Shown here piece after piece: positions 1 through 64,000 of a stretch of 64,000 nucleotides of DNA. Location of the stretch: contig CP002084.1 of assembly GCA_000143165.1 (NCBI GenBank), positions 1,580,001-1,644,000 of the forward strand, written 5' to 3'. The notes below the pieces were generated by a model. That model was not told where the DNA came from. It was given only the letters and a program-made list of their open reading frames with translations, and did not search any database. Position 1 is the stretch's first letter. Each line of letters starts with the position of its first letter. The position numbers and the translations under genes were made by a program. Source of the stretch: Dehalogenimonas lykanthroporepellens BL-DC-9. Lineage in GTDB: Bacteria; Chloroflexota; Dehalococcoidia; Dehalococcoidales; Dehalococcoidaceae.

Positions 1-478
1 CCATCTCGCTTCCCAGCGCATCCTCTTTTTTCCGCAACCCCTGCCAGATGGTCCAGGCCATCAGGCCGCCGAACACGGCCAGCAGCACAACGGCATCGAG
101 ATGGGTGATCTCGCCATCCCAGAGTTGCCAAGCCGCCAGGGCGGTCACCACCGTGAGGATGGGCAGTTCCTTGCGCAGCACCTGCGAATGTACGGCGATG
201 GGGCTGATCAATGCTGTCACCCCCAGGATCAGGGCGATGTTGGTGATGTTCGAGCCGTAGGCGTTCCCCAGGGCGATGCCCGGGTTACCCTGCGAAGCGG
301 CCAGCGCCGATACCACCATCTCCGGCGCGGAGGTGCCAAACCCGACAATCACCATGCCGATCAAGAGCGGCGGCATGCCGAAATGGCGGGCGGTGGAGGC
401 TGATCCCTCCACAAAACGGTCGGCGCTCCAGACGAGGAGCGCCAAACCAAAAATTACAGCGATGAAGGCCAGTGTCAT
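1..478 (-). CDS. Calcium/sodium antiporter (YrbG type), 3' end outside window
   Basis: The first 159 codons are present and the gene runs off the left edge. It is an integral membrane cation exchanger of the CaCA superfamily, which trades Na+ against Ca2+ across the inner membrane. Residues about 38-48 carry the signature GFGTSAPEMVV, followed by GNAYGSNITNIALILG, the alpha-1 repeat that forms the ion-binding site in this family. Hydrophobic helices lie on both sides, starting at the N-terminus (MTLAFIAVIFGLALLVW). The start is the ATG at 476-478, in frame with the first helix. It looks like ordinary chromosomal background rather than part of the mobile region. Only the C-terminal half cannot be assessed. 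Confidence 0.9.
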   Translation of the reverse strand, partial: MTLAFIAVIFGLALLVWSADRFVEGSASTARHFGMPPLLIGMVIVGFGTSAPEMVVSALAASQGNPGIALGNAYGSNITNIALILGVTALISPIAVHSQVLRKELPILTVVTALAAWQLWDGEITHLDAVVLLAVFGGLMAWTIWQGLRKKEDALGSEM

Positions 479-514
479 ACAGAACAAAAACTCCCTGAAA
501 GCATATGCACGGGA

Positions 515-748
515 TTACCCCTTCGGCGGATATGGATCGTTCCCGTGGCTGTCCTTGTTCTGGATCTTCCCATCCTTGCCGTGGATGTAGAACTCGGTGC
601 CTTGGTTCTGGCTGATCTTGCGTCCGGCATCAACGGCATCCTGCTTCTTGTCGAAGTGACCGCTGCTACGGGTCGCGCCGTCCTTCTTGACGTCCCAACC
701 GCCGTCGGCGTTGGGCACGACATGATGTGATCCTGGTTTTTTTGGCAT
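515..748 (-). CDS. DUF2188 domain small protein
   Basis: A 77-residue, soluble, charged protein beginning MPKKPGSHHVVPNADGGWDV. The pattern HHVVP..DGGWDVK.DGA.R.S..F..K..A...GR.IS.NQG.E..IH..DG.I..KDS.G.DP.PPKG matches DUF2188, a small domain often found alone in bacteria and of unproven function. The ATG at 748 is preferred over an upstream in-frame codon at 781 because a strong AGGAGG lies just before it. It begins 38 bp downstream of the original stop codon of the disrupted hamB gene, on the same strand, so it could once have been the last gene of the defence operon. Confidence 0.8.
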   Translation of the reverse strand: MPKKPGSHHVVPNADGGWDVKKDGATRSSGHFDKKQDAVDAGRKISQNQGTEFYIHGKDGKIQNKDSHGNDPYPPKG

Positions 749-786
749 GGTCGCCTCCTGTGTCTTTGTCTTGAGTAACACCTTAG

Positions 787-977
787 CTATTCAGACGGAA
801 TTATTTCGATCCGAGGATCACGACTAATCAAATCAAAACGTCCGTCAGTCGCCCTCGTGAAAGCAAATCGGTAATCATCAGCAATGCGATCAAATGGCCA
901 TTCTTCTGAAACTTTAACCGCCATCCTCTGGAGTCCGTCCGGACTGCATAGGTACATGCTCTGATTGTAACGACGAA
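787..977 (-). pseudogene. hamB 3' fragment C (last part of the split helicase gene)
   Basis: This is the C-terminal end of the Hachiman helicase gene, cut off by the first IS256-family element. The in-frame remnant reads YNQSMYLCSPDGLQRMAV and ends IEIIPSE-stop at 787. A start inside the IS end would allow a 74-residue ORF, but that is an artefact of the insertion. The last 10 bp (968-977, taacgacgaa) are one copy of the target duplication; the other is 2352-2361. Joining across a single copy fuses this frame to the 2362-2947 fragment without a shift. Confidence 0.85.
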
Positions 978-2351
978 GGTAGTGTCCCGTCAAGTGGTGT
1001 AAATTCATCATTGGTGGTTTCCCGAATAATCAAGCTGGTAAAGCCATGATCAGGGGTTCCTCCTGCGCCCCTTCCAGCGTTTTCTTCATCGAATCCAAAG
1101 AAAAGTAGCGTCGTCCGACCTCCCACTCGTCCTGCTGTTCCATTAACACCGCCCCAATCAGCCTGATTACCGATTGGCTGTTGGGAAAGATGCCGACCAC
1201 ATTACTGCGGCGCTTGATTTCCTTGTTCAGTCTCTCCAGGGGATTGGTAGAGTACAGTTGCCGCCAGTGTTCCCGGGGGAAGGCGGTATAGGCCAGGATA
1301 TCCGGTTCTGCCTCTTCCAATTGGTCGGCAACAGGACCGAATCGGAGTCTGAGGTTATCGGCTACCCGGCGGAGCTGGCTGTAAGCGCTGTCGCGGTCAG
1401 GTTGAGCGAAGATGGTCCGGATAGCGGCAGATACCATAGCCTGGGCGCCCCGCGGCACTCTGGCCAGCGCATTGCGCATGAAGTGCACCCGGCAGCGTTG
1501 CCACGATACCCCGGTGAGTACCGTGCTGATGGCTTCCTTCAGTCCCAGATGAGCATCACTGATTACCAGCATCACCCCGCTCAAACCACGGCTGACCAAC
1601 CCCCGCAGAAACTCTTTCCAGAATACACCGTCTTCACTGGGGCCGACCTCAAGCCCGATGATCTCGCGTTCTCCGGTTTCACGGACGCCGTAGGCGATAA
1701 TTACCGCCTGACTGACCACCCGCCCTGAATCCCTGACCTTGACGTAGGTCGCATCCAGCCACAGATAGGGATAACGCCATAACAAAGGCCGGTGGCGCCA
1801 TCGTTCCACTTCATCGTCCAGAGCCCCGCATATTCGCGATACCTCGCTCTTACTGACCCCGTTAAGCCCCAGTGACTGAACCAGAGATTCCACCTTGCGG
1901 GTGCTGATGCCCAATACATAGGCTTCCTGGATTACCGCCAGCAAGGCTTGTTCCGCCCGGCGCCGGGGCTCGAGCAAGCTGGGGAAATAACTGCCGTCCC
2001 GCAACCGGGGAATCGCCAAGGGTATCGTGCCGGCCCGGGTGTCCCAGATACGCCCCCGGTAGCCGTTACGGTAGGTTAAACGACCGTTACTGCGCTCATG
2101 TTTCTCAGCTCCGGTCTTCTGCTTAACCTCAAGCTCCATGACCGCTTCGGCCAGCATTTTCACCCCTTCTTTTAGAAAATCAAGCTCGCTGTCACTTCCT
2201 GACTTGCGTAGCAATTCCAAAAGTGTCATCCTGTCTTTGGCCATTGTCGTGGTTACCTCCTGAAAGTTTGTGTTGTTACTTTCTTTCAAGAAACCACACA
2301 ATGGCCTGCTTTTTCAACTCCAGGAATTTACACCACGTATTGGGATTCTAC
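978..2351 (-). mobile_element. IS256-family insertion sequence, copy 1
   Basis: A 1,374-bp element with imperfect terminal inverted repeats of about 28 bp. The left end reads GTAGTGTCCCGTCAAGTGG and the right end, reverse-complemented, GTAGAATCCCAATACGTGG; both continue with the same TGTAAATTC. It is flanked by a 10-bp direct repeat, taacgacgaa, at 968-977 and 2352-2361, the target duplication. It carries one transposase gene and no cargo. A second element of the same length and orientation lies at 2948-4321 with only scattered substitutions, so the two copies are recent. It interrupts the hamB reading frame. Confidence 0.92.
1030..2244 (-). CDS. IS256-family transposase, copy 1
   Basis: A 404-residue mutator-type transposase. 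Visible hallmarks are the LDATYVKVRD motif (catalytic Asp about 164), VISDAHLGLKEAI (Asp about 230), the C-x2-H pattern in RCRVHF, and NPLERLNKEIKRR (catalytic Glu about 337). Together these give the DDE triad of the family. The length fits the family's usual 390-420 residues. The ATG at 2244 (MAKDRMTLLELL) is chosen because AGGAGG lies about 10 bp upstream; an in-frame ATG 57 bp further out lacks such a site. It differs from copy 2 at a handful of residues (for example SNGRL versus SDGRL, EQALLA versus EHALLA). It appears intact and potentially active. Confidence 0.95.
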   Translation of the reverse strand: MAKDRMTLLELLRKSGSDSELDFLKEGVKMLAEAVMELEVKQKTGAEKHERSNGRLTYRNGYRGRIWDTRAGTIPLAIPRLRDGSYFPSLLEPRRRAEQALLAVIQEAYVLGISTRKVESLVQSLGLNGVSKSEVSRICGALDDEVERWRHRPLLWRYPYLWLDATYVKVRDSGRVVSQAVIIAYGVRETGEREIIGLEVGPSEDGVFWKEFLRGLVSRGLSGVMLVISDAHLGLKEAISTVLTGVSWQRCRVHFMRNALARVPRGAQAMVSAAIRTIFAQPDRDSAYSQLRRVADNLRLRFGPVADQLEEAEPDILAYTAFPREHWRQLYSTNPLERLNKEIKRRSNVVGIFPNSQSVIRLIGAVLMEQQDEWEVGRRYFSLDSMKKTLEGAQEEPLIMALPA

Positions 2352-2947
2352 TAACGACGAACCAAGATCGTATCAGCGTCGGGTATCTTCTCCAGAGTAA
2401 ACCTGGGGAACGATGGGATATTGGCTGGTTCACTATCGAAATTGGACCAATGGAGATCAAGCCAAGCCTGAGTCTGCTCGCTGACCTGGCAGCGCAATGC
2501 CGCGATTGTGTCTGGCTCACGAAGCTTTTTACGGACCATGGATGGTGAATTCCCAATATCTATATCACACGAAGCCAGTTCCGTGGCAGACGCACGCGAA
2601 CGCACTCCGGCAAGAAAGGCCCATGCGGCCTTTTCTGAAGGAACGCCAAGCTCAACCAAGAGTGCGATGGCCGCAAGAATCTCCGATAACTCTTCGTTTC
2701 CGATCTGTTTGAGCTGCTGTGCAGCGGCGTGGATCAGCCAAGGGAACTGAAAACCATAGGCCTCCTTGCACGCGTCATCTGCCTCATCGGTCAATTCAAG
2801 AATCTCACGCATCGGGCAGCCTGAAATCCAAGCTCCCCGAATCATGTCTAAAACATTCTTTTCAGGAAGATTGACAACAACACCTTTGGCATTCTCCCGC
2901 GCCCATTCTTCCAGCCATTCCAGAAATGTCAGCGTGGACTGAAGGTT
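2352..2947 (-). pseudogene. hamB fragment B (middle part of the C-terminal region)
   Basis: An open frame of about 198 codons trapped between the two IS256 copies. It runs from NLQSTLTFLEWLEEWAREN through EKNVLDMIRGAWISGCPMRE to PDADTILVRR, where the stop is made by the IS end. Read alone it resembles a 164-residue protein starting at an internal ATG (2845), but the frame stays open back to the IS boundary at 2947. There it matches the truncated end (DADKNLQ) of the large helicase frame. The sequence is helical and acidic, resembling the C-terminal winged/HhH regions of Ski2-like helicases. Flanking duplications are taacgacgaa (2352-2361) and tgaaggtt (2940-2947). Confidence 0.85.
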
Positions 2948-4321
2948 GGTAGTGTCCCGTCAAGTGGTGTAAATTCATCATTGGTGGTTTCCCGAATAAT
3001 CAAGCTGGTAAAGCCATGATCAGGGGTTCCTCCTGCGCCCCTTCCAGCGTTTTCTTCATCGAATCCAAAGAAAAGTAGCGTCGTCCGACCTCCCACTCGT
3101 CCTGCTGTTCCATTAACACCGCCCCAATCAGCCTGATTACCGATTGGCTGTTGGGAAAGATGCCGACCACATTACTGCGGCGCTTGATTTCCTTATTCAG
3201 TCTCTCCAGGGGATTGGTAGAGTACAGTTGCCGCCAGTGTTCCCGGGGGAAAGCGGTATAGGCCAGGATATCCGGTTCTGCCTCTTCCAGTTGGTCGGCA
3301 ACAGGACCGAATCGGAGTCTGAGGTTATCGGCTACCCGGCGGAGCTGGCTGCAAGCGCTGTCGCGGTCAGGTTGAGCGAAGATGGTACGGATAGCGGCAG
3401 ATACCATAGCCTGGGCGCCCCGTGGCACTCTGGCCAGCGCATTGCGCATGAAGTGCACCCGGCAACGTTGCCACGATACCCCGGTGAGTACCGTGCTGAT
3501 GGCTTCCTTCAGCCCCAGATGAGCATCACTGATTACCAGCATCACCCCGCTCAAACCACGGCTGACCAGCCCCCGCAGAAACTCTTTCCAGAATACACCG
3601 TCTTCACTGGGGCCGACCTCAAGCCCGATGATCTCGCGTTCTCCGGTTTCCCGGACGCCGTAGGCGATAATTACCGCCTGACTGACCACCCGCCCGGTAT
3701 CCCTGACCTTGACGTAGGTCGCATCCAGCCACAGATAGGGATAACGCCATAACAAAGGCCGGTGACGCCATCGTTCCACTTCATCGTCCAGAGCCCCGCA
3801 TATTCGCGATACCTCGCTCTTACTGACCCCGTTAAGACCCAGTGACTGAACCAGAGATTCCACCTTGCGGGTGCTGATGCCCAACACATAGGCTTCCTGG
3901 ATTACCGCCAGCAAGGCATGTTCCGCCCGGCGCCGGGGCTCGAGCAAGCTGGGGAAATAACTGCCGTCCCGCAACCGGGGAATCGCCAAGGGTATCGTGC
4001 CGGCCCGGGTGTCCCAGATACGCCCCCGGTAGCCGTTACGGTAGGTTAAACGACCGTCACTGCGCTCATGTTTCTCAGCTCCGGTCTTCTGCTTAACCTC
4101 AAGCTCCATGACCGCTTCGGCCAGCATTTTCACCCCTTCTCTCAGAAAATCAAGATCACCGTCGCTTCCTGACTTGCGTAGCAGTTCCAAAAGTGTCATC
4201 CTGTCTTTGGCCATTGTTGTGGTTACCTCCTGAAAGTTTGTGTTGTTACTTTCTTTCAAGAAACCACACAATGGCCTGCTTTTTCAATTCCAGGAATTTA
4301 CACCACGTACGGGGATTCTAC
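2948..4321 (-). mobile_element. IS256-family insertion sequence, copy 2
   Basis: A 1,374-bp element with the same ends and orientation as the copy at 978-2351. It is flanked by an 8-bp direct repeat, tgaaggtt, at 2940-2947 and 4322-4329. Its insertion supplies the TAG stop (4318-4320) that ends the current hamB frame. The two elements are direct repeats 596 bp apart, so recombination between them would delete the middle hamB fragment and leave one element. Confidence 0.92.
3000..4214 (-). CDS. IS256-family transposase, copy 2
   Basis: The same 404-residue DDE transposase as at 1030-2244, with the same motifs LDATYVKVRD, VISDAHLG and NPLERLNKEIKRR. Substitutions are few (SDGDLDFLREG versus SDSELDFLKEG; RDTGRV versus RDSGRV; DSACSQL versus DSAYSQL) and none touches the catalytic residues. 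The start at 4214 is chosen for the strong AGGAGG site upstream. It looks complete. Because the proteins are nearly identical, either copy could act on both elements. Confidence 0.95.
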   Translation of the reverse strand: MAKDRMTLLELLRKSGSDGDLDFLREGVKMLAEAVMELEVKQKTGAEKHERSDGRLTYRNGYRGRIWDTRAGTIPLAIPRLRDGSYFPSLLEPRRRAEHALLAVIQEAYVLGISTRKVESLVQSLGLNGVSKSEVSRICGALDDEVERWRHRPLLWRYPYLWLDATYVKVRDTGRVVSQAVIIAYGVRETGEREIIGLEVGPSEDGVFWKEFLRGLVSRGLSGVMLVISDAHLGLKEAISTVLTGVSWQRCRVHFMRNALARVPRGAQAMVSAAIRTIFAQPDRDSACSQLRRVADNLRLRFGPVADQLEEAEPDILAYTAFPREHWRQLYSTNPLERLNKEIKRRSNVVGIFPNSQSVIRLIGAVLMEQQDEWEVGRRYFSLDSMKKTLEGAQEEPLIMALPA

Positions 4322-6924
4322 TGAAGGTTTTTGTCTGCGTCACTTAAAAACTGCGCATATTGGAGAAATTGTTCACGATCCCTATACACGTTTGATGCGA
4401 CTGAAACGGGAAGCCCTGATGCCACATACGCCTTTCTCTGGCTTGGTTCAGGTGTCATCTCAACTATTTTTTTAGCTCTTGCAGCAAGAAACCTGATCAA
4501 CTCATCGGCATCGATTGAGAATGTACTGTTTGGGGCTTGGATGGCGGCCAATGAACTCCGGAAGACGGTGTCGGCCCACACTTCTGGGTTTTCCAAATTA
4601 GGATTAACTTCAGGATCTTCATGGAGAGCGAGAAGGCCATCGTCAATAAGGTCCATAATTTCAAGGCAACCGGCAGCAACTTGTTCACTCAGATTGGAAA
4701 AATCATTTTCAGCAACCATGGTCATGAGGTCTTCGAAGTCTATGCCAGCCCTTTCGGCGGCTTGATGGATAATTCCAAGTGCAAAGAGCAGACCGCTTTC
4801 AACGGGCTTGCTTTGGCTGACGTTGAAATAACCTGCCGCCAATTCTCGGTCCTGTCTGATCTGCCAATCTTCTCTTGTCTCATCGATGGCATAGAGAACT
4901 TTCCCCTCGCCATCAACAAAAGCTCGTCCTGCACGGCCGCAAATGTTCCAGAAATCCCTATGATCAATAGGCTGATCCGTTTGGTAAGGAGTGGCAACGA
5001 TTACAGAAGAAATGCCGATATTGACACCTTGAGCCAGCGTGGACGACGCGATAATGATTTTGGGTGAAGTTGAACGCATCAGGCGTTCTGTGGCCATTCG
5101 TACCTGGGATGGGAGTTTATTGCTATGGCATATTATGCCTTTCCTTGCAGCCGTCAGCTCCACCGCACTGTCTTGTAGCTCCTCTTGGCATGTAGCCAGA
5201 AAAGCGTTCCATTCATTTTTAGGCCAATTGTGATCTTCAGCATTTTCTCCGATAGCAGTGAGAACACAAGCAGCGAGCCCTGGAATACTATTTGCCCTGG
5301 CTGAAAATATCATCACAGGCCCTACTGAACATAATCGTACTGCAGATGCCGCAACCGCTTCATTTTTATTCTGAGGGAAAAGGGACCTCCGATTTTTCCA
5401 CCGCGTAAGTTTATGGTCATACTGCCTTTTGCATTTGCTCGCGATAATAAATTGGCGATTAAATGAAGCAAAATCGCCTTTCCAGTCAATCCGTACGCTG
5501 CTTCCTTGCCAGCGTAGGATTCCAAATCGTTCCGACGATGGCTTCCAACCGGATCTTGCAACATTCCCAACATCTCCGGTTAACCACACAGCAAGCTCAT
5601 CCGGGTTGGGCAAAACAGCAGAAAGCAAGAGTATTCGACATGCGGAAGATCTGGCCAACACTCTAAGGTGGTCTATAAAAATCTCGTTCTTAACGTATCT
5701 CTTGTCCGCACCAATCAGGTGCCCTTCATCGATAATGATGAGCCTGATATCATTCAGAAGCTCTGGAGAGGATCGTAATATTGCCCTGATTTTTTCGGGC
5801 GTTGCTATGGTGATAGTGGAGTCTTTGGCGATCTGTCTATCAGCGGAGCTAAGTCGAAACCCGCCATAGAGATGAGAGACAAGAAATCCGCACCGATCAA
5901 AAATTTGACCTAAAGTCTGCTCGATTTCCAATGCCAGCGACCGAAACGGGGCTAAATATAATATCTTTGCGTCAGGGTTTTCGTGGAGTGTTTGAAGAAT
6001 GGCAAGTTCGGCAACCCGCGTTTTCCCTGAGCTGGTTCGCATGTTCACAACAGCACCGGTACGACCTTGACCAAGTGTTATAGGAATAGCGTCGAGCTGG
6101 GATCGCCACAGTTCTGTGACGGATTTCGATGCGAAGGCGTGCAGTCTTATATAGCGACTTAAAAGAGATGAGTCGCCAGGAAAATATGGCGGCAAGGCGT
6201 GCCACAAGGATGCCTGACCGTTTCCAGATATCATAAGCCTAAGCAGACGAGCTATCCACCAGTGCGAGGGAGAATCGTAATCTGAGGCGAGCTCCATAGC
6301 GATGTTTAAGTTTTCTATGGAAGCTGCTAAAAGCTGCTGATTTCCTGTGGCAAAATATTCGAGAACAAGGGAAGTTGACCGCGAAATTGATAGTGTGACC
6401 GCATGGTCACATAGCGACCATGCGTCGGTCATAGTTGAGAGATCCGCCAGCAGATACTGATTTGCTTCAAGGATTACATCGGCAGGCCTTTTGCGAATAA
6501 GCGATGCTACAATTCTTGCCAACGGAGTCAGCAATTCCGCTTTCCGGATGTAAACAAAGGCCCGTGAATATTGGCCAGACGCATGAAAGGCCATTGAAGC
6601 GATCAGGACATGAAAACTACTCGTAAGCTCTGTCTCTGCGTAAGGCGCATGAACATTGATGAGAAGGGCCGCTGCCTCTTCCATGGCAGTTATTGCTTCA
6701 TCGGTTAATCTGGCCTCAGCCAGGCTAACCCCTGCCGCAAGAATTGAGTAAGCTGATAAAGTGACTTTGTCTGTAAGTGCGGCATCAAATGATGGGAAAT
6801 TATCTTCCGATTCGCCGACCTCGTATAGAACATATCTCGCACTAGACTGGGCAAATAGATTTTCTATGTGGCCAGCTTGATGTTGTTGCAGGATTTCCCT
6901 GGCCTTCTCAGTCGGGATCGGCAT
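4318..6924 (-). CDS. hamB: Hachiman helicase HamB, C-terminus truncated by an IS256 insertion
   Basis: An 868-residue superfamily 2 (Ski2/DEAD-like) helicase, the effector-control partner of HamA in Hachiman. The first about 270 residues are helical and repeat-like. The ATPase core follows: Walker A TSSGKT (297-302), motif Ia LAPFRSL, motif II DEGH (399-402), motif III LLLSAVLPN, ASSTLAQGVNIG and motif VI ICGRAGRA. The start ATG at 6924 overlaps the hamA stop by 17 bp, indicating translational coupling. The frame ends at Q868 in a stop contributed by the IS at 2948-4321. The uninterrupted gene would be 1,123 codons, so about 255 C-terminal residues are lost while the whole helicase core remains. 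Whether the truncated protein works is unknown. Confidence 0.85.
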   Translation of the reverse strand: MPIPTEKAREILQQHQAGHIENLFAQSSARYVLYEVGESEDNFPSFDAALTDKVTLSAYSILAAGVSLAEARLTDEAITAMEEAAALLINVHAPYAETELTSSFHVLIASMAFHASGQYSRAFVYIRKAELLTPLARIVASLIRKRPADVILEANQYLLADLSTMTDAWSLCDHAVTLSISRSTSLVLEYFATGNQQLLAASIENLNIAMELASDYDSPSHWWIARLLRLMISGNGQASLWHALPPYFPGDSSLLSRYIRLHAFASKSVTELWRSQLDAIPITLGQGRTGAVVNMRTSSGKTRVAELAILQTLHENPDAKILYLAPFRSLALEIEQTLGQIFDRCGFLVSHLYGGFRLSSADRQIAKDSTITIATPEKIRAILRSSPELLNDIRLIIIDEGHLIGADKRYVKNEIFIDHLRVLARSSACRILLLSAVLPNPDELAVWLTGDVGNVARSGWKPSSERFGILRWQGSSVRIDWKGDFASFNRQFIIASKCKRQYDHKLTRWKNRRSLFPQNKNEAVAASAVRLCSVGPVMIFSARANSIPGLAACVLTAIGENAEDHNWPKNEWNAFLATCQEELQDSAVELTAARKGIICHSNKLPSQVRMATERLMRSTSPKIIIASSTLAQGVNIGISSVIVATPYQTDQPIDHRDFWNICGRAGRAFVDGEGKVLYAIDETREDWQIRQDRELAAGYFNVSQSKPVESGLLFALGIIHQAAERAGIDFEDLMTMVAENDFSNLSEQVAAGCLEIMDLIDDGLLALHEDPEVNPNLENPEVWADTVFRSSLAAIQAPNSTFSIDADELIRFLAARAKKIVEMTPEPSQRKAYVASGLPVSVASNVYRDREQFLQYAQFLSDADKNLQ

Positions 6925-7732
6925 GAGCTAACTCCTCAATCCCGTTAAAACAATCTTCGACCAAATTCCCAGGAGAATCAATTCCTAAGGAAATCATTAC
7001 AAGAGTTCTCAGGGCTGCAGAAGTGTGCTGGTTGACTTTCGACTTGCTATTGTCAGTACTGAGGAGGAATCCAACGTAACTGAGATCAAGTCTGCCTTGA
7101 GCCATCTTTACAGAGCAGTCTTCAACTCGATCTGCAAGTTCAATGTTGTTCTGCTCATACAAACGATCTGCCACAAATTGAAGAGAAGCAGGCAGCCCTG
7201 CTTGATGCGAACGTACAAGCCCACTGACAATATCCTGGATTGCCTTCTTTGAAGGGGTTCCACGAAATTTCGCTTCTCCGATTATTATTCTTGCCCGCCT
7301 CGAGGTAAAATCAAAGGCCAGTACATCATCGCCTTTCATAGCTTGATCGACATTCGGGTTATAACGAAGACGGTAAACAGGCAGGTTGGCACCAGATGCA
7401 GCACATATGTACTCGGCCAAGAATACCTCTGCCAAGTTTCCTTTTCTCGTTGTATCTGATGTGGGAAATCGTCGGATATTGGTATCCTCGATTGGATAGC
7501 CAAGAGCGCGAAGATTTTTTATTTTTCGGCGGTCTTGAGCAATCATTGCGGCGCTGACATGATGCTTTACAAGGGCGTCGCGCAATTGACTAATGGTTTC
7601 AGGACGGCAATCGACGTCCTGAGCCAGAGAACGATGAGGGACACCGCTATTTGTAGACCCATCTTCCGCAACGGTATAACAACCAAAGACTTCAGGGACT
7701 GGATGGTCTCCTAATATTTTTCGAGGTGGCAT
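6908..7732 (-). CDS. hamA: Hachiman nuclease HamA (DUF1837)
   Basis: A 274-residue protein of the HamA/DUF1837 family, which provides the nuclease of Hachiman and is held in check by the HamB helicase until DNA damage or phage replication. A PD-(D/E)xK-like set can be read: Glu102 in GNLAEVFLAEY, Asp135-Asp136 in MKGDDVLAFDF, and Glu153-x-Lys155 in IIGEAKF. The N-terminal about 90 residues are family-variable. The ATG at 7732 overlaps the stop of the DprA-like gene by one base (TAATG), and its 3' end overlaps hamB by 17 bp. The helicase partner directly downstream strongly supports the call. Base composition is more AT-rich than the phage block. Confidence 0.82.
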   Translation of the reverse strand: MPPRKILGDHPVPEVFGCYTVAEDGSTNSGVPHRSLAQDVDCRPETISQLRDALVKHHVSAAMIAQDRRKIKNLRALGYPIEDTNIRRFPTSDTTRKGNLAEVFLAEYICAASGANLPVYRLRYNPNVDQAMKGDDVLAFDFTSRRARIIIGEAKFRGTPSKKAIQDIVSGLVRSHQAGLPASLQFVADRLYEQNNIELADRVEDCSVKMAQGRLDLSYVGFLLSTDNSKSKVNQHTSAALRTLVMISLGIDSPGNLVEDCFNGIEELAHADPD

Positions 7733-8700
7733 TAGCTTCTCTTTTTATCTTGATCGGTGACCAAGTTGAAAAGACTCTGTTCTTTCGGAGATGAAGTCCT
7801 CCACGACTGCTTGGCAACGACCTCTCTTACTTTATCCAGCGAGGGAATCCCTTCCCGATTGCCACGGACAGGCATGCCGCCCTGTTTTATGAAATAGGGA
7901 TTGGCCTCAGCAGAAGGGCCTGGCTCTGCGAAATCGATTACAAACAGTGGCCTTTTGCGTTTAAGAGTTTCCTCTCCGGCTGCGAACGTACCACCGGTCA
8001 GCCCCGATTCCACGAGGATCATCGCATCAGAGAGACCAATGATCGTGCTGTTTCGTTTCATCGCATTCCGGCCGCTCCATGTGAGACGCGGAGGGAATTG
8101 GGATACCACCAGGTGGTTACTGGCCGATAAGAGGTTGGCAACATCTCGTTTTCTCTGGAAACGAAGAATTCCCTCTACGAGGACGAAGATCGTGGTGCCG
8201 CCGTTTTCCATGGCAGTTTTGTGGGCCGCCATATCAACACCATGCGCATACCCACTCACTACGCATATTCCCTCTTTGGCAAGCTGCAACGCACATCGCC
8301 CAGTGATCGCCAGTCCTTTATCTGAAGCCTTTCTCGAACCGCAAAAACCCACACCAGGTTCGTCAAAAAGTGATTGGTTCCCCTGGACAAAAAGTACCGG
8401 TGGTGCATCAGACTGAAGAATTTTCTCAATCCGTTCAGGATAGGAAGCTGCCCCCTGCCAGATGACACTCACGCCTTGATGTTCAAGCTCTTCAGCAGTC
8501 TTGACCGCCTCAACTTGGGCGTCCACGATATTTTGGGCCACATCAGGCTTTACGCCAATCTCCGCAGCAAGAGAATGAGCAGACAAACAGATTTCCCGGG
8601 CAGCATTCTCACCGTGAGCCACAGCATAGGTGAGTAAACGCCGAAGGGCTGCTTCGCCTGATCCTTTCGCTTGGATAAATTGGAGAATGGGTTGAATCAT
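7732..8700 (-). CDS. shosA: DprA/Smf-like protein, ShosA-type
   Basis: A 322-residue protein with a DprA-type Rossmann-like domain. An N-terminal helical part is followed by VGFCGSRKASDKGLAITGRCA (about 117-137), VVSGYAHGVDMAAH (about 149-162), VLVEG and the serine-rich loop region typical of DNA-processing protein A. In ShosTA defence/toxin-antitoxin pairs a DprA-like protein counteracts a phosphoribosyltransferase-like toxin. The phosphoribosyltransferase gene sits immediately upstream and overlaps by 4 bp (ATGA), supporting that assignment over a housekeeping dprA. It also lies between BREX and Hachiman in one operon. A stand-alone competence role cannot be excluded from sequence, but the context argues against it. 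Confidence 0.75.
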   Translation of the reverse strand: MIQPILQFIQAKGSGEAALRRLLTYAVAHGENAAREICLSAHSLAAEIGVKPDVAQNIVDAQVEAVKTAEELEHQGVSVIWQGAASYPERIEKILQSDAPPVLFVQGNQSLFDEPGVGFCGSRKASDKGLAITGRCALQLAKEGICVVSGYAHGVDMAAHKTAMENGGTTIFVLVEGILRFQRKRDVANLLSASNHLVVSQFPPRLTWSGRNAMKRNSTIIGLSDAMILVESGLTGGTFAAGEETLKRKRPLFVIDFAEPGPSAEANPYFIKQGGMPVRGNREGIPSLDKVREVVAKQSWRTSSPKEQSLFNLVTDQDKKRS

Positions 8701-9593
8701 TGGTTATCGCTATCCCTCATTGACTTTACGCAAACCAAGCCAAAAACATTTCGAACCCCGGCACCCATCAGGGCTTTTGCGTAGGCCCACATCGTGATGC
8801 CCGATTGGTACAGATCATCAATGATCACCACATCCCGTCCGTGAACACTCGCCGGATCGAGAGCGACAGAATTGGCTGTCTGGTAGATCGTCGTCCATAC
8901 GGTAACTTTTTGCTGGATGGTCAGCTGCTTCATCTGTGGTTTTTGAACCAAGAGGCGCGGCTCGATGAAGCCGACCCCTTTACGTTCTGCCACATGTTTT
9001 GCGAAAGCCCAGGCCAATTTACTCGATCCTTCCTGGGCAGGAATGGGAGAAACGACAGGACCCGCTGGAGTACCTATGCCCCGCAATGGCAAGAGGTCAA
9101 AGGCATCCAGCAACGACTGCGACATCACATTACAGTACTCCTGCTTCTTCTCCTGGGTCAGTTCGCCCAGGTGATACTTGAGTTGAAACTCTGCTTCTCC
9201 CAACACACTTCGCGGCCCAATAGTACCAGACCCATCGGTGGTAAAGTTAAAATCCCCTGCAATACAAAGATCGACTTCCGAACCAGAAAAATGATCTTGC
9301 AGCTGATTGCCCAACTTCAGCCAAACACATTGATTTCCAGCGAACTCCGCCCACTGCTTAATTTCATCAACATCAACCTGATCCACTCTGTTTGCGGGAA
9401 CCCAAATATTCTTAGTGTTGTTTTTTCCCTGCTTCCACCCAGTCGGGCTTGCCTGATCCAGTTCAGGAAAATGATATTTGACCACAGCAAGCACATCCTG
9501 AGAGACGAAGAAATTGAGGCTGCCATCGTCATTTTCGTTGACGCGCATCCAGAAAGCACTTCGGTTCCTATTGAAGACTGTCGACTCGGGCAT
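8697..9593 (-). CDS. shosT: Phosphoribosyltransferase-like protein, ShosT-type
   Basis: A 298-residue protein. The last about 100 residues carry a phosphoribosyltransferase fold with a PRPP-binding loop VVIIDDLYQSGITM (about 254-267) and ARKHV/LVCVKS-type strands. The N-terminal about 180 residues are not recognised. ShosT proteins pair a PRTase domain with a DprA-like ShosA; the directly overlapping downstream gene is DprA-like, so the pair fits ShosTA. The start ATG at 9593 has a GGGGAAG site. A 63-bp gap separates it from brxL, the largest gap in this operon after the leader gene. The PRPP site looks intact, so the toxin-like activity is probably retained. Confidence 0.72.
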   Translation of the reverse strand: MPESTVFNRNRSAFWMRVNENDDGSLNFFVSQDVLAVVKYHFPELDQASPTGWKQGKNNTKNIWVPANRVDQVDVDEIKQWAEFAGNQCVWLKLGNQLQDHFSGSEVDLCIAGDFNFTTDGSGTIGPRSVLGEAEFQLKYHLGELTQEKKQEYCNVMSQSLLDAFDLLPLRGIGTPAGPVVSPIPAQEGSSKLAWAFAKHVAERKGVGFIEPRLLVQKPQMKQLTIQQKVTVWTTIYQTANSVALDPASVHGRDVVIIDDLYQSGITMWAYAKALMGAGVRNVFGLVCVKSMRDSDNQ

Positions 9594-9656
9594 CAGCTTC
9601 CCCCATGCTTGTGGTGGTATCCGTAGTGGTCTGTTAACAATCCAAGCAATGCCATC

Positions 9657-11777
9657 TCACTCCGTGTTTTTCTTCTGGAAAATATCCACCTTTGTTTCAA
9701 GGCATGGCCTTAAATTAAGGTCGTTTGCCCCGATGCTGAACCAACTGGCAGGTTTTTGATAGAAATCGAGTCCTCGACCGATCTTGATGATCCAGCCGTT
9801 ATCGATACGAATCTCGCGGTCATGCATGTTCGGGTTCAGGTCGATATCGAGAACAACATCCATCTCCAACAGGCTCTGCTTTAATTCACCAAGCCGGTCG
9901 TTTATTTCCATCATGTTTGTGCTGTCGTCATAGCTTGTGATCAACTTGATCCGTTTTACCGAGGAATGTTTCAAGACGGCCTCACAGAAGCGAACAAAAT
10001 TCTGGATCTGGTGAGTCAGCCTTATATACGGGTCCTCGACAACGATCTCCCGGGCATTCTTGACGTATGGCGCGATTATGGATTCATAGCTGTGCCCTGT
10101 GTCGCCATACAGAATTGTGAAATGCCGCTCGCTTGGCCCTAGATCGACAGGAGATTGCTCTTGTTCCGGCGCGATGGTTGCTGGCAGGTCAACCGGATTC
10201 TCAGCCGGTGGTGGCGAGTCTGGAATTGACGCCGTAACACTCTCTTTTGAAATGACGGGTTCGACATCACTACCGGGTTCGTTTGCCAGTGTTCTGCGCA
10301 ATGGATGCTGAGTCGCCGGTGCGTTGCGGGATTCTGGGCAAAACACGACGACCTCGCGACCATCAGCTGTCCGGTAAGACATATTGATATTGGCGAATTC
10401 GTCATCGGGCTTCCGCTTATTCATCTGTTCCTTGACCCGGCGGCGGCATTCCACCGCATAAGCCACGTATTCCTCGAACTCGGCGTCGCTCGGCGGACCA
10501 TCAGGATGGAGAATTTTCAGCAAGGCACAAACAGTCTTCTTTATGCCCTTTTCGTCGCGCCCTTCGACCGATTTGCCGAGTTGAATCCGTTTGGTGACCT
10601 CCTCATAGCGATTGGTATGAGAAAACTGATAATGGAAAGCTTCGGCCAGGTAGTCCGTGATGAACCCATAGTTTGAAGTCAAATAATCGCTGCTGTTTTT
10701 CGGCATCTCCCAGCCGGGCAGATAACAGGCAAAGCGGTCCATCACAGCAAGATCGAACTCCTTGGGCAACGGCATGAACAAGTCGTGTTCGGTAGAGTTC
10801 ACTACTTGCTCGATGGAGTAGTCGATGTTGCCGACAAAGGCCATGCTGGCATCTGCGATGACCTCGACTCCCCGCGAAAACCGTCCATTTGCGAGGTAAT
10901 CCTTCATGATCTGGATGGTGTCCGGGTCTTTGATTTTAATGCCCCCAACCTCATCGAAAGCAACCGTGTCCCAGAATCCGACAAGCCCGATGCGGCTTCG
11001 AGCATTGTTGTAAAAGAGCGTCGCCTTGGTGGCCTGTCCGCCACTGATCAAGGTGGAGTATGGGGAAAACTCGCTGAAGAAATAGGACTTGCCTGTGCCT
11101 CGCGGTCCCAGTTCGACGAAATTGAAGTTTGGCTCAACCAGAGGGGCCAACCTGGCCACGAAGTGCAGCTTGAGCCGGTGAGAGAGCCTGCTGCCCTCCA
11201 GACCAACGGATCGCAGGACGATGTCCAACCACTCGTCGCGGCTGAACGGCTTCCGTCCCTCGGCATATCCTTCAAAATCGAACCGGCTCAGCTGAATGGG
11301 TCTTAAATCTTCAATGTAAAAAGCGTAGTCGTCATCTTCGATCTCGTTATAGCCGAGAGTCACCTCAGCCCAGATACCACCTTCAAGTAGACGATTGTTG
11401 TCGCGGTAAAACTTTTCCGAAATGGCAATCCGCTGGGAATTGAAGTTTTCCAGAGCGGCCCAGTGGCGCTTCTCCTTCTCTACATACCGCACATGGACTT
11501 TATCGAAAAATCGGTGTTTTCCTTTGGTCGCCACCTTTGACTGGGCAGCATTTGCCTCATCGGCACGGACGTAGTTATCTTGCAAGGTGGCAATGACAGC
11601 CTCCAGTCCTTCCTGTATTTCGGCTGCATCGTCACTGGCGCAATAACGCGCTAATAGAAACTCGAGCACAAACGTGGGGACGTTCGTGCCTTTCTTGATG
11701 CGATGCAGAAGGTCCTTGCGCACGACCTTTCCGCCAAACGCATCAAGTAACTTTATGTCCAACGCATCGTTTGTCAT
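9657..11777 (-). CDS. brxL: BrxL-like AAA+ protein with a MIT_C-type C-terminal domain
   Basis: A 706-residue protein in the brxL position of a type I-like BREX operon. A BrxL-like N-terminal region (LLDAFGGKVVRKDLLHRIKKG) leads into an AAA+ core with Walker A GPRGTGKSYFF (about 224-234) and a DEVGG segment. Classical BrxL ends in a Lon-protease-like domain. Here, after a proline-rich linker (about 510-560), the C-terminus reads YGDTGHSYESIIAPYVK and VVEDPYIRLTHQIQNFVRF. That is the pattern I associate with MIT C-terminal (phospholipase D-like) domains, and no Lon Ser-Lys dyad is seen. ATG 11777 is used; GTG 11783 overlapping the pglZ stop is an alternative. In BREX, BrxL is needed for defence but not for methylation. 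Confidence 0.8.
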   Translation of the reverse strand: MTNDALDIKLLDAFGGKVVRKDLLHRIKKGTNVPTFVLEFLLARYCASDDAAEIQEGLEAVIATLQDNYVRADEANAAQSKVATKGKHRFFDKVHVRYVEKEKRHWAALENFNSQRIAISEKFYRDNNRLLEGGIWAEVTLGYNEIEDDDYAFYIEDLRPIQLSRFDFEGYAEGRKPFSRDEWLDIVLRSVGLEGSRLSHRLKLHFVARLAPLVEPNFNFVELGPRGTGKSYFFSEFSPYSTLISGGQATKATLFYNNARSRIGLVGFWDTVAFDEVGGIKIKDPDTIQIMKDYLANGRFSRGVEVIADASMAFVGNIDYSIEQVVNSTEHDLFMPLPKEFDLAVMDRFACYLPGWEMPKNSSDYLTSNYGFITDYLAEAFHYQFSHTNRYEEVTKRIQLGKSVEGRDEKGIKKTVCALLKILHPDGPPSDAEFEEYVAYAVECRRRVKEQMNKRKPDDEFANINMSYRTADGREVVVFCPESRNAPATQHPLRRTLANEPGSDVEPVISKESVTASIPDSPPPAENPVDLPATIAPEQEQSPVDLGPSERHFTILYGDTGHSYESIIAPYVKNAREIVVEDPYIRLTHQIQNFVRFCEAVLKHSSVKRIKLITSYDDSTNMMEINDRLGELKQSLLEMDVVLDIDLNPNMHDREIRIDNGWIIKIGRGLDFYQKPASWFSIGANDLNLRPCLETKVDIFQKKNTE

Positions 11778-11779
11778 AA

Positions 11780-14302
11780 TCACACCGTATAATCCGTCTC
11801 AAGATCCAGCTTGCTGTAAGTCGTTAAAGTCACCGGGTCCAATGCCTTTACCGTGAAGCTGCCTTCAAATTCAAGGTCCATTCGCAAAGTAACAGCAATG
11901 TTTTGCCCGGGCTTGATTGACAAGGTGCGTGTCGCGGGATTGACCATGCCGCCCAGCTTGATCTCTCCCACAACATTGCCTTGCTTGTCGTGGGCCTCAA
12001 CAAGAATCTCGAATGTCGCACTCATCGAGAAGAGATCCGCAGAACTCGCCGAAATCTCGATTACGGGCAAACGCGTCGTGATCTTGGTTGCACCTCGTTT
12101 ATAGTTGAGGGTGATTTTCGCTTGCGGGACAAACTTGCCTTCAGGCTCTTGCATCCTTACTGCGATGACCGGCACAACGGCCTCTTGCAAGGAAGCGCCC
12201 CCATGGAAGTACCACTCGCCAGCACGATAGGGAACCATGGCGCGAGGTCCGCCAATCTGGTTGAAGTCCCCCCGGATACCCAGATGCTGGGCTGAAATGA
12301 CGAAATTTCCTGTATCGGAAACCCCGTCACCCAGAAGACATCTTTCGTGGACGTTGATCCATTTCCCCTGCGGTTTTGCGCACACGTCTCCGGCTTCCGT
12401 GGCCGTATTGAGATAAAACCCATGGTCGGTCACGACGAAGGCATCCTTGAATCCCAAGCCACGCAGCTTATGGATGGCCACCCGGATCGATTTCAACGAC
12501 TCATGGATAAGCCGCAACGCCATCTCGGGCGTCGATTCCATATGCTGATCGATGGTTGTGCTGCGCAGAACGAAAAGCTCGACGCCTCCATCGACCTTGC
12601 CTTTGCCACGAACAAACTCGGTCAACGACATCTCGGCAAAGCGATCTCCAAACCGTTTCTTGAGCACATCCATGCGCTGCGTCACCTGTGGTAACGACTG
12701 CTCCCCTAACGCCACAACGACCTGATCCTCTTTGCGAATCAACTTCAATTCACTGCCAGCGCCGGGCAAAAGGCTCGCCATGCCGACCGGGGTTATGCTG
12801 GGAAGCTGAGCAAACGCGGCGTGCATCTCCACCTGCCCGTCATCAACCAGCTGCTTCTCCAGTTCCACCCCGAGTTCATAACGCAAGGCATCGATGAGAA
12901 GTACGGCGACCCGGCGACCGCTCTCCTGCAGCTTGGGCGCGACCATTTTGTCGAACACATCACAATTGGCCAGGCGACCGGCAGGCGGCCAGCCAGACTG
13001 TTCGAGATGCCGGATAAACACGCCTTGTACCTTGTCGACCAGTTTGCGATAGGCCGTGCGGGCGTGAGGAATCACCACATCAACCCCGTCCTGTTTGATC
13101 AGCAGATCACGTTCGGCCTGTTCAAATTCCCGCTGCAAGCGATCAACTTCCCGCATGCTGGAGGTGTAGAAATCGATCAAGGCCTCTTGAGTTTTGGCAT
13201 GGTCAGGCAGCTGACGATCCGCATCCTCGCAGGCTTCCACCAAACTCACTGCTGCCTGGAGGAGCTGCCATTGGGCCTGGTTCTCCCCGCGTCCAATCCA
13301 GACCGAAGACTTGTGCCGCCCGAGCATCTGCCGCAGCTTGTCGATGTTATCGCGCTTCAGTGCATCCACTGCCTGGGCGAAAAATGACCGTTCTTCAAAC
13401 GGAAACGTGTCGCGAACCCCTAAATCCTCGAGGTCCTTGCACACATCGCGCAGGCCAAGGTCGGTTTCAATCGTCTCCGCCCGTTCGATATAAAGAGGCT
13501 GGTTGGCCGTCGAGTCCCTCAGCCGGTCGCATAGATCCTCGATCAAGGGTCGGGCTTCTGTCATGGCGCAGGGCACATCCGACAACGCACCGGGAAGCGT
13601 TCCCGGCAGATCGTAGACAAATTCACTGAACAGCAAAAAGCGCCACAGCTCATCAGCAATGGGGGACCAATTCTTACTTTTGGTCTTCAGCTTGAGGCCC
13701 AAGGTGTTGGTGAGCAGAGTCCTGATTTCCGGCACCCAGGCGTCGCTGGATTTCAAAGACTCCAACTGCTTTGCCGTCGGAGCCAGCATGGCGAAGAGGA
13801 TGTCTCGCGCCGATTCCACCTTCAGATGTGCCTGAAGCGTCGGCCATCCGGCACCGCCACCCACGGCATCGATCACGTCAAAAGTCGGGTTGGGGTTGTC
13901 GGCAAAGATCCGGCGGATTTCCGTTGCGTAGTCCGCCTTGGCTTTCAGGCAAAGGCTCTGATACTCATCGCCGTCCCCCTCGGGGAACTCGGTCCCAACA
14001 GCACCATAGATGGCAAAGGGGTCCTGCTGCCGATCCTCGTCGGTCAGAGGTTGGGCCGCCGGGACATAGACCAACAGATTCTCGAACATTGCCCCTGGCT
14101 TTCCAAGCTCCTGCAGCAACGCAAGTGCTTGTTCGCGGCTTTCAATGCTGCTCTCCGTGGCATCAACGACGGCACATTTGTCAGCGACCATTTCACAACA
14201 GAGGTCCCGGTAACGCCGCTCAGGGTCATAGACGACGAGAACGCTGGCCTTCTTCAGCTTCGGCCTCAGCACCTCTTCCTGGATAAACTGTTTAATCGTC
14301 AT
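11780..14302 (-). CDS. pglZ: BREX phosphatase-domain protein PglZ
   Basis: A protein of about 840 residues of the PglZ family, the alkaline-phosphatase-fold core component of BREX, required for both phage exclusion and methylation. The diagnostic PglZ-domain metal-site motifs are VAVLLIDALRYELGVEL (about 475-490) and FVVTDHGFYL (about 645-654). Upstream is a long helical region (about 150-460). The C-terminus contains beta-rich segments. The ATG at 14302 is chosen; GTG at 14311 is equally in frame and closer to an AAGGA. It lies 21 bp after pglX and nearly abuts brxL. Length is normal for the family. Confidence 0.9.
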   Translation of the reverse strand: MTIKQFIQEEVLRPKLKKASVLVVYDPERRYRDLCCEMVADKCAVVDATESSIESREQALALLQELGKPGAMFENLLVYVPAAQPLTDEDRQQDPFAIYGAVGTEFPEGDGDEYQSLCLKAKADYATEIRRIFADNPNPTFDVIDAVGGGAGWPTLQAHLKVESARDILFAMLAPTAKQLESLKSSDAWVPEIRTLLTNTLGLKLKTKSKNWSPIADELWRFLLFSEFVYDLPGTLPGALSDVPCAMTEARPLIEDLCDRLRDSTANQPLYIERAETIETDLGLRDVCKDLEDLGVRDTFPFEERSFFAQAVDALKRDNIDKLRQMLGRHKSSVWIGRGENQAQWQLLQAAVSLVEACEDADRQLPDHAKTQEALIDFYTSSMREVDRLQREFEQAERDLLIKQDGVDVVIPHARTAYRKLVDKVQGVFIRHLEQSGWPPAGRLANCDVFDKMVAPKLQESGRRVAVLLIDALRYELGVELEKQLVDDGQVEMHAAFAQLPSITPVGMASLLPGAGSELKLIRKEDQVVVALGEQSLPQVTQRMDVLKKRFGDRFAEMSLTEFVRGKGKVDGGVELFVLRSTTIDQHMESTPEMALRLIHESLKSIRVAIHKLRGLGFKDAFVVTDHGFYLNTATEAGDVCAKPQGKWINVHERCLLGDGVSDTGNFVISAQHLGIRGDFNQIGGPRAMVPYRAGEWYFHGGASLQEAVVPVIAVRMQEPEGKFVPQAKITLNYKRGATKITTRLPVIEISASSADLFSMSATFEILVEAHDKQGNVVGEIKLGGMVNPATRTLSIKPGQNIAVTLRMDLEFEGSFTVKALDPVTLTTYSKLDLETDYTV

Positions 14303-14323
14303 GGTTATCACGTATCCTTGATG

Positions 14324-17300
14324 TCATCGTGCCTTGACCTCATTGATGATTCCCTGCAGGTCTGCGCTGCTCAAGTCCCGGGGCTGCCACTCAGTCGTCC
14401 TCGTCACACGGCCGCCACGGCCAACCTTCTCAACCTCCACTTCATGCCAGAGTTGGTCGTCAAGATCATGAGCGATGGCGTAACTCCGATCCTTATGGCT
14501 GGCGCGGACGACGCGATCCGGCCAGATGGAAAGAGCCAGGTGCGCCCAGTCGTAATCACCGGCTTCGAGTTTTTCCCAGGTATCTTTGAGGCGGGCTTTC
14601 CATTGGCGATGCTGAAAGAGGTTCCACAAAGGCGCAGCGGTGATCTGCACGCCATCGTTGAGATTGGGCTTCCAGAACCTGGCGATCCGTAACAGTTCGT
14701 CACGGAAATCTTTCAGCTCCAGCTCAAGATCGCTTAAGCGTTCGAGTTCTTTTTCCTCGGCGGATGACCGGTTGGATTTACTGCGCAAATTGGTTGCATC
14801 GTCGGATACCTCTTTGAGTTTCGAGTCGACGAAATCGTTCACGCAGGTATACAGCGTCTGATCAGTCAGACGGTGATAGTAAAGCCACAGTGTGTAAGAA
14901 CCTGATGGGGTTGAAATTGGCCAGTAGATTGGGGCATAGCGGCGGCTTTTTGAATACACGCCCAAGTGATCGATAAAAAGGCCTGATGACTTCCGGATAT
15001 AGTCTTGAAGAGAGCGTGCTCCAACGATACTGGATATCTCGGCTTCAACACTCTCGTATTGATCCCCGAAGATCAGCTCAAATACAGATCTACTTCGATT
15101 GACAATGTCCCATGCATTGGCAGGGTCATCGACCAAAATCCCATTCCATGAAACCTGAACAGGGTATTTACCATCCGGAATAGTCGCTCCCCCGATTGCT
15201 CCATCCTTGGGCAGAGTATTGGCGTCCGGCCGGGCACGGAGCCATTCCTCGCTGACGACACAACCCGACTGAGCTGGAAGACCGTCCGGACCAACCAACA
15301 TTCCGGGAGGACAAACCGGCAAGGGATCAAAGGGGGCGGGCAATTTCGGGGCAAGAGAAGGATCAATGGCAATACGAACATCCCAGCGGCCGAACGTAAC
15401 ACCAACAACGTACATCAAAAGTCCAACGGCTTTTGCCTCGGGCGTTTCAGAAATGAGTTCAACATTCAGCTCCTGATCATCCTCATTTGACTCATCATGA
15501 GAGTCTTCGGATTCATCGTCTTCCGAACGTCCTCGGATTGAAACCGCTTCACGGATATCTCGTTCCAGTTCTACAAGCTGGTCCGGATTGAGGCCGAAAG
15601 CCTCTGCTATTCTATTTTCCAAACCCCGGCCAAAAAGCGAATACAGATCCCAGGCTGTTTCCCCGCCCTCTCCCGAATGAATCCAGGCCGGAAGTAAAAA
15701 CTCCTGATACGGCTCATAGCGCTGAACCACGGCACGGCGTTTGTTCACTTCAGCATCAACATGATCTTTGATAGTCGCCAACGTTTCTTGGGGGAATTCG
15801 CACACGGGCAGTCCTTGGACCATGCTGGCTTGGAATTTCGGCCGAGCAAACATTTCCCCACTAAATCTCGCAACGGCACTCCCCACATTGGAGGCGCAGA
15901 TACCAAGCACGGCATACTCCTCACCGTCGTCTGGGAATATCTGTGCCCTGCCTGCCGTGGGCATGACACCTGATGGAACCAAGTAAGGAACCAGTCGCGT
16001 TGAGCGAAGCATGTAGCTGAAGCCTGGTTTGAAATAATACTCTTCGTTTTGTGGACGAGATCTGACTTTGCCTTTTGAATCGGTAAAATTTTTCAGCTCT
16101 TTTCCGTCATTTTCCCAATTGACTACCAATGTGATTGGGCTGAACCAAGGAGCTGCCATGTCGGTTTTTGAAAATGGTACCCAATGACCAACATTTCTCA
16201 GTTGACTGAGGCACTGGTACCTTATGTCCAGACTTGGGTTATTCAACTGTGGCAGGCGTGGAACGATAGCTCCGCTTGGAACTTCCCAGAGAAGGCGAAG
16301 ATGACGAAGATCTTCTCCCGTTTGAAGGCCGACACGTATCGCCGCTTTATTTCCCTCAATGCAAGGATGGGTACCGACGGTTTCAATGGTGGATTTCGAA
16401 ACCCAGTAGGCGTATGGATTTCCTGTTAACGATTCAAAATGTCTTGGATTTATAACAAATGTTCTGTCAGACGTCTCACCGCAGGAGCACTCTTCCTTAA
16501 GCTCACGCAGGAGCTCACCTTTTTCGGCATCGACAAGCAACCGGAAAAATAATGATTCTGGTTCGCCGCGTCGATGTTTGGTAATGACATAGATCGCCGT
16601 CTCCACCATGGCCTCAAGTACGCCATCACCTAAATCTGCCAGCAGGCGAACATGACCGTCTTTACCAAGAACCTCAGTTCTCAAGTTGTCAAATGAACCC
16701 AAGAAGAATGGGGTTCGACTTGAGATTGCACCGACTCGCCCTTGACTCGTACTGAGTTGCAAGGTGCGTTCGATGAAATTGGCGAGGACATCACCCTTGG
16801 ACTTTGGGTAACGGTCGTCGATATATTCTTTCGATTCGCGACTTGATGCTCCAAAAGGCGGGTTCATCAGGATTGCATCGTACCGATTACGACACAGGTC
16901 GATGAAGGCGAATCCCCTGGCCGTGTCTTTCGCGAACAATCTGCGGCGCGTTGCGTGGCCGTTTTCCGCAAGTTCCGCATACTTTTTTAGAGCATCCAGG
17001 ATTCGATCTTCTGCCTGCTCCCAAAACCGTTTGTCGGTAATCCCCGTGACATCAAACCTCAACTCCTGTTGCTTCGGCTGCGAGGCTTCCATCCCGGGGA
17101 AAAGGAGCTGCTGCTCAGGCTTTGGACCTTTTTGCCACTGCTGCACGGCTTCTGCGACAGCACCTTTGATCTCTTCCTCGATTTTGAGTAGAGACCCTGC
17201 TTCACCCGCAAGCGCCATACGCTCAAAGACCATTGTTACAAGCTGACCCAATACCCGAGGTTGAAGCTGATCGGTAAACTCGTTCAGCATATCGGCCTCA

Positions 17301-18637
17301 CCGGGCATGGGCTCGGCGCAAACTATGTTGGAGCGTTGAATCTGGGGCCTTTCCAGAGCTTTGACGTTCCGCGTCTGCCAAGACCTCTGTGCCCGCAACC
17401 AGAGTGACAGCCCGGCGATCTGGACTGCGCGAGGATCGATATCGATGCCGTGAATGTTGCGCTCAATGATCAGGCGCGGCACATCACGCAGAAAGGCGTC
17501 CTTGTCACTGTAGGATACATGGAGTGGCTTGAGCCCCTCGGTCCGAATAAAACCGTCTGCACCAAGCTGCGCTTCAATATCCCAGGCATCGTCGTAAATA
17601 CGCTCAAAAAGATCGAAGGCATAAAGACCAAAATGCATCGAGCCACAGGCAGGATCGAGCATCTTGATGTCACGGGGATCTTTAAGTTTATGGTGAGGTA
17701 TGTAAACCGGTTGTTTGAGAAGTTCCTCTTGGGAAAGCCCCTCGACAGTTTTATCCTGCTTTGGTACCTGCTCACCTTCGGCCAAATAAATCTCTGTGGG
17801 ACGGCATACCAGGTAGTGGCAAAAGTCCTTAAGGGCGGTGTTCCCCTGGGTCATTTCGTACCATAAGCGGCCGAGAGTATTATCCGTCAGAAACTCAACC
17901 ACATAGCGTGGCGTAAAAAACTGATTGCGTACAGCCATCTCCCTTGAGTCTCTGGGAGACCTCGACGCTTTGCGCATGGCATCACGCTCAGCCTTCTGAT
18001 TGAAATACTGGTAAATCCAGCCAATGGTCTCGTCTTCGGCCCAGAGCGGATCGATATCCGGGTGGTTGATCTCCTGCAGCACATTGAGTAGTGCCGCCTC
18101 GCGGGGGAACAGACGTCCTTGGGGGCTGAACCGGTCAAAAAGAACCGGCAGATCGACGGCAAACTCGTCAAAAACACTGAAGATAAACTGACGGTAACAG
18201 GCTCCGGTTTCTCCCAGTGCGGTGCCTGCCAGGCGCTGATAGAGCTGGAACCCTTTGGACTGGTATCCCTTGGCGATGGCCTCGATTAGCAGCCCCCTCG
18301 CTTCGGCCATTCGCAGGGCACAGAGACGATTGAGAATGGTGAAGGCCTGTTCCCGGACGATGCGGTCAAGAATATCCTGACGGGCCTTTTTGGCCTTGGA
18401 TAGTGTTCCGGTATCGGCGGCAGCAAGATAGTGCTCCATGGTGTCGCGGAGCAGGTGGGCCGTCTCGCGACGTGCATCGTCCAGATGTTCAAGCCGGGCC
18501 AGGTCGGTCACGTCACCGCTATTGGGATCGAGCCCGTAGTCGTTCTGCAGTTGGCGGGTGAATTCCTCCGTCAACAACAGACGGGTTTTACCGACAAAGT
18601 CGGCAAGCCGTTTTCGGGTTGTTTGATCAAAGGCCAT
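14324..18637 (-). CDS. pglX: BREX adenine-specific DNA methyltransferase PglX
   Basis: A 1,437-residue N6-adenine DNA methyltransferase, the specificity and modification subunit of BREX. The SAM-binding motif I reads DPACGSMHFG (328-337), and motif IV is NPPFG at about residue 600, matching gamma-type N6-adenine enzymes. The long C-terminal half should hold the target-recognition region. An acidic stretch (DESEDSHDESNEDDQ) falls near residue 1075. In BREX, PglX methylates a non-palindromic site on the host chromosome, allowing self/non-self discrimination. The gene starts 5 bp after brxC. It is at the long end of the family's usual 1,200-1,300 residues. No frameshift is visible, although phase-variable pglX genes are known. 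Confidence 0.93.
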   Translation of the reverse strand: MAFDQTTRKRLADFVGKTRLLLTEEFTRQLQNDYGLDPNSGDVTDLARLEHLDDARRETAHLLRDTMEHYLAAADTGTLSKAKKARQDILDRIVREQAFTILNRLCALRMAEARGLLIEAIAKGYQSKGFQLYQRLAGTALGETGACYRQFIFSVFDEFAVDLPVLFDRFSPQGRLFPREAALLNVLQEINHPDIDPLWAEDETIGWIYQYFNQKAERDAMRKASRSPRDSREMAVRNQFFTPRYVVEFLTDNTLGRLWYEMTQGNTALKDFCHYLVCRPTEIYLAEGEQVPKQDKTVEGLSQEELLKQPVYIPHHKLKDPRDIKMLDPACGSMHFGLYAFDLFERIYDDAWDIEAQLGADGFIRTEGLKPLHVSYSDKDAFLRDVPRLIIERNIHGIDIDPRAVQIAGLSLWLRAQRSWQTRNVKALERPQIQRSNIVCAEPMPGEADMLNEFTDQLQPRVLGQLVTMVFERMALAGEAGSLLKIEEEIKGAVAEAVQQWQKGPKPEQQLLFPGMEASQPKQQELRFDVTGITDKRFWEQAEDRILDALKKYAELAENGHATRRRLFAKDTARGFAFIDLCRNRYDAILMNPPFGASSRESKEYIDDRYPKSKGDVLANFIERTLQLSTSQGRVGAISSRTPFFLGSFDNLRTEVLGKDGHVRLLADLGDGVLEAMVETAIYVITKHRRGEPESLFFRLLVDAEKGELLRELKEECSCGETSDRTFVINPRHFESLTGNPYAYWVSKSTIETVGTHPCIEGNKAAIRVGLQTGEDLRHLRLLWEVPSGAIVPRLPQLNNPSLDIRYQCLSQLRNVGHWVPFSKTDMAAPWFSPITLVVNWENDGKELKNFTDSKGKVRSRPQNEEYYFKPGFSYMLRSTRLVPYLVPSGVMPTAGRAQIFPDDGEEYAVLGICASNVGSAVARFSGEMFARPKFQASMVQGLPVCEFPQETLATIKDHVDAEVNKRRAVVQRYEPYQEFLLPAWIHSGEGGETAWDLYSLFGRGLENRIAEAFGLNPDQLVELERDIREAVSIRGRSEDDESEDSHDESNEDDQELNVELISETPEAKAVGLLMYVVGVTFGRWDVRIAIDPSLAPKLPAPFDPLPVCPPGMLVGPDGLPAQSGCVVSEEWLRARPDANTLPKDGAIGGATIPDGKYPVQVSWNGILVDDPANAWDIVNRSRSVFELIFGDQYESVEAEISSIVGARSLQDYIRKSSGLFIDHLGVYSKSRRYAPIYWPISTPSGSYTLWLYYHRLTDQTLYTCVNDFVDSKLKEVSDDATNLRSKSNRSSAEEKELERLSDLELELKDFRDELLRIARFWKPNLNDGVQITAAPLWNLFQHRQWKARLKDTWEKLEAGDYDWAHLALSIWPDRVVRASHKDRSYAIAHDLDDQLWHEVEVEKVGRGGRVTRTTEWQPRDLSSADLQGIINEVKAR

Positions 18638-18642
18638 GGCTG

Positions 18643-21600
18643 CTAACTCTCAATCTTGATGGTGACTTCGATATCGCTGTAGACTGCCAGCTCGGCTTTG
18701 AGGGCCTGAAGAGAACGGATCAGCTCTTCCAGATCGGCAGCACTACTAATGGTCGCAGGGATGTTCACACTTCGGGAGAGCTTGGTTTGCCCGGCCTTTT
18801 TGGCCTCTTTGCGCTCTTCTTCAAGCCGGGACATCTGCCGTTCGTGGGCGGTTTTGATGATTCCGTCGCGAATGTCGTCAATCTGCGAGCGAACAACGAA
18901 TGACTGATTGAGCAGCTTTTTGATTCCGGCAAGGTCCTCGGTGCTTTCAACGGTGATGCCGTCAATTTGATTAAGAACCTGCGACTGTTCATCGCGACCC
19001 AATTCTGACCACTGAGGTAAACGCTGAAGCTCATCCGCCGCATCTTTAATGGCGGTTCGCTGTGTTTTTGCCATTTCAATGGCGGCATCCCGTGCACACC
19101 CCTTGATTGCCGTAAGAGAGGTGCTCAGATCCGCTAAGTGGGAATGAAAATCGTCTCGCGAAAGGCGCTCTCCCACCTGGGTCAGTTCATCGGCTAAATC
19201 CTGGCGGAGCTTCCCGGGAACTCCCGTATCGGGCAGAGCTTCGATGTCGCGACGATGTTGCTGAAGCTCCCGCACGGTTTGCTCCAGGCCGTTTTTTAAC
19301 GCCCGGTCGACCTCGGTGGCCCACTTCAACCCGTCATAAAGAGGTGACTCTTCACTGCCCAACCGTTGCGGTGCATCAGACGCGTCCGTCAACAGTACAT
19401 CCGCCAGGTCCTGGTTAAGAGAACGGATCACATCGCCACCCGGCAGGCCCAGGGCATCCAATTTTTCCGCCAGTGGTCCGAACTGATGCTGAAACTTGGG
19501 AAATTGCTTCGTCGCGGTCTTGCTGATTTCGTCCTCTAAAGGAATAACCGTATCGCCAACCAGGTCGGTCAGGCGCGTTGCGGCCCGGGCCAGGACTTCG
19601 TTTGATGGCCGCTCGTCGCGCAGTGATACGCCAACGACCTTAAACGAATTGTTGGTACGGAGCGCATCGATGGCCTGTTGGCCATTGACCGTCACCTCTC
19701 GCCCGGAGACCTTTATTTTGATTTCTCCGGCAACCAGCATGGCGGCGACGAGGTAGCGCAAGGTATCCTGCGACCAGCCGAACGGCGCATCAGTAAAGTG
19801 CTCGAGCATTCGCTTTCCTTCGACCGTGCCCAGACGGTCAATGTAATCGCGAATGCTGACTACTGCCTTATGGTCGGTTTTGATATGTGGCGTCCCTCCG
19901 GAAACCTGAACGAGCCCCAAAGGATCAACCGCTGAACTGACGGCTTTGAGGTTTCCAACCCGGAGAAACTTTTCGGCCAATGCCGTCTCCGCCCGGACAG
20001 GAGCTTCGCCATAGCGGTCAAAAACTTGCTCGGCGACATTGCTTAGATGCTTTTTGGTGGCATCGATCACATCCGGATTGACACTATCGACGGCTGTCGT
20101 TTGACCACGAAAAACAAATGACCCCTGCGACAAGCAACGTTTCAGCAAGTGTTCAAGCTCGCCGGTCAACTTGGTGGCACGGTCGGTCTGGGCCGCGCAG
20201 TACTCCTTGACTTCGGCGTCCGGGTCGTTTCGATAGCGCTGATGGATTTCTCGGCACCGATAAATTTCAGCGATCTTGTCATCGATATCCGAAGAGGTTC
20301 TACCAAGCAGGTAGATGGTGTTTTGGGCACTGCGCTGACGGGATTCTTCAATAAGCCGGGTTCGGGCCGTGTCATAGTCTTGGGGGGCGACAAACTCCAC
20401 CAGTGTCTGGATGGTTTCTCGCTCGCCTGCAAGAGGTGACACCATCGAACCCACCATGGCCTTGAGCCCGGTGGTAACGGCCAGTGATCCGTGCAGTCGC
20501 GTCGAAGGTAGAGGGCTGAAGGCGTCACGGAGCGCTTCGTTATGAATGCGCCGCGTCTCGATAGACCGCAAAGGGATCTGGGCTCGCTCCTGGTCGATAT
20601 CGTTCAACTTCTCACTGAAGAAGCAGAGGTTTCCATCCTTTTCTCCGAACGGCACGATGGCATCGTTGATAAGTTCTGCAATGGCGGCATCCACCTTGTC
20701 GCGTTGCGAGGGTGCATCGATACCGGCATGCATGAGGCTGGCGACATTTTGGGCCGTTACCGGCATGTTGCCGAGCACCTGCAGCACAGCCACTGTCTTG
20801 GCGACTTCCAGATGGAGTTGCGAACCGGTGAAGCGGATTTTAACCTTCCCGACCGCCTTATGAACGGATGGAAAAGCGCGACGAATGTCTTTTTCAAGGG
20901 CATCGTAGAGCGTGACCGTGGTCGCCAGCCAACCAACGGGCCTATTGGCAACCGGTTCCTGATCGTCCGGGCCTTCAACCAGAATATCCTGAATGACCTT
21001 GATGGCTGAGCGCAGGCCGATACCGCCGGTGGACTTGGCCAGCGCACCCAAGAGGTGCAACAGGATGTCGAAATGGGCAGGCAAGAATGGATACAGGTTG
21101 ACGAAGGTGGTCTTGTCGAAATCTGAGTCGTAATAGCGGGCGTCCTGCAGTTTGGTATTGTGGCGCAATGCCTGGCCAAACTTATCGAAAAGCCCTTCGA
21201 GTTCCTGCTGACCGCCCGGGGATTTGCCGAGAAGACGACGATAGCAAATTTCCTTGATATCGCTGGATTCAAGGTCGATTTGAATGGGAAAGCGGTCTTT
21301 GAGTTTGTACAGCTCGGGAGAGTTGAGGGCCGCACGCGGATCGTCCTCAGTCAGGGTCTGCTGAGCCGTACCGATGATCCACGCATTCCCTTCGCCAATG
21401 GCTTTCAGATTCTTGGCCAGGCCGTCAAGGTTGAGAATGAGATTTTGCCGTGAACCGACGTACTGACCAACCTCGTCGATGATGAACACAACAAATTCCT
21501 TGCCCGTTGTCTCGCGAACAATATCGAGCATTTCCTTGACGCGCTCATTCTCAAACCTTACGAAATCGGTCGTTTCCGTACTGAAAGCCGTCGATGATTT

Positions 21601-22269
21601 AAAAAGCTGCGGGTACATCTCATGGGCAATCTCAGGAATCAGGCTGTCGATCACCAGCGGATCGTTTTGCACTTCCTTCCACGGCGTCTCTAATTCATTC
21701 TGAATGCGGTTCGTGAACTCTTCATAACGACTGTCCTTCTGAAGTCGCCGCTCAAATGCCGCAACCTTGAGATTTCGGGAATAACCAGCCCACTGCAACA
21801 CCTTGTAATAAAGGACGGTCGATACGTCCTCCATGGTGGCCCCGGCCAGCATTTCACTGGCCAGATCAAGAAGCACGACAGCTGCAGAATGCCTGCTGGC
21901 CAGCGCCGCCAATTGCGCCCGGGTCTGAGACTTATTGAGCCTGTCCTGGAGATACTTGAGAAACGGCGTGCCCTCAATCGCTACGCTTTCGTCAAGGGCA
22001 AGCCCCAGGTATTTCGTGAATGAACTTTTACCCGAGCCATAGAACCCTGAGACCCAAACACCGACCTCATTCTCGCCACCCATCTCCATTGCCGCCTGCA
22101 TGCGTGTCAGCAGCCGTTCGAACTGCTCTTCGATGCTATCGGTGACGATGTATTCGGTGATTTCAGACTTAAGCCGCGCCTCTTGAGACGCGCTATAAGT
22201 GATGACTTTTTCGATTGTCCGGTAGATATCCTTGGCCGGATCAAACAGTTCTTTAATTTGAATTGACAT
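18643..22269 (-). CDS. brxC: BREX ATPase BrxC
   Basis: A 1,208-residue P-loop ATPase, the largest non-methyltransferase core component of BREX. Walker A is GFYGSGKSSF (75-84), and a Walker B-like segment FVVFIIDEVGQY lies near residue 260, followed by a sensor-like IIGTAQQTL. The C-terminal half is largely helical with likely coiled coils (for example LEEERKEAKKAGQ near the end). BrxC is required for both methylation and phage exclusion. A GGAGGGAA site precedes the ATG at 22269. It follows brxB by 16 bp and pglX by 5 bp, so translation is probably coupled. Length matches the family. Confidence 0.93.
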   Translation of the reverse strand: MSIQIKELFDPAKDIYRTIEKVITYSASQEARLKSEITEYIVTDSIEEQFERLLTRMQAAMEMGGENEVGVWVSGFYGSGKSSFTKYLGLALDESVAIEGTPFLKYLQDRLNKSQTRAQLAALASRHSAAVVLLDLASEMLAGATMEDVSTVLYYKVLQWAGYSRNLKVAAFERRLQKDSRYEEFTNRIQNELETPWKEVQNDPLVIDSLIPEIAHEMYPQLFKSSTAFSTETTDFVRFENERVKEMLDIVRETTGKEFVVFIIDEVGQYVGSRQNLILNLDGLAKNLKAIGEGNAWIIGTAQQTLTEDDPRAALNSPELYKLKDRFPIQIDLESSDIKEICYRRLLGKSPGGQQELEGLFDKFGQALRHNTKLQDARYYDSDFDKTTFVNLYPFLPAHFDILLHLLGALAKSTGGIGLRSAIKVIQDILVEGPDDQEPVANRPVGWLATTVTLYDALEKDIRRAFPSVHKAVGKVKIRFTGSQLHLEVAKTVAVLQVLGNMPVTAQNVASLMHAGIDAPSQRDKVDAAIAELINDAIVPFGEKDGNLCFFSEKLNDIDQERAQIPLRSIETRRIHNEALRDAFSPLPSTRLHGSLAVTTGLKAMVGSMVSPLAGERETIQTLVEFVAPQDYDTARTRLIEESRQRSAQNTIYLLGRTSSDIDDKIAEIYRCREIHQRYRNDPDAEVKEYCAAQTDRATKLTGELEHLLKRCLSQGSFVFRGQTTAVDSVNPDVIDATKKHLSNVAEQVFDRYGEAPVRAETALAEKFLRVGNLKAVSSAVDPLGLVQVSGGTPHIKTDHKAVVSIRDYIDRLGTVEGKRMLEHFTDAPFGWSQDTLRYLVAAMLVAGEIKIKVSGREVTVNGQQAIDALRTNNSFKVVGVSLRDERPSNEVLARAATRLTDLVGDTVIPLEDEISKTATKQFPKFQHQFGPLAEKLDALGLPGGDVIRSLNQDLADVLLTDASDAPQRLGSEESPLYDGLKWATEVDRALKNGLEQTVRELQQHRRDIEALPDTGVPGKLRQDLADELTQVGERLSRDDFHSHLADLSTSLTAIKGCARDAAIEMAKTQRTAIKDAADELQRLPQWSELGRDEQSQVLNQIDGITVESTEDLAGIKKLLNQSFVVRSQIDDIRDGIIKTAHERQMSRLEEERKEAKKAGQTKLSRSVNIPATISSAADLEELIRSLQALKAELAVYSDIEVTIKIES

Positions 22270-22285
22270 GGGTCATTCCCTCCGT

Positions 22286-22858
22286 TTATCCGCCAACGTG
22301 CACCGAACGATAATTGCCGTCTTCAGGGTAAAAGCCCATGAACTTCAGGCGTGTTTTACCTGTCCGCTCTCCCGGGTAGAGGAAGACGGTTGGCACATGA
22401 AATTTTCCGTATAGCTGACTCTCAATCGCACCGATTCGCATGTAAGGATGTAGCGCTTCAAGGTCGGTGACGAGTAAGAGGGCGTTCGGAATGTCCTGTA
22501 ATTTCGTGAGTTCGGCCTCAAGACGCTGCTGTAGAGATCCTTGCGACAGCGCATTTGCCAGGGCATCGTTGGTCCGCTTCCATGCCTGGGGAGCCTTCCG
22601 ATCAGCCGAAAGCCAGATTTTTCTTGGGGCGGCTGTTGAAAGAATTGAGGTGATGTGTTCCGCAATGGAAAAGGGATGCACATCCCAGCCCTCATTGCGA
22701 AGCCTTGACGTCCAGGCTGGCAACGAGCGTTTCACGTCCAGAATCTGAGATGGAGGAAAAACGAGGTAGTAAACCGGCTCGAAGCTGGCGTGGCCAAGAT
22801 CCCGCCCATGCCGCATCCTCTCAATCAGTTCATCGAAATTAGCCTTGAGATATGGCAC
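22286..22858 (-). CDS. brxB: BREX protein BrxB (DUF1788)
   Basis: A 190-residue DUF1788 protein, a small core BREX component of the BrxB family. The text VYYLVFPPSQILDVKRSLPAW and HPFSIAEHITSIL near the N-terminus, and later LLLVTDLEALHPYMRIGAIES with TVFLYPGERTG, match BrxB. The start is GTG at 22858 because a clear AGAGGAG lies 8 nt upstream and the protein then begins VPYLKANFDELIERM, as family members do. A longer frame back to 22933 would overlap brxA by 95 bp and is unlikely. The chosen start still overlaps the brxA 3' end by 20 bp. Confidence 0.88.
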   Translation of the reverse strand: MPYLKANFDELIERMRHGRDLGHASFEPVYYLVFPPSQILDVKRSLPAWTSRLRNEGWDVHPFSIAEHITSILSTAAPRKIWLSADRKAPQAWKRTNDALANALSQGSLQQRLEAELTKLQDIPNALLLVTDLEALHPYMRIGAIESQLYGKFHVPTVFLYPGERTGKTRLKFMGFYPEDGNYRSVHVGG

Positions 22859-23624
22859 TGGAAAGCTCCTCTGGATTTTTACATTGCCAACCGATGCGGA
22901 TGACCTCACCCGCTGTCTGCACAAGAAACACACCCTTCAAAGATAAACGTCTCAATTCCGTGACGACGTCGGAACGATCCATGCCCAAAAGCGCCCAATC
23001 GGAATGAGCCACAACCGTATTGTCACCCAGACCGGAAAAATGGAGATCGTAGGCCAAAACAATGGCGACGTTGGGTTCGGTTCGGAAAGGAATAATCTTA
23101 CGGTTTACTTTTTGTCCGCGCTCTAACATGCCGAAATCAGCGCATGTACCTGTAAGATAACCGGCCACATTTTTAATTGTCTTTTCTGACCATGGAGTTG
23201 TTGTCAAACCCGCTTGAACAGCTTTGGTAACAAAAATCTGTGCTTCACTGTTCGAAATGGACTCATGTCCAGCTGCATAGGCAGGCCAGTAAACCTCGCG
23301 AACGAAATCTTCCAATATTTGATTGGCACGACAGGTATATATGAATAGCAACTGTTCTACCTCTCGACTCGAGAGGTCTGGTCGCAAGTTTTTCAAATAT
23401 TCAGCTGGCTTCCCATCATTTACAAGAAACCGAGGAGCGAAACACCCACTTATGAGATTACGCAGCCGACGGGCCGAAATTCCAGGAAAGCTACCGGAGT
23501 TCAAAGCCTCTTCAAATAATTGGGTTGAGGACATCCCTGGGGTCCAAACATTGAGAAGAGCATTGGTCTCTTCTATCATGCCCAGGCCGGTCCCAAGCTG
23601 GCTTGTGTATCGTTTTTGTTTCAT
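22839..23624 (-). CDS. brxA: BREX protein BrxA (DUF1819)
   Basis: A 261-residue DUF1819 protein, the small DNA-binding BREX component BrxA. The beginning KRYTSQLGTGLGMIEETNALL and the following ARRLRNLISGCFAPRFL are characteristic. The C-terminal part, AIVLAYDLHFSGLGDNTVVAHSDW then VTELRRLSLKGVFLVQTAGEVIRIGW, resembles the winged-helix region of the family. The ATG at 23624 overlaps the previous gene's TGA by 4 bp (ATGA). Gene order brxA-brxB-brxC-pglX-pglZ-brxL is that of type I BREX. Confidence 0.9.
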   Translation of the reverse strand: MKQKRYTSQLGTGLGMIEETNALLNVWTPGMSSTQLFEEALNSGSFPGISARRLRNLISGCFAPRFLVNDGKPAEYLKNLRPDLSSREVEQLLFIYTCRANQILEDFVREVYWPAYAAGHESISNSEAQIFVTKAVQAGLTTTPWSEKTIKNVAGYLTGTCADFGMLERGQKVNRKIIPFRTEPNVAIVLAYDLHFSGLGDNTVVAHSDWALLGMDRSDVVTELRRLSLKGVFLVQTAGEVIRIGWQCKNPEELSSAISQG

Positions 23625-24133
23625 GTCCTATCCGAAAAAAACGGGAATGTTTCCCGTTGATGCTCAAAACCATTGAGATAAAAGGCTGCAACATCTTTCC
23701 AAACTGACGTGTCCCGCAATGCCGACAGGTGGCCGACTTTGACGGGTCCTTGCGACGTTTTCTGGGCACTGCCCGCATACCCACGAAGGAATTGCGTTGC
23801 AGAGTCCACATCTCTCATGACCTCAGTAAGGGCCGCATTGATTTCATCTTTGGCGATTGTCTGAAGCGCCTGTTCTATGTCCTCAGGTAACCGGAAAAGG
23901 TGGAATACATTTCCAACGCCGATCCGGTCGTCATGGACCAATGCCGCTGCGGAAACGACACCCTGATACTGCGCATGGATATACGTCCGTGGGAAAACCG
24001 GCGCGAGAAATGCCTTTCCGTTATTTCCGCAAAAGGAACTCGTCCACCAACGTGGGGTGGCCTGCTCACCGAGCAACCCGACAGCAACGCGCAAAAGTGC
24101 CAGCTGCTTGATTTGCTGTGTATTTAGAGTCAT
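23621..24133 (-). CDS. BrxE-like protein preceding brxA
   Basis: A 170-residue protein starting MTLNTQQIKQLALLRVAVGLLGEQ. The segment RWWTSSFCGNNGKAFLAPVFPRT followed by AALVHDDRIGVGNVFHLFRLP resembles what I recall of BrxE, a protein defined in type 6 BREX loci upstream of brxA. This is from memory and is moderate evidence. The ATG at 24133 is used because GGGGTAGGGA lies upstream and homology-like sequence begins there; a longer frame to 24292 overlaps the HTH gene in another frame. It overlaps brxA by 4 bp, so it belongs to the operon. If correct, the locus combines a type 6 feature (brxE) with a type I end (brxL). Confidence 0.55.
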   Translation of the reverse strand: MTLNTQQIKQLALLRVAVGLLGEQATPRWWTSSFCGNNGKAFLAPVFPRTYIHAQYQGVVSAAALVHDDRIGVGNVFHLFRLPEDIEQALQTIAKDEINAALTEVMRDVDSATQFLRGYAGSAQKTSQGPVKVGHLSALRDTSVWKDVAAFYLNGFEHQRETFPFFSDRT

Positions 24134-24158
24134 AAAAATCCCTACCCCTGTGACAAAA

Positions 24159-24347
24159 TCACTCGGTTTCAGCTCCTCGATTACGAACCCACTCGTCGAT
24201 TTCGTCTTTTTTGAACTTCCAGAGACGACCGATCTTATGGGCAGGCATATCGTGCTTATCAATCCAGCGGTAAACGGTGTCACTGCTGACACCGAGGTAC
24301 TTGCCTATTTCTTCAACCGATAACCAGCGGTCTTCCATCTCTGCCAT
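24159..24347 (-). CDS. Small helix-turn-helix (excisionase/AlpA-like) regulator heading the BREX operon
   Basis: A 62-residue winged HTH protein: DRWLSVEEIGKYLGVSSDTVYRWI forms the HTH, followed by KIGRLWKFKKDEIDEWV, the wing typical of MerR/excisionase-like (helix-turn-helix_17) domains. It is the first gene after the promoter at 24434-24462, 25 bp before the brxE-like gene. The start at 24347 follows a purine-rich GAGGACGAGAG; ATGs at 24362 and 24338 are also in frame. Its likely job is operon control, perhaps through the ATGCAGGCT repeats just upstream of the promoter (inference). A clear paralogue heads the divergent operon at 62949. Confidence 0.78.
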   Translation of the reverse strand: MAEMEDRWLSVEEIGKYLGVSSDTVYRWIDKHDMPAHKIGRLWKFKKDEIDEWVRNRGAETE

Positions 24348-24433
24348 TTCTCTCGTCCTCATGGAGGATTGGATATTATGTAACTGTCATACACGGGAAT
24401 CCGAGCGAAATTCCCCAACTTAAAACAGCCTTT

Positions 24434-24462
24434 AATATATTTTGGCAGAGGTAGATTGTCAA
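24434..24462 (-). promoter_or_regulatory. Sigma-70-like promoter of the BREX-ShosTA-Hachiman operon
   Basis: On the minus strand a perfect TTGACA (24457-24462) is followed by exactly 17 bp and TATATT (24434-24439), close to the consensus. Transcription should begin near 24427, leaving about 80 nt of leader before the HTH gene. It is the only strong promoter-like sequence I see in the leftward 20-kb operon. The phage-side cyclotransferase gene ends about 40 bp upstream with no obvious terminator, so read-through from that side is also possible. Confidence 0.72.
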
Positions 24463-24469
24463 ACGTTTT

Positions 24470-24498
24470 AGCCTGCATAAGTCCGCAAAAGCCTGCAT
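24470..24498 (-). repeat. Direct repeats ATGCAGGCT upstream of the BREX promoter
   Basis: The 9-mer ATGCAGGCT occurs on the minus strand at 24470-24478 and 24490-24498, 20 bp apart start to start (two helical turns). The nearer copy ends 7 bp upstream of the -35 box. The spacing and position suit an activator or repressor site, perhaps for the HTH protein encoded first in the operon. That is inference; no binding data are available. Confidence 0.4.
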
Positions 24499-24503
24499 TC
24501 CTC

Positions 24504-25022
24504 TCATAACCACTGGCCACTGGCGACTCTTTCCGCGTAAGGCGGGCATGGCATCCAATAGGTCCAGGCTGGAATCGAGGTGCGCCCGCATAGCACCGCC
24601 ACCATCACCCGCTGGTACATGCTGTGGCCGCCAGGCCGAAAGCCTTCCAGCCGGTCGATGGGCGGCAGGTCGCGCTGCGGGTCGGTGAAGGTCACCAGTT
24701 CCCCATGGATCAGATCCCAGTCGCCAGTCGGGCGTCCGAAGCGCGGAGTGCCGATCTTTTGCTGCCTGCGGGCGTCGGCCAGTGGATCGGCGGTGCCCCG
24801 GGCCAGGATCAAACCTTCCGGCACCTCGATGGCCGGGAACCCGGCATGAAGGTGGTAGAGCCTGCCCCAGACCACGGCCGGTTCGATGCTGCGGGCCTGG
24901 GCGCAGAAGCGTTGATGGTTCCAGTAGCCCTGTTTCAGTGTGCCGTAGACGAAGAGCCGGAGGATGGTCTCGGGAGTGTCTTCCGGGTTTGTGTTCAGCT
25001 TCGCGGTGTCTCCAATGTTCAT
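24504..25022 (-). CDS. Gamma-glutamylcyclotransferase-like (AIG2/GGCT fold) protein
   Basis: A 172-residue cyclotransferase-fold protein. The substrate-binding loop FVYGTLKQGYWNH (about 25-37) and the catalytic-Glu region PPIDRLEGFRPGG (about 122-134) are the family signatures. Enzymes of this fold cyclise gamma-glutamyl amines, releasing pyroglutamate. The ATG at 25022 overlaps the upstream amidotransferase stop by 4 bp (ATGA). Together with the amidotransferase and amidoligase upstream it forms a cluster predicted to make, trim or recycle a gamma-glutamyl-type peptide linkage. The C-terminus (YWMPCPPYAERVASGQW) is complete. Confidence 0.82.
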   Translation of the reverse strand: MNIGDTAKLNTNPEDTPETILRLFVYGTLKQGYWNHQRFCAQARSIEPAVVWGRLYHLHAGFPAIEVPEGLILARGTADPLADARRQQKIGTPRFGRPTGDWDLIHGELVTFTDPQRDLPPIDRLEGFRPGGHSMYQRVMVAVLCGRTSIPAWTYWMPCPPYAERVASGQWL

Positions 25023-25816
25023 GCATTTACTCCTTCGGGCAGTGTCCCTTTGCGCTCCTGAGGGATGAAGCGGAATTCGCTGTTTTCGATGGCCCGCACA
25101 TCCTCGTGGCGGATGGTGAGCATGGTCATGGGCGGCACCTCCAGCTCGCGCCAGCCCTTCTCGTTGTCCACGGCAAAGTCGATGAAGGCGGGCTCCGAGG
25201 CGTAGAGCACCACCCGGTGCTGGCGGTGGATGCGCAGGCAGAGCGGCTTGTTGCCCTTGAGTACGGTGATGGTGCCGGGGTCGAGCCGCGAGGCCAGCAC
25301 GGCGCTCATCTGGCCGCGACAGAGGGCAAGCGCCTTCTTCAGCCCCTCCTGGTCGATGGGGCCTTCTGGCGCGAAGCGGTCGGCCAGACGGAAGATCAGC
25401 TCGCTGTCCACCTCGGCGTAGCGCGGCAGTCCGAGACGGCGGAACAGATAATCGGCGTTGTAGATGGTGCCGTTGTGGGTGCCGATGACGATCCCGGCCC
25501 GGATGGGATGGTTGTTGCGGTTATTGAACTCGTTGCCCCGGGTGCGCCAGCGGGTGTGGCCCATGAGAATGGTGGTCTCGTTGTCGACCTGCCCGAGCAG
25601 CTCCTGGAACGGCTTCTCGTAGACCAGCTCGTGCGCCCGAATCGGCCGCTTGAAGATGCGGTGGCTGCCGTCGGTCTTGAGCCAGGCCAGGCCGGAGGCG
25701 TGCGGGCCGCGCTCCTCGCTGTGCAGCAGCATGCGGATGAAGAGCTCGCGCAGGTAATCCCGCTCGTCGGGCCGTCTGCGCTTGCGGCCGAAGATGATGC
25801 CTACTTGTCCGCACAT
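25019..25816 (-). CDS. Class II glutamine amidotransferase (Ntn hydrolase)
   Basis: A 265-residue glutaminase-type amidotransferase. The chosen start gives MCGQVGIIFG, placing Cys2 as the N-terminal nucleophile exposed after Met removal. The family motifs GHTRWRTRG and the following HNGTIYNADYLF support a GATase II domain; AEVDSELIF matches the conserved Asp-Ser-Glu element. No synthetase domain is fused, so ammonia would be passed to a partner, plausibly the amidoligase upstream. AAGGAGG lies before the ATG at 25816, while the longer frame to 25912 has none. It overlaps the upstream gene by 16 bp and the cyclotransferase by 4 bp. Confidence 0.87.
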   Translation of the reverse strand: MCGQVGIIFGRKRRRPDERDYLRELFIRMLLHSEERGPHASGLAWLKTDGSHRIFKRPIRAHELVYEKPFQELLGQVDNETTILMGHTRWRTRGNEFNNRNNHPIRAGIVIGTHNGTIYNADYLFRRLGLPRYAEVDSELIFRLADRFAPEGPIDQEGLKKALALCRGQMSAVLASRLDPGTITVLKGNKPLCLRIHRQHRVVLYASEPAFIDFAVDNEKGWRELEVPPMTMLTIRHEDVRAIENSEFRFIPQERKGTLPEGVNA

Positions 25817-26322
25817 GGAGCCGGGTCCTCCTTGCCGCCGAAGTTCTTGCCAAGCGGTCTCGTCCCTTCGAGGACGAAGGCCGCGTATTCGCGCCGGTGA
25901 TCCGCCAGCCACTCGGCCACCTCCGGGTAGCCCATATCAGCGGTCAGTCGGACCACTTCCTGGTGGTCGAGCATGTTGGTGCGCCCCGAGAGCCGTACCG
26001 TCTCCAGGGCTTCGAGGAAGCGTTCCGGCCAGGGATCGCTGACCTTGTCTTCGGGCAGAAACTCGATCAGGCCGTGCCGGGCCAGACGGGTAAGAAACTC
26101 GGCGGCCGCAGCGGCGGCATCCTCCGGCAGAGGCTGGGTCGGCCCGCCTTCGATGCCGGAGAGCACCTCGGTCATGTAGTCCCGGGGCGCTCGGCTGGCG
26201 GTGAACGGCGTCTGGCCGCGCATCAGCTCGACAACTGCTAGGCAGTCAGTGGCCTGCAGGGTTTCCCCGCTGCCGGGGATCGGTTCGCCGTCCAGCGTGG
26301 TGGAGCGGATCAGAATCTTCAT
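25801..26322 (-). CDS. Unrecognised helical protein of the amidoligase cluster (possibly DUF5049-containing)
   Basis: A 173-residue acidic protein beginning MKILIRSTTLDGEPIPGSGE, with a strong AAGGAGG site. The N-terminal part (LAVVELMRGQTPF) and the C-terminal TNMLDHQEVVRLTADMGY followed by EWLADHRREYAAFVLEG are all helical. The latter pattern resembles DUF5049, which I recall from phage and mobile-element proteins, but this is weak. It lies 11 bp after the amidoligase gene and overlaps the amidotransferase by 16 bp, so it is part of the four-gene cluster. It may be the substrate or scaffold of the modification, but there is no direct evidence. Confidence 0.55.
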   Translation of the reverse strand: MKILIRSTTLDGEPIPGSGETLQATDCLAVVELMRGQTPFTASRAPRDYMTEVLSGIEGGPTQPLPEDAAAAAAEFLTRLARHGLIEFLPEDKVSDPWPERFLEALETVRLSGRTNMLDHQEVVRLTADMGYPEVAEWLADHRREYAAFVLEGTRPLGKNFGGKEDPAPCADK

Positions 26323-26333
26323 GGGGCACCTCC

Positions 26334-27296
26334 TTAAACAGTGAGGCCGGGAACTTGCCCGGCCTCGTTGGTGAGAGTGGTGGTTTCGGTCTCAATCGGA
26401 AGGACGTCCTCCGGTTTGGGCCGTCCGTTCTTGAAGGCGGCGTCGCCTGGCATGTTGGCCATCAGATGCTTGCGGGCGGTCTTGTACTCGTCACCGATCA
26501 GGCCAAGGTGGAGCAGGAAAACCCGGAAGTCGTACTTGGCGCTCTGGGGATCGAAATCCCGCTTGCGGCTGGAGGCTGCCCGTCCATTGAGCGCCTTGGC
26601 AGCGACCGCGAGGCAGAATTGCAGGTAGGCCTTGATTCGCCCCGCGTGGAGGGTCGCCTCGAACCAGCGAAACTCCACCGTGCCCCGGTACCAGACGTTG
26701 TGCAGGTTGACCCCGTGGTAGCGGCTGTTGTCGTAGTGCTGGGGCTGCCGGTTGTGGTAGCCGTACCAGATGCGGTTGAGCTGGTCCTTGGTGCGGGGGC
26801 GATGCTGTTCAATGCGCTGGATCAGCTCGTCGCTGACCGGCCGGGTGTAGCGGTTGAGCCGGTCGCGGCTGATGCCGAGGGCGTGGAGAATCAGCGGCTC
26901 TTGCTTGTAGATGATCTTGGCCAGGTTACCCAGGTGCCTGCCGTCGAAGGGCGCGGCATCGATATGGATGTGGATGCCGCACTGGCTGTTGATCTTGCCC
27001 CCGGCGCGGCGGATGGCCCGGACCACCTCCTGCAGTTGCGGGATGTCGTCGTAGCCGAGCACCGGGCTGACCACCTCGGCCCGCAGATGGGCCGGGACGC
27101 TGGTCAGGGAGGCGTCCCCCACCACCTTCCAGACGCGGCCGCGCAGGTCCTCGACCTCCCAGGGGTCATAGCTGCTGGGGATACCGACATGGCGGACCGT
27201 GCCGCCCACAACCGAGTGGATGGCCCAGGCGATCTGTTCCCGGGTGCGTTTTACGGTCTCGATCTCGATCCCGTAGTGGATCTCTTTCAGGTTCAT
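26334..27296 (-). CDS. Amidoligase family enzyme (glutamine-synthetase-like fold)
   Basis: A 320-residue enzyme. [15 protein letters not shown] at the N-terminus, [21 protein letters not shown] in the middle and [23 protein letters not shown] toward the C-terminus match the amidoligase (Amidoligase_2) family, which forms amide bonds between carboxylates and amino groups using ATP. The HIHID and EFRW elements are the metal/ATP and substrate motifs of this fold. The start at 27296 has GGAGG 6 nt upstream; a frame extends to 27422 but lacks a site. It is first in the amidoligase-unknown-GATase II-GGCT cluster, a combination described in phage and prophage neighbourhoods in comparative work on amidoligases. 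Confidence 0.85.
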
Positions 27297-27482
27297 GGTG
27301 CCTCCGTCGTTCATGGCGCTTCTAAGTCGTTGTCTGGTAAGGCTTTTTAGCCTCCGCTTACACCATGAATGAATGCTTCTTTCCGGACACAAATCAAGTA
27401 GAAGAACAGCCGAAGCCGACATTTAACACGTTTATTTTCAATGACTTGCGAACTTTGTCGGATTGAGCGGCGCACGGGCGGC

Positions 27483-27520
27483 AGAAACCCCGGAACGGAC
27501 TGGCCGTATCCGGGGTTTCT
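27483..27520 (-). terminator. Long perfect hairpin at the end of the tail operon
   Basis: AGAAACCCCGGA (27483-27494) and TCCGGGGTTTCT (27509-27520) form a 12-bp perfect inverted repeat. Its 14-nt loop can add another short ACGG/CCGT stem. It lies 24 bp after the last tail-block gene (27545-27802) in the direction of transcription and before the amidoligase cluster. No T-run follows, so it is not a textbook intrinsic terminator. Its position at the end of the fourth late unit makes a transcript-end or RNA-stabilising role likely. Confidence 0.55.
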
Positions 27521-27544
27521 GGGTTGGAGGTGGCAGTGAGCGGG

Positions 27545-27802
27545 TCAGCCGGAGGCGGTATCTGATGTGATCAGGCTGGCGTGCAGCTCGAGGTTGCGCG
27601 ACTCGTCGGCCCGCATCCGCGCTAGCAGCGCCGTGAAGGCCTCCGCTTCGGCGGCCGGGAGCTTTGATGCCCGTTCCAGCCGCGCCAGGCGCTGGTGCAG
27701 ATTTTCCAGCAGGCCCAGGGCGTGGTCGCGGATCAAGCCGTCGCGCTTCTCCTGCGGTGTGGGGATGAACTCGGTCAGGCCGCCTTTGCGTCGAACGATC
27801 AT
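27545..27802 (-). CDS. Small helical phage protein, function unknown
   Basis: An 85-residue protein, MIVRRKGGLTEFIPTPQEK at the start, with a strongly helical middle (LLENLHQRLARLERASKLP) containing heptad-like leucines. It lies 12 bp downstream of the DUF4815 gene and is the last gene of the tail block before a hairpin. Proteins in this place may help assemble fibres or may be structural, but I recognise no family. It is GC-rich like its neighbours. Confidence 0.6.
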   Translation of the reverse strand: MIVRRKGGLTEFIPTPQEKRDGLIRDHALGLLENLHQRLARLERASKLPAAEAEAFTALLARMRADESRNLELHASLITSDTASG

Positions 27803-27814
27803 GGCCGTGCCTCC

Positions 27815-30800
27815 TTAGCTCAGGGTCGCGCCCAGCGAATGGATGCGCGGGTAGATCAACGGCGTGCCGGTCATCTCGGCCTTGTAACGGACCTTATTGC
27901 CGGTGTTGTCGGTGAAGGTGCGCACCAGGGTGTACTCGGTCCAGTTCTCGTCGATGGGCCGGGTGTCCTGGATGGTCATCGCCTCCCAGGTCAGGCCGCC
28001 ATCGTTGCTGGCGAACCATTGCAGGGTGGTGCCGCTGGGAATTTGCATCTGCACGTAGGCCTTGGTCGATTCCACTCCCTGGGTCAGCTCGTTCTCGCGG
28101 GTCAGGTAGGCCCCGGTGGTCTTGTTGAGGTAGCCCACCAGGTTGACGTCGCGGAAGTTGATGGCCGGGGTGTCATTGGCAAGCGAGCTGCTCAGGCGCA
28201 CGCGGATCTGGACCCGGGTGGCGAGGTTGGGCAGTCGTTCCTCCTCGGCGGGAACCAGGGCGTCCCAGGTTACGCCGCCGTCGGTGGAGTATTCCCAGTC
28301 GAGTCCGGTGCCTTGGGGAATGGCCGAGTATTCGTCGAGGTTGATGTCGGAGAACTGCACGCCGGTGATCGGCTGGAAGCGGATCATCCCCTCGGACTGG
28401 AAGTTGTAGCCGTAGATCTTCATCGCCAGGTCGGAACCGTTGAGCGGCGTCCAGGTCTCGGCGTTGGAGCTCTCCAGCAGCACGCCTTCCATGTAGGTCT
28501 GCCGGGTGATGATGCCCCAGCGGCCCATCTTGCCTAAGGTGGCGGTGCGCACCTTGTAGTTTGTGCTGTTGGTCAGCAGCACCACGGCGTAGCTGGTGTT
28601 GGCCTCGGCGTAGAACGGGTCATCGAAGCGAATGCGGGTCTCGCCGCTCAGGCTGATCTCGTTCGGGGCCAGCACCTTTTCGGCGAACACCACGCCGTTG
28701 GGCAGACCGGTGGTGACGCCGCGAATCTGCACCGTGACCGGAATGCTCGGGTCCCTGGCGGTGAACTGCAGTCCGATGCTGGAGATCACCTGGTTTTGGG
28801 TGAAGCTGAAGGTCTGGGCCAGCGGGTCACGGGGCACGAAGATGGTCTGGGTGCGCCAGACCACCTGTACCACGGGCACGCGGATGATGCGGTTCTCGAT
28901 GATGCGCTCGATGCGGGTGATGACCAGCGGATCGTTGATCTGCAGGCTGGCCCGGGCCGAGTAGATGCCGTCGGCCATCTCCACGATGCGGTTGCCGTTG
29001 CGGGCGTTGGTCGGAATGGTGAAGGAGGCGCTGACCCGACCGGCCTCGTCGCTGATCAGGTTGCTGGCCATCACCTGGCCGTCGCAGCGCAGCACGATGC
29101 CGGACTTGCTCGGGGTGAAGTTGATGCCGGTGACGGCGATCCCGGTCTGGCCGCGCCGCCCGAGGTTGGGCGTGATCTGCAACATAGCCGGGGGCTTGTC
29201 GAACACGGCATAGGGGTTGATGTTGCGCTCCTCGGACCAGTCGTTCTGTTCCACCAGCACGGTCTCGTTGCCGGGCAACAGTGCCAGGCTGCCGAAGAAG
29301 CTGGCATTGCTGCCCGCCTGATCGACCGAGAGCACGGTGGAGTGCGGAATACGGTCCGGCGCGACGAAACGGGCGATCTCGTTGACCCGGGCGTCCCATT
29401 CGGCGTGGTAGATGTCCGACTGGGCGGTGTTCGAGAAGTCGTCCGAGTAGATGCCTTTCTTGGTCTGGGCGTCCCGGTTCTGCAGCTCGTTGTTCATTTG
29501 ATACTGGGCATCGTTGTACTTCAGGTCCTCGACGTCCTGAATGATGTCGTGGATCTGGTCCATGGTGATGCGGGTCAGGCCGAAGTTGCGGATCTCCATG
29601 TCGGTGGAGTTGGGCGGGCAGTCGATGCTGCACAGACCCAGGGCGTTTTCCGGGACGATGGGCAGCTTCGGAAAATCCGCCGGAGCCCCTTCCAGCCGTT
29701 TGATCTCGGTGGTGGTGGCGTAAACGATGTCGCGGCGGCCGAGGTAATAGTCGTAGTCCAGGCTGCAGTTGGAGCCGTTCACCGGCTGATCGCCGAGGCT
29801 GCCGCGCCCGAAATTGATCACGTTGAGGTTACCCAGCTCGAGCTGCACCGGCGACATGGTGAGCCCGGCGGTGTTGGTGGCCGGAGGCGAAACGGTGCCG
29901 ATCTCCTCGACGCCGTCGTCGACGTAGGAGAGCGCCTCGCTCCCCAGTTCCATCAGGCGCTTATAGTCGGTGCGTGCGCCGTTGGTGGCGGCCCGGTAGA
30001 CGCGATAGCCGGTCGCGCCACTGACCGGCAACCAGGAGAGCTTGTTCATCTCCCCGGCGGCGGTGGCCCGGGCGATGACCGCAGCGGCGTTGAAGGCCGT
30101 CTCGCCGGTGGCGTTGTAGGCGGTGACCAGATAGAAATAGTTTCCGGCCGCCGGATGGTTGGCCTGCCCAAACCAGCCGCTGTCCACGTAGTCGGTGCCC
30201 TTGACCATCTGCTTGGTGTAGGTCCAGCGCACCGTGTAGGTGGTGCCGATGGCCGGTTCGTTTCCGGAGCCGAGCCAGTCGACATGGTTGCCTGACTGCT
30301 GCCAGTCCACGCCCTCCTGGAAGATGGTCGCCCCCTGGCTGACCTCGAGGATGTCCACCACGGGATTGGGATCGAGCAGGTCTTCACCGCCGCCCACCGA
30401 GCCCCGAGTGACGTTGCGGGTGATCTCGACGATGGCTTCCACCTGGGTCGTCTCCTTGAGCGGCGTGGAGTTGACCGGATAGCGGCGCTTGTTGATGTCG
30501 AAGGTCTTCTGCTCCCCGCGCACCGACTTGGTGGCGATGGATTTGGGCACCAGGGTCGAGTTGGGCAGATCGCGCTGATGCCGGAAGCCCTGGATATAGG
30601 CGCGTCCGGCGTTGGTGATCGCCTCCACGCTGTCGTCGTCGACACCGCCGATGAAGGTGTCGAAGCCCCGCACCAGATAGCTTCCGGCCTGGTCGAAGGT
30701 ACGCTCGGCCAGATTCTGAATCAGGGAATTGAGCCCCTCGGCGGCGGCGAAGGAGAGCTGATCCTCGGTGATCGAGGAGACGGTGATCCGGCTGCCCGGC

Positions 30801-31363
30801 AGCGTGCCCAGCAGATCCCGCAGGTAGAGGTTGGACTTCTCCTGCACCGTGGGCGTGACATCGCCGCTCTCGCGGTCGAACTTGTAGATTGGGATCACCC
30901 GGCGCTCGGCCACGTTGTTGGGCAGCGTCTGGCCGCTGGTGTCCGTCGCCTTGAGAGAAAGAACCCATTTTTCCCGCTCGGCGGTAGGCTCGCCGGTGGC
31001 CGGATTGATCAGGGCCGGGTCCTGGGTGTAGCCGTAGTTGTACTTCAGCAGCTCCACGTAGACGTAATCGGCTCCGCTGGTGGTGGCCGGATCATAGGTC
31101 AGGGTAGCGCCGCTCACCTGTTCCAGATGGCCGTCGATGTAGACCACGCCCGGGGCCAAGGTCAGGACGTTGGCGGCCGCGCTGACCTCGAGGCCCATGA
31201 TGATGGAGCCTTCCTTGAACAGGATGTCGGCGATCTTGCGCCGCTCCAGGTTGATGATGTCCTGCTGCTCATTGAGTTCGGAATCCAGCAGGTCGCGATC
31301 CTGATGGTAGCGGATGCGCTTGTAGTTCTTGGTCGGGTCGAATGTCTCGCGTGAGATGCTCAT
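27815..31363 (-). CDS. Large DUF4815 tail/fibre protein
   Basis: An 1,182-residue virion protein. The N-terminus, ISRETFDPTKNYKRIRYHQDRDLLDSELNE, and the following EGSIIMGLEV and VVYIDGHLEQV match DUF4815, found in large tail-associated proteins of contractile phages. Residues about 440-500 contain a fibronectin-III-like stretch (YYLVTAYNATGET...). The C-terminal third is beta-rich with carbohydrate-binding/galactose-like character (LAQTFSFTQNQVISSIGLQF, DGGVTWDALVP, NDGGLTWEAMT), including two similar DGGxTWxA segments. It is probably the long tail or baseplate-attached fibre. It lies 15 bp after its upstream neighbour. Confidence 0.8.
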   Translation of the reverse strand: MSISRETFDPTKNYKRIRYHQDRDLLDSELNEQQDIINLERRKIADILFKEGSIIMGLEVSAAANVLTLAPGVVYIDGHLEQVSGATLTYDPATTSGADYVYVELLKYNYGYTQDPALINPATGEPTAEREKWVLSLKATDTSGQTLPNNVAERRVIPIYKFDRESGDVTPTVQEKSNLYLRDLLGTLPGSRITVSSITEDQLSFAAAEGLNSLIQNLAERTFDQAGSYLVRGFDTFIGGVDDDSVEAITNAGRAYIQGFRHQRDLPNSTLVPKSIATKSVRGEQKTFDINKRRYPVNSTPLKETTQVEAIVEITRNVTRGSVGGGEDLLDPNPVVDILEVSQGATIFQEGVDWQQSGNHVDWLGSGNEPAIGTTYTVRWTYTKQMVKGTDYVDSGWFGQANHPAAGNYFYLVTAYNATGETAFNAAAVIARATAAGEMNKLSWLPVSGATGYRVYRAATNGARTDYKRLMELGSEALSYVDDGVEEIGTVSPPATNTAGLTMSPVQLELGNLNVINFGRGSLGDQPVNGSNCSLDYDYYLGRRDIVYATTTEIKRLEGAPADFPKLPIVPENALGLCSIDCPPNSTDMEIRNFGLTRITMDQIHDIIQDVEDLKYNDAQYQMNNELQNRDAQTKKGIYSDDFSNTAQSDIYHAEWDARVNEIARFVAPDRIPHSTVLSVDQAGSNASFFGSLALLPGNETVLVEQNDWSEERNINPYAVFDKPPAMLQITPNLGRRGQTGIAVTGINFTPSKSGIVLRCDGQVMASNLISDEAGRVSASFTIPTNARNGNRIVEMADGIYSARASLQINDPLVITRIERIIENRIIRVPVVQVVWRTQTIFVPRDPLAQTFSFTQNQVISSIGLQFTARDPSIPVTVQIRGVTTGLPNGVVFAEKVLAPNEISLSGETRIRFDDPFYAEANTSYAVVLLTNSTNYKVRTATLGKMGRWGIITRQTYMEGVLLESSNAETWTPLNGSDLAMKIYGYNFQSEGMIRFQPITGVQFSDINLDEYSAIPQGTGLDWEYSTDGGVTWDALVPAEEERLPNLATRVQIRVRLSSSLANDTPAINFRDVNLVGYLNKTTGAYLTRENELTQGVESTKAYVQMQIPSGTTLQWFASNDGGLTWEAMTIQDTRPIDENWTEYTLVRTFTDNTGNKVRYKAEMTGTPLIYPRIHSLGATLS

Positions 31364-31378
31364 GTTTGAATCCTCCAG

Positions 31379-31912
31379 TTAGATCTTGATGATCCCGACC
31401 AGCTCCACGCGGGTGTCGGAAATCTTGTTGAAGTCGGGAATGTTCTTCACCTCGTACAGGTAGCCCTGGCGCAGCACCTCGCCGGTCGGGTTGGTGTCCT
31501 GATGGAACACGCCGCCCATGGCGAGATCCCCGGTGACGCTTTGCACGTACTGCACGTCGCCGCCGAAGAAGCCGTATTCGCGGATGGTGATGCCGTTGGC
31601 CTCTGCCTCGTCGAAGCGGAAGAAAATGCCGATTGTGTTGGTCTCCTCGCCGGTTTCGAGGTAGCGCACGCCGTTGACCAGCAGCGCCCCTTCGGCGTCC
31701 TCCTTGAGGAAAGTCCGCTTGTAGTAGCGCTTGCGGGCGCGTTCATTTCTGAGCCCGGTCTGGCCGATGTCAGGCGCGGGCGGATTCTGCGGGTCGGTAA
31801 AGCTGGCATCCCCGTCGCCGATGGCGCAGTGGGTGATGCCGTCCACGGCCTGGCCGAGGATGAGTTTGGCCGTCAGTATCCGGCCGGTTTTGACGATGAG
31901 TCCCAGTGCCAT
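31379..31912 (-). CDS. Tail-collar fibre-type protein
   Basis: A 177-residue protein beginning MALGLIVKTGRILTAKLILG. The GITHCAIGDGDASFTDPQNPPAP segment followed by RYYKRTFLKEDAEG and ITIREYGFFGG resembles the N-terminal domains of phage tail-collar or fibre proteins, which attach fibres to the baseplate (the IGDGD/ItEiGlf pattern). It sits between two other late tail genes with 12- and 15-bp gaps. Beta-rich throughout with no membrane segment. Confidence 0.65.
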   Translation of the reverse strand: MALGLIVKTGRILTAKLILGQAVDGITHCAIGDGDASFTDPQNPPAPDIGQTGLRNERARKRYYKRTFLKEDAEGALLVNGVRYLETGEETNTIGIFFRFDEAEANGITIREYGFFGGDVQYVQSVTGDLAMGGVFHQDTNPTGEVLRQGYLYEVKNIPDFNKISDTRVELVGIIKI

Positions 31913-31924
31913 TGCTGTTCTCCT

Positions 31925-32428
31925 TTAGGTCTGAATTTCGTGGTCTTGATCGATGAGCACCGCGAACAGGATCTGGCGCGTGTCGGCCAGCAGCCCGGCC
32001 GGGATCGCGATGCGCTGAACGGTGTCGGAGCGGCTGATGTGTGCGCCGGATGTCCGGACGCTGGTGTCGATACTCCGCAGCCAGGGGCGCGTCACCCGCA
32101 CCGCCGCGTCAACATCGACGCCCAGACGGCCATGGACGACGAGCCACAGGTCGGCGCTCCGGTTCAGGCGGTTGTGGATGGCCTGGCTGCTGGCGAGCAG
32201 CTTGGTGATTTCGGAGAGGACGACCGCCTGCGTCAGCGCCATGACTTCAACGGGCCGATGGATACGGCACGCCGCATCCACGTCAGCTTCGAAAGCGCGA
32301 ACGACCCGATTGGCGGTGTCCGTTTCCACCAGGATTGAGCCCAGGAGCACCTGGCGTGTGTCCAGGTCCCTTGCCCATGGGCGGGTCACCCTTGCGGAAA
32401 TATCGATATCAACCGTGATGTCAGCCAT
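31925..32428 (-). CDS. Repeat-containing tail-block protein, function unknown
   Basis: A 167-residue protein with an internal near-repeat: VDIDISARVTRPWARDLDT at the N-terminus and VDVDAAVRVTRPWLRSIDT at about 104-122, plus a weaker third unit VDAACRIHRPVE at about 50-61. The units are spaced about 50 residues apart, suggesting a three-fold repeated beta fold. No family is recognised. It is co-linear with tail genes (9 bp after the preceding gene), so it is probably a virion or fibre-related protein. Confidence 0.6.
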   Translation of the reverse strand: MADITVDIDISARVTRPWARDLDTRQVLLGSILVETDTANRVVRAFEADVDAACRIHRPVEVMALTQAVVLSEITKLLASSQAIHNRLNRSADLWLVVHGRLGVDVDAAVRVTRPWLRSIDTSVRTSGAHISRSDTVQRIAIPAGLLADTRQILFAVLIDQDHEIQT

Positions 32429-32437
32429 CTATGCGCC

Positions 32438-33031
32438 TCAGAGAATCGGGTTTTCCGTGCCGGTCAGGCGCAGTTTGATGTCGAGTTTGTTTTGCACCGG
32501 CGTGCCCGGGAGCACGGTGCAGCGCCGCCAGAAAGACAGCGTCTGCTGGAAGGCCTTGTCGCCGAGATTGAGCGGTGCGCCCTGGGTGGCGGTGTCGAGT
32601 TCGGCCTGGGTCAGGGCCAGGCGGTACCAGACCGATTCGTCGGTGCCGGTTTCATCGATGGGATCGAGCACCAACCCGGTGTAGTCGTAGCCTGAATAGA
32701 CGGTCGTCCCGGCGTCGTGCGCGGCCGGAGCGGTGTTGGCCACGCCCCGCTGCACGGTGAGATTGGCGGTGCCGCCGCCGCTTTCGACGAGCATCTGCTC
32801 CCCGTCGATGATGATGTGTTCGCCGTCGGCAAAGCGCGGTTCGGCCAATGGAATGGCGGTCTGCGCCGCGTCGATGGCCGAAGCGAGCCCCGTCTGCTCG
32901 TTGGCGACGTAGAGTTGCCGATCCTTGATGTCGCCGTCGGTGCCGTTGTAGCTCTCGGCCTCGGGGCGGCTGAAATCCCCCTCGGAAATCTGCTGGGTCA
33001 GCGCTTCGTCAAGATAGAGATGTATCGCCAT
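32438..33031 (-). CDS. Phage tail-block protein, function unknown
   Basis: A 197-residue, beta-rich, acidic protein (MAIHLYLDEALTQQISEGDFSRP). The centre, FADGEHIIIDGEQMLVESG with LTVQRGVANTAPAAHDAGT, looks like a capping or carbohydrate-binding type repeat seen in minor virion proteins (the motif 'GEqm.V.sv....lTV.RG...T....H..g' recurs in phage particles). It is positioned between tail protein I and fibre-type genes. A structural or fibre-adaptor role is inferred from position only. Confidence 0.6.
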   Translation of the reverse strand: MAIHLYLDEALTQQISEGDFSRPEAESYNGTDGDIKDRQLYVANEQTGLASAIDAAQTAIPLAEPRFADGEHIIIDGEQMLVESGGGTANLTVQRGVANTAPAAHDAGTTVYSGYDYTGLVLDPIDETGTDESVWYRLALTQAELDTATQGAPLNLGDKAFQQTLSFWRRCTVLPGTPVQNKLDIKLRLTGTENPIL

Positions 33032-33041
33032 GGGTTCTCCT

Positions 33042-34616
33042 TCAGGTGGGCCACTGGGTGGCGCGATAGTTGTTGGTGGCGGCCTCGAACCCGGCCTGCG
33101 TCGGCGCGTGCAGGTCCTGCTGACGGAACAGCCAGCGGTAGGAAGGCCGCGACCAGCGGAATCCGGCCTGGTTGAGGCGCATGCGGCTGACGCGCATGGG
33201 GCGGGTCCGATCCACGGAGAGACGCAGGCCGGTGGTGTTGAGCGGGCTCGCGCCCAGCTTCATGGTCTCCACGCGATGGCGCTGGAGAGAGCCCGTGTCC
33301 ACATGGACTTCAAGCGAGGCCCGTTCGCCGGTCAGATTCGCATTGCTCAGATACCGGGTGTTCAGGGTGTTCGCGTTGAGCCGGAACACAGGCCCTCTCC
33401 GCCGCCATCGGTCGATCCGGTCGACGGCCAGGGTGACGTCCGCGTCGCAGCCAGCGGTGGAGGCGAGCAGCAGATTGCTGATGCCGCCCTGGTTGGCGGT
33501 GAGATCGAGACCTTCGTTGAGCCTGGAGCGGCCAAGCTGGAAGCAGAGGCGGTGCCGGGATTCCAGGGGCAGACGCAGGTCGTACTTGGCTTCCGCCCGT
33601 TCGACCGGTTCCGCCTGCGTGTCGAAAAAGAAGTCCTTCTGCCGGAAGCAGTAGCGCAGCTCGGTCTCGCCATGGGTCAGCGATTTGCGGTTGAGATGGC
33701 TCTCGCCCAGCCCGAAGCCGCTTTCCAGCACATCGCCTTCGAAATCGCGGCCGGTGTAGATGGGCGTGCAGAAGGAAACCCGATCCTCGCCGACACGGGT
33801 GTACGGCAGCCGCCAGTCGTTGAGGGCCTTGTGGTTCAGGCGCATCCGGTTCTGGAGGCCGTGAAAACGGGAGACCTTCACGGCGGCCCGGTCGATCTCC
33901 GGGATCATCTCCGTGGTGCTGGTGAGCTGCAGCAGCTCCCAGGCCCTCTGCTTGTTGGTCAGGTGACGGCAGGAACCGAGCGAGGAACGTCCGAGGACGA
34001 AGGTTTCGTCGAGAAACGCCAGCACGATCCGGCGCACGGCGTTGGCGTGCCCGAAGTCGAGCATCGCGCTACCTTCAATCCATTCCAGGAGGAACTGGAG
34101 CCAAAAACAGCGTGTGCCCGCCGGGTGGTGAAACACCAGGGCGTCGCGCAGCCCCTCGGTCTGGTTGAGACACAGCACGCGAAACACGCCGAGGCTGAAC
34201 ACCAGCCCGGGCAGCTTGGCTTTGCTGAGTCTGGAACGGGCATTGAGACGCAGAGCCGAGCGGAAGGTCTCCTGAAGTTCCCCCTGCCAGCCGAGTGTGT
34301 TGAAATCGCGTTCGATGGCCGGAATGGTGCCCTTGCGGCGATAGATTTCGACCGCCTCCCGCACGCGGCGACGCTGGCAGTCCGGCGAACAGGTGCCGTC
34401 CACTTCGAGGCCGACCAGTCTCGCCAGCAGCGGCAGGAAGCGTTCGTCGCAATGATCGACGTCGAAGATGGTCGGGAAATCGTCGATAGCCTGCTTGAGC
34501 TCGTCGAGCGTTCCGGCGGGAAGGCTCAGAAAGGTGCGCAGGTCATCAGCCTCGTCATTGTGCTCGTAAAGCGGCGGCAGCAGGCCGAGCAGATTGTCCT
34601 TGAACCAATCCGACAT
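33042..34616 (-). CDS. Phage tail protein I-like baseplate protein with long repetitive C-terminus
   Basis: A 524-residue protein. The first about 110 residues (LLGLLPPLYEHNDEADDLRTFL, DELKQAIDDFPTIFDVDHCDERFLPLLARLVGLE, RRRVREAVEIYRRKGTIPAIER) match the phage tail protein I / TIGR02242 N-terminal domain that binds baseplate J. The remainder is an unusual series of beta-type segments rich in RLN/LN turns (for example ALRLNARSRLS, RMRLNHKALN, HLNRKSL, RMRLNQAGF), suggesting an elongated repeat domain. The ATG at 34616 overlaps the baseplate J stop (TGATG). Four cysteines cluster near VDGTCSPDC. Confidence 0.78.
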   Translation of the reverse strand: MSDWFKDNLLGLLPPLYEHNDEADDLRTFLSLPAGTLDELKQAIDDFPTIFDVDHCDERFLPLLARLVGLEVDGTCSPDCQRRRVREAVEIYRRKGTIPAIERDFNTLGWQGELQETFRSALRLNARSRLSKAKLPGLVFSLGVFRVLCLNQTEGLRDALVFHHPAGTRCFWLQFLLEWIEGSAMLDFGHANAVRRIVLAFLDETFVLGRSSLGSCRHLTNKQRAWELLQLTSTTEMIPEIDRAAVKVSRFHGLQNRMRLNHKALNDWRLPYTRVGEDRVSFCTPIYTGRDFEGDVLESGFGLGESHLNRKSLTHGETELRYCFRQKDFFFDTQAEPVERAEAKYDLRLPLESRHRLCFQLGRSRLNEGLDLTANQGGISNLLLASTAGCDADVTLAVDRIDRWRRRGPVFRLNANTLNTRYLSNANLTGERASLEVHVDTGSLQRHRVETMKLGASPLNTTGLRLSVDRTRPMRVSRMRLNQAGFRWSRPSYRWLFRQQDLHAPTQAGFEAATNNYRATQWPT

Positions 34617-36025
34617 CAACCGGCCCTCCGCAGATCGAGGTTGACGCTGCCGAGAACCGGGATTTCGCCGTGGCGCAGCTCGATGTCCTGCTGGGGCGCG
34701 TAGAGATGCATGTGGCTGACGCCACGCACGCCATCGATCAGGGCCACCAGGTCGGAGAAGTGAATGGTCTGACCGAAGGAGACCTCGTCGAAGGAAAAGA
34801 AATCGGTGAGCGCGGCTTCGATGCGGCTGCGCACGTTTTCCAGCGGTTCACCGGGCCAGACGTAGACTTCGGCGTCGATGGAAACGGGGCGGTAGATCGG
34901 ATCGAATAGATTGATCTCGACCGTGATGACCTTGCGGCGTTCGAGAAACTCCGCGAGCTCCCGCTTGAGCAGCGCCGAGGGCATGCCGCCGCCATTGGGG
35001 GCGATGGCCAGTTGGACGTTGTAATAGCGAATGTTCTGGCAGGCATTGGTGTCGAGCACCTTGGCCTTGGCGATGCCGGGGTAACCCTCGGCGAGGGCCT
35101 GGTAATCCTCCAGGGTGACGGCCTTCCAGAGGCTGCGCAGCTCCGCCGGTGCCTGTCGGCGGGCGTGTTCGAGGGCTTCCCGCGAAGCGCCGCCGGTGGC
35201 GGGCACAGGATTGGTGACGGTCAGGGAGACCTGGCCGCCGTCGAGGTAGACCGGGCTCAGCAGTTGGGTGATCCGGTTCGGACCGAGATTGCCCTGGTCT
35301 CCGATGGTCTGCAGATAGCTGACGGTGATGGCGCTTCCCTGAGCGGGTACAGCGCCACTTTGCCCGTCGCCGAAAATCAGGGTGGAGATGTCGAGGGCAT
35401 CAAGGTCGGCCATGAAATGGCGGCTGTTGGCCAGGCTGTCCTGAAAATGATCGACCTCGCTCCAGGCGTCGTCCCCAACCGTAACGGTGATGGTGCCCTG
35501 GGCGATGACGTCGCCGGTCAGCCGGATGCGCTGGAATGGCAGCCCCGTGGAAGTGAAGGTCTCGGTGCGGCGCACGCCTTGCCGACCCGGGATGTCCACC
35601 AAGAGCACGCCTCGCGGGATCAGGCCGTCCTCGACTGTCTCGAAATCCGCCTCGCCGTCATTCAGCAAGGCGCGGCAGGCCGTCCCCGCCGGAATGGTCA
35701 GGTCCTTGCCAAGCGGAGCGGAGAGCCGAAAACGCAGCGTGGTGGTGGAGGCCACCGGCGAATCCAGCCGGTAGCCGATGAGCTTGCACAGGTTGATGAC
35801 GTTCTGCCGCTGGCGGGCCGTGGGCAGGAAAGCCTCCGCCGCCTGGGCATCCAGGTAGTAGGCCAGCATATCGCCCACGCCGCAGAACAGATCGAGCAGG
35901 ACGACGCCGAGATCGGAGTGGTTGAAATCGGTCCAGCGGTCGGTGAGCTGCGGGATCTTCGCCAACAGCTCCTGGCGGATCGATTCGTAATCCTTGTTGA
36001 TGTATCCGATGCTTGCGCGGCCCAT
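34616..36025 (-). CDS. Baseplate J/gp47-like protein
   Basis: A 469-residue protein of the baseplate J (P2 gpJ / Mu gp47 / T4 gp6-like) family, the wedge protein linking the hub to fibres in contractile tails. Recognisable segments are YESIRQELLAKIPQLTDRWTDF with HSDLGVVLLDLFCGVGDMLAYYLDAQAAE near the N-terminus and SREALEHARRQAPAELRS in the middle. The C-terminus (VSFGQTIHFSDLVALIDGVRGVSHM) matches the family's conserved end. A 98-bp gap upstream holds the first late-promoter-like motif, so this gene probably starts a transcript of its own. Confidence 0.88.
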   Translation of the reverse strand: MGRASIGYINKDYESIRQELLAKIPQLTDRWTDFNHSDLGVVLLDLFCGVGDMLAYYLDAQAAEAFLPTARQRQNVINLCKLIGYRLDSPVASTTTLRFRLSAPLGKDLTIPAGTACRALLNDGEADFETVEDGLIPRGVLLVDIPGRQGVRRTETFTSTGLPFQRIRLTGDVIAQGTITVTVGDDAWSEVDHFQDSLANSRHFMADLDALDISTLIFGDGQSGAVPAQGSAITVSYLQTIGDQGNLGPNRITQLLSPVYLDGGQVSLTVTNPVPATGGASREALEHARRQAPAELRSLWKAVTLEDYQALAEGYPGIAKAKVLDTNACQNIRYYNVQLAIAPNGGGMPSALLKRELAEFLERRKVITVEINLFDPIYRPVSIDAEVYVWPGEPLENVRSRIEAALTDFFSFDEVSFGQTIHFSDLVALIDGVRGVSHMHLYAPQQDIELRHGEIPVLGSVNLDLRRAG

Positions 36026-36080
36026 GGTCTCTCCGGTTTTCGGCGGTTATGCGAGAGCGCCTGATGCTCTCGCCACGCCG

Positions 36081-36114
36081 GTTACTTACCGGAAGGAGCC
36101 TGGATGTGTCGGAG
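36081..36114 (-). promoter_or_regulatory. 34-bp late-promoter-like motif, copy 1
   Basis: Plus-strand text begins GTTACTTACCGGAAG and ends TGTGTCGGAG. In the leftward reading direction this gives CCGACA, 18 bp, then TAAGTA, a -35/-10-like layout. It lies 55 bp before the baseplate J start in one of only two gaps over 16 bp within the tail block. Three further copies are at 43055, 51496 and 62776. Confidence 0.65.
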
Positions 36115-36123
36115 GCGGGTGCC

Positions 36124-37041
36124 TCAGAGCGGGCCGCGCAGTTGCCAGACGGGATTGGGCTGTCCGGAGGTGTTGTTGAGGTAGTGGGATTCCTTCTTGC
36201 CCTCGAAATAGAACAGGCCGATGCGGCCAGGCTCCGACGTGGTGATCCGGTGAGCGGTGCCAGCGGCGTTGTCTTCCGCCTGGCTCTGGGTGTTGAAGCC
36301 CAGACCGCTCGTAGCCAGATAGAGGGCATGCTCGGCCTGGGGCGCTTCCGTTTCGGGCGCTCCCTCGAACGTCAGGTAATGGCCGTGATTGTCCCCCGGA
36401 TCGCTGACGATCCACTTGCCGTTGCGGTCCTGAAAGGCTCCCTCGATGTAGGCGACTTCGTATTCCCCGGCTGGCCAGATGAAGGAATCGTCCGGATCGG
36501 GGCTCATCTCGGCCGCGTCGAACCAGAGCAGATTGAACAGCGAGCGCACGTCCGGTGACAGGCGCACGCTGCGCATCGGCGGCGGTTCCGGCTCGGGTTC
36601 CGGCTGGGGATAGCTGGGCGCGGGATTGTTCGGGTCTTCTCTGTAGAAGGGATATACCAGGTTGCCGTCCACCTGGCTCTGGATCACCCGGTAGGCGATA
36701 TGCACCAGCAGCAGGTTGCCGTCGATGTTCAGCGGTCGGTCGTCGAAGCGCACCTCCGTGATGATCACCCGCTTTTCCCAGCGCTTGATTGCGTCGATCA
36801 CGTAATGACGCAGCAGGCCCTTGAGCACCTCGTCGTTCTGTTCGAACACCAGATCCTTCAGCCTGGAGCCAAACTCCGGATTCATGAACCGTTCGCCGAT
36901 CCGGGTGCCGAGGATCTGCAGGATGCTTTCGCGGATATGTTCGTGCTCCCGCGAGGTGGCAGCCGAGATCTGGGTGCCGCCGGATACCGACTGAAACCGG
37001 AACGGGTAGCGCAATCCCTTGCCGAGGAAATCGTAGCTCAT
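36124..37041 (-). CDS. GPW/gp25-like baseplate protein with C-terminal extension
   Basis: A 305-residue protein. Residues about 1-125 are a GPW/gp25 domain: GTQISAATSREHEHIRESIL, LGTRIGERFMNPEFGSRLKDLVFE and RVIITEVRF correspond to the wedge protein gp25 of T4-like baseplates. After a proline/glutamate-rich linker (about 140-152, PEPEPEPEPPP) comes an unrelated beta-rich C-terminal domain (PAGEYEVAYIEGAF, LYLATSGLGFNTQ). Usual gp25 proteins are about 130 residues, so this is an extended fusion. The ATG at 37041 shares a base with the upstream stop (TGATG); upstream codons in frame lack support. Confidence 0.82.
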   Translation of the reverse strand: MSYDFLGKGLRYPFRFQSVSGGTQISAATSREHEHIRESILQILGTRIGERFMNPEFGSRLKDLVFEQNDEVLKGLLRHYVIDAIKRWEKRVIITEVRFDDRPLNIDGNLLLVHIAYRVIQSQVDGNLVYPFYREDPNNPAPSYPQPEPEPEPPPMRSVRLSPDVRSLFNLLWFDAAEMSPDPDDSFIWPAGEYEVAYIEGAFQDRNGKWIVSDPGDNHGHYLTFEGAPETEAPQAEHALYLATSGLGFNTQSQAEDNAAGTAHRITTSEPGRIGLFYFEGKKESHYLNNTSGQPNPVWQLRGPL

Positions 37042-37931
37042 CAGGTACGCTCCTCGCAGTCGATGCCGCACTGTCCAGAGCAGCCATTTTCCGAAGTGTC
37101 GTCGTCGACAGCTTCTACCTGGAACCGGATCACCAGATCCAGACCGCTCTTGAGCCCAAGGTGGATGGTTCCGTCCGCCTCGATCAGCCCGCCGTGGCCG
37201 GACTGGCCGCACTGGAATCCCTTGGCTCCGCCGGAAAGCAGACGGACGGCGATGGTTTCGCCGATGCCCTCGATGCGGCCGATGCCGATGATGTTGATTG
37301 GTCCGGCCGGATTGATCAGGGTGATGAACCGCTCCCGGTGATCGATGTCGAGACGGATGCCCTCGGGCAGATCCACCGCGAAGCGTTCCGCGCCCATGGC
37401 GGTCGGCTCGATCCCGGCAGGCAGTCCGCTGATACCGGCTGCCTCCTGGGTCGAACGCAGATAGGACTCGACCAGGGTGTAAAGGCGTCCCGGGGCGACC
37501 TCGATGGCCGTGCCGGGTCCGGGGGTGATGACCTGCTGTTCTCCTCCGTCGATAACGCAGATTCGCTGATCGTCAGTGGTCCGCAGGATCATGCCGTCGG
37601 GCAAGGTGAAGAGCCGGTTGCCGTCCGGCAGATCCCGGGGTTCGGTGCCCGCAGGCAGTTCGACGAAGGGATAAAAATCGGGCTCCGGCTCGATCTGGAC
37701 CTGGCCCAGGTACTCCTGCGTCCTGGCCTGCTGGGCCTCCAGATAGGCCTGGGCCTGGCCGCGCATCGCCTCCGAGGCGGCGTGACCGGCCTCCAGCAAC
37801 GTGCGGATGCCGGAAAGCTCCTCACGAATGCCGGACAGGTGATCGCAGAGCGCTCGCAGCACATACTGCTGTTCGCCGGAATCGGTCTGCTCGATAGTGG
37901 CCTGCAAGTCGGAGGGTTCTTCGGAAATCAT
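37041..37931 (-). CDS. Tail-block protein with coiled coil, function unknown
   Basis: A 296-residue protein. The N-terminal about 80 residues are predicted coiled coil (LCDHLSGIREELSGIRTLLEAG and EAMRGQAQAYLEAQQARTQ). The rest is beta-rich with ELPAGTEPRDLPDGNRLFTLPDGM and AVDLPEGIRLDIDHRERFI repeats. The C-terminal tail has four closely spaced cysteines (ENGCSGQCGIDCEE). The ATG at 37931 is taken because GAGG lies 7 nt upstream. It stands between a gp25-like gene and an Ig-like gene, so a baseplate-periphery role is possible, but no family is recognised. Confidence 0.65.
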   Translation of the reverse strand: MISEEPSDLQATIEQTDSGEQQYVLRALCDHLSGIREELSGIRTLLEAGHAASEAMRGQAQAYLEAQQARTQEYLGQVQIEPEPDFYPFVELPAGTEPRDLPDGNRLFTLPDGMILRTTDDQRICVIDGGEQQVITPGPGTAIEVAPGRLYTLVESYLRSTQEAAGISGLPAGIEPTAMGAERFAVDLPEGIRLDIDHRERFITLINPAGPINIIGIGRIEGIGETIAVRLLSGGAKGFQCGQSGHGGLIEADGTIHLGLKSGLDLVIRFQVEAVDDDTSENGCSGQCGIDCEERT

Positions 37932-37943
37932 GGACAACCTCAA

Positions 37944-38954
37944 TTACATGCCGACATTGGCGGGTTGGGATTGATAGATCATGGCGTTGACCGGCGTCAC
38001 CGTTCCGGTCGCGCCGTCGATTTCGAACACGGTCCAGACCGTCCCAGGGGCGTTGGGAACGGTGAAGGTCTGCTCACGGCCATCGCTCAAGAACACTTTC
38101 ACCGATGCTCCGGACTGCGCCAGGCCGGAGCTCGGATTGGCGTTGCGGTTGGTGTAGTCGTGGACCGCGTAGCGGTAGACACCGGGGATGAGCCGATGGA
38201 TGGTGATGGTCTCCGGCCCGTAGGAACTGGTGTCGTCCACGTCCAATTCCGCCGCCTCGTTTTCGATGGTGTGGGAATAGAACACATGGAACCTGCCGCC
38301 GGATGGCGTCGGTCCGGTGAGATGGGAATCGAGGTCCCGGGGATTCAGGCCCCACTGCAACACGATGCGGGCTACCTGGCCGTCGAGCTCGGGCGAGAGA
38401 ACGATCTGGATGTCGCCGGAGGTGTTGGGGGCGGCATTCACCCAGCCATGCCAGGCGATGTATCCCGGCGCGGTGACCTCCACGTAATAGAACCCTTCAG
38501 GTACGGACAGCTCGAACCCGCCATAGGCGTTGGCGAAGGTCTGGAACGCCGTCGGGCCGGTTTCCGAGCGGCGGAATTCGATCAGCGCGTTGCCGACGCC
38601 GCTGGTGTTGAGTGCGTTGACCACCATGCCGCTGAGGAAAACCGTGGCTCCGCTGGCAAAGTCCGGGTGATCGGCGAACCAGGACGGATCGCGGACCTCC
38701 AGCAGAACATGGCGAAGGCTGTCCCGGACCGAGGATCGCCAGACCATGAGCACGGCGTTGCCGATGGTCCAGCCGCAGCGAATGACGCCATCCGGCCCGA
38801 TCTCCGCGACTTCCGGGTTGCTGGAGGCAAAGACCGGGGCGTCCACGTCGCCGCGCAGGGAGAGCGGAATCCGTTGCTCGAACTCGCCAGAGGAGAGGCG
38901 GATGGAGCGAGGCTGAACCTCCCAGTGGCTGAAGGCTGCCGGGGCATCCGTCAT
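37944..38954 (-). CDS. Multidomain Ig-like / carboxypeptidase-regulatory-like virion protein
   Basis: A 336-residue beta protein. Residues about 1-90 form an Ig-like unit (WEVQPRSIRLSSGEFEQRIPL then VFASSNPEVAEI and SLRHVLLEV) very similar to the small gene immediately upstream. Residues about 105-190 look like a carboxypeptidase-regulatory/transthyretin-like domain (GNALIEFRRSETG, GGFELSVPEGFYYVEVTAPGY). Residues about 200-300 resemble the YfaP/DUF2135-type domain (VLQWGLNPRDLDSHLTGP, FYSHTIEN, GVYRYAVHDYTNR). The ATG at 38954 overlaps the upstream stop by 4 bp. Such domain sets occur in cell-surface-binding decorations of phage tails. Confidence 0.72.
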   Translation of the reverse strand: MTDAPAAFSHWEVQPRSIRLSSGEFEQRIPLSLRGDVDAPVFASSNPEVAEIGPDGVIRCGWTIGNAVLMVWRSSVRDSLRHVLLEVRDPSWFADHPDFASGATVFLSGMVVNALNTSGVGNALIEFRRSETGPTAFQTFANAYGGFELSVPEGFYYVEVTAPGYIAWHGWVNAAPNTSGDIQIVLSPELDGQVARIVLQWGLNPRDLDSHLTGPTPSGGRFHVFYSHTIENEAAELDVDDTSSYGPETITIHRLIPGVYRYAVHDYTNRNANPSSGLAQSGASVKVFLSDGREQTFTVPNAPGTVWTVFEIDGATGTVTPVNAMIYQSQPANVGM

Positions 38955-39259
38955 GAAGGGACCTCCACCGGTGCGGAGACGCCGCCGCCATAGACCTCGA
39001 TCTGAACGTGCCGCAGGCTGAGCCGCTCGGGCGAATCCCAGACCAGAATCATGGCCGCTCCGGGAACGAAGCCGCATTCGACATTGCCGTCCTCATCGAC
39101 ACTGGCCACGTCGGGATTGGACGATTCGAACACCGGCGCATCGGGTAGACCACGGATCGAGAGCGGAATGCGCTGAACGAATGGGGATCGCGAGACCCTG
39201 ATCAGTTTCGGGAAGACATCCCAGTAGTGCGGTTCCTGCGGCTGTTCGAGATTGTTCAT
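38951..39259 (-). CDS. Ig-like domain protein, paralogous to the next gene's N-terminus
   Basis: A 102-residue single-domain beta protein. HYWDVFPKLIRVSRSPFVQRIPL followed by APVFESSNPDVASVDEDGNV and SLRHVQIEV aligns closely with the first about 90 residues of the downstream gene. That indicates a tandem duplication, or one domain gained by fusion. It lies 10 bp after the PAAR gene and overlaps the downstream gene by 4 bp (ATGA). Probably a virion decoration protein; no enzymatic motif. Confidence 0.68.
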   Translation of the reverse strand: MNNLEQPQEPHYWDVFPKLIRVSRSPFVQRIPLSIRGLPDAPVFESSNPDVASVDEDGNVECGFVPGAAMILVWDSPERLSLRHVQIEVYGGGVSAPVEVPS

Positions 39260-39269
39260 GGCGTCCCCC

Positions 39270-39533
39270 TCAGTTGTCGATGGTGTCGGGACTGCCGGTG
39301 ACGATGATGGCTCCGCAGGCGGTGATGTCGCCGATGCGGGCGTTGGGCAATCCTTCGGTGATGGTGTCGAAGCTGCCGGTCACGATGGGCGTCACGCCAT
39401 GCCCAGGGATGGGACAGACGTGCAGGTCCCCCATACGGGCCACGGGCATGCCGTTGTCCAGCGTTCGACTGGCCCCGGTGATGATGACGCCGCCGTGGCT
39501 GCTGATGTCACCGAGTCGCGCCTGGGAGCTCAT
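39270..39533 (-). CDS. PAAR-domain spike-tip protein
   Basis: An 87-residue PAAR-repeat protein, the sharp tip that sits on the gpV spike of contractile tails and type VI secretion systems. The repeats ARLGDISSHGGVIITGASR, ARMGDLHVCPIPGHGV and ARIGDITACGAIIVTGSP, with PNARIGD and the metal-binding His and Cys residues, are typical. Length is normal. The ATG at 39533 overlaps the preceding membrane-protein stop by 4 bp. The gpV spike gene lies two genes upstream. Confidence 0.92.
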   Translation of the reverse strand: MSSQARLGDISSHGGVIITGASRTLDNGMPVARMGDLHVCPIPGHGVTPIVTGSFDTITEGLPNARIGDITACGAIIVTGSPDTIDN

Positions 39534-39904
39534 GGGTTCACCTTCAGCAGCAGATGGATCAGAAAGCCGACCAGTCCGCCAATGGTGCTGCCGATGGTCA
39601 ACACCAGGCCGACGATCTTCCACATGGTCTCGGTCCCCATTTTGGAGCCGACCCGGGCGTGCAGCCGGTCGATCTCCTCGGCGTGCCGGTGCAGATCGGA
39701 ATAGATCGAGCGAACCAGCACCTCGACGTTTTCCTTGTCAGATTTCTTCTCGATTTCACGCTCGATCTTCTCGAGGCGGTCCTGAATTTCCCGGCGATGG
39801 TTTTCGAGGATGCTGCGGAATTCCTCCCGCCAATGCTCGAAGGTCCGGGCCAGCAATTCCTCGCTGGCCGAGAGTCCGGAGGGCGTTGTTGTTCTTTCTC
39901 CCAT
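39530..39904 (-). CDS. Coiled-coil membrane protein, possible holin-like or baseplate accessory
   Basis: A 124-residue protein. Residues about 15-85 form a charged coiled coil (RREIQDRLEKIEREIEKKSD), and a single hydrophobic helix with glycines occupies about 95-118 (MWKIVGLVLTIGSTIGGLVGFLIHLLL). This layout suits a membrane-anchored helper or a holin/spanin-like protein, but there is no lysis-gene context apart from the M15 peptidase at 41375-41749. It lies between the spike gene and the PAAR gene, where similar membrane proteins occur in some myovirus loci. Function unproven. Confidence 0.6.
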   Translation of the reverse strand: MGERTTTPSGLSASEELLARTFEHWREEFRSILENHRREIQDRLEKIEREIEKKSDKENVEVLVRSIYSDLHRHAEEIDRLHARVGSKMGTETMWKIVGLVLTIGSTIGGLVGFLIHLLLKVNP

Positions 39905-39916
39905 GCGATGCTTCCT

Positions 39917-40966
39917 TCAGGTGTTGATCAAGACGGTGTTCGTCGAGCGAATGATGATGTTTCCGGCCACCCCATCCATGAACACGAGGCTGCCGGACTT
40001 GTCGGTGGCGCTGATGCTTTCCTGGCCTGACGCGGCGTTCATGCGCACCACCTGACCGGCCTTGTCGGTGAGACGGATCTGTTCGGCGGCGGCGGTGGAA
40101 TCGACCAGGATTTCCTGGGTGCCGTTGAGCCCCCAGATGTGAACCTTCTCCCGGCCCTTGGTGGTGTCGATGAGGATCTTCTGCCAGCGGGAGCGGCCCT
40201 TGTCGCACGAGAGGATGTGGACCTTCTCCTTGTCCTGCCAGGCTTCGAGGATCACCTGCTGGCGGCAGAGGTCGGTTAGCTGGATGCGGGCACGGGAGCC
40301 GACGATCTGCGAAGCGATGTCGAGCTGGTCGCCTTTCTCGGCGTCCTTTGTGTTTCGCCGCAGGGCGTTGCCGCTCTGCATTTCCGGCTTCACCTTCCCT
40401 TCCATGGTGAGGATCTGCCCGGCGCGGTCGATGATCCGCAGCAGCTCGTCGCCGTCGCGGTCATCGGCCAGGATGGTGTGGCCGGTTTCGGTCTTGAGCA
40501 GGACCTTCAGGCGCGGACAGTAATACGGCGGATGGCCGTGGTACTTCTTGTGTTCGAGATCGTCGTGCCGGTTGGCCTGATGCTCGACCTTGTCCTCGCA
40601 GTCATGGCAGAAGGCATTCGCGCAGGTGCGCTTGGATTCCTCGGGTTGCTCGCCGGGATTGCTCCTGGCCAGCCAGACCCCGGTCCAGATCGGATACTGG
40701 ACTACGCCGCCCTCGAACTCGGCCCAGACCGAGGCCCCTTCCTCGGGGACCAGGAACATGCCGGTGTCGTCGTTGCCGCCGTAGGGGAAACAGGGAGCGG
40801 CCCATTCGGACCAGTTCTCCCGCCCGCTACCGAGCACGGCGGGGATTTCCAGGCGGACCCGGCCAAGGCGTTCGGGATCGTTGTTGTCGCGCACGAAGGC
40901 CCGGTACTTGCCGTACCAGCGGTTGCGGTAGCGCTCATCGGATTGACGGTCGCGGGTTTCAAGCAT
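39917..40966 (-). CDS. Baseplate assembly/spike protein gpV (gp5 OB-fold)
   Basis: A 349-residue baseplate spike protein. The N-terminal OB-fold is evident: KYRAFVRDNNDPERLGRVRLEIPAV, APCFPYGGNDDTGMFLVPEEGASVWAEFEGG and YPIWTGVW are the gp5/gpV/VgrG pattern. A Cys-rich insert (CANAFCHDCEDK) follows. The C-terminus is a triple beta-helix-like series (IRLTDKAGQVVRM, ISATDKSGSLVFMDG, IIIRSTNTVLI). It makes the central needle below the tail tube; the PAAR gene encodes its tip. It overlaps the upstream gene by 8 bp. Confidence 0.9.
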   Translation of the reverse strand: MLETRDRQSDERYRNRWYGKYRAFVRDNNDPERLGRVRLEIPAVLGSGRENWSEWAAPCFPYGGNDDTGMFLVPEEGASVWAEFEGGVVQYPIWTGVWLARSNPGEQPEESKRTCANAFCHDCEDKVEHQANRHDDLEHKKYHGHPPYYCPRLKVLLKTETGHTILADDRDGDELLRIIDRAGQILTMEGKVKPEMQSGNALRRNTKDAEKGDQLDIASQIVGSRARIQLTDLCRQQVILEAWQDKEKVHILSCDKGRSRWQKILIDTTKGREKVHIWGLNGTQEILVDSTAAAEQIRLTDKAGQVVRMNAASGQESISATDKSGSLVFMDGVAGNIIIRSTNTVLINT

Positions 40967-41378
40967 GCTCCGCCTCCCGTTTTCGACTGGCGTCCCAGGC
41001 CAGCCAACCGCCCAGGCGAACCGCCCAATACATGACCTGCCTTTTCCACAGAGGCACGCCCAGGGCCGCCATCAGTTCGAGAAAGAGGCGGTCGGCAGCA
41101 AGCCGCGAGACCTTACCGGTGTGGTAGAGATAGTCGTGAACGACGGCCGCCGGGGAATATCGTCCCCAGGGCGGCACCACGCGCCAGAACAGGCGCGGCA
41201 CTGAGGCGAAGTCGGTCTCGAACCCGGCGGGCACTTCGATGACGCGGCCAGCGCCGGTGCGGACACGGAACGGCTGGGTCAACCTCGCGGTCATTCCATT
41301 GGGCAGGATCTCCACCCGAAGCGGTCCGGAGAGACCCAGCGCGGTGCCGGAAAACAGGGTCTTGGTTTCGGCGCTCAT
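40959..41378 (-). CDS. DUF1353 phage protein
   Basis: A 139-residue DUF1353 protein, a family frequent in phage genomes and unassigned in function. The signature is LTQPFRVRTGAGRVIEVPAGFETDFASVPRLFW, then YSPAAVVHDYLYHT and RLAADRLFLELMAALGVP. The ATG at 41378 gives a 4-bp ATGA overlap with the peptidase gene upstream. An alternative start lies 9 bp further out. The conserved histidine (VVHDYLYH) hints at a metal-binding or peptidase-like role, but this is not demonstrated. Confidence 0.88.
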   Translation of the reverse strand: MSAETKTLFSGTALGLSGPLRVEILPNGMTARLTQPFRVRTGAGRVIEVPAGFETDFASVPRLFWRVVPPWGRYSPAAVVHDYLYHTGKVSRLAADRLFLELMAALGVPLWKRQVMYWAVRLGGWLAWDASRKREAEHA

Positions 41379-41749
41379 GACCGCCACCTCGCCTTGCCCG
41401 ACTGGCGCACGTCGAGATGGACCCAGGAGGCGTAGACCCCGATGCCGCCCTCGCGGAAGAGAGGGATCTCCTCGGCGATGACCGCCAGTGCATCAGGCGA
41501 AACGCCAGCGGGACAGCTCACGTCGGCCGCCATGCCCAGCGTGTGGAAACTCTTCTCCGCGCCGCCCACCGCCTTGTTGTGCCGGTTGCAGCGAAAGCCA
41601 CTGGTGATGGACAGCGGTTTGCCGATGCGGTCGCGCAGCGTCTGCAAGGCGTCGACCAGGTCGGGATGGACCGCAGCCGAATGGCCGCAGCAGTTCGTGC
41701 CCTTGCAGGCGAATTCCGAACGGTTGAAATTCTTGCTGAGATCACCCAT
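41375..41749 (-). CDS. M15-type peptidoglycan peptidase (D-alanyl-D-alanine carboxypeptidase-like)
   Basis: A 124-residue Peptidase_M15_3-type hydrolase. The zinc site is visible as ITSGFRCNRHNKAVGGAEKSFHTLGMAADVSC (His in NRHN and the H-x-x-G-x-A-x-D of SFHTLGMAADV) and WVHLDVR near the C-terminus. It would cleave the peptide stems of cell-wall peptidoglycan, as tail-associated lysin or endolysin. No signal peptide is evident. It overlaps DUF1353 and the gpD gene (8 bp), so it is embedded in the baseplate cluster, favouring a virion-associated function. Confidence 0.85.
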   Translation of the reverse strand: MGDLSKNFNRSEFACKGTNCCGHSAAVHPDLVDALQTLRDRIGKPLSITSGFRCNRHNKAVGGAEKSFHTLGMAADVSCPAGVSPDALAVIAEEIPLFREGGIGVYASWVHLDVRQSGKARWRS

Positions 41750-43025
41750 TGCCGCCTCCTTGTGTGACCGCGCCGGAGTCCGCGTCGATGGTCACCATGG
41801 CTGGCGGCTCGTTTTGCGGCGTGGGCGGGGCCTCCTTGTCGTTGGGTTTGCCCTGGGACTCGGCGGACTTGTCGCCCGCGCCCTTGCCGAGGGCGTTCTT
41901 TTTGAGTTTGAGTTCGCAGAGATAGCCTGCGCCGCTGATGCTGTGGCGCACCGAGTGGCAGTAGTAAATGCCGGAAAACTTCCGCCCCACGCCCTTGATC
42001 TCGACGTTCTTCTTGGCGCGAAGCTGGGGAATGCCGATGGTGGCGGCGTCTGCCTCGACCTGACGCAGCTCGGCCTCGCGGAACTTGCCCTCGGCGCTGT
42101 CCTGGGCGGGCTCTTGGCGCGGCTCTTCGTGAAAGCCTTCGGAACGGTCGAAGCTGGGCACGATCTGCCCCGTCTCCTGTTCCTTGAAGCTGCCTTCGCC
42201 GGTATTGCCGTCGACCAGATAGGTCTGCTTGCCCAGGGCCGTCCGCTCGGGCGTGGTGGCGTTGTTGGCCTTGTGCTCGACCACGTCCTTCTTGCGCGGG
42301 TCGACGCCGACAGTCTTGGTCTCGACACCCGCGCCCTTGGCTCCCTGGGATTGGGTGCTTGGGCGGAACGAGCGCAACAGGCCCTTGGTGTCGGTGAAAT
42401 ATTCGAGGGTCAGAAGCGGCGTCTGGTCGAGCTCGCGGGGATGGAAATGGAGTTCGTCGTCCTGGATGTAGAAGACATAGCCGCTCACGCCGTCGCCATC
42501 GCGGTCGCGAGCCTTTTCCGCCAGCTCCTTGAGGAACTGGGCATCCGAGATGTTGCTCTGGGTGACGCGGAGATGGGTCCCCTTGGTGGCCGTGACCACC
42601 GGGGTGAGGCCGTTGGCGGCGGCGACTTGTTCGGCGATTTCCGAATAGAGGATGCCGGGAGCGGGTTTCTGCCAGACTTTCTGGTTCTCCTTGCCCGCGA
42701 GTTTGAAACCCTTGTCGTAGGCCTTGATGCGGATGGTCGGGTCGCCGTTTTCCGGGAAATCGTAATCGATGTCCTTGATGACCGCCTTCTTGCGCGGAGA
42801 GAGGTTCCCCACGTAGCCGAAGCGGGCCACGATCTCGTTGCCTTCCTGGAACAGCGGATCGTCGACGAACTGCAGGTTGCGGTCGGTCACCGACAGTTCG
42901 AGGACATCCAGCTCCTCCTCGTTGTCGGTGAAGACGAACGAGGTGATCTCCTGGGTGATGTCCTTCGAGAGGTCGTGCCCCTCGATCTGAATCAGAAATG
43001 TCGGTTTGAAGGTATCCAGATCCAT
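41742..43025 (-). CDS. Phage late control D (gpD) baseplate hub protein
   Basis: A 427-residue gpD-family protein, the tail-tube-to-spike hub equivalent to gp27. The N-terminus (PTFLIQIEGHDLSKDITQEITSFVFTDNEEELDVLELSVTD) and the phrase GILYSEIAEQVAAANGLTP with QSNISDAQFLKELAEKARD are the family signatures. The C-terminus carries VEIKGVGRKFSGIYYCHSVRHSI and a charged disordered tail. The second late-promoter-like motif lies 29 bp before its start, so it opens its own transcript. Length is normal. Confidence 0.9.
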   Translation of the reverse strand: MDLDTFKPTFLIQIEGHDLSKDITQEITSFVFTDNEEELDVLELSVTDRNLQFVDDPLFQEGNEIVARFGYVGNLSPRKKAVIKDIDYDFPENGDPTIRIKAYDKGFKLAGKENQKVWQKPAPGILYSEIAEQVAAANGLTPVVTATKGTHLRVTQSNISDAQFLKELAEKARDRDGDGVSGYVFYIQDDELHFHPRELDQTPLLTLEYFTDTKGLLRSFRPSTQSQGAKGAGVETKTVGVDPRKKDVVEHKANNATTPERTALGKQTYLVDGNTGEGSFKEQETGQIVPSFDRSEGFHEEPRQEPAQDSAEGKFREAELRQVEADAATIGIPQLRAKKNVEIKGVGRKFSGIYYCHSVRHSISGAGYLCELKLKKNALGKGAGDKSAESQGKPNDKEAPPTPQNEPPAMVTIDADSGAVTQGGGNG

Positions 43026-43054
43026 GCGTATCTCCGGCGGTTCGCAGTTCCCTG

Positions 43055-43088
43055 CTTACTTACCGGAAGGCATGGCGAGGTGTCGGAC
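43055..43088 (-). promoter_or_regulatory. 34-bp late-promoter-like motif, copy 2
   Basis: Plus-strand text begins CTTACTTACCGGAAG and ends TGTCGGAC, in the 66-bp gap between the LysM gene and gpD. Leftward it gives CCGACA-18 bp-TAAGTA. The -35-like hexamer and the last 15 bases toward gpD are conserved with the other copies; the middle 10 bp vary. Confidence 0.65.
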
Positions 43089-43091
43089 GCT

Positions 43092-43382
43092 TCAGTCGAG
43101 CAGGCGCATCTGGACGTGTTCGCGGGAGGGAATGCGCAGCGCCAGGCCCGGCTCGAGCGCCAACGGGAAAAAGAGGTCGTTGTAGTCGCAGATGATCCAC
43201 CAGAGCCTGGCGTCACCCAGATAGCGGTGCGCGAGCAGATCCAGTCGGTCGCCCTCGACCACGGTGTGCAGGCGGTCGTCGTGTCTAGGGGTGGTGTCGA
43301 TGCGCTGGCGCATGCCGAGGGAGGTGCCGTCGCTGTCCCGGTAAAGAAGGCAGCGGGCGTAGCGGGAATTGCGGCCGATCAT
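43092..43382 (-). CDS. LysM-like tail protein X / gp53-type baseplate protein
   Basis: A 96-residue protein ending with a LysM-like unit: RLHTVVEGDRLDLLAHRYLGDARLWWIICDYND and ALRIPSREHVQM. This is the arrangement of gpX/gp53 proteins that bind peptidoglycan or join hub to tube. The ATG at 43382 gives an ATGA overlap with the preceding gene. A longer frame to 43967 exists but only overlaps the upstream gene in another frame. It ends a transcription unit directly before the copy 2 promoter motif. Confidence 0.83.
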   Translation of the reverse strand: MIGRNSRYARCLLYRDSDGTSLGMRQRIDTTPRHDDRLHTVVEGDRLDLLAHRYLGDARLWWIICDYNDLFFPLALEPGLALRIPSREHVQMRLLD

Positions 43383-43849
43383 GAGCGCACCTCCGACCAG
43401 TTGATGGAACGGTCCACATATTCCTCGAGGACGATGTCCACCTCGGCGCGTTGCGGCAGCAGGTTGTCCCGGTCGAACAGGCCGAAGAACCGCGCCTTCA
43501 CCTGCCGGACGATGCAGGTCACGCCGGGGTAGAGATCGCCGAAAATGAGCAGTACGCGGTGCGGCGCGTTCTTGAGCATGGTTCCGGCGTGCTCCGGATA
43601 TTGCAGCGAGCGGAGCCAGTCGACCTTCTGTTTGACCGGCCCCTTGAACAGCTCGACCTTGAAGGCGATCCGGCGCGGTTCCCCGGCGACGTACTGGTAG
43701 CGCGGATGGCTCATGCCGGGGATTTTGATCGTCGCGTAGTCGGTCGACTTCTCGTCGCTGATGGAGTTGGGGTTGTACTGGAATTCGAGCCGCTCCCCCG
43801 TGTCGGCGTCCACCAGATATCCCTTGATGGGCTGTTGATCCCAGGCCAT
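43379..43849 (-). CDS. Contractile tail tube-initiator/LysM-partner protein (CIS-tube type)
   Basis: A 156-residue protein of the type found beside gpX in contractile-tail loci: KGYLVDADTGERLEFQYNPNSISDEKS, RYQYVAGEPRRIAFKVELF, APHRVLLIFGDLYPGVTCIVRQVKARF. The 'F.YNPxxI....' start and 'G.....GvV.qvkvry..F' end match the conserved N-terminal domain of injection-system tube-cap proteins. It probably binds the end of the tail tube at the baseplate. It overlaps the LysM gene by 4 bp and starts 3 bp after the DUF4406-like gene. Confidence 0.75.
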   Translation of the reverse strand: MAWDQQPIKGYLVDADTGERLEFQYNPNSISDEKSTDYATIKIPGMSHPRYQYVAGEPRRIAFKVELFKGPVKQKVDWLRSLQYPEHAGTMLKNAPHRVLLIFGDLYPGVTCIVRQVKARFFGLFDRDNLLPQRAEVDIVLEEYVDRSINWSEVRS

Positions 43850-43852
43850 TCC

Positions 43853-44164
43853 TTACACCTCGGCGATCTCGATGATCGGCTTGCCCAGTTGTCCGGCCCG
43901 GTCGAGTTCCAGCCGCATGCCGCTGGAAATGCCGTTGCCGGTGAACGCCCACACCTCGTCGCAACATTCCATGTAGGCCAGACCGCAGGCGATGCCCGTC
44001 TCCCGCTGCTCGGGGACGCTGTCATCGGTAAAGGTTGGATACAACAGGTGCGGCGCGAACGGCGCGTGACCGTTTCTCATGACCCGTCGGCAAAGAGCCT
44101 CGGCGACCTTCACGTTTCGGGCTATGTCACCCGCGAACGGGCTGCAGACAAAGATGCGTTTCAT
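43853..44164 (-). CDS. DUF4406-like (nucleoside deoxyribosyltransferase-fold) small protein
   Basis: A 103-residue Rossmann-like protein: MKRIFVCSPFAGDIARNVKVAEALCRRVM at the N-terminus, APHLLYPTFTDDSVPEQRE in the middle and DEVWAFTGNGISSGMRLELDRA near the end. This pattern matches DUF4406/YpsA-like or nucleoside 2-deoxyribosyltransferase-like proteins, seen in phages and possibly acting on nucleotide derivatives. It is an unexpected enzyme-like gene among tail structural genes. The ATG at 44164 is chosen because homology starts there; the longer frame to 44473 is antisense shadow. Confidence 0.75.
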   Translation of the reverse strand: MKRIFVCSPFAGDIARNVKVAEALCRRVMRNGHAPFAPHLLYPTFTDDSVPEQRETGIACGLAYMECCDEVWAFTGNGISSGMRLELDRAGQLGKPIIEIAEV

Positions 44165-44172
44165 CGGTCCTC

Positions 44173-47100
44173 TCACAGGGTTTCGTAGTTTCTGATCTTC
44201 CGCTCGCGAAGATCCTTGTAGACGGCCTCGGCCACCTTCCGGCCATCGATGTTGGTGGTCACGCTCAGTTCCACCGGGCGGTCGGCCAGACCATCGAGGC
44301 GTGAGAGCAGCGATTCCAGCAGCTCGCGCAGACCCGGACCGGCTTCCTCTCCACGCAGGGGTGTCGCGAGAGCGGTGCGGGCCGGAGTAATCAACCGTTC
44401 GGAAGGCACCGTCTCGGCGGGTCCGGATTGCAGGGGCTTCGCTATCGGAGTCGGCGCGGCCGTCTTGGGCCATTCAATCCCGGCCGGAGCCGGAGAGGCA
44501 CTTCCGATTTCCGGTGCCGGTTCCACCGCAAACGGCTGGATGTAGCTCTTACTTACCGGCTCGACGGCCGCCGCGACGGTCTGCACGGTGCCGTTCATCG
44601 GTTGCGGGGGTGGCGCGGCCGTGGCCATGACCGGCTGGAGCATCAGCATGGCGCTCAGGGCCTTGGGCACCAGACGTTCGTCCAGACGCGGAACGAGACT
44701 GAGCACGCTTTCTATGATGCGTTGCCCAATCGATTCGGCGGGCGGCGCAGCTCCGAGCGGTTGCTTCTGCTCGGCCACCTGCGGAATCGGGGTCTGGACT
44801 CCCTGCATGGCGCGAACGGAGGAGAGCAAACAGTTGGCAATCCCGGCGCTGCGATCCTTGATCGCCTGAATGCCCGCGCTCGCGCCGTTGGAAAGCCTTT
44901 GCCAGAGGGATTGCCCTTCGGTACCGGCACTGGCAAAGATTCGGCCCACAGCCCCGGGGACGGCAGACAGCGTGGCAACGATCCGGTCGCGGTGATTGAC
45001 GGCTCCCGTGGCCAGCGCGTCCCAGGCATTGACCTGGGGTGGCTTGATCGCCAGCTCGGGCGTGTTGCCAAACAGGGATTGTTTGAGACCGCCGAAGATG
45101 GCACCGGCCTTGGCAGCGACGGTTTTTGCGCCGGAGGTCAACCCATCCCAGAGTTTTCCGGCCATCCGGAAAGGAGCCGAGGCGGCGTCCATGAGGTTTC
45201 CGCCCGCCGTTTTGACCTGCTGCCAGGCTCCCGCAGCGGCCGAGAGAATCCCGTGAGCGGCGAAGCCGAACACTTTCGCGGGCAGCGTCTGGGTAAGGCT
45301 CATGCCATCGGCGAGGGTCTTGAGCAGCGCGGAGCCGGAGGCGGCCAGGCTGGCGAGCGGTCCCTCGCGGGCGTCGGAGAAAGGCAGCAGATTGCGAAGC
45401 TTGCCGAGGGCGTTCTTGAGCATGGTGAAGGGATAGGTCACCGCCGACCAGATCCCTTCGCCCAGGGTGATCAGTAGCTTCTTACCCGCCTCGAAAAAGG
45501 TGGTATCCCCGGCGAAGAAGGAGCGCACGGTGGCAAACATATCCCGCAGGGTGCTGATGATCGGCAGATTCAGAATCGCCTGGCCGATCTGTCCAGCGGC
45601 ATCGGCCACCAGGCTGCCGATGGAGGTGAAGATGCCGGAAATGAAATTCCAGACACCGACCACCGCATCCCGCGCCCAGCGGAACGGGGTGGCGAGAAAA
45701 TCGTAGACCGCGCCGCCAATGGCCTTGAGACCGTCCAGCAGGGAAATGTCACCGGTCAGCACCTGCCAGACGGAATAGATGATCTTCCCGGCGGCCATGA
45801 AGGCCTCGCCGATCATGCGCACGGGCAACAGGAACTTGTAGATGAACTTGGCCGCTCCGACCAGAGACCCGACGATGACCTTGCCGACCCAGATCACGCT
45901 GCGCGCCACCACCGCCAGGGCTCTGACAATGAGCGACAGGTTCCAGGCCACGATCTTCAGCGCGAATGCCAGCCCCTGCAGAAGCACACCGGCGACGGTG
46001 CCGATAATCGTGCCGAAGGTGCGCCAGGACGACCCGTCGGTAGCGCTGGCGGCCACGCCGAAGATCTCCACCACCGAGAAGACCGCGCTGGCCAGCGCCG
46101 CATAGGCGCTCATCAGGGTGCGGACGGTCGGTTCGAGGATGGCGCGGATGCGGCCAAAGGCGTGGGAGAAAGCGCCCCACAATCCGGCCAGGGCCTCACG
46201 AACGCGGTAATAGGCTTTGAAGACGGTGACCACGAAGCCCAGCAGTCCGGCGGATTCGAGCTTCTGGGCCAGTTCGGCCGACATCTGTCCGACACCGCCG
46301 CTGAGCGAGCCCACCAGCTCCCTGATCCCCCGGAAGACCAGCGAGACCTTGTTCCAGGCCCCGGTGATGACATCTTGGATGCCGCCGAAGTTGGTTTCCC
46401 AGGCGCGTTTGAGCAAATACACCGAGAGGATCACGCCAGCGATAATCGCGGTAACTGGCAGAAAATAGGTCGCGACCGCCGAACCCACTCCGGCGAGCGC
46501 AGCGCTGATGGCCACGACCCCGGCCTTGATGGCGGGCAGCATGAGTCCCACCATACCCACGGCGGCGGTGACAGCTCCGGCCACGACCAGAATGGTGCCG
46601 AGGGCCATGGACAGTCCCAGAACCACCCGGGTCACGCCCGGCATCGATTTGGCCATGCGTTGCAGAAACAGAATGAAGCGGGAGACGCCGTTGACCACCG
46701 GCGTCACCACCGGTAGCAGAGTGCGTCCCAGGATTTCGCTGAGGTTGGCCACCTGCTGGCGTAGGAGCAGGAACCGGGCTCCGATGTCCTGGTTCATGGC
46801 GTCGGCCATCTGTTCGGTGACCGCCGTGCCGGTCTTCATGGCCCGGCCCACCGACTGGATATTGCCTTCGAGGCTCTCCATACCCGCCGACATCTGCAGC
46901 AGGAACTTGACCGCCTCGTCGGAGCCGAAGGCCTTCTTCAGCTTCACCTGGGCGGCGGCGTTGGAGAGATCGGGGAACTGGCGCTTGATCTCCTGCAGAA
47001 TGGGAACCACGCCCTTGAGACGGCCGCTGGTGTCGGTGAAGGACAGGCCCAGCTCGTCACCGGCCTCGGCCGCCTTCATGATGAACGCCTTGTACAGCGT

Positions 47101-47808
47101 GCCCGCCTCGGAGCCGGGCATGGTGGTCTGGAGCTGGCCGAGTACGGCGAGCTGCTCGTTCAGCGGAATATTGCTCGCGGCCGCCACCGCGCCGATGTTC
47201 TTGATGGCGTCGGCCATCTGGGTGCCGTTGGTCTTGAACGAGGCCACGGTCTGCGCCATGGCTCCGGAAAAGGCGGTCGCCCATTCCATGTCGTTCATGT
47301 CGGCCATGATGGGCTTGAAGATCCCGTAGGCCGTGGTGAAGGTGCCGACCATCTCCTGGGTGGTGGCCTTGGTCGCCTTGGCGGTCATGGCGGCCATGGA
47401 GGTGAAGACGCCCACCGCCTCGTCGCTGAGGTTGGACAGGGCCGATTTCACATCGTAGGTGGCGGTGATGAACGCGGCCTTGTCGGCACCGGACCATTGG
47501 TTGGTGAAGGATTCTGCGGCGTCTTCGATGGCCCGGAGGTCCTGCACGCCGAGGGACGCCAGCTCTCCCAGAGCCTTCTGGGTCGCGGCGGTGGAGGCGA
47601 CCAGGGCGGCGGGCACTGCCATCAGGGCTAGTCCCGCCCCCAGCATCATGGTGCCTTGCTGGATGCGGTCCAGGTTGCGGGTCATTCGCTCGCTGGCATC
47701 CGCCACGGTGGAATCGAGGTCCATCATGGAGCCACGGATGCGCTGCGCGTTCTGCGAGAACGCATCCTTCATCGATACCACTATGCCCAGTCCGAGATCG
47801 CCGTTCAT
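44173..47808 (-). CDS. Phage tail tape measure protein
   Basis: A 1,211-residue protein that spans the tail lumen and sets tail length. The N-terminal GLGIVVSMKDAFSQNAQRIRGSM and the TP901-type core (FTNQWSGADKAAFITATYDVKSALSNLSDEAVGVFTSMAAM and MVGTFTTAYGIFKPIMAD) match the phage_tail_tape_measure family. Several hydrophobic helices (about 395-470 and 640-690) may become membrane-active during DNA delivery. The C-terminal about 150 residues are low-complexity and proline-rich. It directly follows the probable frameshift pair, the usual phage order chaperone-frameshift-tape measure. At about 150 residues per 22 nm it would suggest a long tail (rule of thumb). Confidence 0.92.
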   Translation of the reverse strand: MNGDLGLGIVVSMKDAFSQNAQRIRGSMMDLDSTVADASERMTRNLDRIQQGTMMLGAGLALMAVPAALVASTAATQKALGELASLGVQDLRAIEDAAESFTNQWSGADKAAFITATYDVKSALSNLSDEAVGVFTSMAAMTAKATKATTQEMVGTFTTAYGIFKPIMADMNDMEWATAFSGAMAQTVASFKTNGTQMADAIKNIGAVAAASNIPLNEQLAVLGQLQTTMPGSEAGTLYKAFIMKAAEAGDELGLSFTDTSGRLKGVVPILQEIKRQFPDLSNAAAQVKLKKAFGSDEAVKFLLQMSAGMESLEGNIQSVGRAMKTGTAVTEQMADAMNQDIGARFLLLRQQVANLSEILGRTLLPVVTPVVNGVSRFILFLQRMAKSMPGVTRVVLGLSMALGTILVVAGAVTAAVGMVGLMLPAIKAGVVAISAALAGVGSAVATYFLPVTAIIAGVILSVYLLKRAWETNFGGIQDVITGAWNKVSLVFRGIRELVGSLSGGVGQMSAELAQKLESAGLLGFVVTVFKAYYRVREALAGLWGAFSHAFGRIRAILEPTVRTLMSAYAALASAVFSVVEIFGVAASATDGSSWRTFGTIIGTVAGVLLQGLAFALKIVAWNLSLIVRALAVVARSVIWVGKVIVGSLVGAAKFIYKFLLPVRMIGEAFMAAGKIIYSVWQVLTGDISLLDGLKAIGGAVYDFLATPFRWARDAVVGVWNFISGIFTSIGSLVADAAGQIGQAILNLPIISTLRDMFATVRSFFAGDTTFFEAGKKLLITLGEGIWSAVTYPFTMLKNALGKLRNLLPFSDAREGPLASLAASGSALLKTLADGMSLTQTLPAKVFGFAAHGILSAAAGAWQQVKTAGGNLMDAASAPFRMAGKLWDGLTSGAKTVAAKAGAIFGGLKQSLFGNTPELAIKPPQVNAWDALATGAVNHRDRIVATLSAVPGAVGRIFASAGTEGQSLWQRLSNGASAGIQAIKDRSAGIANCLLSSVRAMQGVQTPIPQVAEQKQPLGAAPPAESIGQRIIESVLSLVPRLDERLVPKALSAMLMLQPVMATAAPPPQPMNGTVQTVAAAVEPVSKSYIQPFAVEPAPEIGSASPAPAGIEWPKTAAPTPIAKPLQSGPAETVPSERLITPARTALATPLRGEEAGPGLRELLESLLSRLDGLADRPVELSVTTNIDGRKVAEAVYKDLRERKIRNYETL

Positions 47809-47973
47809 CTATCGCCGTTCCGTTTGCTCACGTTCAAAATCAAGCTGCCGCTCGAGGGCCTCGACGAACTGACGCCGGACCCTGAGCGGCAGCGAGCGGG
47901 TTTCCGACCAGCCCCAGTGCAGTCCGCCGTAAGCGAGAAAGAATGCGTCGCTTACAAGCGAACTCCGGGGAAC
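47809..47973 (-). CDS. -1 frame extension (tail assembly chaperone GT-like), 54 residues
   Basis: This is the short frame between the gp26-like gene and the tape measure. It encodes VPRSSLVSDAFFLAYGGLHW and onward to a stop at 47809. It has no ATG of its own other than one at 48030, which would lie inside the preceding gene with a 79-bp overlap, and no ribosome site near. It is in the -1 frame after the heptamer T_TTT_TTG (47973-47979), so it is best read as an extension of the upstream protein. The helical, arginine/glutamate-rich sequence resembles DUF6760-type small proteins near tape measures. Confidence 0.68.
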   Translation of the reverse strand, partial: VPRSSLVSDAFFLAYGGLHWGWSETRSLPLRVRRQFVEALERQLDFEREQTERR

Positions 47974-48629
47974 AAAAAAGCCGGTTCTGCCTCCAGACGG
48001 GTGCGGATCTTGGTGCCGCAGCCATCGCATTCGGTTTCGACCGAGGTGTCGATTCCCGCGTCGACCCGCGACATCTCCTGCCGCAGCGCGTTGCGGTCGC
48101 GCATCGACATTTCCGCCAGGCTCTTCTTGGAGGGAGCCTTGCCGTCGATGTCGAGGATACGAATGAGCATGGCCGAGGTGATGTTGGGCTCGCGCAGGCT
48201 GGCCAGGCGTTTTTCCTTGTGGCCGTCGAGATATCCGAAGCGGACGGCTTTCTTCGAGCCGGGCAGCTTGAAGGCGAACTCGCGCTCCTCGCCGTAGGGG
48301 GTGACCTTGAGATCCTCGAGATTGATGGTCACGAAGTTGGTCATGCGGCAGGCGCTGTTCGGGCAGCTCAGCTCCAGCTCCACCTCGTCGCCGAGGGAAA
48401 TCTGGCGCAGGCGGACCAAAGCGAACAGCCGGTCACCCGAGAGCAGGTTCATCACCTCGGAAAGATCGGGATCGGTCTTCTCGCCCAGCCGGACGAAACA
48501 ATTGCGGAGCACCTGGTTGATCGCCTCTCCGGAGCGGATCAGGCGCTGGTTGGTGAGCAGTTCCTCTTCGGCCCCGGTCATTTCCCGGAGCTCGAGTTCA
48601 GTGCCGCTTGGCAGTTCAAAGCTGTACAT
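47952..48629 (-). CDS. gp26-like baseplate/tail assembly protein
   Basis: A 225-residue protein preceding the tape measure. ELPSGTELELREMTGAEEELLTNQ at the N-terminus and LRQISLGDEVELELSCP follow the T4 gp26-like (baseplate hub/tail assembly) pattern. There is a possible zinc-binding set of two Cys pairs (CPNSAC and CDGCGTKI). It ends at 47952, but the heptamer T_TTT_TTG at codons 217-219 is in the correct phase for a -1 shift, which would give a product of about 273 residues. A tail chaperone pair produced in this way is standard for many long-tailed phages. Confidence 0.75.
   Translation of the reverse strand: MYSFELPSGTELELREMTGAEEELLTNQRLIRSGEAINQVLRNCFVRLGEKTDPDLSEVMNLLSGDRLFALVRLRQISLGDEVELELSCPNSACRMTNFVTINLEDLKVTPYGEEREFAFKLPGSKKAVRFGYLDGHKEKRLASLREPNITSAMLIRILDIDGKAPSKKSLAEMSMRDRNALRQEMSRVDAGIDTSVETECDGCGTKIRTRLEAEPAFLFPGVRL
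47973..47979 (-). promoter_or_regulatory. Programmed -1 frameshift site T_TTT_TTG
   Basis: The heptamer T TTT TTG sits in zero frame as GCT TTT TTG, codons 217-219 of the gp26-like gene, 18 nt before the TAA stop at 47952-47954. The -1 frame downstream is open for 54 codons to the tape measure start. Whether an RNA pseudoknot follows cannot be computed here. Confidence 0.65.
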
Positions 48630-48644
48630 GGTCGATCCTCCGGT

Positions 48645-49106
48645 TTAGGTCCAGTATTGGAAGCAGATGGTGAGCTTCTCGATGGTGTTCTCGGTGTTGC
48701 CGCCTTCGAGCTCGTCGTATTCGAGCGCTTTCACCCAGGCCCCATGCAGGGTCCAGCGGCGGGTCTCGTTTCCGGTGCGGTCGTAGCGGACAACGTCGAT
48801 GTCGCGCATGTAGTCGGCGGGAAGGCCGCCGGTGACGGCGTTCACGTCCACCTGTTTCTTGATCCATTCGCGGGCAGCCTCGTCGGAGCCGTCCTGCAGT
48901 GCGCCTTTCTCGAGGGTGATGTCCTCGAACTTGACCCGTCCCGCCACCTTTTGATCGAACATGGACCCGGCCGGGGCGAAGGCCACTTCCTCGAATTCGG
49001 TTTTGGGCTCCTGTCCCTTGTGGAACAGGGCCACGTCGAAGCCGTTTACCTCGATGGCGAACTGCCAGTTCTGATAAAGGCTTTTGGGCATATTTCCGCT
49101 TCTCAT
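48645..49106 (-). CDS. Tail tube protein (T4 gp19-like)
   Basis: A 153-residue tail tube protein. YQNWQFAIEVNGFDVALFHKGQEPKTEFEEVAFAPAG with TRRWTLHGAWVKALEYDELEGG and NTIEKLTICFQYW match the T4-like gp19/hcp-type tube subunit (the 'F.VEiDG......F.e..g' and 'W.f.gAwp..w' patterns). It polymerises into the inner tube below the sheath. The ATG at 49106 has GGGAG about 10 nt upstream. It lies 15 bp after the sheath gene. Confidence 0.87.
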   Translation of the reverse strand: MRSGNMPKSLYQNWQFAIEVNGFDVALFHKGQEPKTEFEEVAFAPAGSMFDQKVAGRVKFEDITLEKGALQDGSDEAAREWIKKQVDVNAVTGGLPADYMRDIDVVRYDRTGNETRRWTLHGAWVKALEYDELEGGNTENTIEKLTICFQYWT

Positions 49107-49121
49107 AGCCGTGTTCTCCCG

Positions 49122-50651
49122 TTAGATGATTTCTTTGAAGTCCGCGCCGGTGCTGGTCAGGATGAAGTTCAGCTCGATGAACTCCGCCGTCTTGGTCGGC
49201 TTGACGAACACGCGGGCCACCATTTCGTTGCGGTCGATGACCGCCGGGGTGTTGGTCTCTTCGTCGCACTGGAAGGCGAAGTCGTAGAGGCCGCCCTTGT
49301 CCTTGATGTCCTGCAGAAAGGGATTGATCAGGCGGCCGAGGGCACGCCAGGTCTGGGGATGGTTCGGCTCGAACACCACGAAGCGGGAGGATTCCGAGAT
49401 GGCTTCCTCCATGTACATCATCAGGCGGCGGACGTTGATGCGATCCACGGCCGAGGGCTGGCTTTGCAGCGTCTTCTGGCCCCAGATGTTGATGCCGGTG
49501 TCGGGGAACACGGCGATGACGTTGATCCCTTCCGGATAGAGCACATCGCGCTCGCCACGGCTGGTCTTGTAGGCCAGGGAGAGCGTATTGAAGATGCGGC
49601 CCCGGTCGATACCGGCGGGCGCGTTCCAGACGTTGGTCTTCTGGTCGCTGCGGGCGATGCAACCCGCCACCGCGCCGCAGGGCGGCACCAGCTTCTTGCG
49701 CGAGTTGACCGGATCGCTGATCTCCAACCAGGGGTAATAGAGCGCCGCATAGGAGGAGTTGAAGGCCGCGTGGCTGTACATCCCTTGTCCCTTGCGGAAA
49801 TCGACCGCCTCGAGCGGCTCCAGATGCATGGGCGTGTCGGCGATGAACAGCAGATCCTTGCGCCCTTCGGCATAGGCGATTCCGGCGTTGATTACCGGCA
49901 CCGTGGTGACGCCGGGAACCATCAGCAGGTTCAGGGCGTCGATCTCGTCAAAGCCATAGAGGCCGGTATGCTGCGAGGGATCGCCGATGAAATCGGCATC
50001 GGCCAGATCGGCCAGCCCGTTGTCACCGCCGCCGAGTGTGAACACGCCCAATGCCGGACGGTCGCCGGGCGTTCCCGACGCTGCTGCCAGATCCTGGACC
50101 AGGATGAAATCCGAACGGTCGTTGATCGCCAGCTCCACGTGGTTCGGCAGCGTCTCGTCCATGCTCAGATCCTTGAATACCTCGACCACATCGCCTTTAT
50201 GCCGGACCACCAGGTTGAAATGGTTTGCCGGATCGAGGGAGCCGTCCTCAATGGAGACGGAGAGCCGGTCGCCCCAGACGCCTTCGTTCACGGCCTCGAT
50301 CCGCAGGGCGTCGGCGGGGATCGCCTCCCGGTTCTGCAGCACGATGGAAGACTTCAGCGCCGTAAGTGTGTCCCGGTCGGTGGGATCGGTGAGATGGGCG
50401 ATGCGGGTGACATAGAGGACCGAGCCGCCGTTGTCGAAAAACGCCCGGGCGGCGTAGGCCAGATAGCTCTCGTTGATATAGGAGCCGAAACGGTTGATGA
50501 ACTGCTCCCAGCTCGTCACCAGGACGGGCTTGTTGATCGGGCCTTTCTCGGCCACTCCAACCATGGCGGCCGACGAGGTCGAGATCTGCTTCACATAGAA
50601 ACTGAAGTCCGTTTCCCGGGTGTAAATCCCGGGCGATAGATAGGTCGGCAT
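49122..50651 (-). CDS. Contractile tail sheath protein
   Basis: A 509-residue sheath protein. The N-terminal YLSPGIYTRETDFSFYVKQISTSSAAMVGVAEKGPINKPVLVTSWEQFINRFG is diagnostic for the sheath family (sheath subdomain at about 1-60). The C-terminal RLINPFLQDIKDKGGLYDFAFQCDEETNTP with VFVKPTKTAEFIELNF matches the conserved C-terminal interlocking arm that threads between neighbouring subunits. It contracts around the tube during injection. It lies 2 bp after the small gene upstream. Length is normal. Confidence 0.93.
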   Translation of the reverse strand: MPTYLSPGIYTRETDFSFYVKQISTSSAAMVGVAEKGPINKPVLVTSWEQFINRFGSYINESYLAYAARAFFDNGGSVLYVTRIAHLTDPTDRDTLTALKSSIVLQNREAIPADALRIEAVNEGVWGDRLSVSIEDGSLDPANHFNLVVRHKGDVVEVFKDLSMDETLPNHVELAINDRSDFILVQDLAAASGTPGDRPALGVFTLGGGDNGLADLADADFIGDPSQHTGLYGFDEIDALNLLMVPGVTTVPVINAGIAYAEGRKDLLFIADTPMHLEPLEAVDFRKGQGMYSHAAFNSSYAALYYPWLEISDPVNSRKKLVPPCGAVAGCIARSDQKTNVWNAPAGIDRGRIFNTLSLAYKTSRGERDVLYPEGINVIAVFPDTGINIWGQKTLQSQPSAVDRINVRRLMMYMEEAISESSRFVVFEPNHPQTWRALGRLINPFLQDIKDKGGLYDFAFQCDEETNTPAVIDRNEMVARVFVKPTKTAEFIELNFILTSTGADFKEII

Positions 50652-50653
50652 GG

Positions 50654-50911
50654 TTATTTCCTCCGCTTGCTGGTGGTCTTGGCCTCATCGGCTGCGGCGT
50701 CCTCGGTTGCCGTGGGCTTTTCCGGCTCCGGTTCCGCGCCGCCGGTCAGGTCGGTGATGCGCACCAGGCCGCGTTTTCCGGCGGTCTTGATCTCGGCGGA
50801 GAGGTCCTTGCGGGCGATGCTCTTGCGTTCTCGCGGCCCGAGGTGGAGGGTTCCCTGGCCGGAGAGGTTGAACGTCAGGGGTTGGAACTGCAGGTTTCTG
50901 ATCTCGATCAC
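50654..50911 (-). CDS. Small phage protein of the tail-sheath unit, function unknown
   Basis: An 85-residue protein with an N-terminal beta part (MIEIRNLQFQPLTFNLSGQGTLHLGPRE) and a charged, disordered C-terminus (EPEPEKPTATEDAAADEAKTT). It lies 2 bp before the sheath gene, where small chaperone- or neck-type proteins are common. No domain is recognised. Confidence 0.6.
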   Translation of the reverse strand: MIEIRNLQFQPLTFNLSGQGTLHLGPRERKSIARKDLSAEIKTAGKRGLVRITDLTGGAEPEPEKPTATEDAAADEAKTTSKRRK

Positions 50912-50923
50912 GGTTGTTCTCCT

Positions 50924-51472
50924 TTACGGTTGAATGGTTCGTTGCTCTGTCACGTCGCCGTGAAACTGGAAGGTCCGGTCCCGGATCAGCCGACCGTCGC
51001 GCAGGTCGCCGTCGTACACCGGGCAGGATTCGATGCGAATGCGTCCGGAGCTTTGCCGGAGGTTGGATAGGTTCACCCGGGCCAGGCCGCCCAGAGGAAC
51101 CAGTTCGGTAAGGTTCAGGCTGCCCTGGTCGGCGATGGCGATCTCCGGGTAAAGCTGGAGGAACCGCGACACCGATTCGTGAAAACCGAGCAGTTCGGCC
51201 TCCCGGTCCACGGTCACCACCAGGTCGAAATCGAGGTGATAGAGACGGGGAAAGCGGCACTCCTCGAAACTCAGCTCCGCGACATTCTTCTCGAACAGGC
51301 GGCTCTGGCTGCGGCGGAAACGGTCTTCCGTCAGCTTCGGCCCCTGGAGGATGACGCTGGGGGTGCGCTGGACCTCGAACAGGTCATCCGGGAACACCAG
51401 CACGGTGTCCGGGTGGATGACCTGCTTGGCCAGGCGGATCAGTGTTTCTGTGGCGGTCTGTATCGTGCTCAA
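50924..51472 (-). CDS. Phage tail completion-like protein, function unknown
   Basis: A 182-residue protein (MSTIQTATETLIRLAKQVIH). VQRTPSVILQGPKLTEDRFRRSQSRL and LYHLDFDLVVTVDREAELLGFHESVSRFLQLYP look like a tail terminator/completion-type fold that caps the tube; this is by resemblance only. It opens the second transcription unit, 23 bp after the third late-promoter motif (51496-51529). Directly upstream of the promoter lies an inserted IS3 element and plus-strand genes. Confidence 0.65.
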   Translation of the reverse strand: MSTIQTATETLIRLAKQVIHPDTVLVFPDDLFEVQRTPSVILQGPKLTEDRFRRSQSRLFEKNVAELSFEECRFPRLYHLDFDLVVTVDREAELLGFHESVSRFLQLYPEIAIADQGSLNLTELVPLGGLARVNLSNLRQSSGRIRIESCPVYDGDLRDGRLIRDRTFQFHGDVTEQRTIQP

Positions 51473-51495
51473 GGGACGCCTCCGTTTTCTGCCTG

Positions 51496-51529
51496 GTTAC
51501 TTACCGGAAGCGCTGGCGATGTGTCGGAG
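51496..51529 (-). promoter_or_regulatory. 34-bp late-promoter-like motif, copy 3
   Basis: Plus-strand text begins GTTACTTACCGGAAG and ends GATGTGTCGGAG; leftward it reads CCGACA, 18 bp, TAAGTA. It lies 23 bp before the tail-completion gene that opens the sheath-tube-tape measure unit. It is nearly identical to copy 4. Confidence 0.65.
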
Positions 51530-51601
51530 AGGTAGAAAGAGAACCAAAAATGTGAATTTTTGACTTTCTTCTTGTCGTACATACATACGAATAAAGGGAG
51601 T

Positions 51602-51661
51602 ATGAACAAAGCAACCAAGGGAGTCCAAAATGTGTTACGTAAAACCAGACCTGAGATAGGA
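51602..51661 (+). pseudogene. 5' fragment of a small plus-strand gene cut by the IS3 element
   Basis: An ATG with AAGGGAG upstream begins MNKATKGVQNVLRKTRPEIG, then the frame runs into the IS3 left end at 51662. Twenty codons remain. The gene faces away from the surrounding tail genes, which suggests a cargo (moron-like) gene. It may or may not be the first part of the fragment at 52907, because the two halves do not join to a recognisable protein. Confidence 0.45.
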
Positions 51662-51713
51662 TGGATAAAACGGACACCAAAGTCAGGTAAAATAGAGAGA
51701 CGGAGGTGTCAGG

Positions 51714-52031
51714 ATGGAAAGGATTCCACACGGGAAGTATACGAGGGAGTTCAGGCTGGAAGCGGTGAAGCTGGTGACAGAGGATAAATTGTCTGTGGCG
51801 GAAGCTGCCAGGCGGCTGGCACTGCCGTCAAACACCTTGGACAACTGGCTCAGGAAACACAGAGCCGGCAAGCTTGAAGAAGTGGGCAAGTCATACCGGC
51901 CGCTGACAGAAGTAGAGATGGAGCTGGCCCGGGTAAAGAAGGAAAATGCCGAACTCAAAATGGAGCGGGAAATATTAAAAAAAGCAGCCGCGTACTTTGC
52001 CAGGGAGTCGCTGCCCGGTACGCGGCGATGA
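51714..52031 (+). CDS. IS3-family OrfA (HTH and leucine zipper protein)
   Basis: A 105-residue OrfA of the transposase. The HTH part (EFRLEAVKLVTEDKLSVAEAARRLALPSNTLDNWLRKH) is the transposase_8 domain, and a leucine-zipper-like stretch follows (MELARVKKENAELKMEREILKKAAAYFAR). It overlaps OrfB by 4 bp. Near its end an A-rich slippery run at TTA AAA AAA GCA is in phase for a -1 shift, and the -1 frame is open from there into OrfB, so the functional transposase is probably the OrfAB fusion. Confidence 0.93.
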   Translation: MERIPHGKYTREFRLEAVKLVTEDKLSVAEAARRLALPSNTLDNWLRKHRAGKLEEVGKSYRPLTEVEMELARVKKENAELKMEREILKKAAAYFARESLPGTRR

Positions 52032-52888
52032 AAGAACTGCGGCTCAAATATCCAGTCCCTATTCTCCGGCGAATGCTTGGTGTCTCCGGTAGCGGCTTTT
52101 ATGCCTGGATGGATAGGCCTTTATCGAAGCGGGGTCAGGAGGAAGCGCGGCTTGAGTTGGAGATCAAGGCAGCGGATAAGCGGACGCGCCAGACCTATGG
52201 GCCGGAGCGACTACAGCGGGATTTGGCAGCGCACGGCGTGAAGGTGGGTATTTGCCGTATCAAGCGTATCCGGAAAAAGCTGGGGATACGTTGCAAACAG
52301 AAGAGTAAGTTCAAGGTTACCACGGATTCCAGGCACAGGTTGCCGGTAGCCGGAAACCTGTTGGCGCAGAAGTTTGTGGCCTCCAGGCCGAATGATGTAT
52401 GGCTCACCGATATCACCTATATTTCCACCGATGAAGGTTGGCTGTATCTGGCAGGCCACAAGGACCTGTGGAATGGCGAAATTGTCGGATATGCCATGGG
52501 TAAGCGCTTGACCAGAAACCTGGTCAATGAGTCTTTGCTTCGGGCGGTGGCCGCTAAACATCCGGCCGAGGGGCTGTTGCACCACTCTGACCGGGGTAGC
52601 CAGTATTGCTCCCTTGAGTACCGGCGACTACTGGAACGATTTGGCTTGAGAGCTTCCATGAGCCGGAAAGGGAACTGCTACGACAACGCACCTATGGAGA
52701 GCTTCTGGGGAACGCTAAAACAGGAACTGGTGAATCATCGGCGCTATAGAACCAGACAAGAAGCCATCCGGGAGATCACGGAGTATATCGAAATCTTCTA
52801 CAACCGGCAACGCCGGCAAGCCAGGCTGGGATTCTTGTCGCCGGCGGCTTATGCTCAACAATTCTACGCAGGACTGGTGGCGGCATGA
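52028..52888 (+). CDS. IS3-family OrfB transposase (DDE integrase core)
   Basis: A 286-residue rve-type transposase. After an N-terminal HTH_21-like region (TRQTYGPERLQRDLAAHGVKVG) comes the DDE core: DVWLTDITYISTDEGW (first Asp), LLHHSDRGSQYCSLEYRRLL (second Asp) and GNCYDNAPMESFWGTLKQEL (Glu of MESFW). ATGs overlap OrfA by 4 bp (ATGA). It seems intact and may be produced as an OrfAB frameshift fusion. Confidence 0.95.
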   Translation: MKELRLKYPVPILRRMLGVSGSGFYAWMDRPLSKRGQEEARLELEIKAADKRTRQTYGPERLQRDLAAHGVKVGICRIKRIRKKLGIRCKQKSKFKVTTDSRHRLPVAGNLLAQKFVASRPNDVWLTDITYISTDEGWLYLAGHKDLWNGEIVGYAMGKRLTRNLVNESLLRAVAAKHPAEGLLHHSDRGSQYCSLEYRRLLERFGLRASMSRKGNCYDNAPMESFWGTLKQELVNHRRYRTRQEAIREITEYIEIFYNRQRRQARLGFLSPAAYAQQFYAGLVAA

Positions 52889-52906
52889 AAGGTTTGGTGT
52901 CCGAAT

Positions 52907-53185
52907 TTGACATCCGACCTCAACCTTGTCGTGTCCCCTAAGAGCTTGGTGTCAAATTTGAAGGTCATTTATGACGGTGAGGTAAACAGTTGGGCATTGG
53001 TTGAAATGGAATGGGGTGGCGCAGAAGCCGTTAGGCTGCGCTGGAATGATGGTTCTGAAGATCAAAGATTCCCGGGAATTGGAAATCCTCAATCCCGAGG
53101 CTTGCCTACCTGGTTTATTCTTCTCGAAGAAATTGCGGAAGTTGTTATCAGTATGCTCAAGGTAAACAAGAAGATATCAGAGTGA
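52907..53185 (+). pseudogene. Conserved small protein, 5' part rewritten by the IS3 end
   Basis: A frame of 92 codons. Only the part from about 52955 looks native: VIYDGEVNSWALVEMEWGG, AEAVRLRWNDGSEDQRFPG, and GNPQSRGLPTWFILLEEI resemble a small family I recall with the pattern RWN..GNPxSRGxPTWF in proteobacteria. The first about 16 codons arise from the IS end, so the original start is lost or unclear. Its last codons overlap the minus-strand connector gene end by 9 bp. Confidence 0.5.
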
Positions 53186-53668
53186 CATACTTGAGCGGAT
53201 CGCCTTGCGATAGTTCTCGATGATCTGCTCGCGGTACTTTTCCATGGTGGGGTGCAGAAAGGGTCGGGGCGGGATGACGATCACCGCGCCGGTGGGGTGC
53301 TGGATGGTGGCTCCGTATTCCATTACCGCACCGATGTTCACCAGGTCGTCGCCGTCCTTGTTGACCGTGCCGCGCAGTAGCCCCACGAAAGCCCGGTCGG
53401 TGAGGAGGCGCTGAGTGATGGAATTGACCAGAAAGCCGGTGTCGATCAGGACCTTGCTGGAGCCCTTGCGCGTGATGGTTCTCTCGGCCAGCTTGACGAA
53501 CGCCTTGCCGCCCGGTGCCTGGGAGCGGATACCTCGTTTGATCTCGCGGACGAGGAATAGGGCGTTCTTGATGGTCGCCTGACGGATCGCCAGGGCGAGC
53601 CGGGCTCCGGGATTAGCGACCAGCTTCGCCTTCGCTTTGTCCCAATCTCCGAAGCGCTTAACCCCCAT
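53177..53668 (-). CDS. Phage virion morphogenesis / HK97-gp10-like connector protein
   Basis: A 163-residue protein (MGVKRFGDWDKAKAKLVANPG). ARLALAIRQATIKNALFLVREIKRGIRSQAPGG and VLIDTGFLVNSITQRLL with GAVIVIPPRPFLHPTMEKYREQIIENYRKA match phage virion morphogenesis (HK97 gp10-like) proteins, the tail-head connector stage. It is the last head-side gene before the tail block. Immediately upstream of its ATG begins foreign AT-rich sequence instead of the neighbouring connector gene. A remnant start with the same six first residues sits 4.2 kb upstream at 57882. Confidence 0.85.
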   Translation of the reverse strand: MGVKRFGDWDKAKAKLVANPGARLALAIRQATIKNALFLVREIKRGIRSQAPGGKAFVKLAERTITRKGSSKVLIDTGFLVNSITQRLLTDRAFVGLLRGTVNKDGDDLVNIGAVMEYGATIQHPTGAVIVIPPRPFLHPTMEKYREQIIENYRKAIRSSMSL

Positions 53669-53739
53669 AAACTTTTCTCATTTTCAAAAGAATTTCTTTT
53701 GGATTTCAGCCAAGGCAAAAACGGTTGCGGGCATGAACA

Positions 53740-54444
53740 TCATGTCACAGCTTCCAGTGGCAGTACAAGCTGACGACCTGTTTGGAGGATCTTCCCAGAG
53801 TCTTTTAGCCGTTTCATTACACGAGTAATACTGACGCGATGCGCTCCGATCAGAAAACCCAAATCTTCATGCGTTAACGGAAACTGAATAACATAACCCT
53901 CTTCTTTTTTCTCGCCATGCTCCCGGGCGACATTGAGCAGGACACTGTAAAGTCTTTCTTCCAAGTGAGTTTGGGACATGGCCCCGACCCGATCAGTTAA
54001 CTGAGCGATACGACCACTCAAGTTCTTGATGACCTGGAGACCGATATTGGGATATTCAAGAACCAATTTTTCAAAACGATCTTTTGTAAAGCTGCACACC
54101 AATGTCTCCTCCATACTCCACGCACTCACAGGATAGTTGAAATCATCGTTAAATATATACTCCCCCAAAAAATCGCCAGGCTTCCTTATATCCAGAGTTA
54201 ATTCCGTACCATCCTCTAAGAGTTTGCTCAATTTTACGCGACCGGCTTTGATCAACGAAATCTGTTTCGCTGTATCGCCTTGCATAAAAACTGATTGGCC
54301 TGCTTGATATTTTTTACGCAACGCCTCTCGAACGACCGCTTCCATTTCCGCCTGGCGCAGTCCATCAAAAACCCAAAGCTGCCCGATGCATATTTGCGAC
54401 CATTCACTACCCTTCGGTTTTAGCTTTTCACATAGGCAACTCAT
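53740..54444 (-). CDS. Crp/Fnr-family transcriptional regulator
   Basis: A 234-residue regulator. The cyclic-nucleotide-binding beta-roll is clear at about 40-130 (KYQAGQSVFMQGDTAKQISLIKAGRVKL, GTELTLDIRKPGDFLGEYIF), with a long dimerisation helix and a C-terminal HTH of the Crp type (FPLTHEDLGFLIGAHRVSITRVMKRLKDSG). Three N-terminal cysteines (SCLCEKL, then CIGQ) might bind a cofactor such as Fe-S or heme. ATG 54444 follows GGAGG. It probably controls the redox genes upstream in the same direction (55128-57617). Such proteins sense redox, NO or CO; which one cannot be told here. Confidence 0.85.
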   Translation of the reverse strand: MSCLCEKLKPKGSEWSQICIGQLWVFDGLRQAEMEAVVREALRKKYQAGQSVFMQGDTAKQISLIKAGRVKLSKLLEDGTELTLDIRKPGDFLGEYIFNDDFNYPVSAWSMEETLVCSFTKDRFEKLVLEYPNIGLQVIKNLSGRIAQLTDRVGAMSQTHLEERLYSVLLNVAREHGEKKEEGYVIQFPLTHEDLGFLIGAHRVSITRVMKRLKDSGKILQTGRQLVLPLEAVT

Positions 54445-54546
54445 AGGAACTGCCTCCTTCCAGCAATTTTCTAATTCCCTGGGCTGTCGTGGCAAAAGTA
54501 GTCCATTTCAGATAGCCGAAGGAACCCTGCCATTTGTAGGTTAGTT

Positions 54547-55128
54547 TCATTCCAGCAACCCATTTAACATATTATCAAAATGATCCAAGTTCAAGTTCAT
54601 GAATTCAACGGGGACCTGTACCAAGTCGAAAAATTCGAGTACTTCATCCTCTGTCAAGGAATTAACTCCGGAATCCAGCACAAGAATCCGTTCATATCTT
54701 CCAAGATTCATACGAAAATCCACCTCATTCCATCCGAAGAATCGTTTCATATTTGCAGGCCAAACTCTCACCCATGTAGGTGTCATAAGCATCGTGTTAT
54801 TTTGTTCCAATTCTATTGATTTCTCTTCTCCGAGGAAGGCTGACAAACAGTTTTTTGTAGGTATAATATGCGCGCCCTTACTGTCGGCTATGGACTTAAT
54901 TTGTGGAAGGCACCCATTACCGTACAATATCTTGACATCCACCTTTCCAATATTTTTTGCAATATCGATAGCAGATAATAGCTCACTTTCAAGCAATTTA
55001 AGATCGGAATGAAGTCCGGCGTCAAGCCATATCACTTTAAAGCCTGCCAAACCACGCTTTCTTTCCAATAGGAAATTGATCTCATCCTTGAAAATCCCAC
55101 ATGCTATTAAAACCTTGTCCGCTTTCAT
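54547..55128 (-). CDS. DUF1638 domain protein
   Basis: A 193-residue protein, KADKVLIACGIFKDEINFLLER at the N-terminus and VIWLDAGLHSDLKLLESELLSAIDIAK, then VKILYGNGCLPQIKSIADS and HIIPTKNCLSAFLGEEKSIE. The spaced ACG, LH and YGxC motifs match DUF1638, a family of anaerobes with unproven function, possibly corrinoid- or methyl-transfer related. ATG 55128 is chosen over 55137 because AAAGGA is then 9 nt away. It is followed by about 100 bp before the regulator. Base use is AT-rich compared with the phage genes. Confidence 0.78.
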   Translation of the reverse strand: MKADKVLIACGIFKDEINFLLERKRGLAGFKVIWLDAGLHSDLKLLESELLSAIDIAKNIGKVDVKILYGNGCLPQIKSIADSKGAHIIPTKNCLSAFLGEEKSIELEQNNTMLMTPTWVRVWPANMKRFFGWNEVDFRMNLGRYERILVLDSGVNSLTEDEVLEFFDLVQVPVEFMNLNLDHFDNMLNGLLE

Positions 55129-55219
55129 AGACCACATCCTTTAGGTTGAAACTGTTGGTACTTATTTGTATTGCGCTCCTACCTTCTCTGTACAATTATT
55201 GGTCACGGCACTTTACAAA

Positions 55220-55570
55220 TTAAAAAGTCAAAACCATGAATCCTTCCTTGAGATGTCGTGTTAAGGGTTCTCCCATATAAATAACCTGGCACCCGAGTTT
55301 TTCGAGTTTTTCAGATACTCCATACCTGTCAGCGCAGGCCTTACACGCCAACGTTTCAACACCAACCTTCTTCATTCCGACGAGTTCGGTCTGCAGTTTG
55401 AGGTCCTCTGAAAGTAGCTTCGCAGATGGTCCCCAAACTATCATTTTGACAGTGCCCCACCACCCTTTGATCATAGAATTTTTACAATACATAAATACCA
55501 TGTTCAGGGCGACGTCTGGGTCTTGTGAACTCCATACGACCACGAGGGAATCGTGAAAGTCACTTTTCAT
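55220..55570 (-). CDS. DsrE/DsrF-like family protein
   Basis: A 116-residue protein of the DsrE fold, small sulfur-relay proteins. VVVWSSQDPDVALNMVFMYCKNS and VWGPSAKLLSEDLKLQ match, and LACKACADRYGVSEKLEKLGCQVIYMGEPL has the conserved CKACA-type cysteine region of DsrE-like proteins. It lies in the cargo between a DUF1638 gene and the PNPOx-like gene. It probably acts in sulfur or redox transfer (inference). ATG 55570, with AAGGAG in TTCCTT rev-comp upstream. Confidence 0.82.
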   Translation of the reverse strand: MKSDFHDSLVVVWSSQDPDVALNMVFMYCKNSMIKGWWGTVKMIVWGPSAKLLSEDLKLQTELVGMKKVGVETLACKACADRYGVSEKLEKLGCQVIYMGEPLTRHLKEGFMVLTF

Positions 55571-55663
55571 GGGAATCGACTCCTTCCGCGTTTATAGACT
55601 CCAGAAAATGGCGGTGGACCTGGAGACAGGAGATATACCGCCCCCAGGCCACCCTCCGGACTC

Positions 55664-55689
55664 GGAAAGCATGTCACATAATGCTTTCC
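55664..55689 (-). terminator. Hairpin after the PNPOx-like gene
   Basis: GGAAAGCAT at 55664-55672 and ATGCTTTCC at 55681-55689 form a 9-bp perfect stem with an 8-nt loop, 31 bp downstream of the PNPOx-like stop. No T-run follows. It is a likely transcript end or processing site separating that gene from the DsrE gene. Confidence 0.4.
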
Positions 55690-55720
55690 ACATGACCAAT
55701 TAGTGACTATAATCAGAGCG

Positions 55721-56128
55721 TTATCCTATTTTGTTTCCTGCGTTGGGACCAGGAGACTGATCATAAATCTCTTCAACTGTGATCTTTGCCACGTATTTGG
55801 GCTCGGGGAGCGGTTTTGGCGCCTTCTTCAGTTCCTCTCTTACCTTCTCGTAAATTGGACCGCTGTCGATAAGCTCCGCTTTTCCCTTGAATTGATACCC
55901 AATGAATTTTTCATGGTCTACAAGGGTTACTGCGACCTTTGGATTGTTCCTGAGATTGTCCCTGGTTTTGAGAGAAAAGAGATCGGCAAAAATAATCGTG
56001 TTTTCGTCCAGCACCTGAATAGTGCCTTTGGGAGTGACATTGGGCATGCCCTCCTGATTAGCGGTGGCTACCCAACCCAGCTTGCCCTTTACAAATTCCT
56101 GCAATTCTTTGGAAATACTTGACGCCAT
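55721..56128 (-). CDS. Pyridoxamine 5'-phosphate oxidase-like flavin-binding protein
   Basis: A 135-residue split-barrel flavin reductase-like protein. LGWVATANQEGMPNVTPKGTIQVLDENTIIFADLFSLKTRDNLRNNPKVAVTLVD is the FMN-binding split-barrel region; KFIGYQFKGKAELIDSG follows. ATG 56128 has AGGAGG. Such proteins bind FMN or F420 and act in redox buffering. It is a single-domain family member of about 130-140 residues and fits the redox theme of the cargo. Confidence 0.83.
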   Translation of the reverse strand: MASSISKELQEFVKGKLGWVATANQEGMPNVTPKGTIQVLDENTIIFADLFSLKTRDNLRNNPKVAVTLVDHEKFIGYQFKGKAELIDSGPIYEKVREELKKAPKPLPEPKYVAKITVEEIYDQSPGPNAGNKIG

Positions 56129-56250
56129 GATTACCTCCTGTGTCATAATATGTTTTTAAAACACGAAAACGCCTATAATTCGGCCAGCAATAAGTCCTTT
56201 GTCTTTATCGTGTTTCACCTCCTTTCCGTGGGTGTGGTCACACTCCACAG

Positions 56251-56904
56251 TTACATTGCCAGTTGTCCACGCAGACGGTCAGCGATTACACGTCCGAGAT
56301 CATGTGCCTGCTGCCATGTTTCTGTTTGGTTTTCAACGTTGCTGAATTTCTCGGATGTCACGGTCGTGTCCTCACCGAATATCCAAGGAAGAGCGCTCAT
56401 GGGGCATGTCTCACCATAACCGCATACCATACATTCGGGATTGCCAACCGCTTTCAATTGGCCCAATACCTCCATCCCTTCAAGTTTAAGCGCATGAGAG
56501 ATTTGATCGGCCGCCTCATTAAGACCGGGCGCTCCACGTCCTATCCCCGTAGCGACAACAACAGCCAGTTTTCCTCTGTTAAGACCATTTTGATGACGAA
56601 GGGAGAAGAGACGTTCCAGAAAAGCTTTCGTAAAACCATCCACGCCGCCATAGGGGCTGTATCCACCGACTACGAGTGCTCCCGCGTTGAGCACCTTCTC
56701 TGCAATTGCCGGGAAATCGTCCTCAACTTTGCAGATATTGTCCTTTTTGCAACCCAAACAAGCTATGCATGGGCCGATACGTGTCTTACTTAATTTTATA
56801 AATTCTGCACTGAGGCCAGTTGCCTTCAATACCGCTTGGATCAATCGATCCGTATTGCTATTTTGGATCGGGCTTCCAGATATACCTATAATTTGTGTTC
56901 TCAT
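56251..56904 (-). CDS. Iron-sulfur flavoprotein (Isf/NADPH-FMN reductase family)
   Basis: A 217-residue flavodoxin-like protein. The flavin phosphate loop is GISGSPIQNSNTDRLI, and a compact cysteine motif CIACLGCKKDNIC (about 46-58) is the [4Fe-4S] ligand pattern of Isf from methanogens and anaerobic bacteria. GGYSPYGGVDGFTKAFLERLF forms the second flavin region. A later Cys group (CMVCGYGETC) is additional. Isf-type proteins transfer electrons and may reduce O2 or H2O2 for anaerobes. It lies 50 bp after the selenoprotein gene. Confidence 0.85.
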   Translation of the reverse strand: MRTQIIGISGSPIQNSNTDRLIQAVLKATGLSAEFIKLSKTRIGPCIACLGCKKDNICKVEDDFPAIAEKVLNAGALVVGGYSPYGGVDGFTKAFLERLFSLRHQNGLNRGKLAVVVATGIGRGAPGLNEAADQISHALKLEGMEVLGQLKAVGNPECMVCGYGETCPMSALPWIFGEDTTVTSEKFSNVENQTETWQQAHDLGRVIADRLRGQLAM

Positions 56905-56954
56905 AATCGGGACTCCTTTATTAAAATGGAATCATGTTCAATAATCGATTCAAC

Positions 56955-57617
56955 CTATCGATTACGAATTATAATCAACTCAAGCTTTTTGATGGTTTCT
57001 GACGGTTCAGGCCGTATCAGGTAGTCCACATTCACCTCTGCATCGAGAATACGCCGACTTCGATCAACAATCAGCCGTGCTGGCATGGGAAGCCGCCATA
57101 GTCCGTCTGCATTGGCTCGTTGAAGGTCCACTCCCAAAGCGGCGTAGACTTTTTGCAGACGAAGAGGTAACTCAAAAACCAAACCGAGAGATTCGGAGAG
57201 GGTAAGCCCGACATCACTGAACACCTCGTACTTAAGCCCTAATTTACGTTTTACTGCATGATTGATTGACGGCTTTTGGGGAGAAATTGCAATTAATCCA
57301 GCTCTCATCCTATTGATTTCGTCGAAAGAATCATTTAGAGCTTCCAGCTCCAAATTACAGTAAGGTCACCAAATTCCCCGGTAGAAGGTGACAACCGTAT
57401 ATTCTCGATACAAGTAACTTGCTGGTTTGACAGGCAAACTTCGGCTATTCATAAGCATCGCATCGGGAAACGTGTCACCTTTTTGTACAGTTTGCTCTAG
57501 GATGCCCGATTTACTCAATTCCTCGGTGGAGGATTGCATGATCAATCTGTAATCCTTGGGAATTCTTGCAACCGAGTTCAGCTTGTGGTCGTTTATTCTG
57601 TCTTTGAGAGTCTGCAT
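56955..57617 (-). CDS. Peroxiredoxin-like (AhpC/TSA) selenoprotein with in-frame UGA
   Basis: A 220-residue protein if the TGA at 57366-57368 is read as selenocysteine. Frames before and after join without shift: VVTFYRGIW-[TGA]-PYCNLELEAL. In the peroxiredoxin-like family this position is the peroxidatic cysteine of FYRGxWCPYC, so a stop here falls exactly at the catalytic site. The frame on both sides is well conserved in character (QKGDTFPDAMLMNSRSLPV and LRLQKVYAALGVDLQ, LPMPARLIVDRSRRI). A 9-bp hairpin with loop GGA sits 11 nt after the UGA. It would reduce peroxides. Otherwise it is a broken gene, but a single stop at the catalytic codon makes Sec more likely. ATG 57617. Confidence 0.82.
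57334..57368 (-). promoter_or_regulatory. Bacterial SECIS-like stem-loop after the UGA
   Basis: Downstream of TGA (57366-57368) come 11 nt, then TTTGGAGCT (57346-57354), a GGA loop (57343-57345) and AGCTCTAAA (57334-57342): a 9-bp stem with one G-U pair. The loop begins about 20 nt after the UGA, within the range known for bacterial SECIS elements, and has G in its first positions as SelB recognition requires. Lies within the coding frame. Confidence 0.7.
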
Positions 57618-57692
57618 AACGCCATCCTAATCAATCACCACGTGTTGGGGTCACCTTCCAATTTAAAATAACAAAGGGAATCGGGGAGTGCC

Positions 57693-57706
57693 GTAGCAAT
57701 CGCTAC
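57693..57706. promoter_or_regulatory. GTAGC-N4-GCTAC palindrome upstream of the selenoprotein gene
   Basis: The perfect inverted repeat GTAGC AATC GCTAC lies 76 bp before the start of the peroxiredoxin-like gene. It may be a regulator site, for example for the Crp/Fnr protein in the same cargo, though it lacks the classical TGTGA or TTGAT arms. A single occurrence, so low confidence. The rest of 57618-57800 shows nothing else recognisable. Confidence 0.3.
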
Positions 57707-57804
57707 AATGGAAAACTTTTCAGGGGCTGAATAGCCTAATGCAGGCACAGTTTATGAAAAAGGTTGGCATGGGGGTCGGCATGCGGGGGAATCTAAATGA
57801 CTGC

Positions 57805-57882
57805 TCAAACCAGTGCAGACAACAGATTGTTAAAAAGTAGATCGTGGATAGTGGCAAGTCCCTCGAAACGTTTAACTCCCAT
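57805..57882 (-). pseudogene. Remnant start of the connector gene (MGVKRF...)
   Basis: An ATG at 57882 begins MGVKRFEGLATIHDLL and stops after 25 codons. Its first six residues are those of the connector protein now starting at 53668 (MGVKRFGDW). The ATG overlaps the upstream connector gene by 11 bp, the normal phage layout. The three differences in the first 18 bp (GGA/GGG, AAA/AAG, CGT/CGC) are all synonymous. Sequence left of about 57860 is foreign. This marks the right edge of the cargo insertion. Confidence 0.6.
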
Positions 57883-58234
57883 GGTGGCGAACCAGTTTCA
57901 GTACCTTGTGGGTCACGACCCCGAAAAGGCGTTCCTCCACCACGGTCTGAACCCGGAAGACGTCCGCGCCGCTTTTCACCCTGTCTTCCGGTCTCACGTC
58001 CAGACCGGGGAGCCCGCAGGCCGTAGCGTCGATTTTGTTGGCGAGGTCCTCCGGAGGAGTTTCGATGAACTCGAGCGGAAAGGTCTCCAACTCGGCGAAG
58101 GATGCGTCGTCCGATCCATACAACCGCTCACCCGGTACGGCACGCAGCAACGCGGCTTCCTGTGAGCTTGCCAGGATCAGCTCTCTCACGTCCCCGGCGG
58201 CCGCAGCTTTCTCGGGACCACTAAGCAGGGTCAC
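57872..58234 (-). CDS. Phage head-closure/connector-type protein
   Basis: A 120-residue protein starting at GTG 58234 (overlap GTGA with the upstream gene). LLSGPEKAAAAGDVRELILAS and YGSDDASFAELETFPLEFIETPPEDLANKIDAT with AGADVFRVQTVVEERLFGVVTHKVLKLVRH resemble the head-closure (gp16/stopper) type by gene order and length rather than by a firm motif. Its stop overlaps the remnant start MGVKRF by 11 bp. Confidence 0.6.
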   Translation of the reverse strand: MTLLSGPEKAAAAGDVRELILASSQEAALLRAVPGERLYGSDDASFAELETFPLEFIETPPEDLANKIDATACGLPGLDVRPEDRVKSGADVFRVQTVVEERLFGVVTHKVLKLVRHHGS

Positions 58235-58689
58235 AGCTCAAGCTCGCTTCCTTGTTCGTAGATGACCGGCGCAAGGCCGCTCGGGGTCAGGATGTAGGCT
58301 TCCTGATCGAGCTGGGTGGCCGGACGCAGCTCGGTGAGCCGCTGCCGGTAGTCGGCGAGCAGATCGGCCTCGAGCTTGGCCCAGTGGCCGGGCTGGCCGG
58401 TTTTATCCACCCGCTTGTCGCCACTGGAAAAGGAGAAGGCGTTGGCGGTGGCCGAACGCATGACCTGGCAGGCGTGGATCTGCGCCATGATCACCAGGAG
58501 CTCGCGGACCTCGCCGGTGGGATCGGGGGTGATCTCTCCGACCGTGATCGTCAGCGATTGGTCGAGGTCACGGCCGACCCGAAAAACGGCCTTCCGGACG
58601 CATCTCTCCAGAGTCTGGTCCTCGAAGAGAGATGCGCCCGGATCGGACAAGTCGAGCCGCAGGTCGGCGATCAGGTCACTCAGCAACAC
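58231..58689 (-). CDS. Phage head-tail connector protein
   Basis: A 152-residue helical protein. MLLSDLIADLRLDLSDPGASLFEDQTLERCVRKAVFRVGRDLDQS is typical of gp6/HK97-like connector (adaptor) proteins that bind the portal. The rest is helical, ending in ELRPATQLDQEAYILTPS. The start overlaps the preceding gene by 14 bp. Function by family resemblance and position between capsid and head-closure genes. Confidence 0.65.
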   Translation of the reverse strand: MLLSDLIADLRLDLSDPGASLFEDQTLERCVRKAVFRVGRDLDQSLTITVGEITPDPTGEVRELLVIMAQIHACQVMRSATANAFSFSSGDKRVDKTGQPGHWAKLEADLLADYRQRLTELRPATQLDQEAYILTPSGLAPVIYEQGSELEL

Positions 58690-59035
58690 CTTGCAGACCC
58701 TCCAAACGGCTCTTGAGCGCGTCGATCACCGTGCGGCGTTTCTCGGTGTCCATGTAGCCTTTGAGGGTCTCTGGATTGGCTTCCTCGTTGACCCTGGAGA
58801 TGGCGTCGGTGGCGGAGAGTTTGCTCAGGTCCACCGGTTCCGCGTCCTGGTCTGGCTCTGGAGGGGCGAGCGGTTCCTGCTTCGGTTTGTCGGCTATGGC
58901 CAGGCGGCCGTTCTTGAGCGCCGCCTGGATCTGCTTGGTGAGGCGTTCCACCTCGACCACCTGGCCGGGCTTGAGTTTCAGCCCGGCGTCGGGGATCACC
59001 AGAACGCCGGGACGGATGTTCTTGATTCGATTCAT
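58676..59035 (-). CDS. Head-module protein, function unknown
   Basis: A 119-residue protein. An N-terminal beta part (VLVIPDAGLKLKPGQVVEVERLT) is followed by a proline-rich linker (KQEPLAPPEPDQDAEPVD) and a helical C-terminus (VIDALKSRLEGLQG). It lies between major capsid and connector genes. No family is recognised; possibly a head-joining accessory. Confidence 0.6.
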   Translation of the reverse strand: MNRIKNIRPGVLVIPDAGLKLKPGQVVEVERLTKQIQAALKNGRLAIADKPKQEPLAPPEPDQDAEPVDLSKLSATDAISRVNEEANPETLKGYMDTEKRRTVIDALKSRLEGLQGVAE

Positions 59036-59054
59036 CTCACGTCACCTCCTAAGA

Positions 59055-59918
59055 TTACGGAACCAGTTTGACCTTGGCCATGATGTCAGGGCGGGTAATG
59101 CCCTGGCCGATTTCAGACCACACCAGCCAGCCGGTCTTGAAGCGGGTCTTCTGATCGATGGACTCCGTCTTCAGGTTTTCGCGCACCGGCATCTTTCCGA
59201 CCTCTTCATCCGGGACGATGATGATCTCGCCCAGCGGCATGGAGGCGGTCAACAGGATGCCGCCGGTGCCGTAGTTCTTGATGACACCCTTCTGACGCAG
59301 CTCGAGCTTGGTCTGGGGATCGAGGTTCCAGCCGCGCATGTCGTTGAACCGGCGGCCGCGCATGACGATGTACTTCACCGACAGCTCCAGGTCCTCGATG
59401 ATCGAGATGGCCTCGTTCAGTGCCTCCTCGGTGAGCAAATCGCCGGTGACCTCGATGGTGTTGGTCGCCGGGATGGCCGAGGAGAGCACCGAGATGGTGC
59501 GGCGATCCATCTCCTTACGGATGGCGTCAGCCGCGCTGGTCTGGATGTCCATCAGCGTGCCGATGTTGCCGTTTTTGAGGACGGAAACGTCCACCATCGG
59601 GTTGGAGTGGATGCGGTTGGTGGGGAACTCGACCTCGTCCTTGCCCACCTCCTGCTCCTGGGCGTCGCCGTCCTTGCTGATCCAGTGGGCCTTGACGGTC
59701 GGTTTCTTCTGGTAGACCGGACGTTCGCCCTTGGGCAGCGTGTGCTTGGTGAGCAGCAACGAGGAAATCTCCTTGCGCTTGATCTCCCGTTCGATGGGCG
59801 CGGCGATGGCGGCGGCAAGCGCCCGCATGCCTTCGGGCGACTCGAGAGCCTCGCTCATGAGCCGCGCCATGGTTTCCATGTACTCCTGGGAGTGGATCTT
59901 CAACTGATTGGTTTTCAT
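59055..59918 (-). CDS. Major capsid protein (HK97 fold)
   Basis: A 287-residue shell protein. The N-terminal arm (ETMARLMSEALESPEGMRALAAAIAAPIEREIKRKE) and the E-loop/P-domain signatures such as VDVSVLKNGNIGTLMDIQTSAADAIRKEMDRRTISVLSSAIP and AISIIEDLELSVKYIVMRGRRFNDMRGW are consistent with HK97-fold capsids with an encapsulin-like or phage-specific arrangement. The C-terminal GWLVWSEIGQGITRPDIMAKV resembles the shell-closing strand. Preceded by the decoration gene and the scaffold/protease gene, the expected order. Length at the short end for myovirus capsids. Confidence 0.8.
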   Translation of the reverse strand: MKTNQLKIHSQEYMETMARLMSEALESPEGMRALAAAIAAPIEREIKRKEISSLLLTKHTLPKGERPVYQKKPTVKAHWISKDGDAQEQEVGKDEVEFPTNRIHSNPMVDVSVLKNGNIGTLMDIQTSAADAIRKEMDRRTISVLSSAIPATNTIEVTGDLLTEEALNEAISIIEDLELSVKYIVMRGRRFNDMRGWNLDPQTKLELRQKGVIKNYGTGGILLTASMPLGEIIIVPDEEVGKMPVRENLKTESIDQKTRFKTGWLVWSEIGQGITRPDIMAKVKLVP

Positions 59919-59936
59919 GTGCGTTGGCTCCTTGGG

Positions 59937-60299
59937 TTAGACGAGCAGGCGGAATTTGAGGACGCCGCTCTGTACGGAAATGGCGTGGGCGACGACGTGC
60001 TCCCCGGCCGCGACGCCGTTGGTCAGGCGACCGCCCGCCGAAACTTTCAGGTCGTCTCCGGCGACGACGGTCCCTTCGAAGGCGTCGGTCTCGTAGACGC
60101 CGCCGTCGCAGTAGATGCCTGGCATTTCGCCACCGGCGTAATCCTTGATCAGGATGCCGAAGGAGCGCTTGGTGGGATCGGTGTTGACGGCGAACAGGTC
60201 GTCGCCGACCACGCGGACCACCTGGCCGAGTTGGCCGTCGCCCTGGATGTGGCCGTCGCCATAGGCGAGGCTGCGGTGACACGGATTGATGAATGACAT
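59937..60299 (-). CDS. Head decoration/stabilisation-type protein
   Basis: A 120-residue protein (MSFINPCHRSLAYGDGHIQGDGQLG). GQLGQVVRVVGDDLFAVNTDPTKRSFGILIKDYAGG resembles the beta-tulip decoration proteins placed between scaffold and capsid genes in many phages. It would bind the outer shell at trimer or hexamer sites. Assignment rests on position and length. Confidence 0.6.
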   Translation of the reverse strand: MSFINPCHRSLAYGDGHIQGDGQLGQVVRVVGDDLFAVNTDPTKRSFGILIKDYAGGEMPGIYCDGGVYETDAFEGTVVAGDDLKVSAGGRLTNGVAAGEHVVAHAISVQSGVLKFRLLV

Positions 60300-60311
60300 G
60301 GTGTTTCCTCC

Positions 60312-62720
60312 TTAAGCGTTGATTTCCGAGTGTTCGGGAGTGTCCTCGCCGACACGGTTGCGGTAAGCGGCCATGAACCCGTCGCGCAGGCGGTCCTCGA
60401 GCGACACCTTGCGGTCGTCCACATCGTGGGGCCGGACACCGGCGTCGCTGCGCAGCGGGGTTTCCGTCGATGCCTTGGCGGCGGGCTTGCCGCCCTGGTC
60501 GCTGTCGGCGGGTTTCTCTTCCTTGTCCTTGTCCGCTTTTGCCGACTTGGGCAGGCGTTCGTAAGCGGCCTCGGTGGCGGCGAATGCTTCGTCGGACAGT
60601 TCGGCCAGGCGTTTCAGTTCGGCTTCCCGGTCCTCCTCGGAAGCGAAGGAGAGTCCCTGCTTCTCCAGACGGGTGAGCAGCTTCTTGGCGCGGGAGCGGC
60701 AAGCGGCCGCCTTTTGTTCGGCTTCCAGTTCCTGGACGCGTTTCTGCAGCTCGGCGACCTGGGCCTTGAGCTGGCGGTTTTCCTTTTCCAGGTCGGAAAC
60801 GCGAGCGGGATCGCCTTCCTGCTGGGCCGGTTTCTTCTTGGCCGCGTCAGATTCAGTCTTGGCGGCCGGGTCTTCGGTAGGTTTGGTTTTGTCTTCCATC
60901 GTGGAATCTCCTTCGGGTTGGGATTGGTCGGGCTGGCTCTGAAGGGACGCCACCTGCAGAATCCTGGCGTTCTCGTCCGCGCCTTTGCGGTCGAGCAGTC
61001 CCAGTCCGGTGAAAGTGACGCCGTGCAGAATCTCGAAAACGGGTTGGCCGTTGAAATCACGGCCCTTGAATTTGCGCAGGTGGGTGCAGTAGTCGGCCTT
61101 GTTCTGGAAGCGCTTGTGGCAGACCGAACATTCGCCTTCCTGGTAGTCGCATTCCATGGAGACCTGGGAGATGATCCCGCGCTTCATCAGCTTGTAGGCC
61201 AGCCGGGCGGCCGGGGTGTCGTGGACGTACAGCTCACCGACGCATTCCACGCGGCCGCCGTTGTCGTCCTCCAGGTAGTCGGCGGCGACGATGCCGCCCA
61301 CGATGTCGTTGAACTCCTGCGAATGTTGCAGATCGACCTTCTTGTTCACGGCCGTCATATGCCGACCGGACAACTCCTCGGCGGTGAAGTGGTCGCCGTT
61401 CTTGTTGGTGCCGGTGCGACAGAGCACGAAGCTGAATTGGGGGTCGCCCGCCGAGCCGACATCCATGGCCTCGGTCGTGAGGCGTTCGCCTTCGCCCAGC
61501 TGGATGTCCACGGGGATGCTGGTGTGGAAGTTCGCTGCGGCGGCCATCGGAACGGGTTTTTCCTCCCGCTCGGCGCTGGCCTTGGCCCCGGGAGCGCAGA
61601 CGAACAGACGCTCCTTGGCGTTGGAAGCCTCACCGTGCTTGGAGGTGATGGCGTAGTGGTGATCCTTGGACCTCATCCGGCTCTGCTTGCCGAAGGAGCC
61701 GATGATCCGCTTCATCTCCTGCTCGTTGGGATAGGCGTGATCGCGGTAGGAGATCAGCCAGTGCGGGATGTGCTTGGCGTTGCCGAGAAAAGTCTGGAAG
61801 AACTCGCTGGCGTTGGCCTTGGTGACGGTCTTGTGGTCGGTCTCGTAATACTTGACCTTGGTGTCGGCCTTGATTTCGAGCCCTTCCCAATAGGTCATGA
61901 GCCCCTCCACGAAGTGGTAGGCCCGCTCGTAATTGGTGGTCGAAAACTCGGTGGCGTAGGGCGGATCGAAGTAGGCCAGATCCGCCTTGGCTTTCGGCAG
62001 CAGGTCGTTGATGTCCTGCCGGTATGCCTTGTTCTCCTTGTCGTTGTCGAAGATCAGGGCGTTGATGCGCTGCAGGTTCTTGCGCAAGCGATCTTTGAAC
62101 TCGTCGGGGGTGTCCTGGCGGCGGCCATAATCGGTGGACGACGAGAAGTGGCCGAAGCCACCCTTGCCGCTCATGCAGGTTTTGCCGAGGCCGAACAGGG
62201 CGATGTCTTTCTTGAAGCCGGAGAGCTTGTCGCAGTTGGCGCGGATGGTGTCGATCAGCGCATGGACGCCCTTGGCGAAGAAAATGCCCTTGAAGTTGTC
62301 CTGAACGAAGCTGCCCGCCTTGGCGTTGTCGGCCAGGAGTGCCTCGATCTCGTCCTCGCTCAGGCGAACCGAGTTGTTCTCGATGATCGCCTTGGCGGCA
62401 TGGTGGCAGTAGCGGAGCCGGTCGTTGGCGATGACCTGGAGGCCCTTGGTCTTGTACATGTAGGCCACGACCGCAGACCCCGAAAAGGCATCCAGCACCG
62501 TGCCAGTGCCCTCCGGGGTATGCTTCCAGATCCAGTCGACGAGCTTCTGCTTACTGCCGATGTAGTTGGTGATGTACTTGGGGCGCTTCTCGGGAGGGAG
62601 CTCTTCAGGAGCGGACTGTTCGGCGGCCTCGGTCCCAAGCGCATCGGGATCGAGAGTCAGCGCCGCATCGGCCTCCAGTAGAAACGCCAGCCTTTCCAGG
62701 TCTGTGGCGAACAGTTCCAT
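60312..62720 (-). CDS. Fused DNA adenine methyltransferase, prohead protease and scaffold protein
   Basis: An 802-residue three-part protein. Residues about 1-375 form a D12-class N6-adenine methyltransferase: NYIGSKQKLVDWI (52-64), motif I DAFSGSAVVAY (77-87), motif IV AYFDPPYATEFS (249-260). About 400-600 is an XkdF/prohead-protease-like part, with GTNKNGDHFTAEEL, LQHSQEF (probable catalytic His), ISQVSMEC (probable Ser) and a Cys/His cluster CSVCHKRFQNKADYCTHLR resembling a zinc finger. From about 640 comes a lysine/glutamate-rich coiled coil (LEKENRQLKAQVAELQKRVQELE) of scaffold type. ATG 62720 has GGAG nearby. The capsid and decoration genes follow. Confidence 0.82.
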   Translation of the reverse strand: MELFATDLERLAFLLEADAALTLDPDALGTEAAEQSAPEELPPEKRPKYITNYIGSKQKLVDWIWKHTPEGTGTVLDAFSGSAVVAYMYKTKGLQVIANDRLRYCHHAAKAIIENNSVRLSEDEIEALLADNAKAGSFVQDNFKGIFFAKGVHALIDTIRANCDKLSGFKKDIALFGLGKTCMSGKGGFGHFSSSTDYGRRQDTPDEFKDRLRKNLQRINALIFDNDKENKAYRQDINDLLPKAKADLAYFDPPYATEFSTTNYERAYHFVEGLMTYWEGLEIKADTKVKYYETDHKTVTKANASEFFQTFLGNAKHIPHWLISYRDHAYPNEQEMKRIIGSFGKQSRMRSKDHHYAITSKHGEASNAKERLFVCAPGAKASAEREEKPVPMAAAANFHTSIPVDIQLGEGERLTTEAMDVGSAGDPQFSFVLCRTGTNKNGDHFTAEELSGRHMTAVNKKVDLQHSQEFNDIVGGIVAADYLEDDNGGRVECVGELYVHDTPAARLAYKLMKRGIISQVSMECDYQEGECSVCHKRFQNKADYCTHLRKFKGRDFNGQPVFEILHGVTFTGLGLLDRKGADENARILQVASLQSQPDQSQPEGDSTMEDKTKPTEDPAAKTESDAAKKKPAQQEGDPARVSDLEKENRQLKAQVAELQKRVQELEAEQKAAACRSRAKKLLTRLEKQGLSFASEEDREAELKRLAELSDEAFAATEAAYERLPKSAKADKDKEEKPADSDQGGKPAAKASTETPLRSDAGVRPHDVDDRKVSLEDRLRDGFMAAYRNRVGEDTPEHSEINA

Positions 62721-62775
62721 CAACGTCTCCGGTCAGTTTGCTGTGCTCTCCGCGACCTGCGGGGAGCGTTCAGCG

Positions 62776-62809
62776 GTTACTTACCGGAAGCGTCGGCGAT
62801 GTGTCGGAG
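62776..62809 (-). promoter_or_regulatory. 34-bp late-promoter-like motif, copy 4
   Basis: Plus-strand text begins GTTACTTACCGGAAG and ends GATGTGTCGGAG, 55 bp before the start of the head-module polyprotein gene. The -35-like hexamer CCGACA (62802-62807, minus strand) and -10-like TAAGTA (62778-62783) are separated by 18 bp. It lies back to back with the divergent promoter at 62875. Confidence 0.65.
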
Positions 62810-62874
62810 GGTGACGGCGAATTTCAGCGGGCGGGGTTCAGCCGGAAATTTCCTGGAAGTTGCCGAGATTTGGC

Positions 62875-62903
62875 TTGAAAGTCGATCTGCTATTCGTTAT
62901 CTT
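62875..62903 (+). promoter_or_regulatory. Sigma-70-like promoter of the divergent operon
   Basis: TTGAAA (62875-62880), 17 bp, TATCTT (62898-62903) on the plus strand, about 45 bp before the ATG of the HTH gene. Transcription should start near 62910. The preceding 65 bp contain the divergent late-promoter motif. Moderately good match. Confidence 0.55.
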
Positions 62904-62948
62904 GTGTTATCATGTTTTATTATTGGGCTCAGAAAAGCGGTGACTGAC

Positions 62949-63158
62949 ATGGAACCTCAAGACAAATGGCTGACCATCGAGGAGCTTTCCGGCTATCTGA
63001 AGATGAGCCGCAGCAAGCTCTATCAGATGGCCCAGAAAGGCGAGCTGCTCGGTTCCAAGATCGGAACACAGTGGCGGTTCGACCGGGATGAGATCGACGA
63101 TTGGGTGAAAAGCAAGCGGCCTGCGGCGGATAAAAAATCCACGGGGGAAACAAAATGA
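62949..63158 (+). CDS. Small helix-turn-helix (excisionase/AlpA-like) regulator heading the rightward operon
   Basis: A 69-residue HTH protein: MEPQDKWLTIEELSGYLKMSRSKLYQMAQKG then KIGTQWRFDRDEIDDWVKSK. It is a clear paralogue of the HTH protein at the head of the BREX operon (WLSVEEIGKYLGVSSDTVYRWI / KIGRLWKFKKDEIDEWV), with the same wing. The start at 62949 is where homology begins; no strong ribosome site is seen (GCGGTGA nearby). The stop overlaps the next gene by 4 bp. Likely autoregulator of the operon (inference). Confidence 0.75.
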   Translation: MEPQDKWLTIEELSGYLKMSRSKLYQMAQKGELLGSKIGTQWRFDRDEIDDWVKSKRPAADKKSTGETK

Positions 63159-64000
63159 CTACCTCGACAACGCAGAGTCCGAATGAAAAAACCGTTCGTC
63201 TGGTCGATTATTTGCTCCGGCTGGCGACTCTGCGTTCGAAACTGATTCGCGATATTGCCGAATACGAGAAGATCCTTTGGGTTTCAAGCGTCCCGCATGA
63301 GCGAGGGTGTTTTACTCAGGCGTGGGGACGTGATGAGGAGCATGAGCCGGACGAGTGGCTTGAGGTGGAAAATCGGCGGGAGCCGGAATTGCCTGCCGTA
63401 CCCGCTCAATGCAAAGACTGGGTAAATCAAACTGCACTACGAAATAAGGGCGATTTGCCTGAACTTCTGTCAAAAATCACTAGACAAATCCAAAATCCAG
63501 ATTGGCACGAAGGATCGGATCAACCGGAAACGATTCCGCACACTGAACATATAGAAGATCATCCGACGATTCAGCGTGCATGGGATCGGTATGTTGAAGA
63601 AAAGTGGCTACCCTGGACAGAGTCACATAATGCCTGGGAGAAGGTCCACAAAGTATATTCCTCACTCTTTGCCATCCATCAGGAGCAACTCCGCCTTGGG
63701 GAGGAATATGAACTCGTGCTCGGTTTAGGCCTGCTGACTTGGCAGACGCCCACCGGGCAGCGTGCCCGGCGGCACTTGGTTGTCGCCGACGCTATTCTTG
63801 AGTTCGAAGCCCGTTTGGGCAAATTCACCGTCCGTCCTCATACCGAAGGTGCCAAATTACGCCCCGAACTCGATATGTTGGATATCGAGGAACAGCCAGC
63901 GCGTGCCGAAGAAACCGCGAAGGTTTCACTTTCCAGAGCCGAAGACGACCCCTGGGAGAAGGGATGTGTTGAAGGCGTGCTCCAGGCTTTGGTGCATTCG
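63155..64000 (+). CDS. Large protein of the rightward operon, N-terminal 282 residues, continues beyond window
   Basis: The ATG at 63155 overlaps the HTH stop by 4 bp (ATGA). The frame is open to the window edge. The first about 45 residues (VRLVDYLLRLATLRSKLIRDIAEYEKIL) are helical. Then follow acidic/tryptophan-rich regions (WHEGSDQPETIPHTEHIED) and EYELVLGLGLLTWQTPTGQRARRHLVVADAILEF, a pattern I associate with the N-terminal region of very large helicase/nuclease or ATPase defence proteins; this is uncertain. No catalytic motif is within the visible part. As the second gene behind an AlpA-like HTH gene, a phage defence system is plausible. Confidence 0.6.
   Translation, partial: MTTSTTQSPNEKTVRLVDYLLRLATLRSKLIRDIAEYEKILWVSSVPHERGCFTQAWGRDEEHEPDEWLEVENRREPELPAVPAQCKDWVNQTALRNKGDLPELLSKITRQIQNPDWHEGSDQPETIPHTEHIEDHPTIQRAWDRYVEEKWLPWTESHNAWEKVHKVYSSLFAIHQEQLRLGEEYELVLGLGLLTWQTPTGQRARRHLVVADAILEFEARLGKFTVRPHTEGAKLRPELDMLDIEEQPARAEETAKVSLSRAEDDPWEKGCVEGVLQALVHS

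What the first reader, a model, noticed from the sequence alone, without database searches (positions are those of the whole stretch)
56955..57617. Selenocysteine peroxiredoxin in a phage-borne redox cargo
One in-frame TGA falls at the peroxidatic-Cys position (RGIW-TGA-PYC) and is followed by a 9-bp stem with GGA loop about 20 nt downstream, as in bacterial SECIS elements. The downstream frame continues for 136 codons with family features. A selenoprotein inside a prophage structural operon is striking: it could protect host or phage during oxidative stress and requires a Sec-decoding host.
Basis: partly seen in the sequence, partly recalled or inferred. Interest (0 to 1): 0.8.

Follow-up and report, generated by a model that had tools for sequence, protein, structure and literature searches.

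The report
Selenocysteine peroxiredoxin-like gene in prophage cargo
A prophage in a small-genomed bacterium that looks like Dehalogenimonas carries, in a six-gene insert among its head and tail genes, a redox protein whose in-frame UGA codon is very probably read as the rare amino acid selenocysteine; the protein type is already known, but no other viral contig searched encodes it.

Summary
On the minus strand, 57617-56955 encodes a 220-residue AhpC/TSA-type protein with one in-frame TGA (codon 84) in FYRGIW-U-PYC. A 10-bp hairpin with a GGA loop follows 20 nt after the TGA and meets all four criteria of the published bacterial SECIS model. The genome has selC-selD-selA-selB about 110 kb away. 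All 80 fetched genome loci that share the TGA motif encode homologues. Close Sec forms keep the hairpin (mean MFE -9.7 kcal/mol) and Cys forms mostly do not (-2.6). A pseudogene or sequencing error is therefore very unlikely.

One correction: the Sec is not at the peroxidatic position. It aligns with the Thr/Ser of the peroxiredoxin TxxC motif, and Cys87 takes the peroxidatic column. This is the known UxxC 'Prx-like' type, not PrxU (TxxU).

The phage context is real. A 4.2-kb, GC-poor, six-gene cassette sits exactly between two phage genes, one a neck gene, of a complete-looking myovirus prophage; in all related viral loci compared those genes are adjacent. No IMG/VR contig has the Sec motif.

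The protein is a known kind; the new part is its place as phage cargo. Sec incorporation, activity and expression are untested.

The parts
56955..57617 (-). Sec-containing Prx-like gene, 220 aa, UxxC motif (Sec84-Pro-Tyr-Cys87)
   Evidence: Translation with TGA=U; Pfam AhpC-TSA E 6.8e-16; AF2 model pLDDT 94.8 with a peroxiredoxin fold
57366..57368 (-). In-frame TGA, codon 84, predicted Sec
   Evidence: Aligns with a Cys codon in 14 Cys homologues and with TGA in 80 fetched loci
57333..57355 (-). SECIS-like hairpin: 10 bp, GGA apical loop starting 20 nt after the TGA, -10.7 kcal/mol
   Evidence: Fold; published bSECIS limits; synonymous-recoding test; pair counts against Cys control
57357..57359 (-). 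Cys87 codon, second residue of UxxC, in the column of the peroxidatic Cys of peroxiredoxins
   Evidence: phmmer alignments to 2ywn and 2cx3
56251..56904 (-). Cassette gene: NADPH-dependent FMN reductase / flavodoxin-family protein
   Evidence: Pfam FMN_red E 3.6e-14; 68% identical to a Trichlorobacter lovleyi plasmid protein
55721..56146 (-). Cassette gene: pyridoxamine-phosphate-oxidase-like flavoprotein
   Evidence: Pfam PNPOx_N E 2.2e-20
55220..55570 (-). Cassette gene: weak DsrE-like match
   Evidence: Pfam DsrE 19.7 bits, below the 22.7 cut-off
54547..55137 (-). Cassette gene: DUF1638 protein
   Evidence: Pfam DUF1638 E 4.4e-23
53740..54495 (-). Cassette gene: Crp/Fnr-family regulator
   Evidence: Pfam cNMP_binding E 2.2e-18 and HTH_Crp_2; 47% identical to the Crp next to the flavodoxin gene on pGLOV01
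53669..57871 (.). Whole inserted cassette, about 4.2 kb, GC 0.41-0.48 in a phage region of 0.60-0.65
   Evidence: Composition; empty site in related phages; gene GC3 0.43-0.52 against 0.72-0.89 in phage genes
57864..57882 (-). Partial copy of the neck-gene start at the right end (ATGGGAGTTAAACGTTTCG)
   Evidence: 16 of 19 bases equal 53668-53650; read directly
53650..53668 (-). Start of the neck gene at the left end (ATGGGGGTTAAGCGCTTCG), second copy of the repeat
53177..53668 (-). Phage tail-completion/Neck1 gene flanking the cassette
   Evidence: PHROG 222 E 3.3e-28
57872..58234 (-). Phage gene (120 aa) flanking the cassette, directly upstream of the neck gene in related phages
   Evidence: tblastn conservation and gene order

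Best explanation
The gene encodes a Sec-containing member of the Prx-like (UxxC, AhpC/TSA, cd02970-type) proteins. The host's SelB-tRNASec complex reads UGA84 as Sec with the help of the hairpin right behind it. Sec84 lies at the start of the active-site helix and is the likely attacking nucleophile; Cys87 would resolve it through a selenenylsulfide, which a thioredoxin or a flavoprotein would reduce. It is the first gene of a six-gene redox cassette (with FMN reductase, PNPOx, DsrE-like, DUF1638 and Crp/Fnr genes) that was inserted between two genes of a myovirus prophage without breaking either, so it most likely acts as lysogenic cargo that adds an anaerobic redox or stress function to the host. 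Shown by computation: TGA, hairpin, Sec machinery, homologues, fold, insertion site. Inferred: Sec incorporation, chemistry, reductant, benefit. The confidence given is for the selenoprotein reading; I hold the cargo role at about 0.6.
For: Single TGA in an otherwise open 220-codon frame with the family match running across it. selA, selB and selD over their curated cut-offs and tRNA-Sec over its gathering score, clustered at 1.4699-1.4743 Mb; selD itself has an in-frame TGA. Hairpin meets published bSECIS limits. Motif search: at least 119 stretches in genome contigs, all 80 fetched are homologues, 25 of them 31-41% identical over nearly full length. Sec forms prefer GAG-CTG-x-GCT (GCT 21 of 26; Cys forms 3 of 14), mean core MFE -9.7 against -2.6. 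Paired cells 71% against 33-44% when slid, 6 pairs with two-sided change; Cys control 49% and 1 pair. AF2 pLDDT 94.8; best fold match Bcp4, Z 20.7. Empty site in every viral locus compared, g152-neck spacing 345-486 nt.
Against: No Rfam SECIS family matches; bacterial SECIS may be poorly covered there. Hairpin energy is not exceptional in a longer stretch, and some Sec relatives pair poorly with the window's own ten-pair structure. Covariation counts exceed shuffles only modestly (8 of 500 for two-sided pairs), as most of the stem is also fixed by coding. No Sec motif in any other viral contig, so no second phage supports carriage. A 2026 paper left the D. lykanthroporepellens BL-DC-9 genome out of its pangenome because of a contamination warning (PMC13390414).
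Confidence: 0.85

Rival explanations
1. The TGA is a real stop: a nonsense mutation or sequencing error in an ordinary Cys peroxiredoxin-like gene, so the gene is broken or mis-sequenced.
For: TGA differs from TGC/TGT by one base and no expression data exist. Cys relatives without TGA are common on plasmids.
Against: TGA at the same codon in 80 fetched homologues from many phyla; SECIS-like hairpin absent from most Cys forms; frame and invariant residues intact on both sides; the host has the Sec machinery.
Confidence: 0.05
2. It is a canonical Sec peroxidase (PrxU-like) with Sec as the peroxidatic residue.
For: Peroxiredoxin fold and AhpC/TSA domain.
Against: Sec84 aligns with Thr/Ser of TxxC and Cys87 with the peroxidatic Cys; NCBIfam PrxU 11.4 bits against a cut-off of 270. 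The literature separates TxxU Prx from UxxC Prx-like (PMC1088965). Peroxide reduction with Sec as the attacking residue of a UxxC pair remains possible.
Confidence: 0.15
3. The cassette is not phage cargo: a bacterial mobile module or recombination event landed in a decaying prophage by accident and never travels in phage particles.
For: No other phage contig found carries it; an IS3 element has also entered the same region (51530-53192); the FMN reductase and Crp relatives sit on a plasmid among IS elements.
Against: Neither flanking gene is broken; portal, terminase, head, sheath and baseplate genes are present, so the prophage looks complete; its sheath is up to 98% identical to that of many viral contigs.
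Confidence: 0.4

Closest known systems
Prx-like selenoproteins with UxxC (PF00578; Sargasso Sea and GOS Prx-like families; review PMC13188914)
   Same: AhpC/TSA domain, UxxC motif, Cys homologues; bacterial SECIS directly after UGA
   Different: Located in a prophage structural region within a six-gene cassette; no comparable phage copy found
cd02970 peroxiredoxin-like family selenoprotein (listed with UxxS in PMC13188914)
   Same: Annotated close homologues are called 'peroxiredoxin-like family protein'
   Different: Second residue is Cys (UPYC), not Ser; the cd02970 model was not available to score
Sec peroxiredoxin PrxU (TxxU)
   Same: Peroxiredoxin fold
   Different: Sec sits three residues earlier, on the Thr column; PrxU model far below cut-off
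SelL and SelL-related redox proteins
   Same: Weak profile match, Prx-like family
   Different: 18.1 bits against a cut-off of 120; one Sec only
tRNA-Sec genes in Basilisk-like phages (PMC6145125)
   Same: A link between a phage and selenocysteine decoding
   Different: There a tRNA gene, here a selenoprotein gene that relies on host machinery

Membership tests
Bacterial selenoprotein | In-frame UGA at a redox position that is Cys in homologues | tested here: met
Bacterial selenoprotein | bSECIS: apical loop 3-9 nt with G in its first two positions, stem 4-16 bp, 16-37 nt from UGA, MFE at most -7.5 | tested here: met
   GGA loop, 10 bp, 20 nt, -10.7 kcal/mol; limits from PMC13188914
Bacterial selenoprotein | Host has selA, selB, selC, selD | tested here: met
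Bacterial selenoprotein | Sec-encoding homologues in other organisms | tested here: met
   80 fetched loci of at least 119
Bacterial selenoprotein | Selenium incorporated in vivo | not testable with these tools
   Needs labelling or mass spectrometry
Prx-like UxxC selenoproteins | AhpC/TSA (PF00578) domain | tested here: met
   58.8 bits against a cut-off of 26
Prx-like UxxC selenoproteins | UxxC motif | tested here: met
   U84-P-Y-C87; R80, G81, W83, residue 84, P85 and C87 invariant in 26 sequences, which were chosen by a pattern that fixes most of this motif
Prx-like UxxC selenoproteins | Peroxiredoxin/thioredoxin fold | tested here: met
   AF2 pLDDT 94.8; 3hjp Z 20.7, rmsd 2.0 over 158 residues
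cd02970 (PRX_like2) | Match to the CDD model itself | not tested
   CDD is not among the libraries
PrxU (canonical Sec peroxiredoxin) | Sec in the peroxidatic column, TxxU | tested here: not met
   Sec on the Thr column; NF040737 11.4 of 270 bits
SelL | NCBIfam SelL-related model above cut-off | tested here: not met
   18.1 of 120 bits
Phage cargo (moron) | Foreign composition, absent from sister phages, flanking phage genes intact | tested here: met
Phage cargo (moron) | Own promoter and terminator | tested here: inconclusive
   Only one weak minus-strand promoter-like site (at 54495), counts near the shuffled background; a 254-bp gap precedes the gene
Phage cargo (moron) | Expressed in the lysogen, carried in particles | not testable with these tools
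   Needs RNA and virion DNA

The most novel reading that the evidence does not exclude
A temperate phage of Dehalogenimonas-like Chloroflexota carries a functional selenoprotein as lysogenic cargo, so that part of a viral genome depends on the host's selenocysteine machinery and phage can move Sec-dependent redox enzymes between anaerobes.
Probability: 0.4. Interest if true: 0.65.

Novelty: new member of a known kind. Interest (0 to 1): 0.5.

Why it matters
Selenoprotein genes are easily split by standard annotation (as here), and I found no report, in the papers searched, of one as phage cargo. If it is expressed, phage could be a route by which Sec-dependent enzymes spread, limited to hosts that already decode Sec. 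The active-site correction, Sec in the Thr column with a Cys in the peroxidatic column, also predicts testable chemistry.

Tried and rejected
Rfam search of the window and of the gene region found no SECIS family. A search of 100 relatives, mostly of the same order, found no near copy of the Sec gene, only 24-30% matches. Phage records: no homologue by tblastn or blastn. Viral contigs: no Sec motif; searches with the Prx protein, the Prx alignment and the FMN reductase found no relative. A Cys-motif pattern gave 5 viral stretches that were not followed up. None of the other cassette genes lies near the Prx in the 80 Sec loci. A second own-genome match to W-TGA-P[YF]C, at 1388258, lies in a frame full of stops, across another open frame: chance. 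Folding the protein without an alignment gave a useless model (pLDDT 30). The hairpin is also listed as terminator-like; it lies inside the coding frame with a poor T run, so I set that aside.

Full report
WHAT IS THERE. On the minus strand of 56955-57617 a 220-codon frame runs from ATG (57617) to TAG with one TGA at codon 84. The Pfam AhpC-TSA match covers residues 47-190, across the TGA (E 6.8e-16). Plain ORF listing splits it into two pieces, 56955-57353 and 57366-57617.

SECIS. The hairpin at 57355-57333 has ten pairs and a GGA loop that begins 20 nt after the TGA; MFE -10.7 kcal/mol, z -3.3 in the 40-mer but unremarkable in longer stretches. A 2026 review gives the bacterial model as loop 3-9 nt, G in its first two positions, stem 4-16 bp, spacing 16-37 nt, MFE at most -7.5 (PMC13188914); all are met. 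Because codons restrict the sequence, I tested against 1000 synonymous recodings: 0.1% fold as well.

SEC MACHINERY. The window's assembly is one contig of 1,686,510 bases. From that length and from memory I take it to be Dehalogenimonas lykanthroporepellens BL-DC-9; the tools did not name it. It holds tRNA-Sec (69.4 bits), selD (361 bits, itself with an in-frame TGA), selA (518 bits) and selB (347 bits) in one row at 1,469,900-1,474,324, outside the window. Published work reports selCDAB and a Sec formate dehydrogenase across the genus (PMC13390414) and Sec genes in D. alkenigignens (PMC4918011).

RELATIVES. A DNA pattern for [YF]RGxW-TGA-P[YF]C found 119 stretches in genome contigs, the scan stopping at its limit. 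All 80 fetched encode homologues; 25 align 31-41% identical over nearly the whole length. They come from many phyla. In a maximum-likelihood tree the window gene groups with a Malonomonas sequence (99/72) in an 11-row all-Sec group (92/85), with Cys forms interleaved elsewhere. Its own branch is long (0.88), and 100 relatives, mostly of the same order, hold no near copy, so horizontal acquisition is likely.

SEC VERSUS CYS. In 26 Sec forms the codons under the stem are GAG (23), CTG (24) and GCT (21); in 14 Cys forms GAG 6, CTG 5, GCT 3. Mean core energy is -9.7 against -2.6 kcal/mol. Pair counts on 23 Sec sequences: 70.9% of cells paired, 33-44% when slid, six pairs with a two-sided change (8 of 500 shuffles as high). 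Cys control: 49.3% paired, one such pair. The signal is real but modest, since coding fixes most of the stem. The structure was derived from the window sequence, three of the 26 Sec sequences were left out of the count, and the Cys set is small and drawn from plasmids only.

ACTIVE SITE. phmmer alignments to 2ywn and 2cx3 place residue 84 on the Thr/Ser of TxxC and Cys87 on the peroxidatic Cys. The AF2 model (26-sequence alignment, Cys in place of Sec) has pLDDT 94.8 and puts residue 84 just before the helix 85-96. Best structural matches are peroxiredoxins (3hjp Z 20.7, 158 residues, rmsd 2.0). The literature separates TxxU peroxiredoxins from UxxC Prx-like proteins (PMC1088965; PMC2398784). 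So the gene is of the second type, and Sec84 is probably the attacking residue as in thioredoxin-like proteins (inference).

PROPHAGE AND CASSETTE. The surroundings hold tail sheath, minor tail, baseplate, Neck1, major head, weak scaffold-like and methyltransferase genes, and beyond the window head morphogenesis, portal, terminase and primase genes. Six genes at 53740-57617 (Crp/Fnr, DUF1638, DsrE-like, PNPOx, FMN_red, and the Sec gene) have GC 0.40-0.49 and GC3 0.43-0.52, against 0.61-0.62 and 0.72-0.89 for four phage genes (profile). In viral contigs whose sheath is up to 98% identical and whose 152-aa gene is up to 92% identical, the flanking genes are adjacent: 345-398 nt between the 152-aa gene and the neck gene in all loci compared but one (486). 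Several loci are overlapping pieces of the same contig, so the number of independent phages is smaller than the number of rows. In the window the 120-aa and neck genes are 4.2 kb apart. The first 19 bases of the neck gene occur, with three differences, at both ends (57882-57864 and 53668-53650), so both phage genes remain whole. How the cassette entered is unknown.

WHERE THE CASSETTE COMES FROM. Its FMN reductase is 68% identical to a protein on plasmid pGLOV01 of Trichlorobacter lovleyi SZ, where a Crp/Fnr gene (47% identical) stands next to it. A Sulfurospirillum plasmid has a 45% homologue near a PNPOx gene. This suggests a module shared among anaerobes, perhaps of chlorinated habitats (inference; the habitat link is from general knowledge of these organisms).

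LIMITS. Everything is computed. Sec insertion, enzyme activity, expression and packaging are untested, and the genome I take this to be carries a published contamination warning. No other viral contig searched has the Sec motif, so phage carriage rests on one prophage. That motif scan is strict (exact [YF]RGxWUP[YF]C), and other phage selenoproteins would not have been seen by it.

Noticed in passing
window 9657-22269, minus strand: BREX-type defence genes (BrxL, PglZ, BrxC-like) lie next to the prophage in the same window.
   Followed up: no
window 51530-53192: An IS3-family element (integrase ORF 52028-52888, +) has separately entered the prophage between the 182-aa gene and the neck gene; related phages have about 12 bases there.
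   Followed up: partly
window 57693-57706: Perfect inverted repeat GTAGC-N4-GCTAC upstream of the Sec gene, the only such match in the window; a possible site for the cassette's Crp/Fnr regulator.
   Followed up: no
L303 910-2396 (Trichlorobacter lovleyi plasmid pGLOV01): Crp/Fnr gene beside a flavodoxin-family gene, 47% and 68% identical to the cassette's pair; the plasmid also carries corrinoid genes and IS elements.
   Followed up: partly
L243 and L196 (same contig): One phage contig has about 2.6 kb of extra sequence between the neck gene and the 182-aa gene, perhaps another insertion in the same region.
   Followed up: no
window 1030-2301 and 3000-4271, minus strand: Two ORFs of equal length (423 aa) 1970 bases apart; the second is a Mutator-family transposase.
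   Followed up: no
L010 (selD, G000:C1:1470042-1470968): selD itself has one in-frame TGA, a second likely selenoprotein of this genome.
   Followed up: no
window 53177-53668 and 57872-58234: The neck and 120-aa genes are closest to locus L228 (91-92% aa) while the neighbouring 152-aa and sheath genes are closest to other phages: mosaic exchange around the insertion site.
   Followed up: partly
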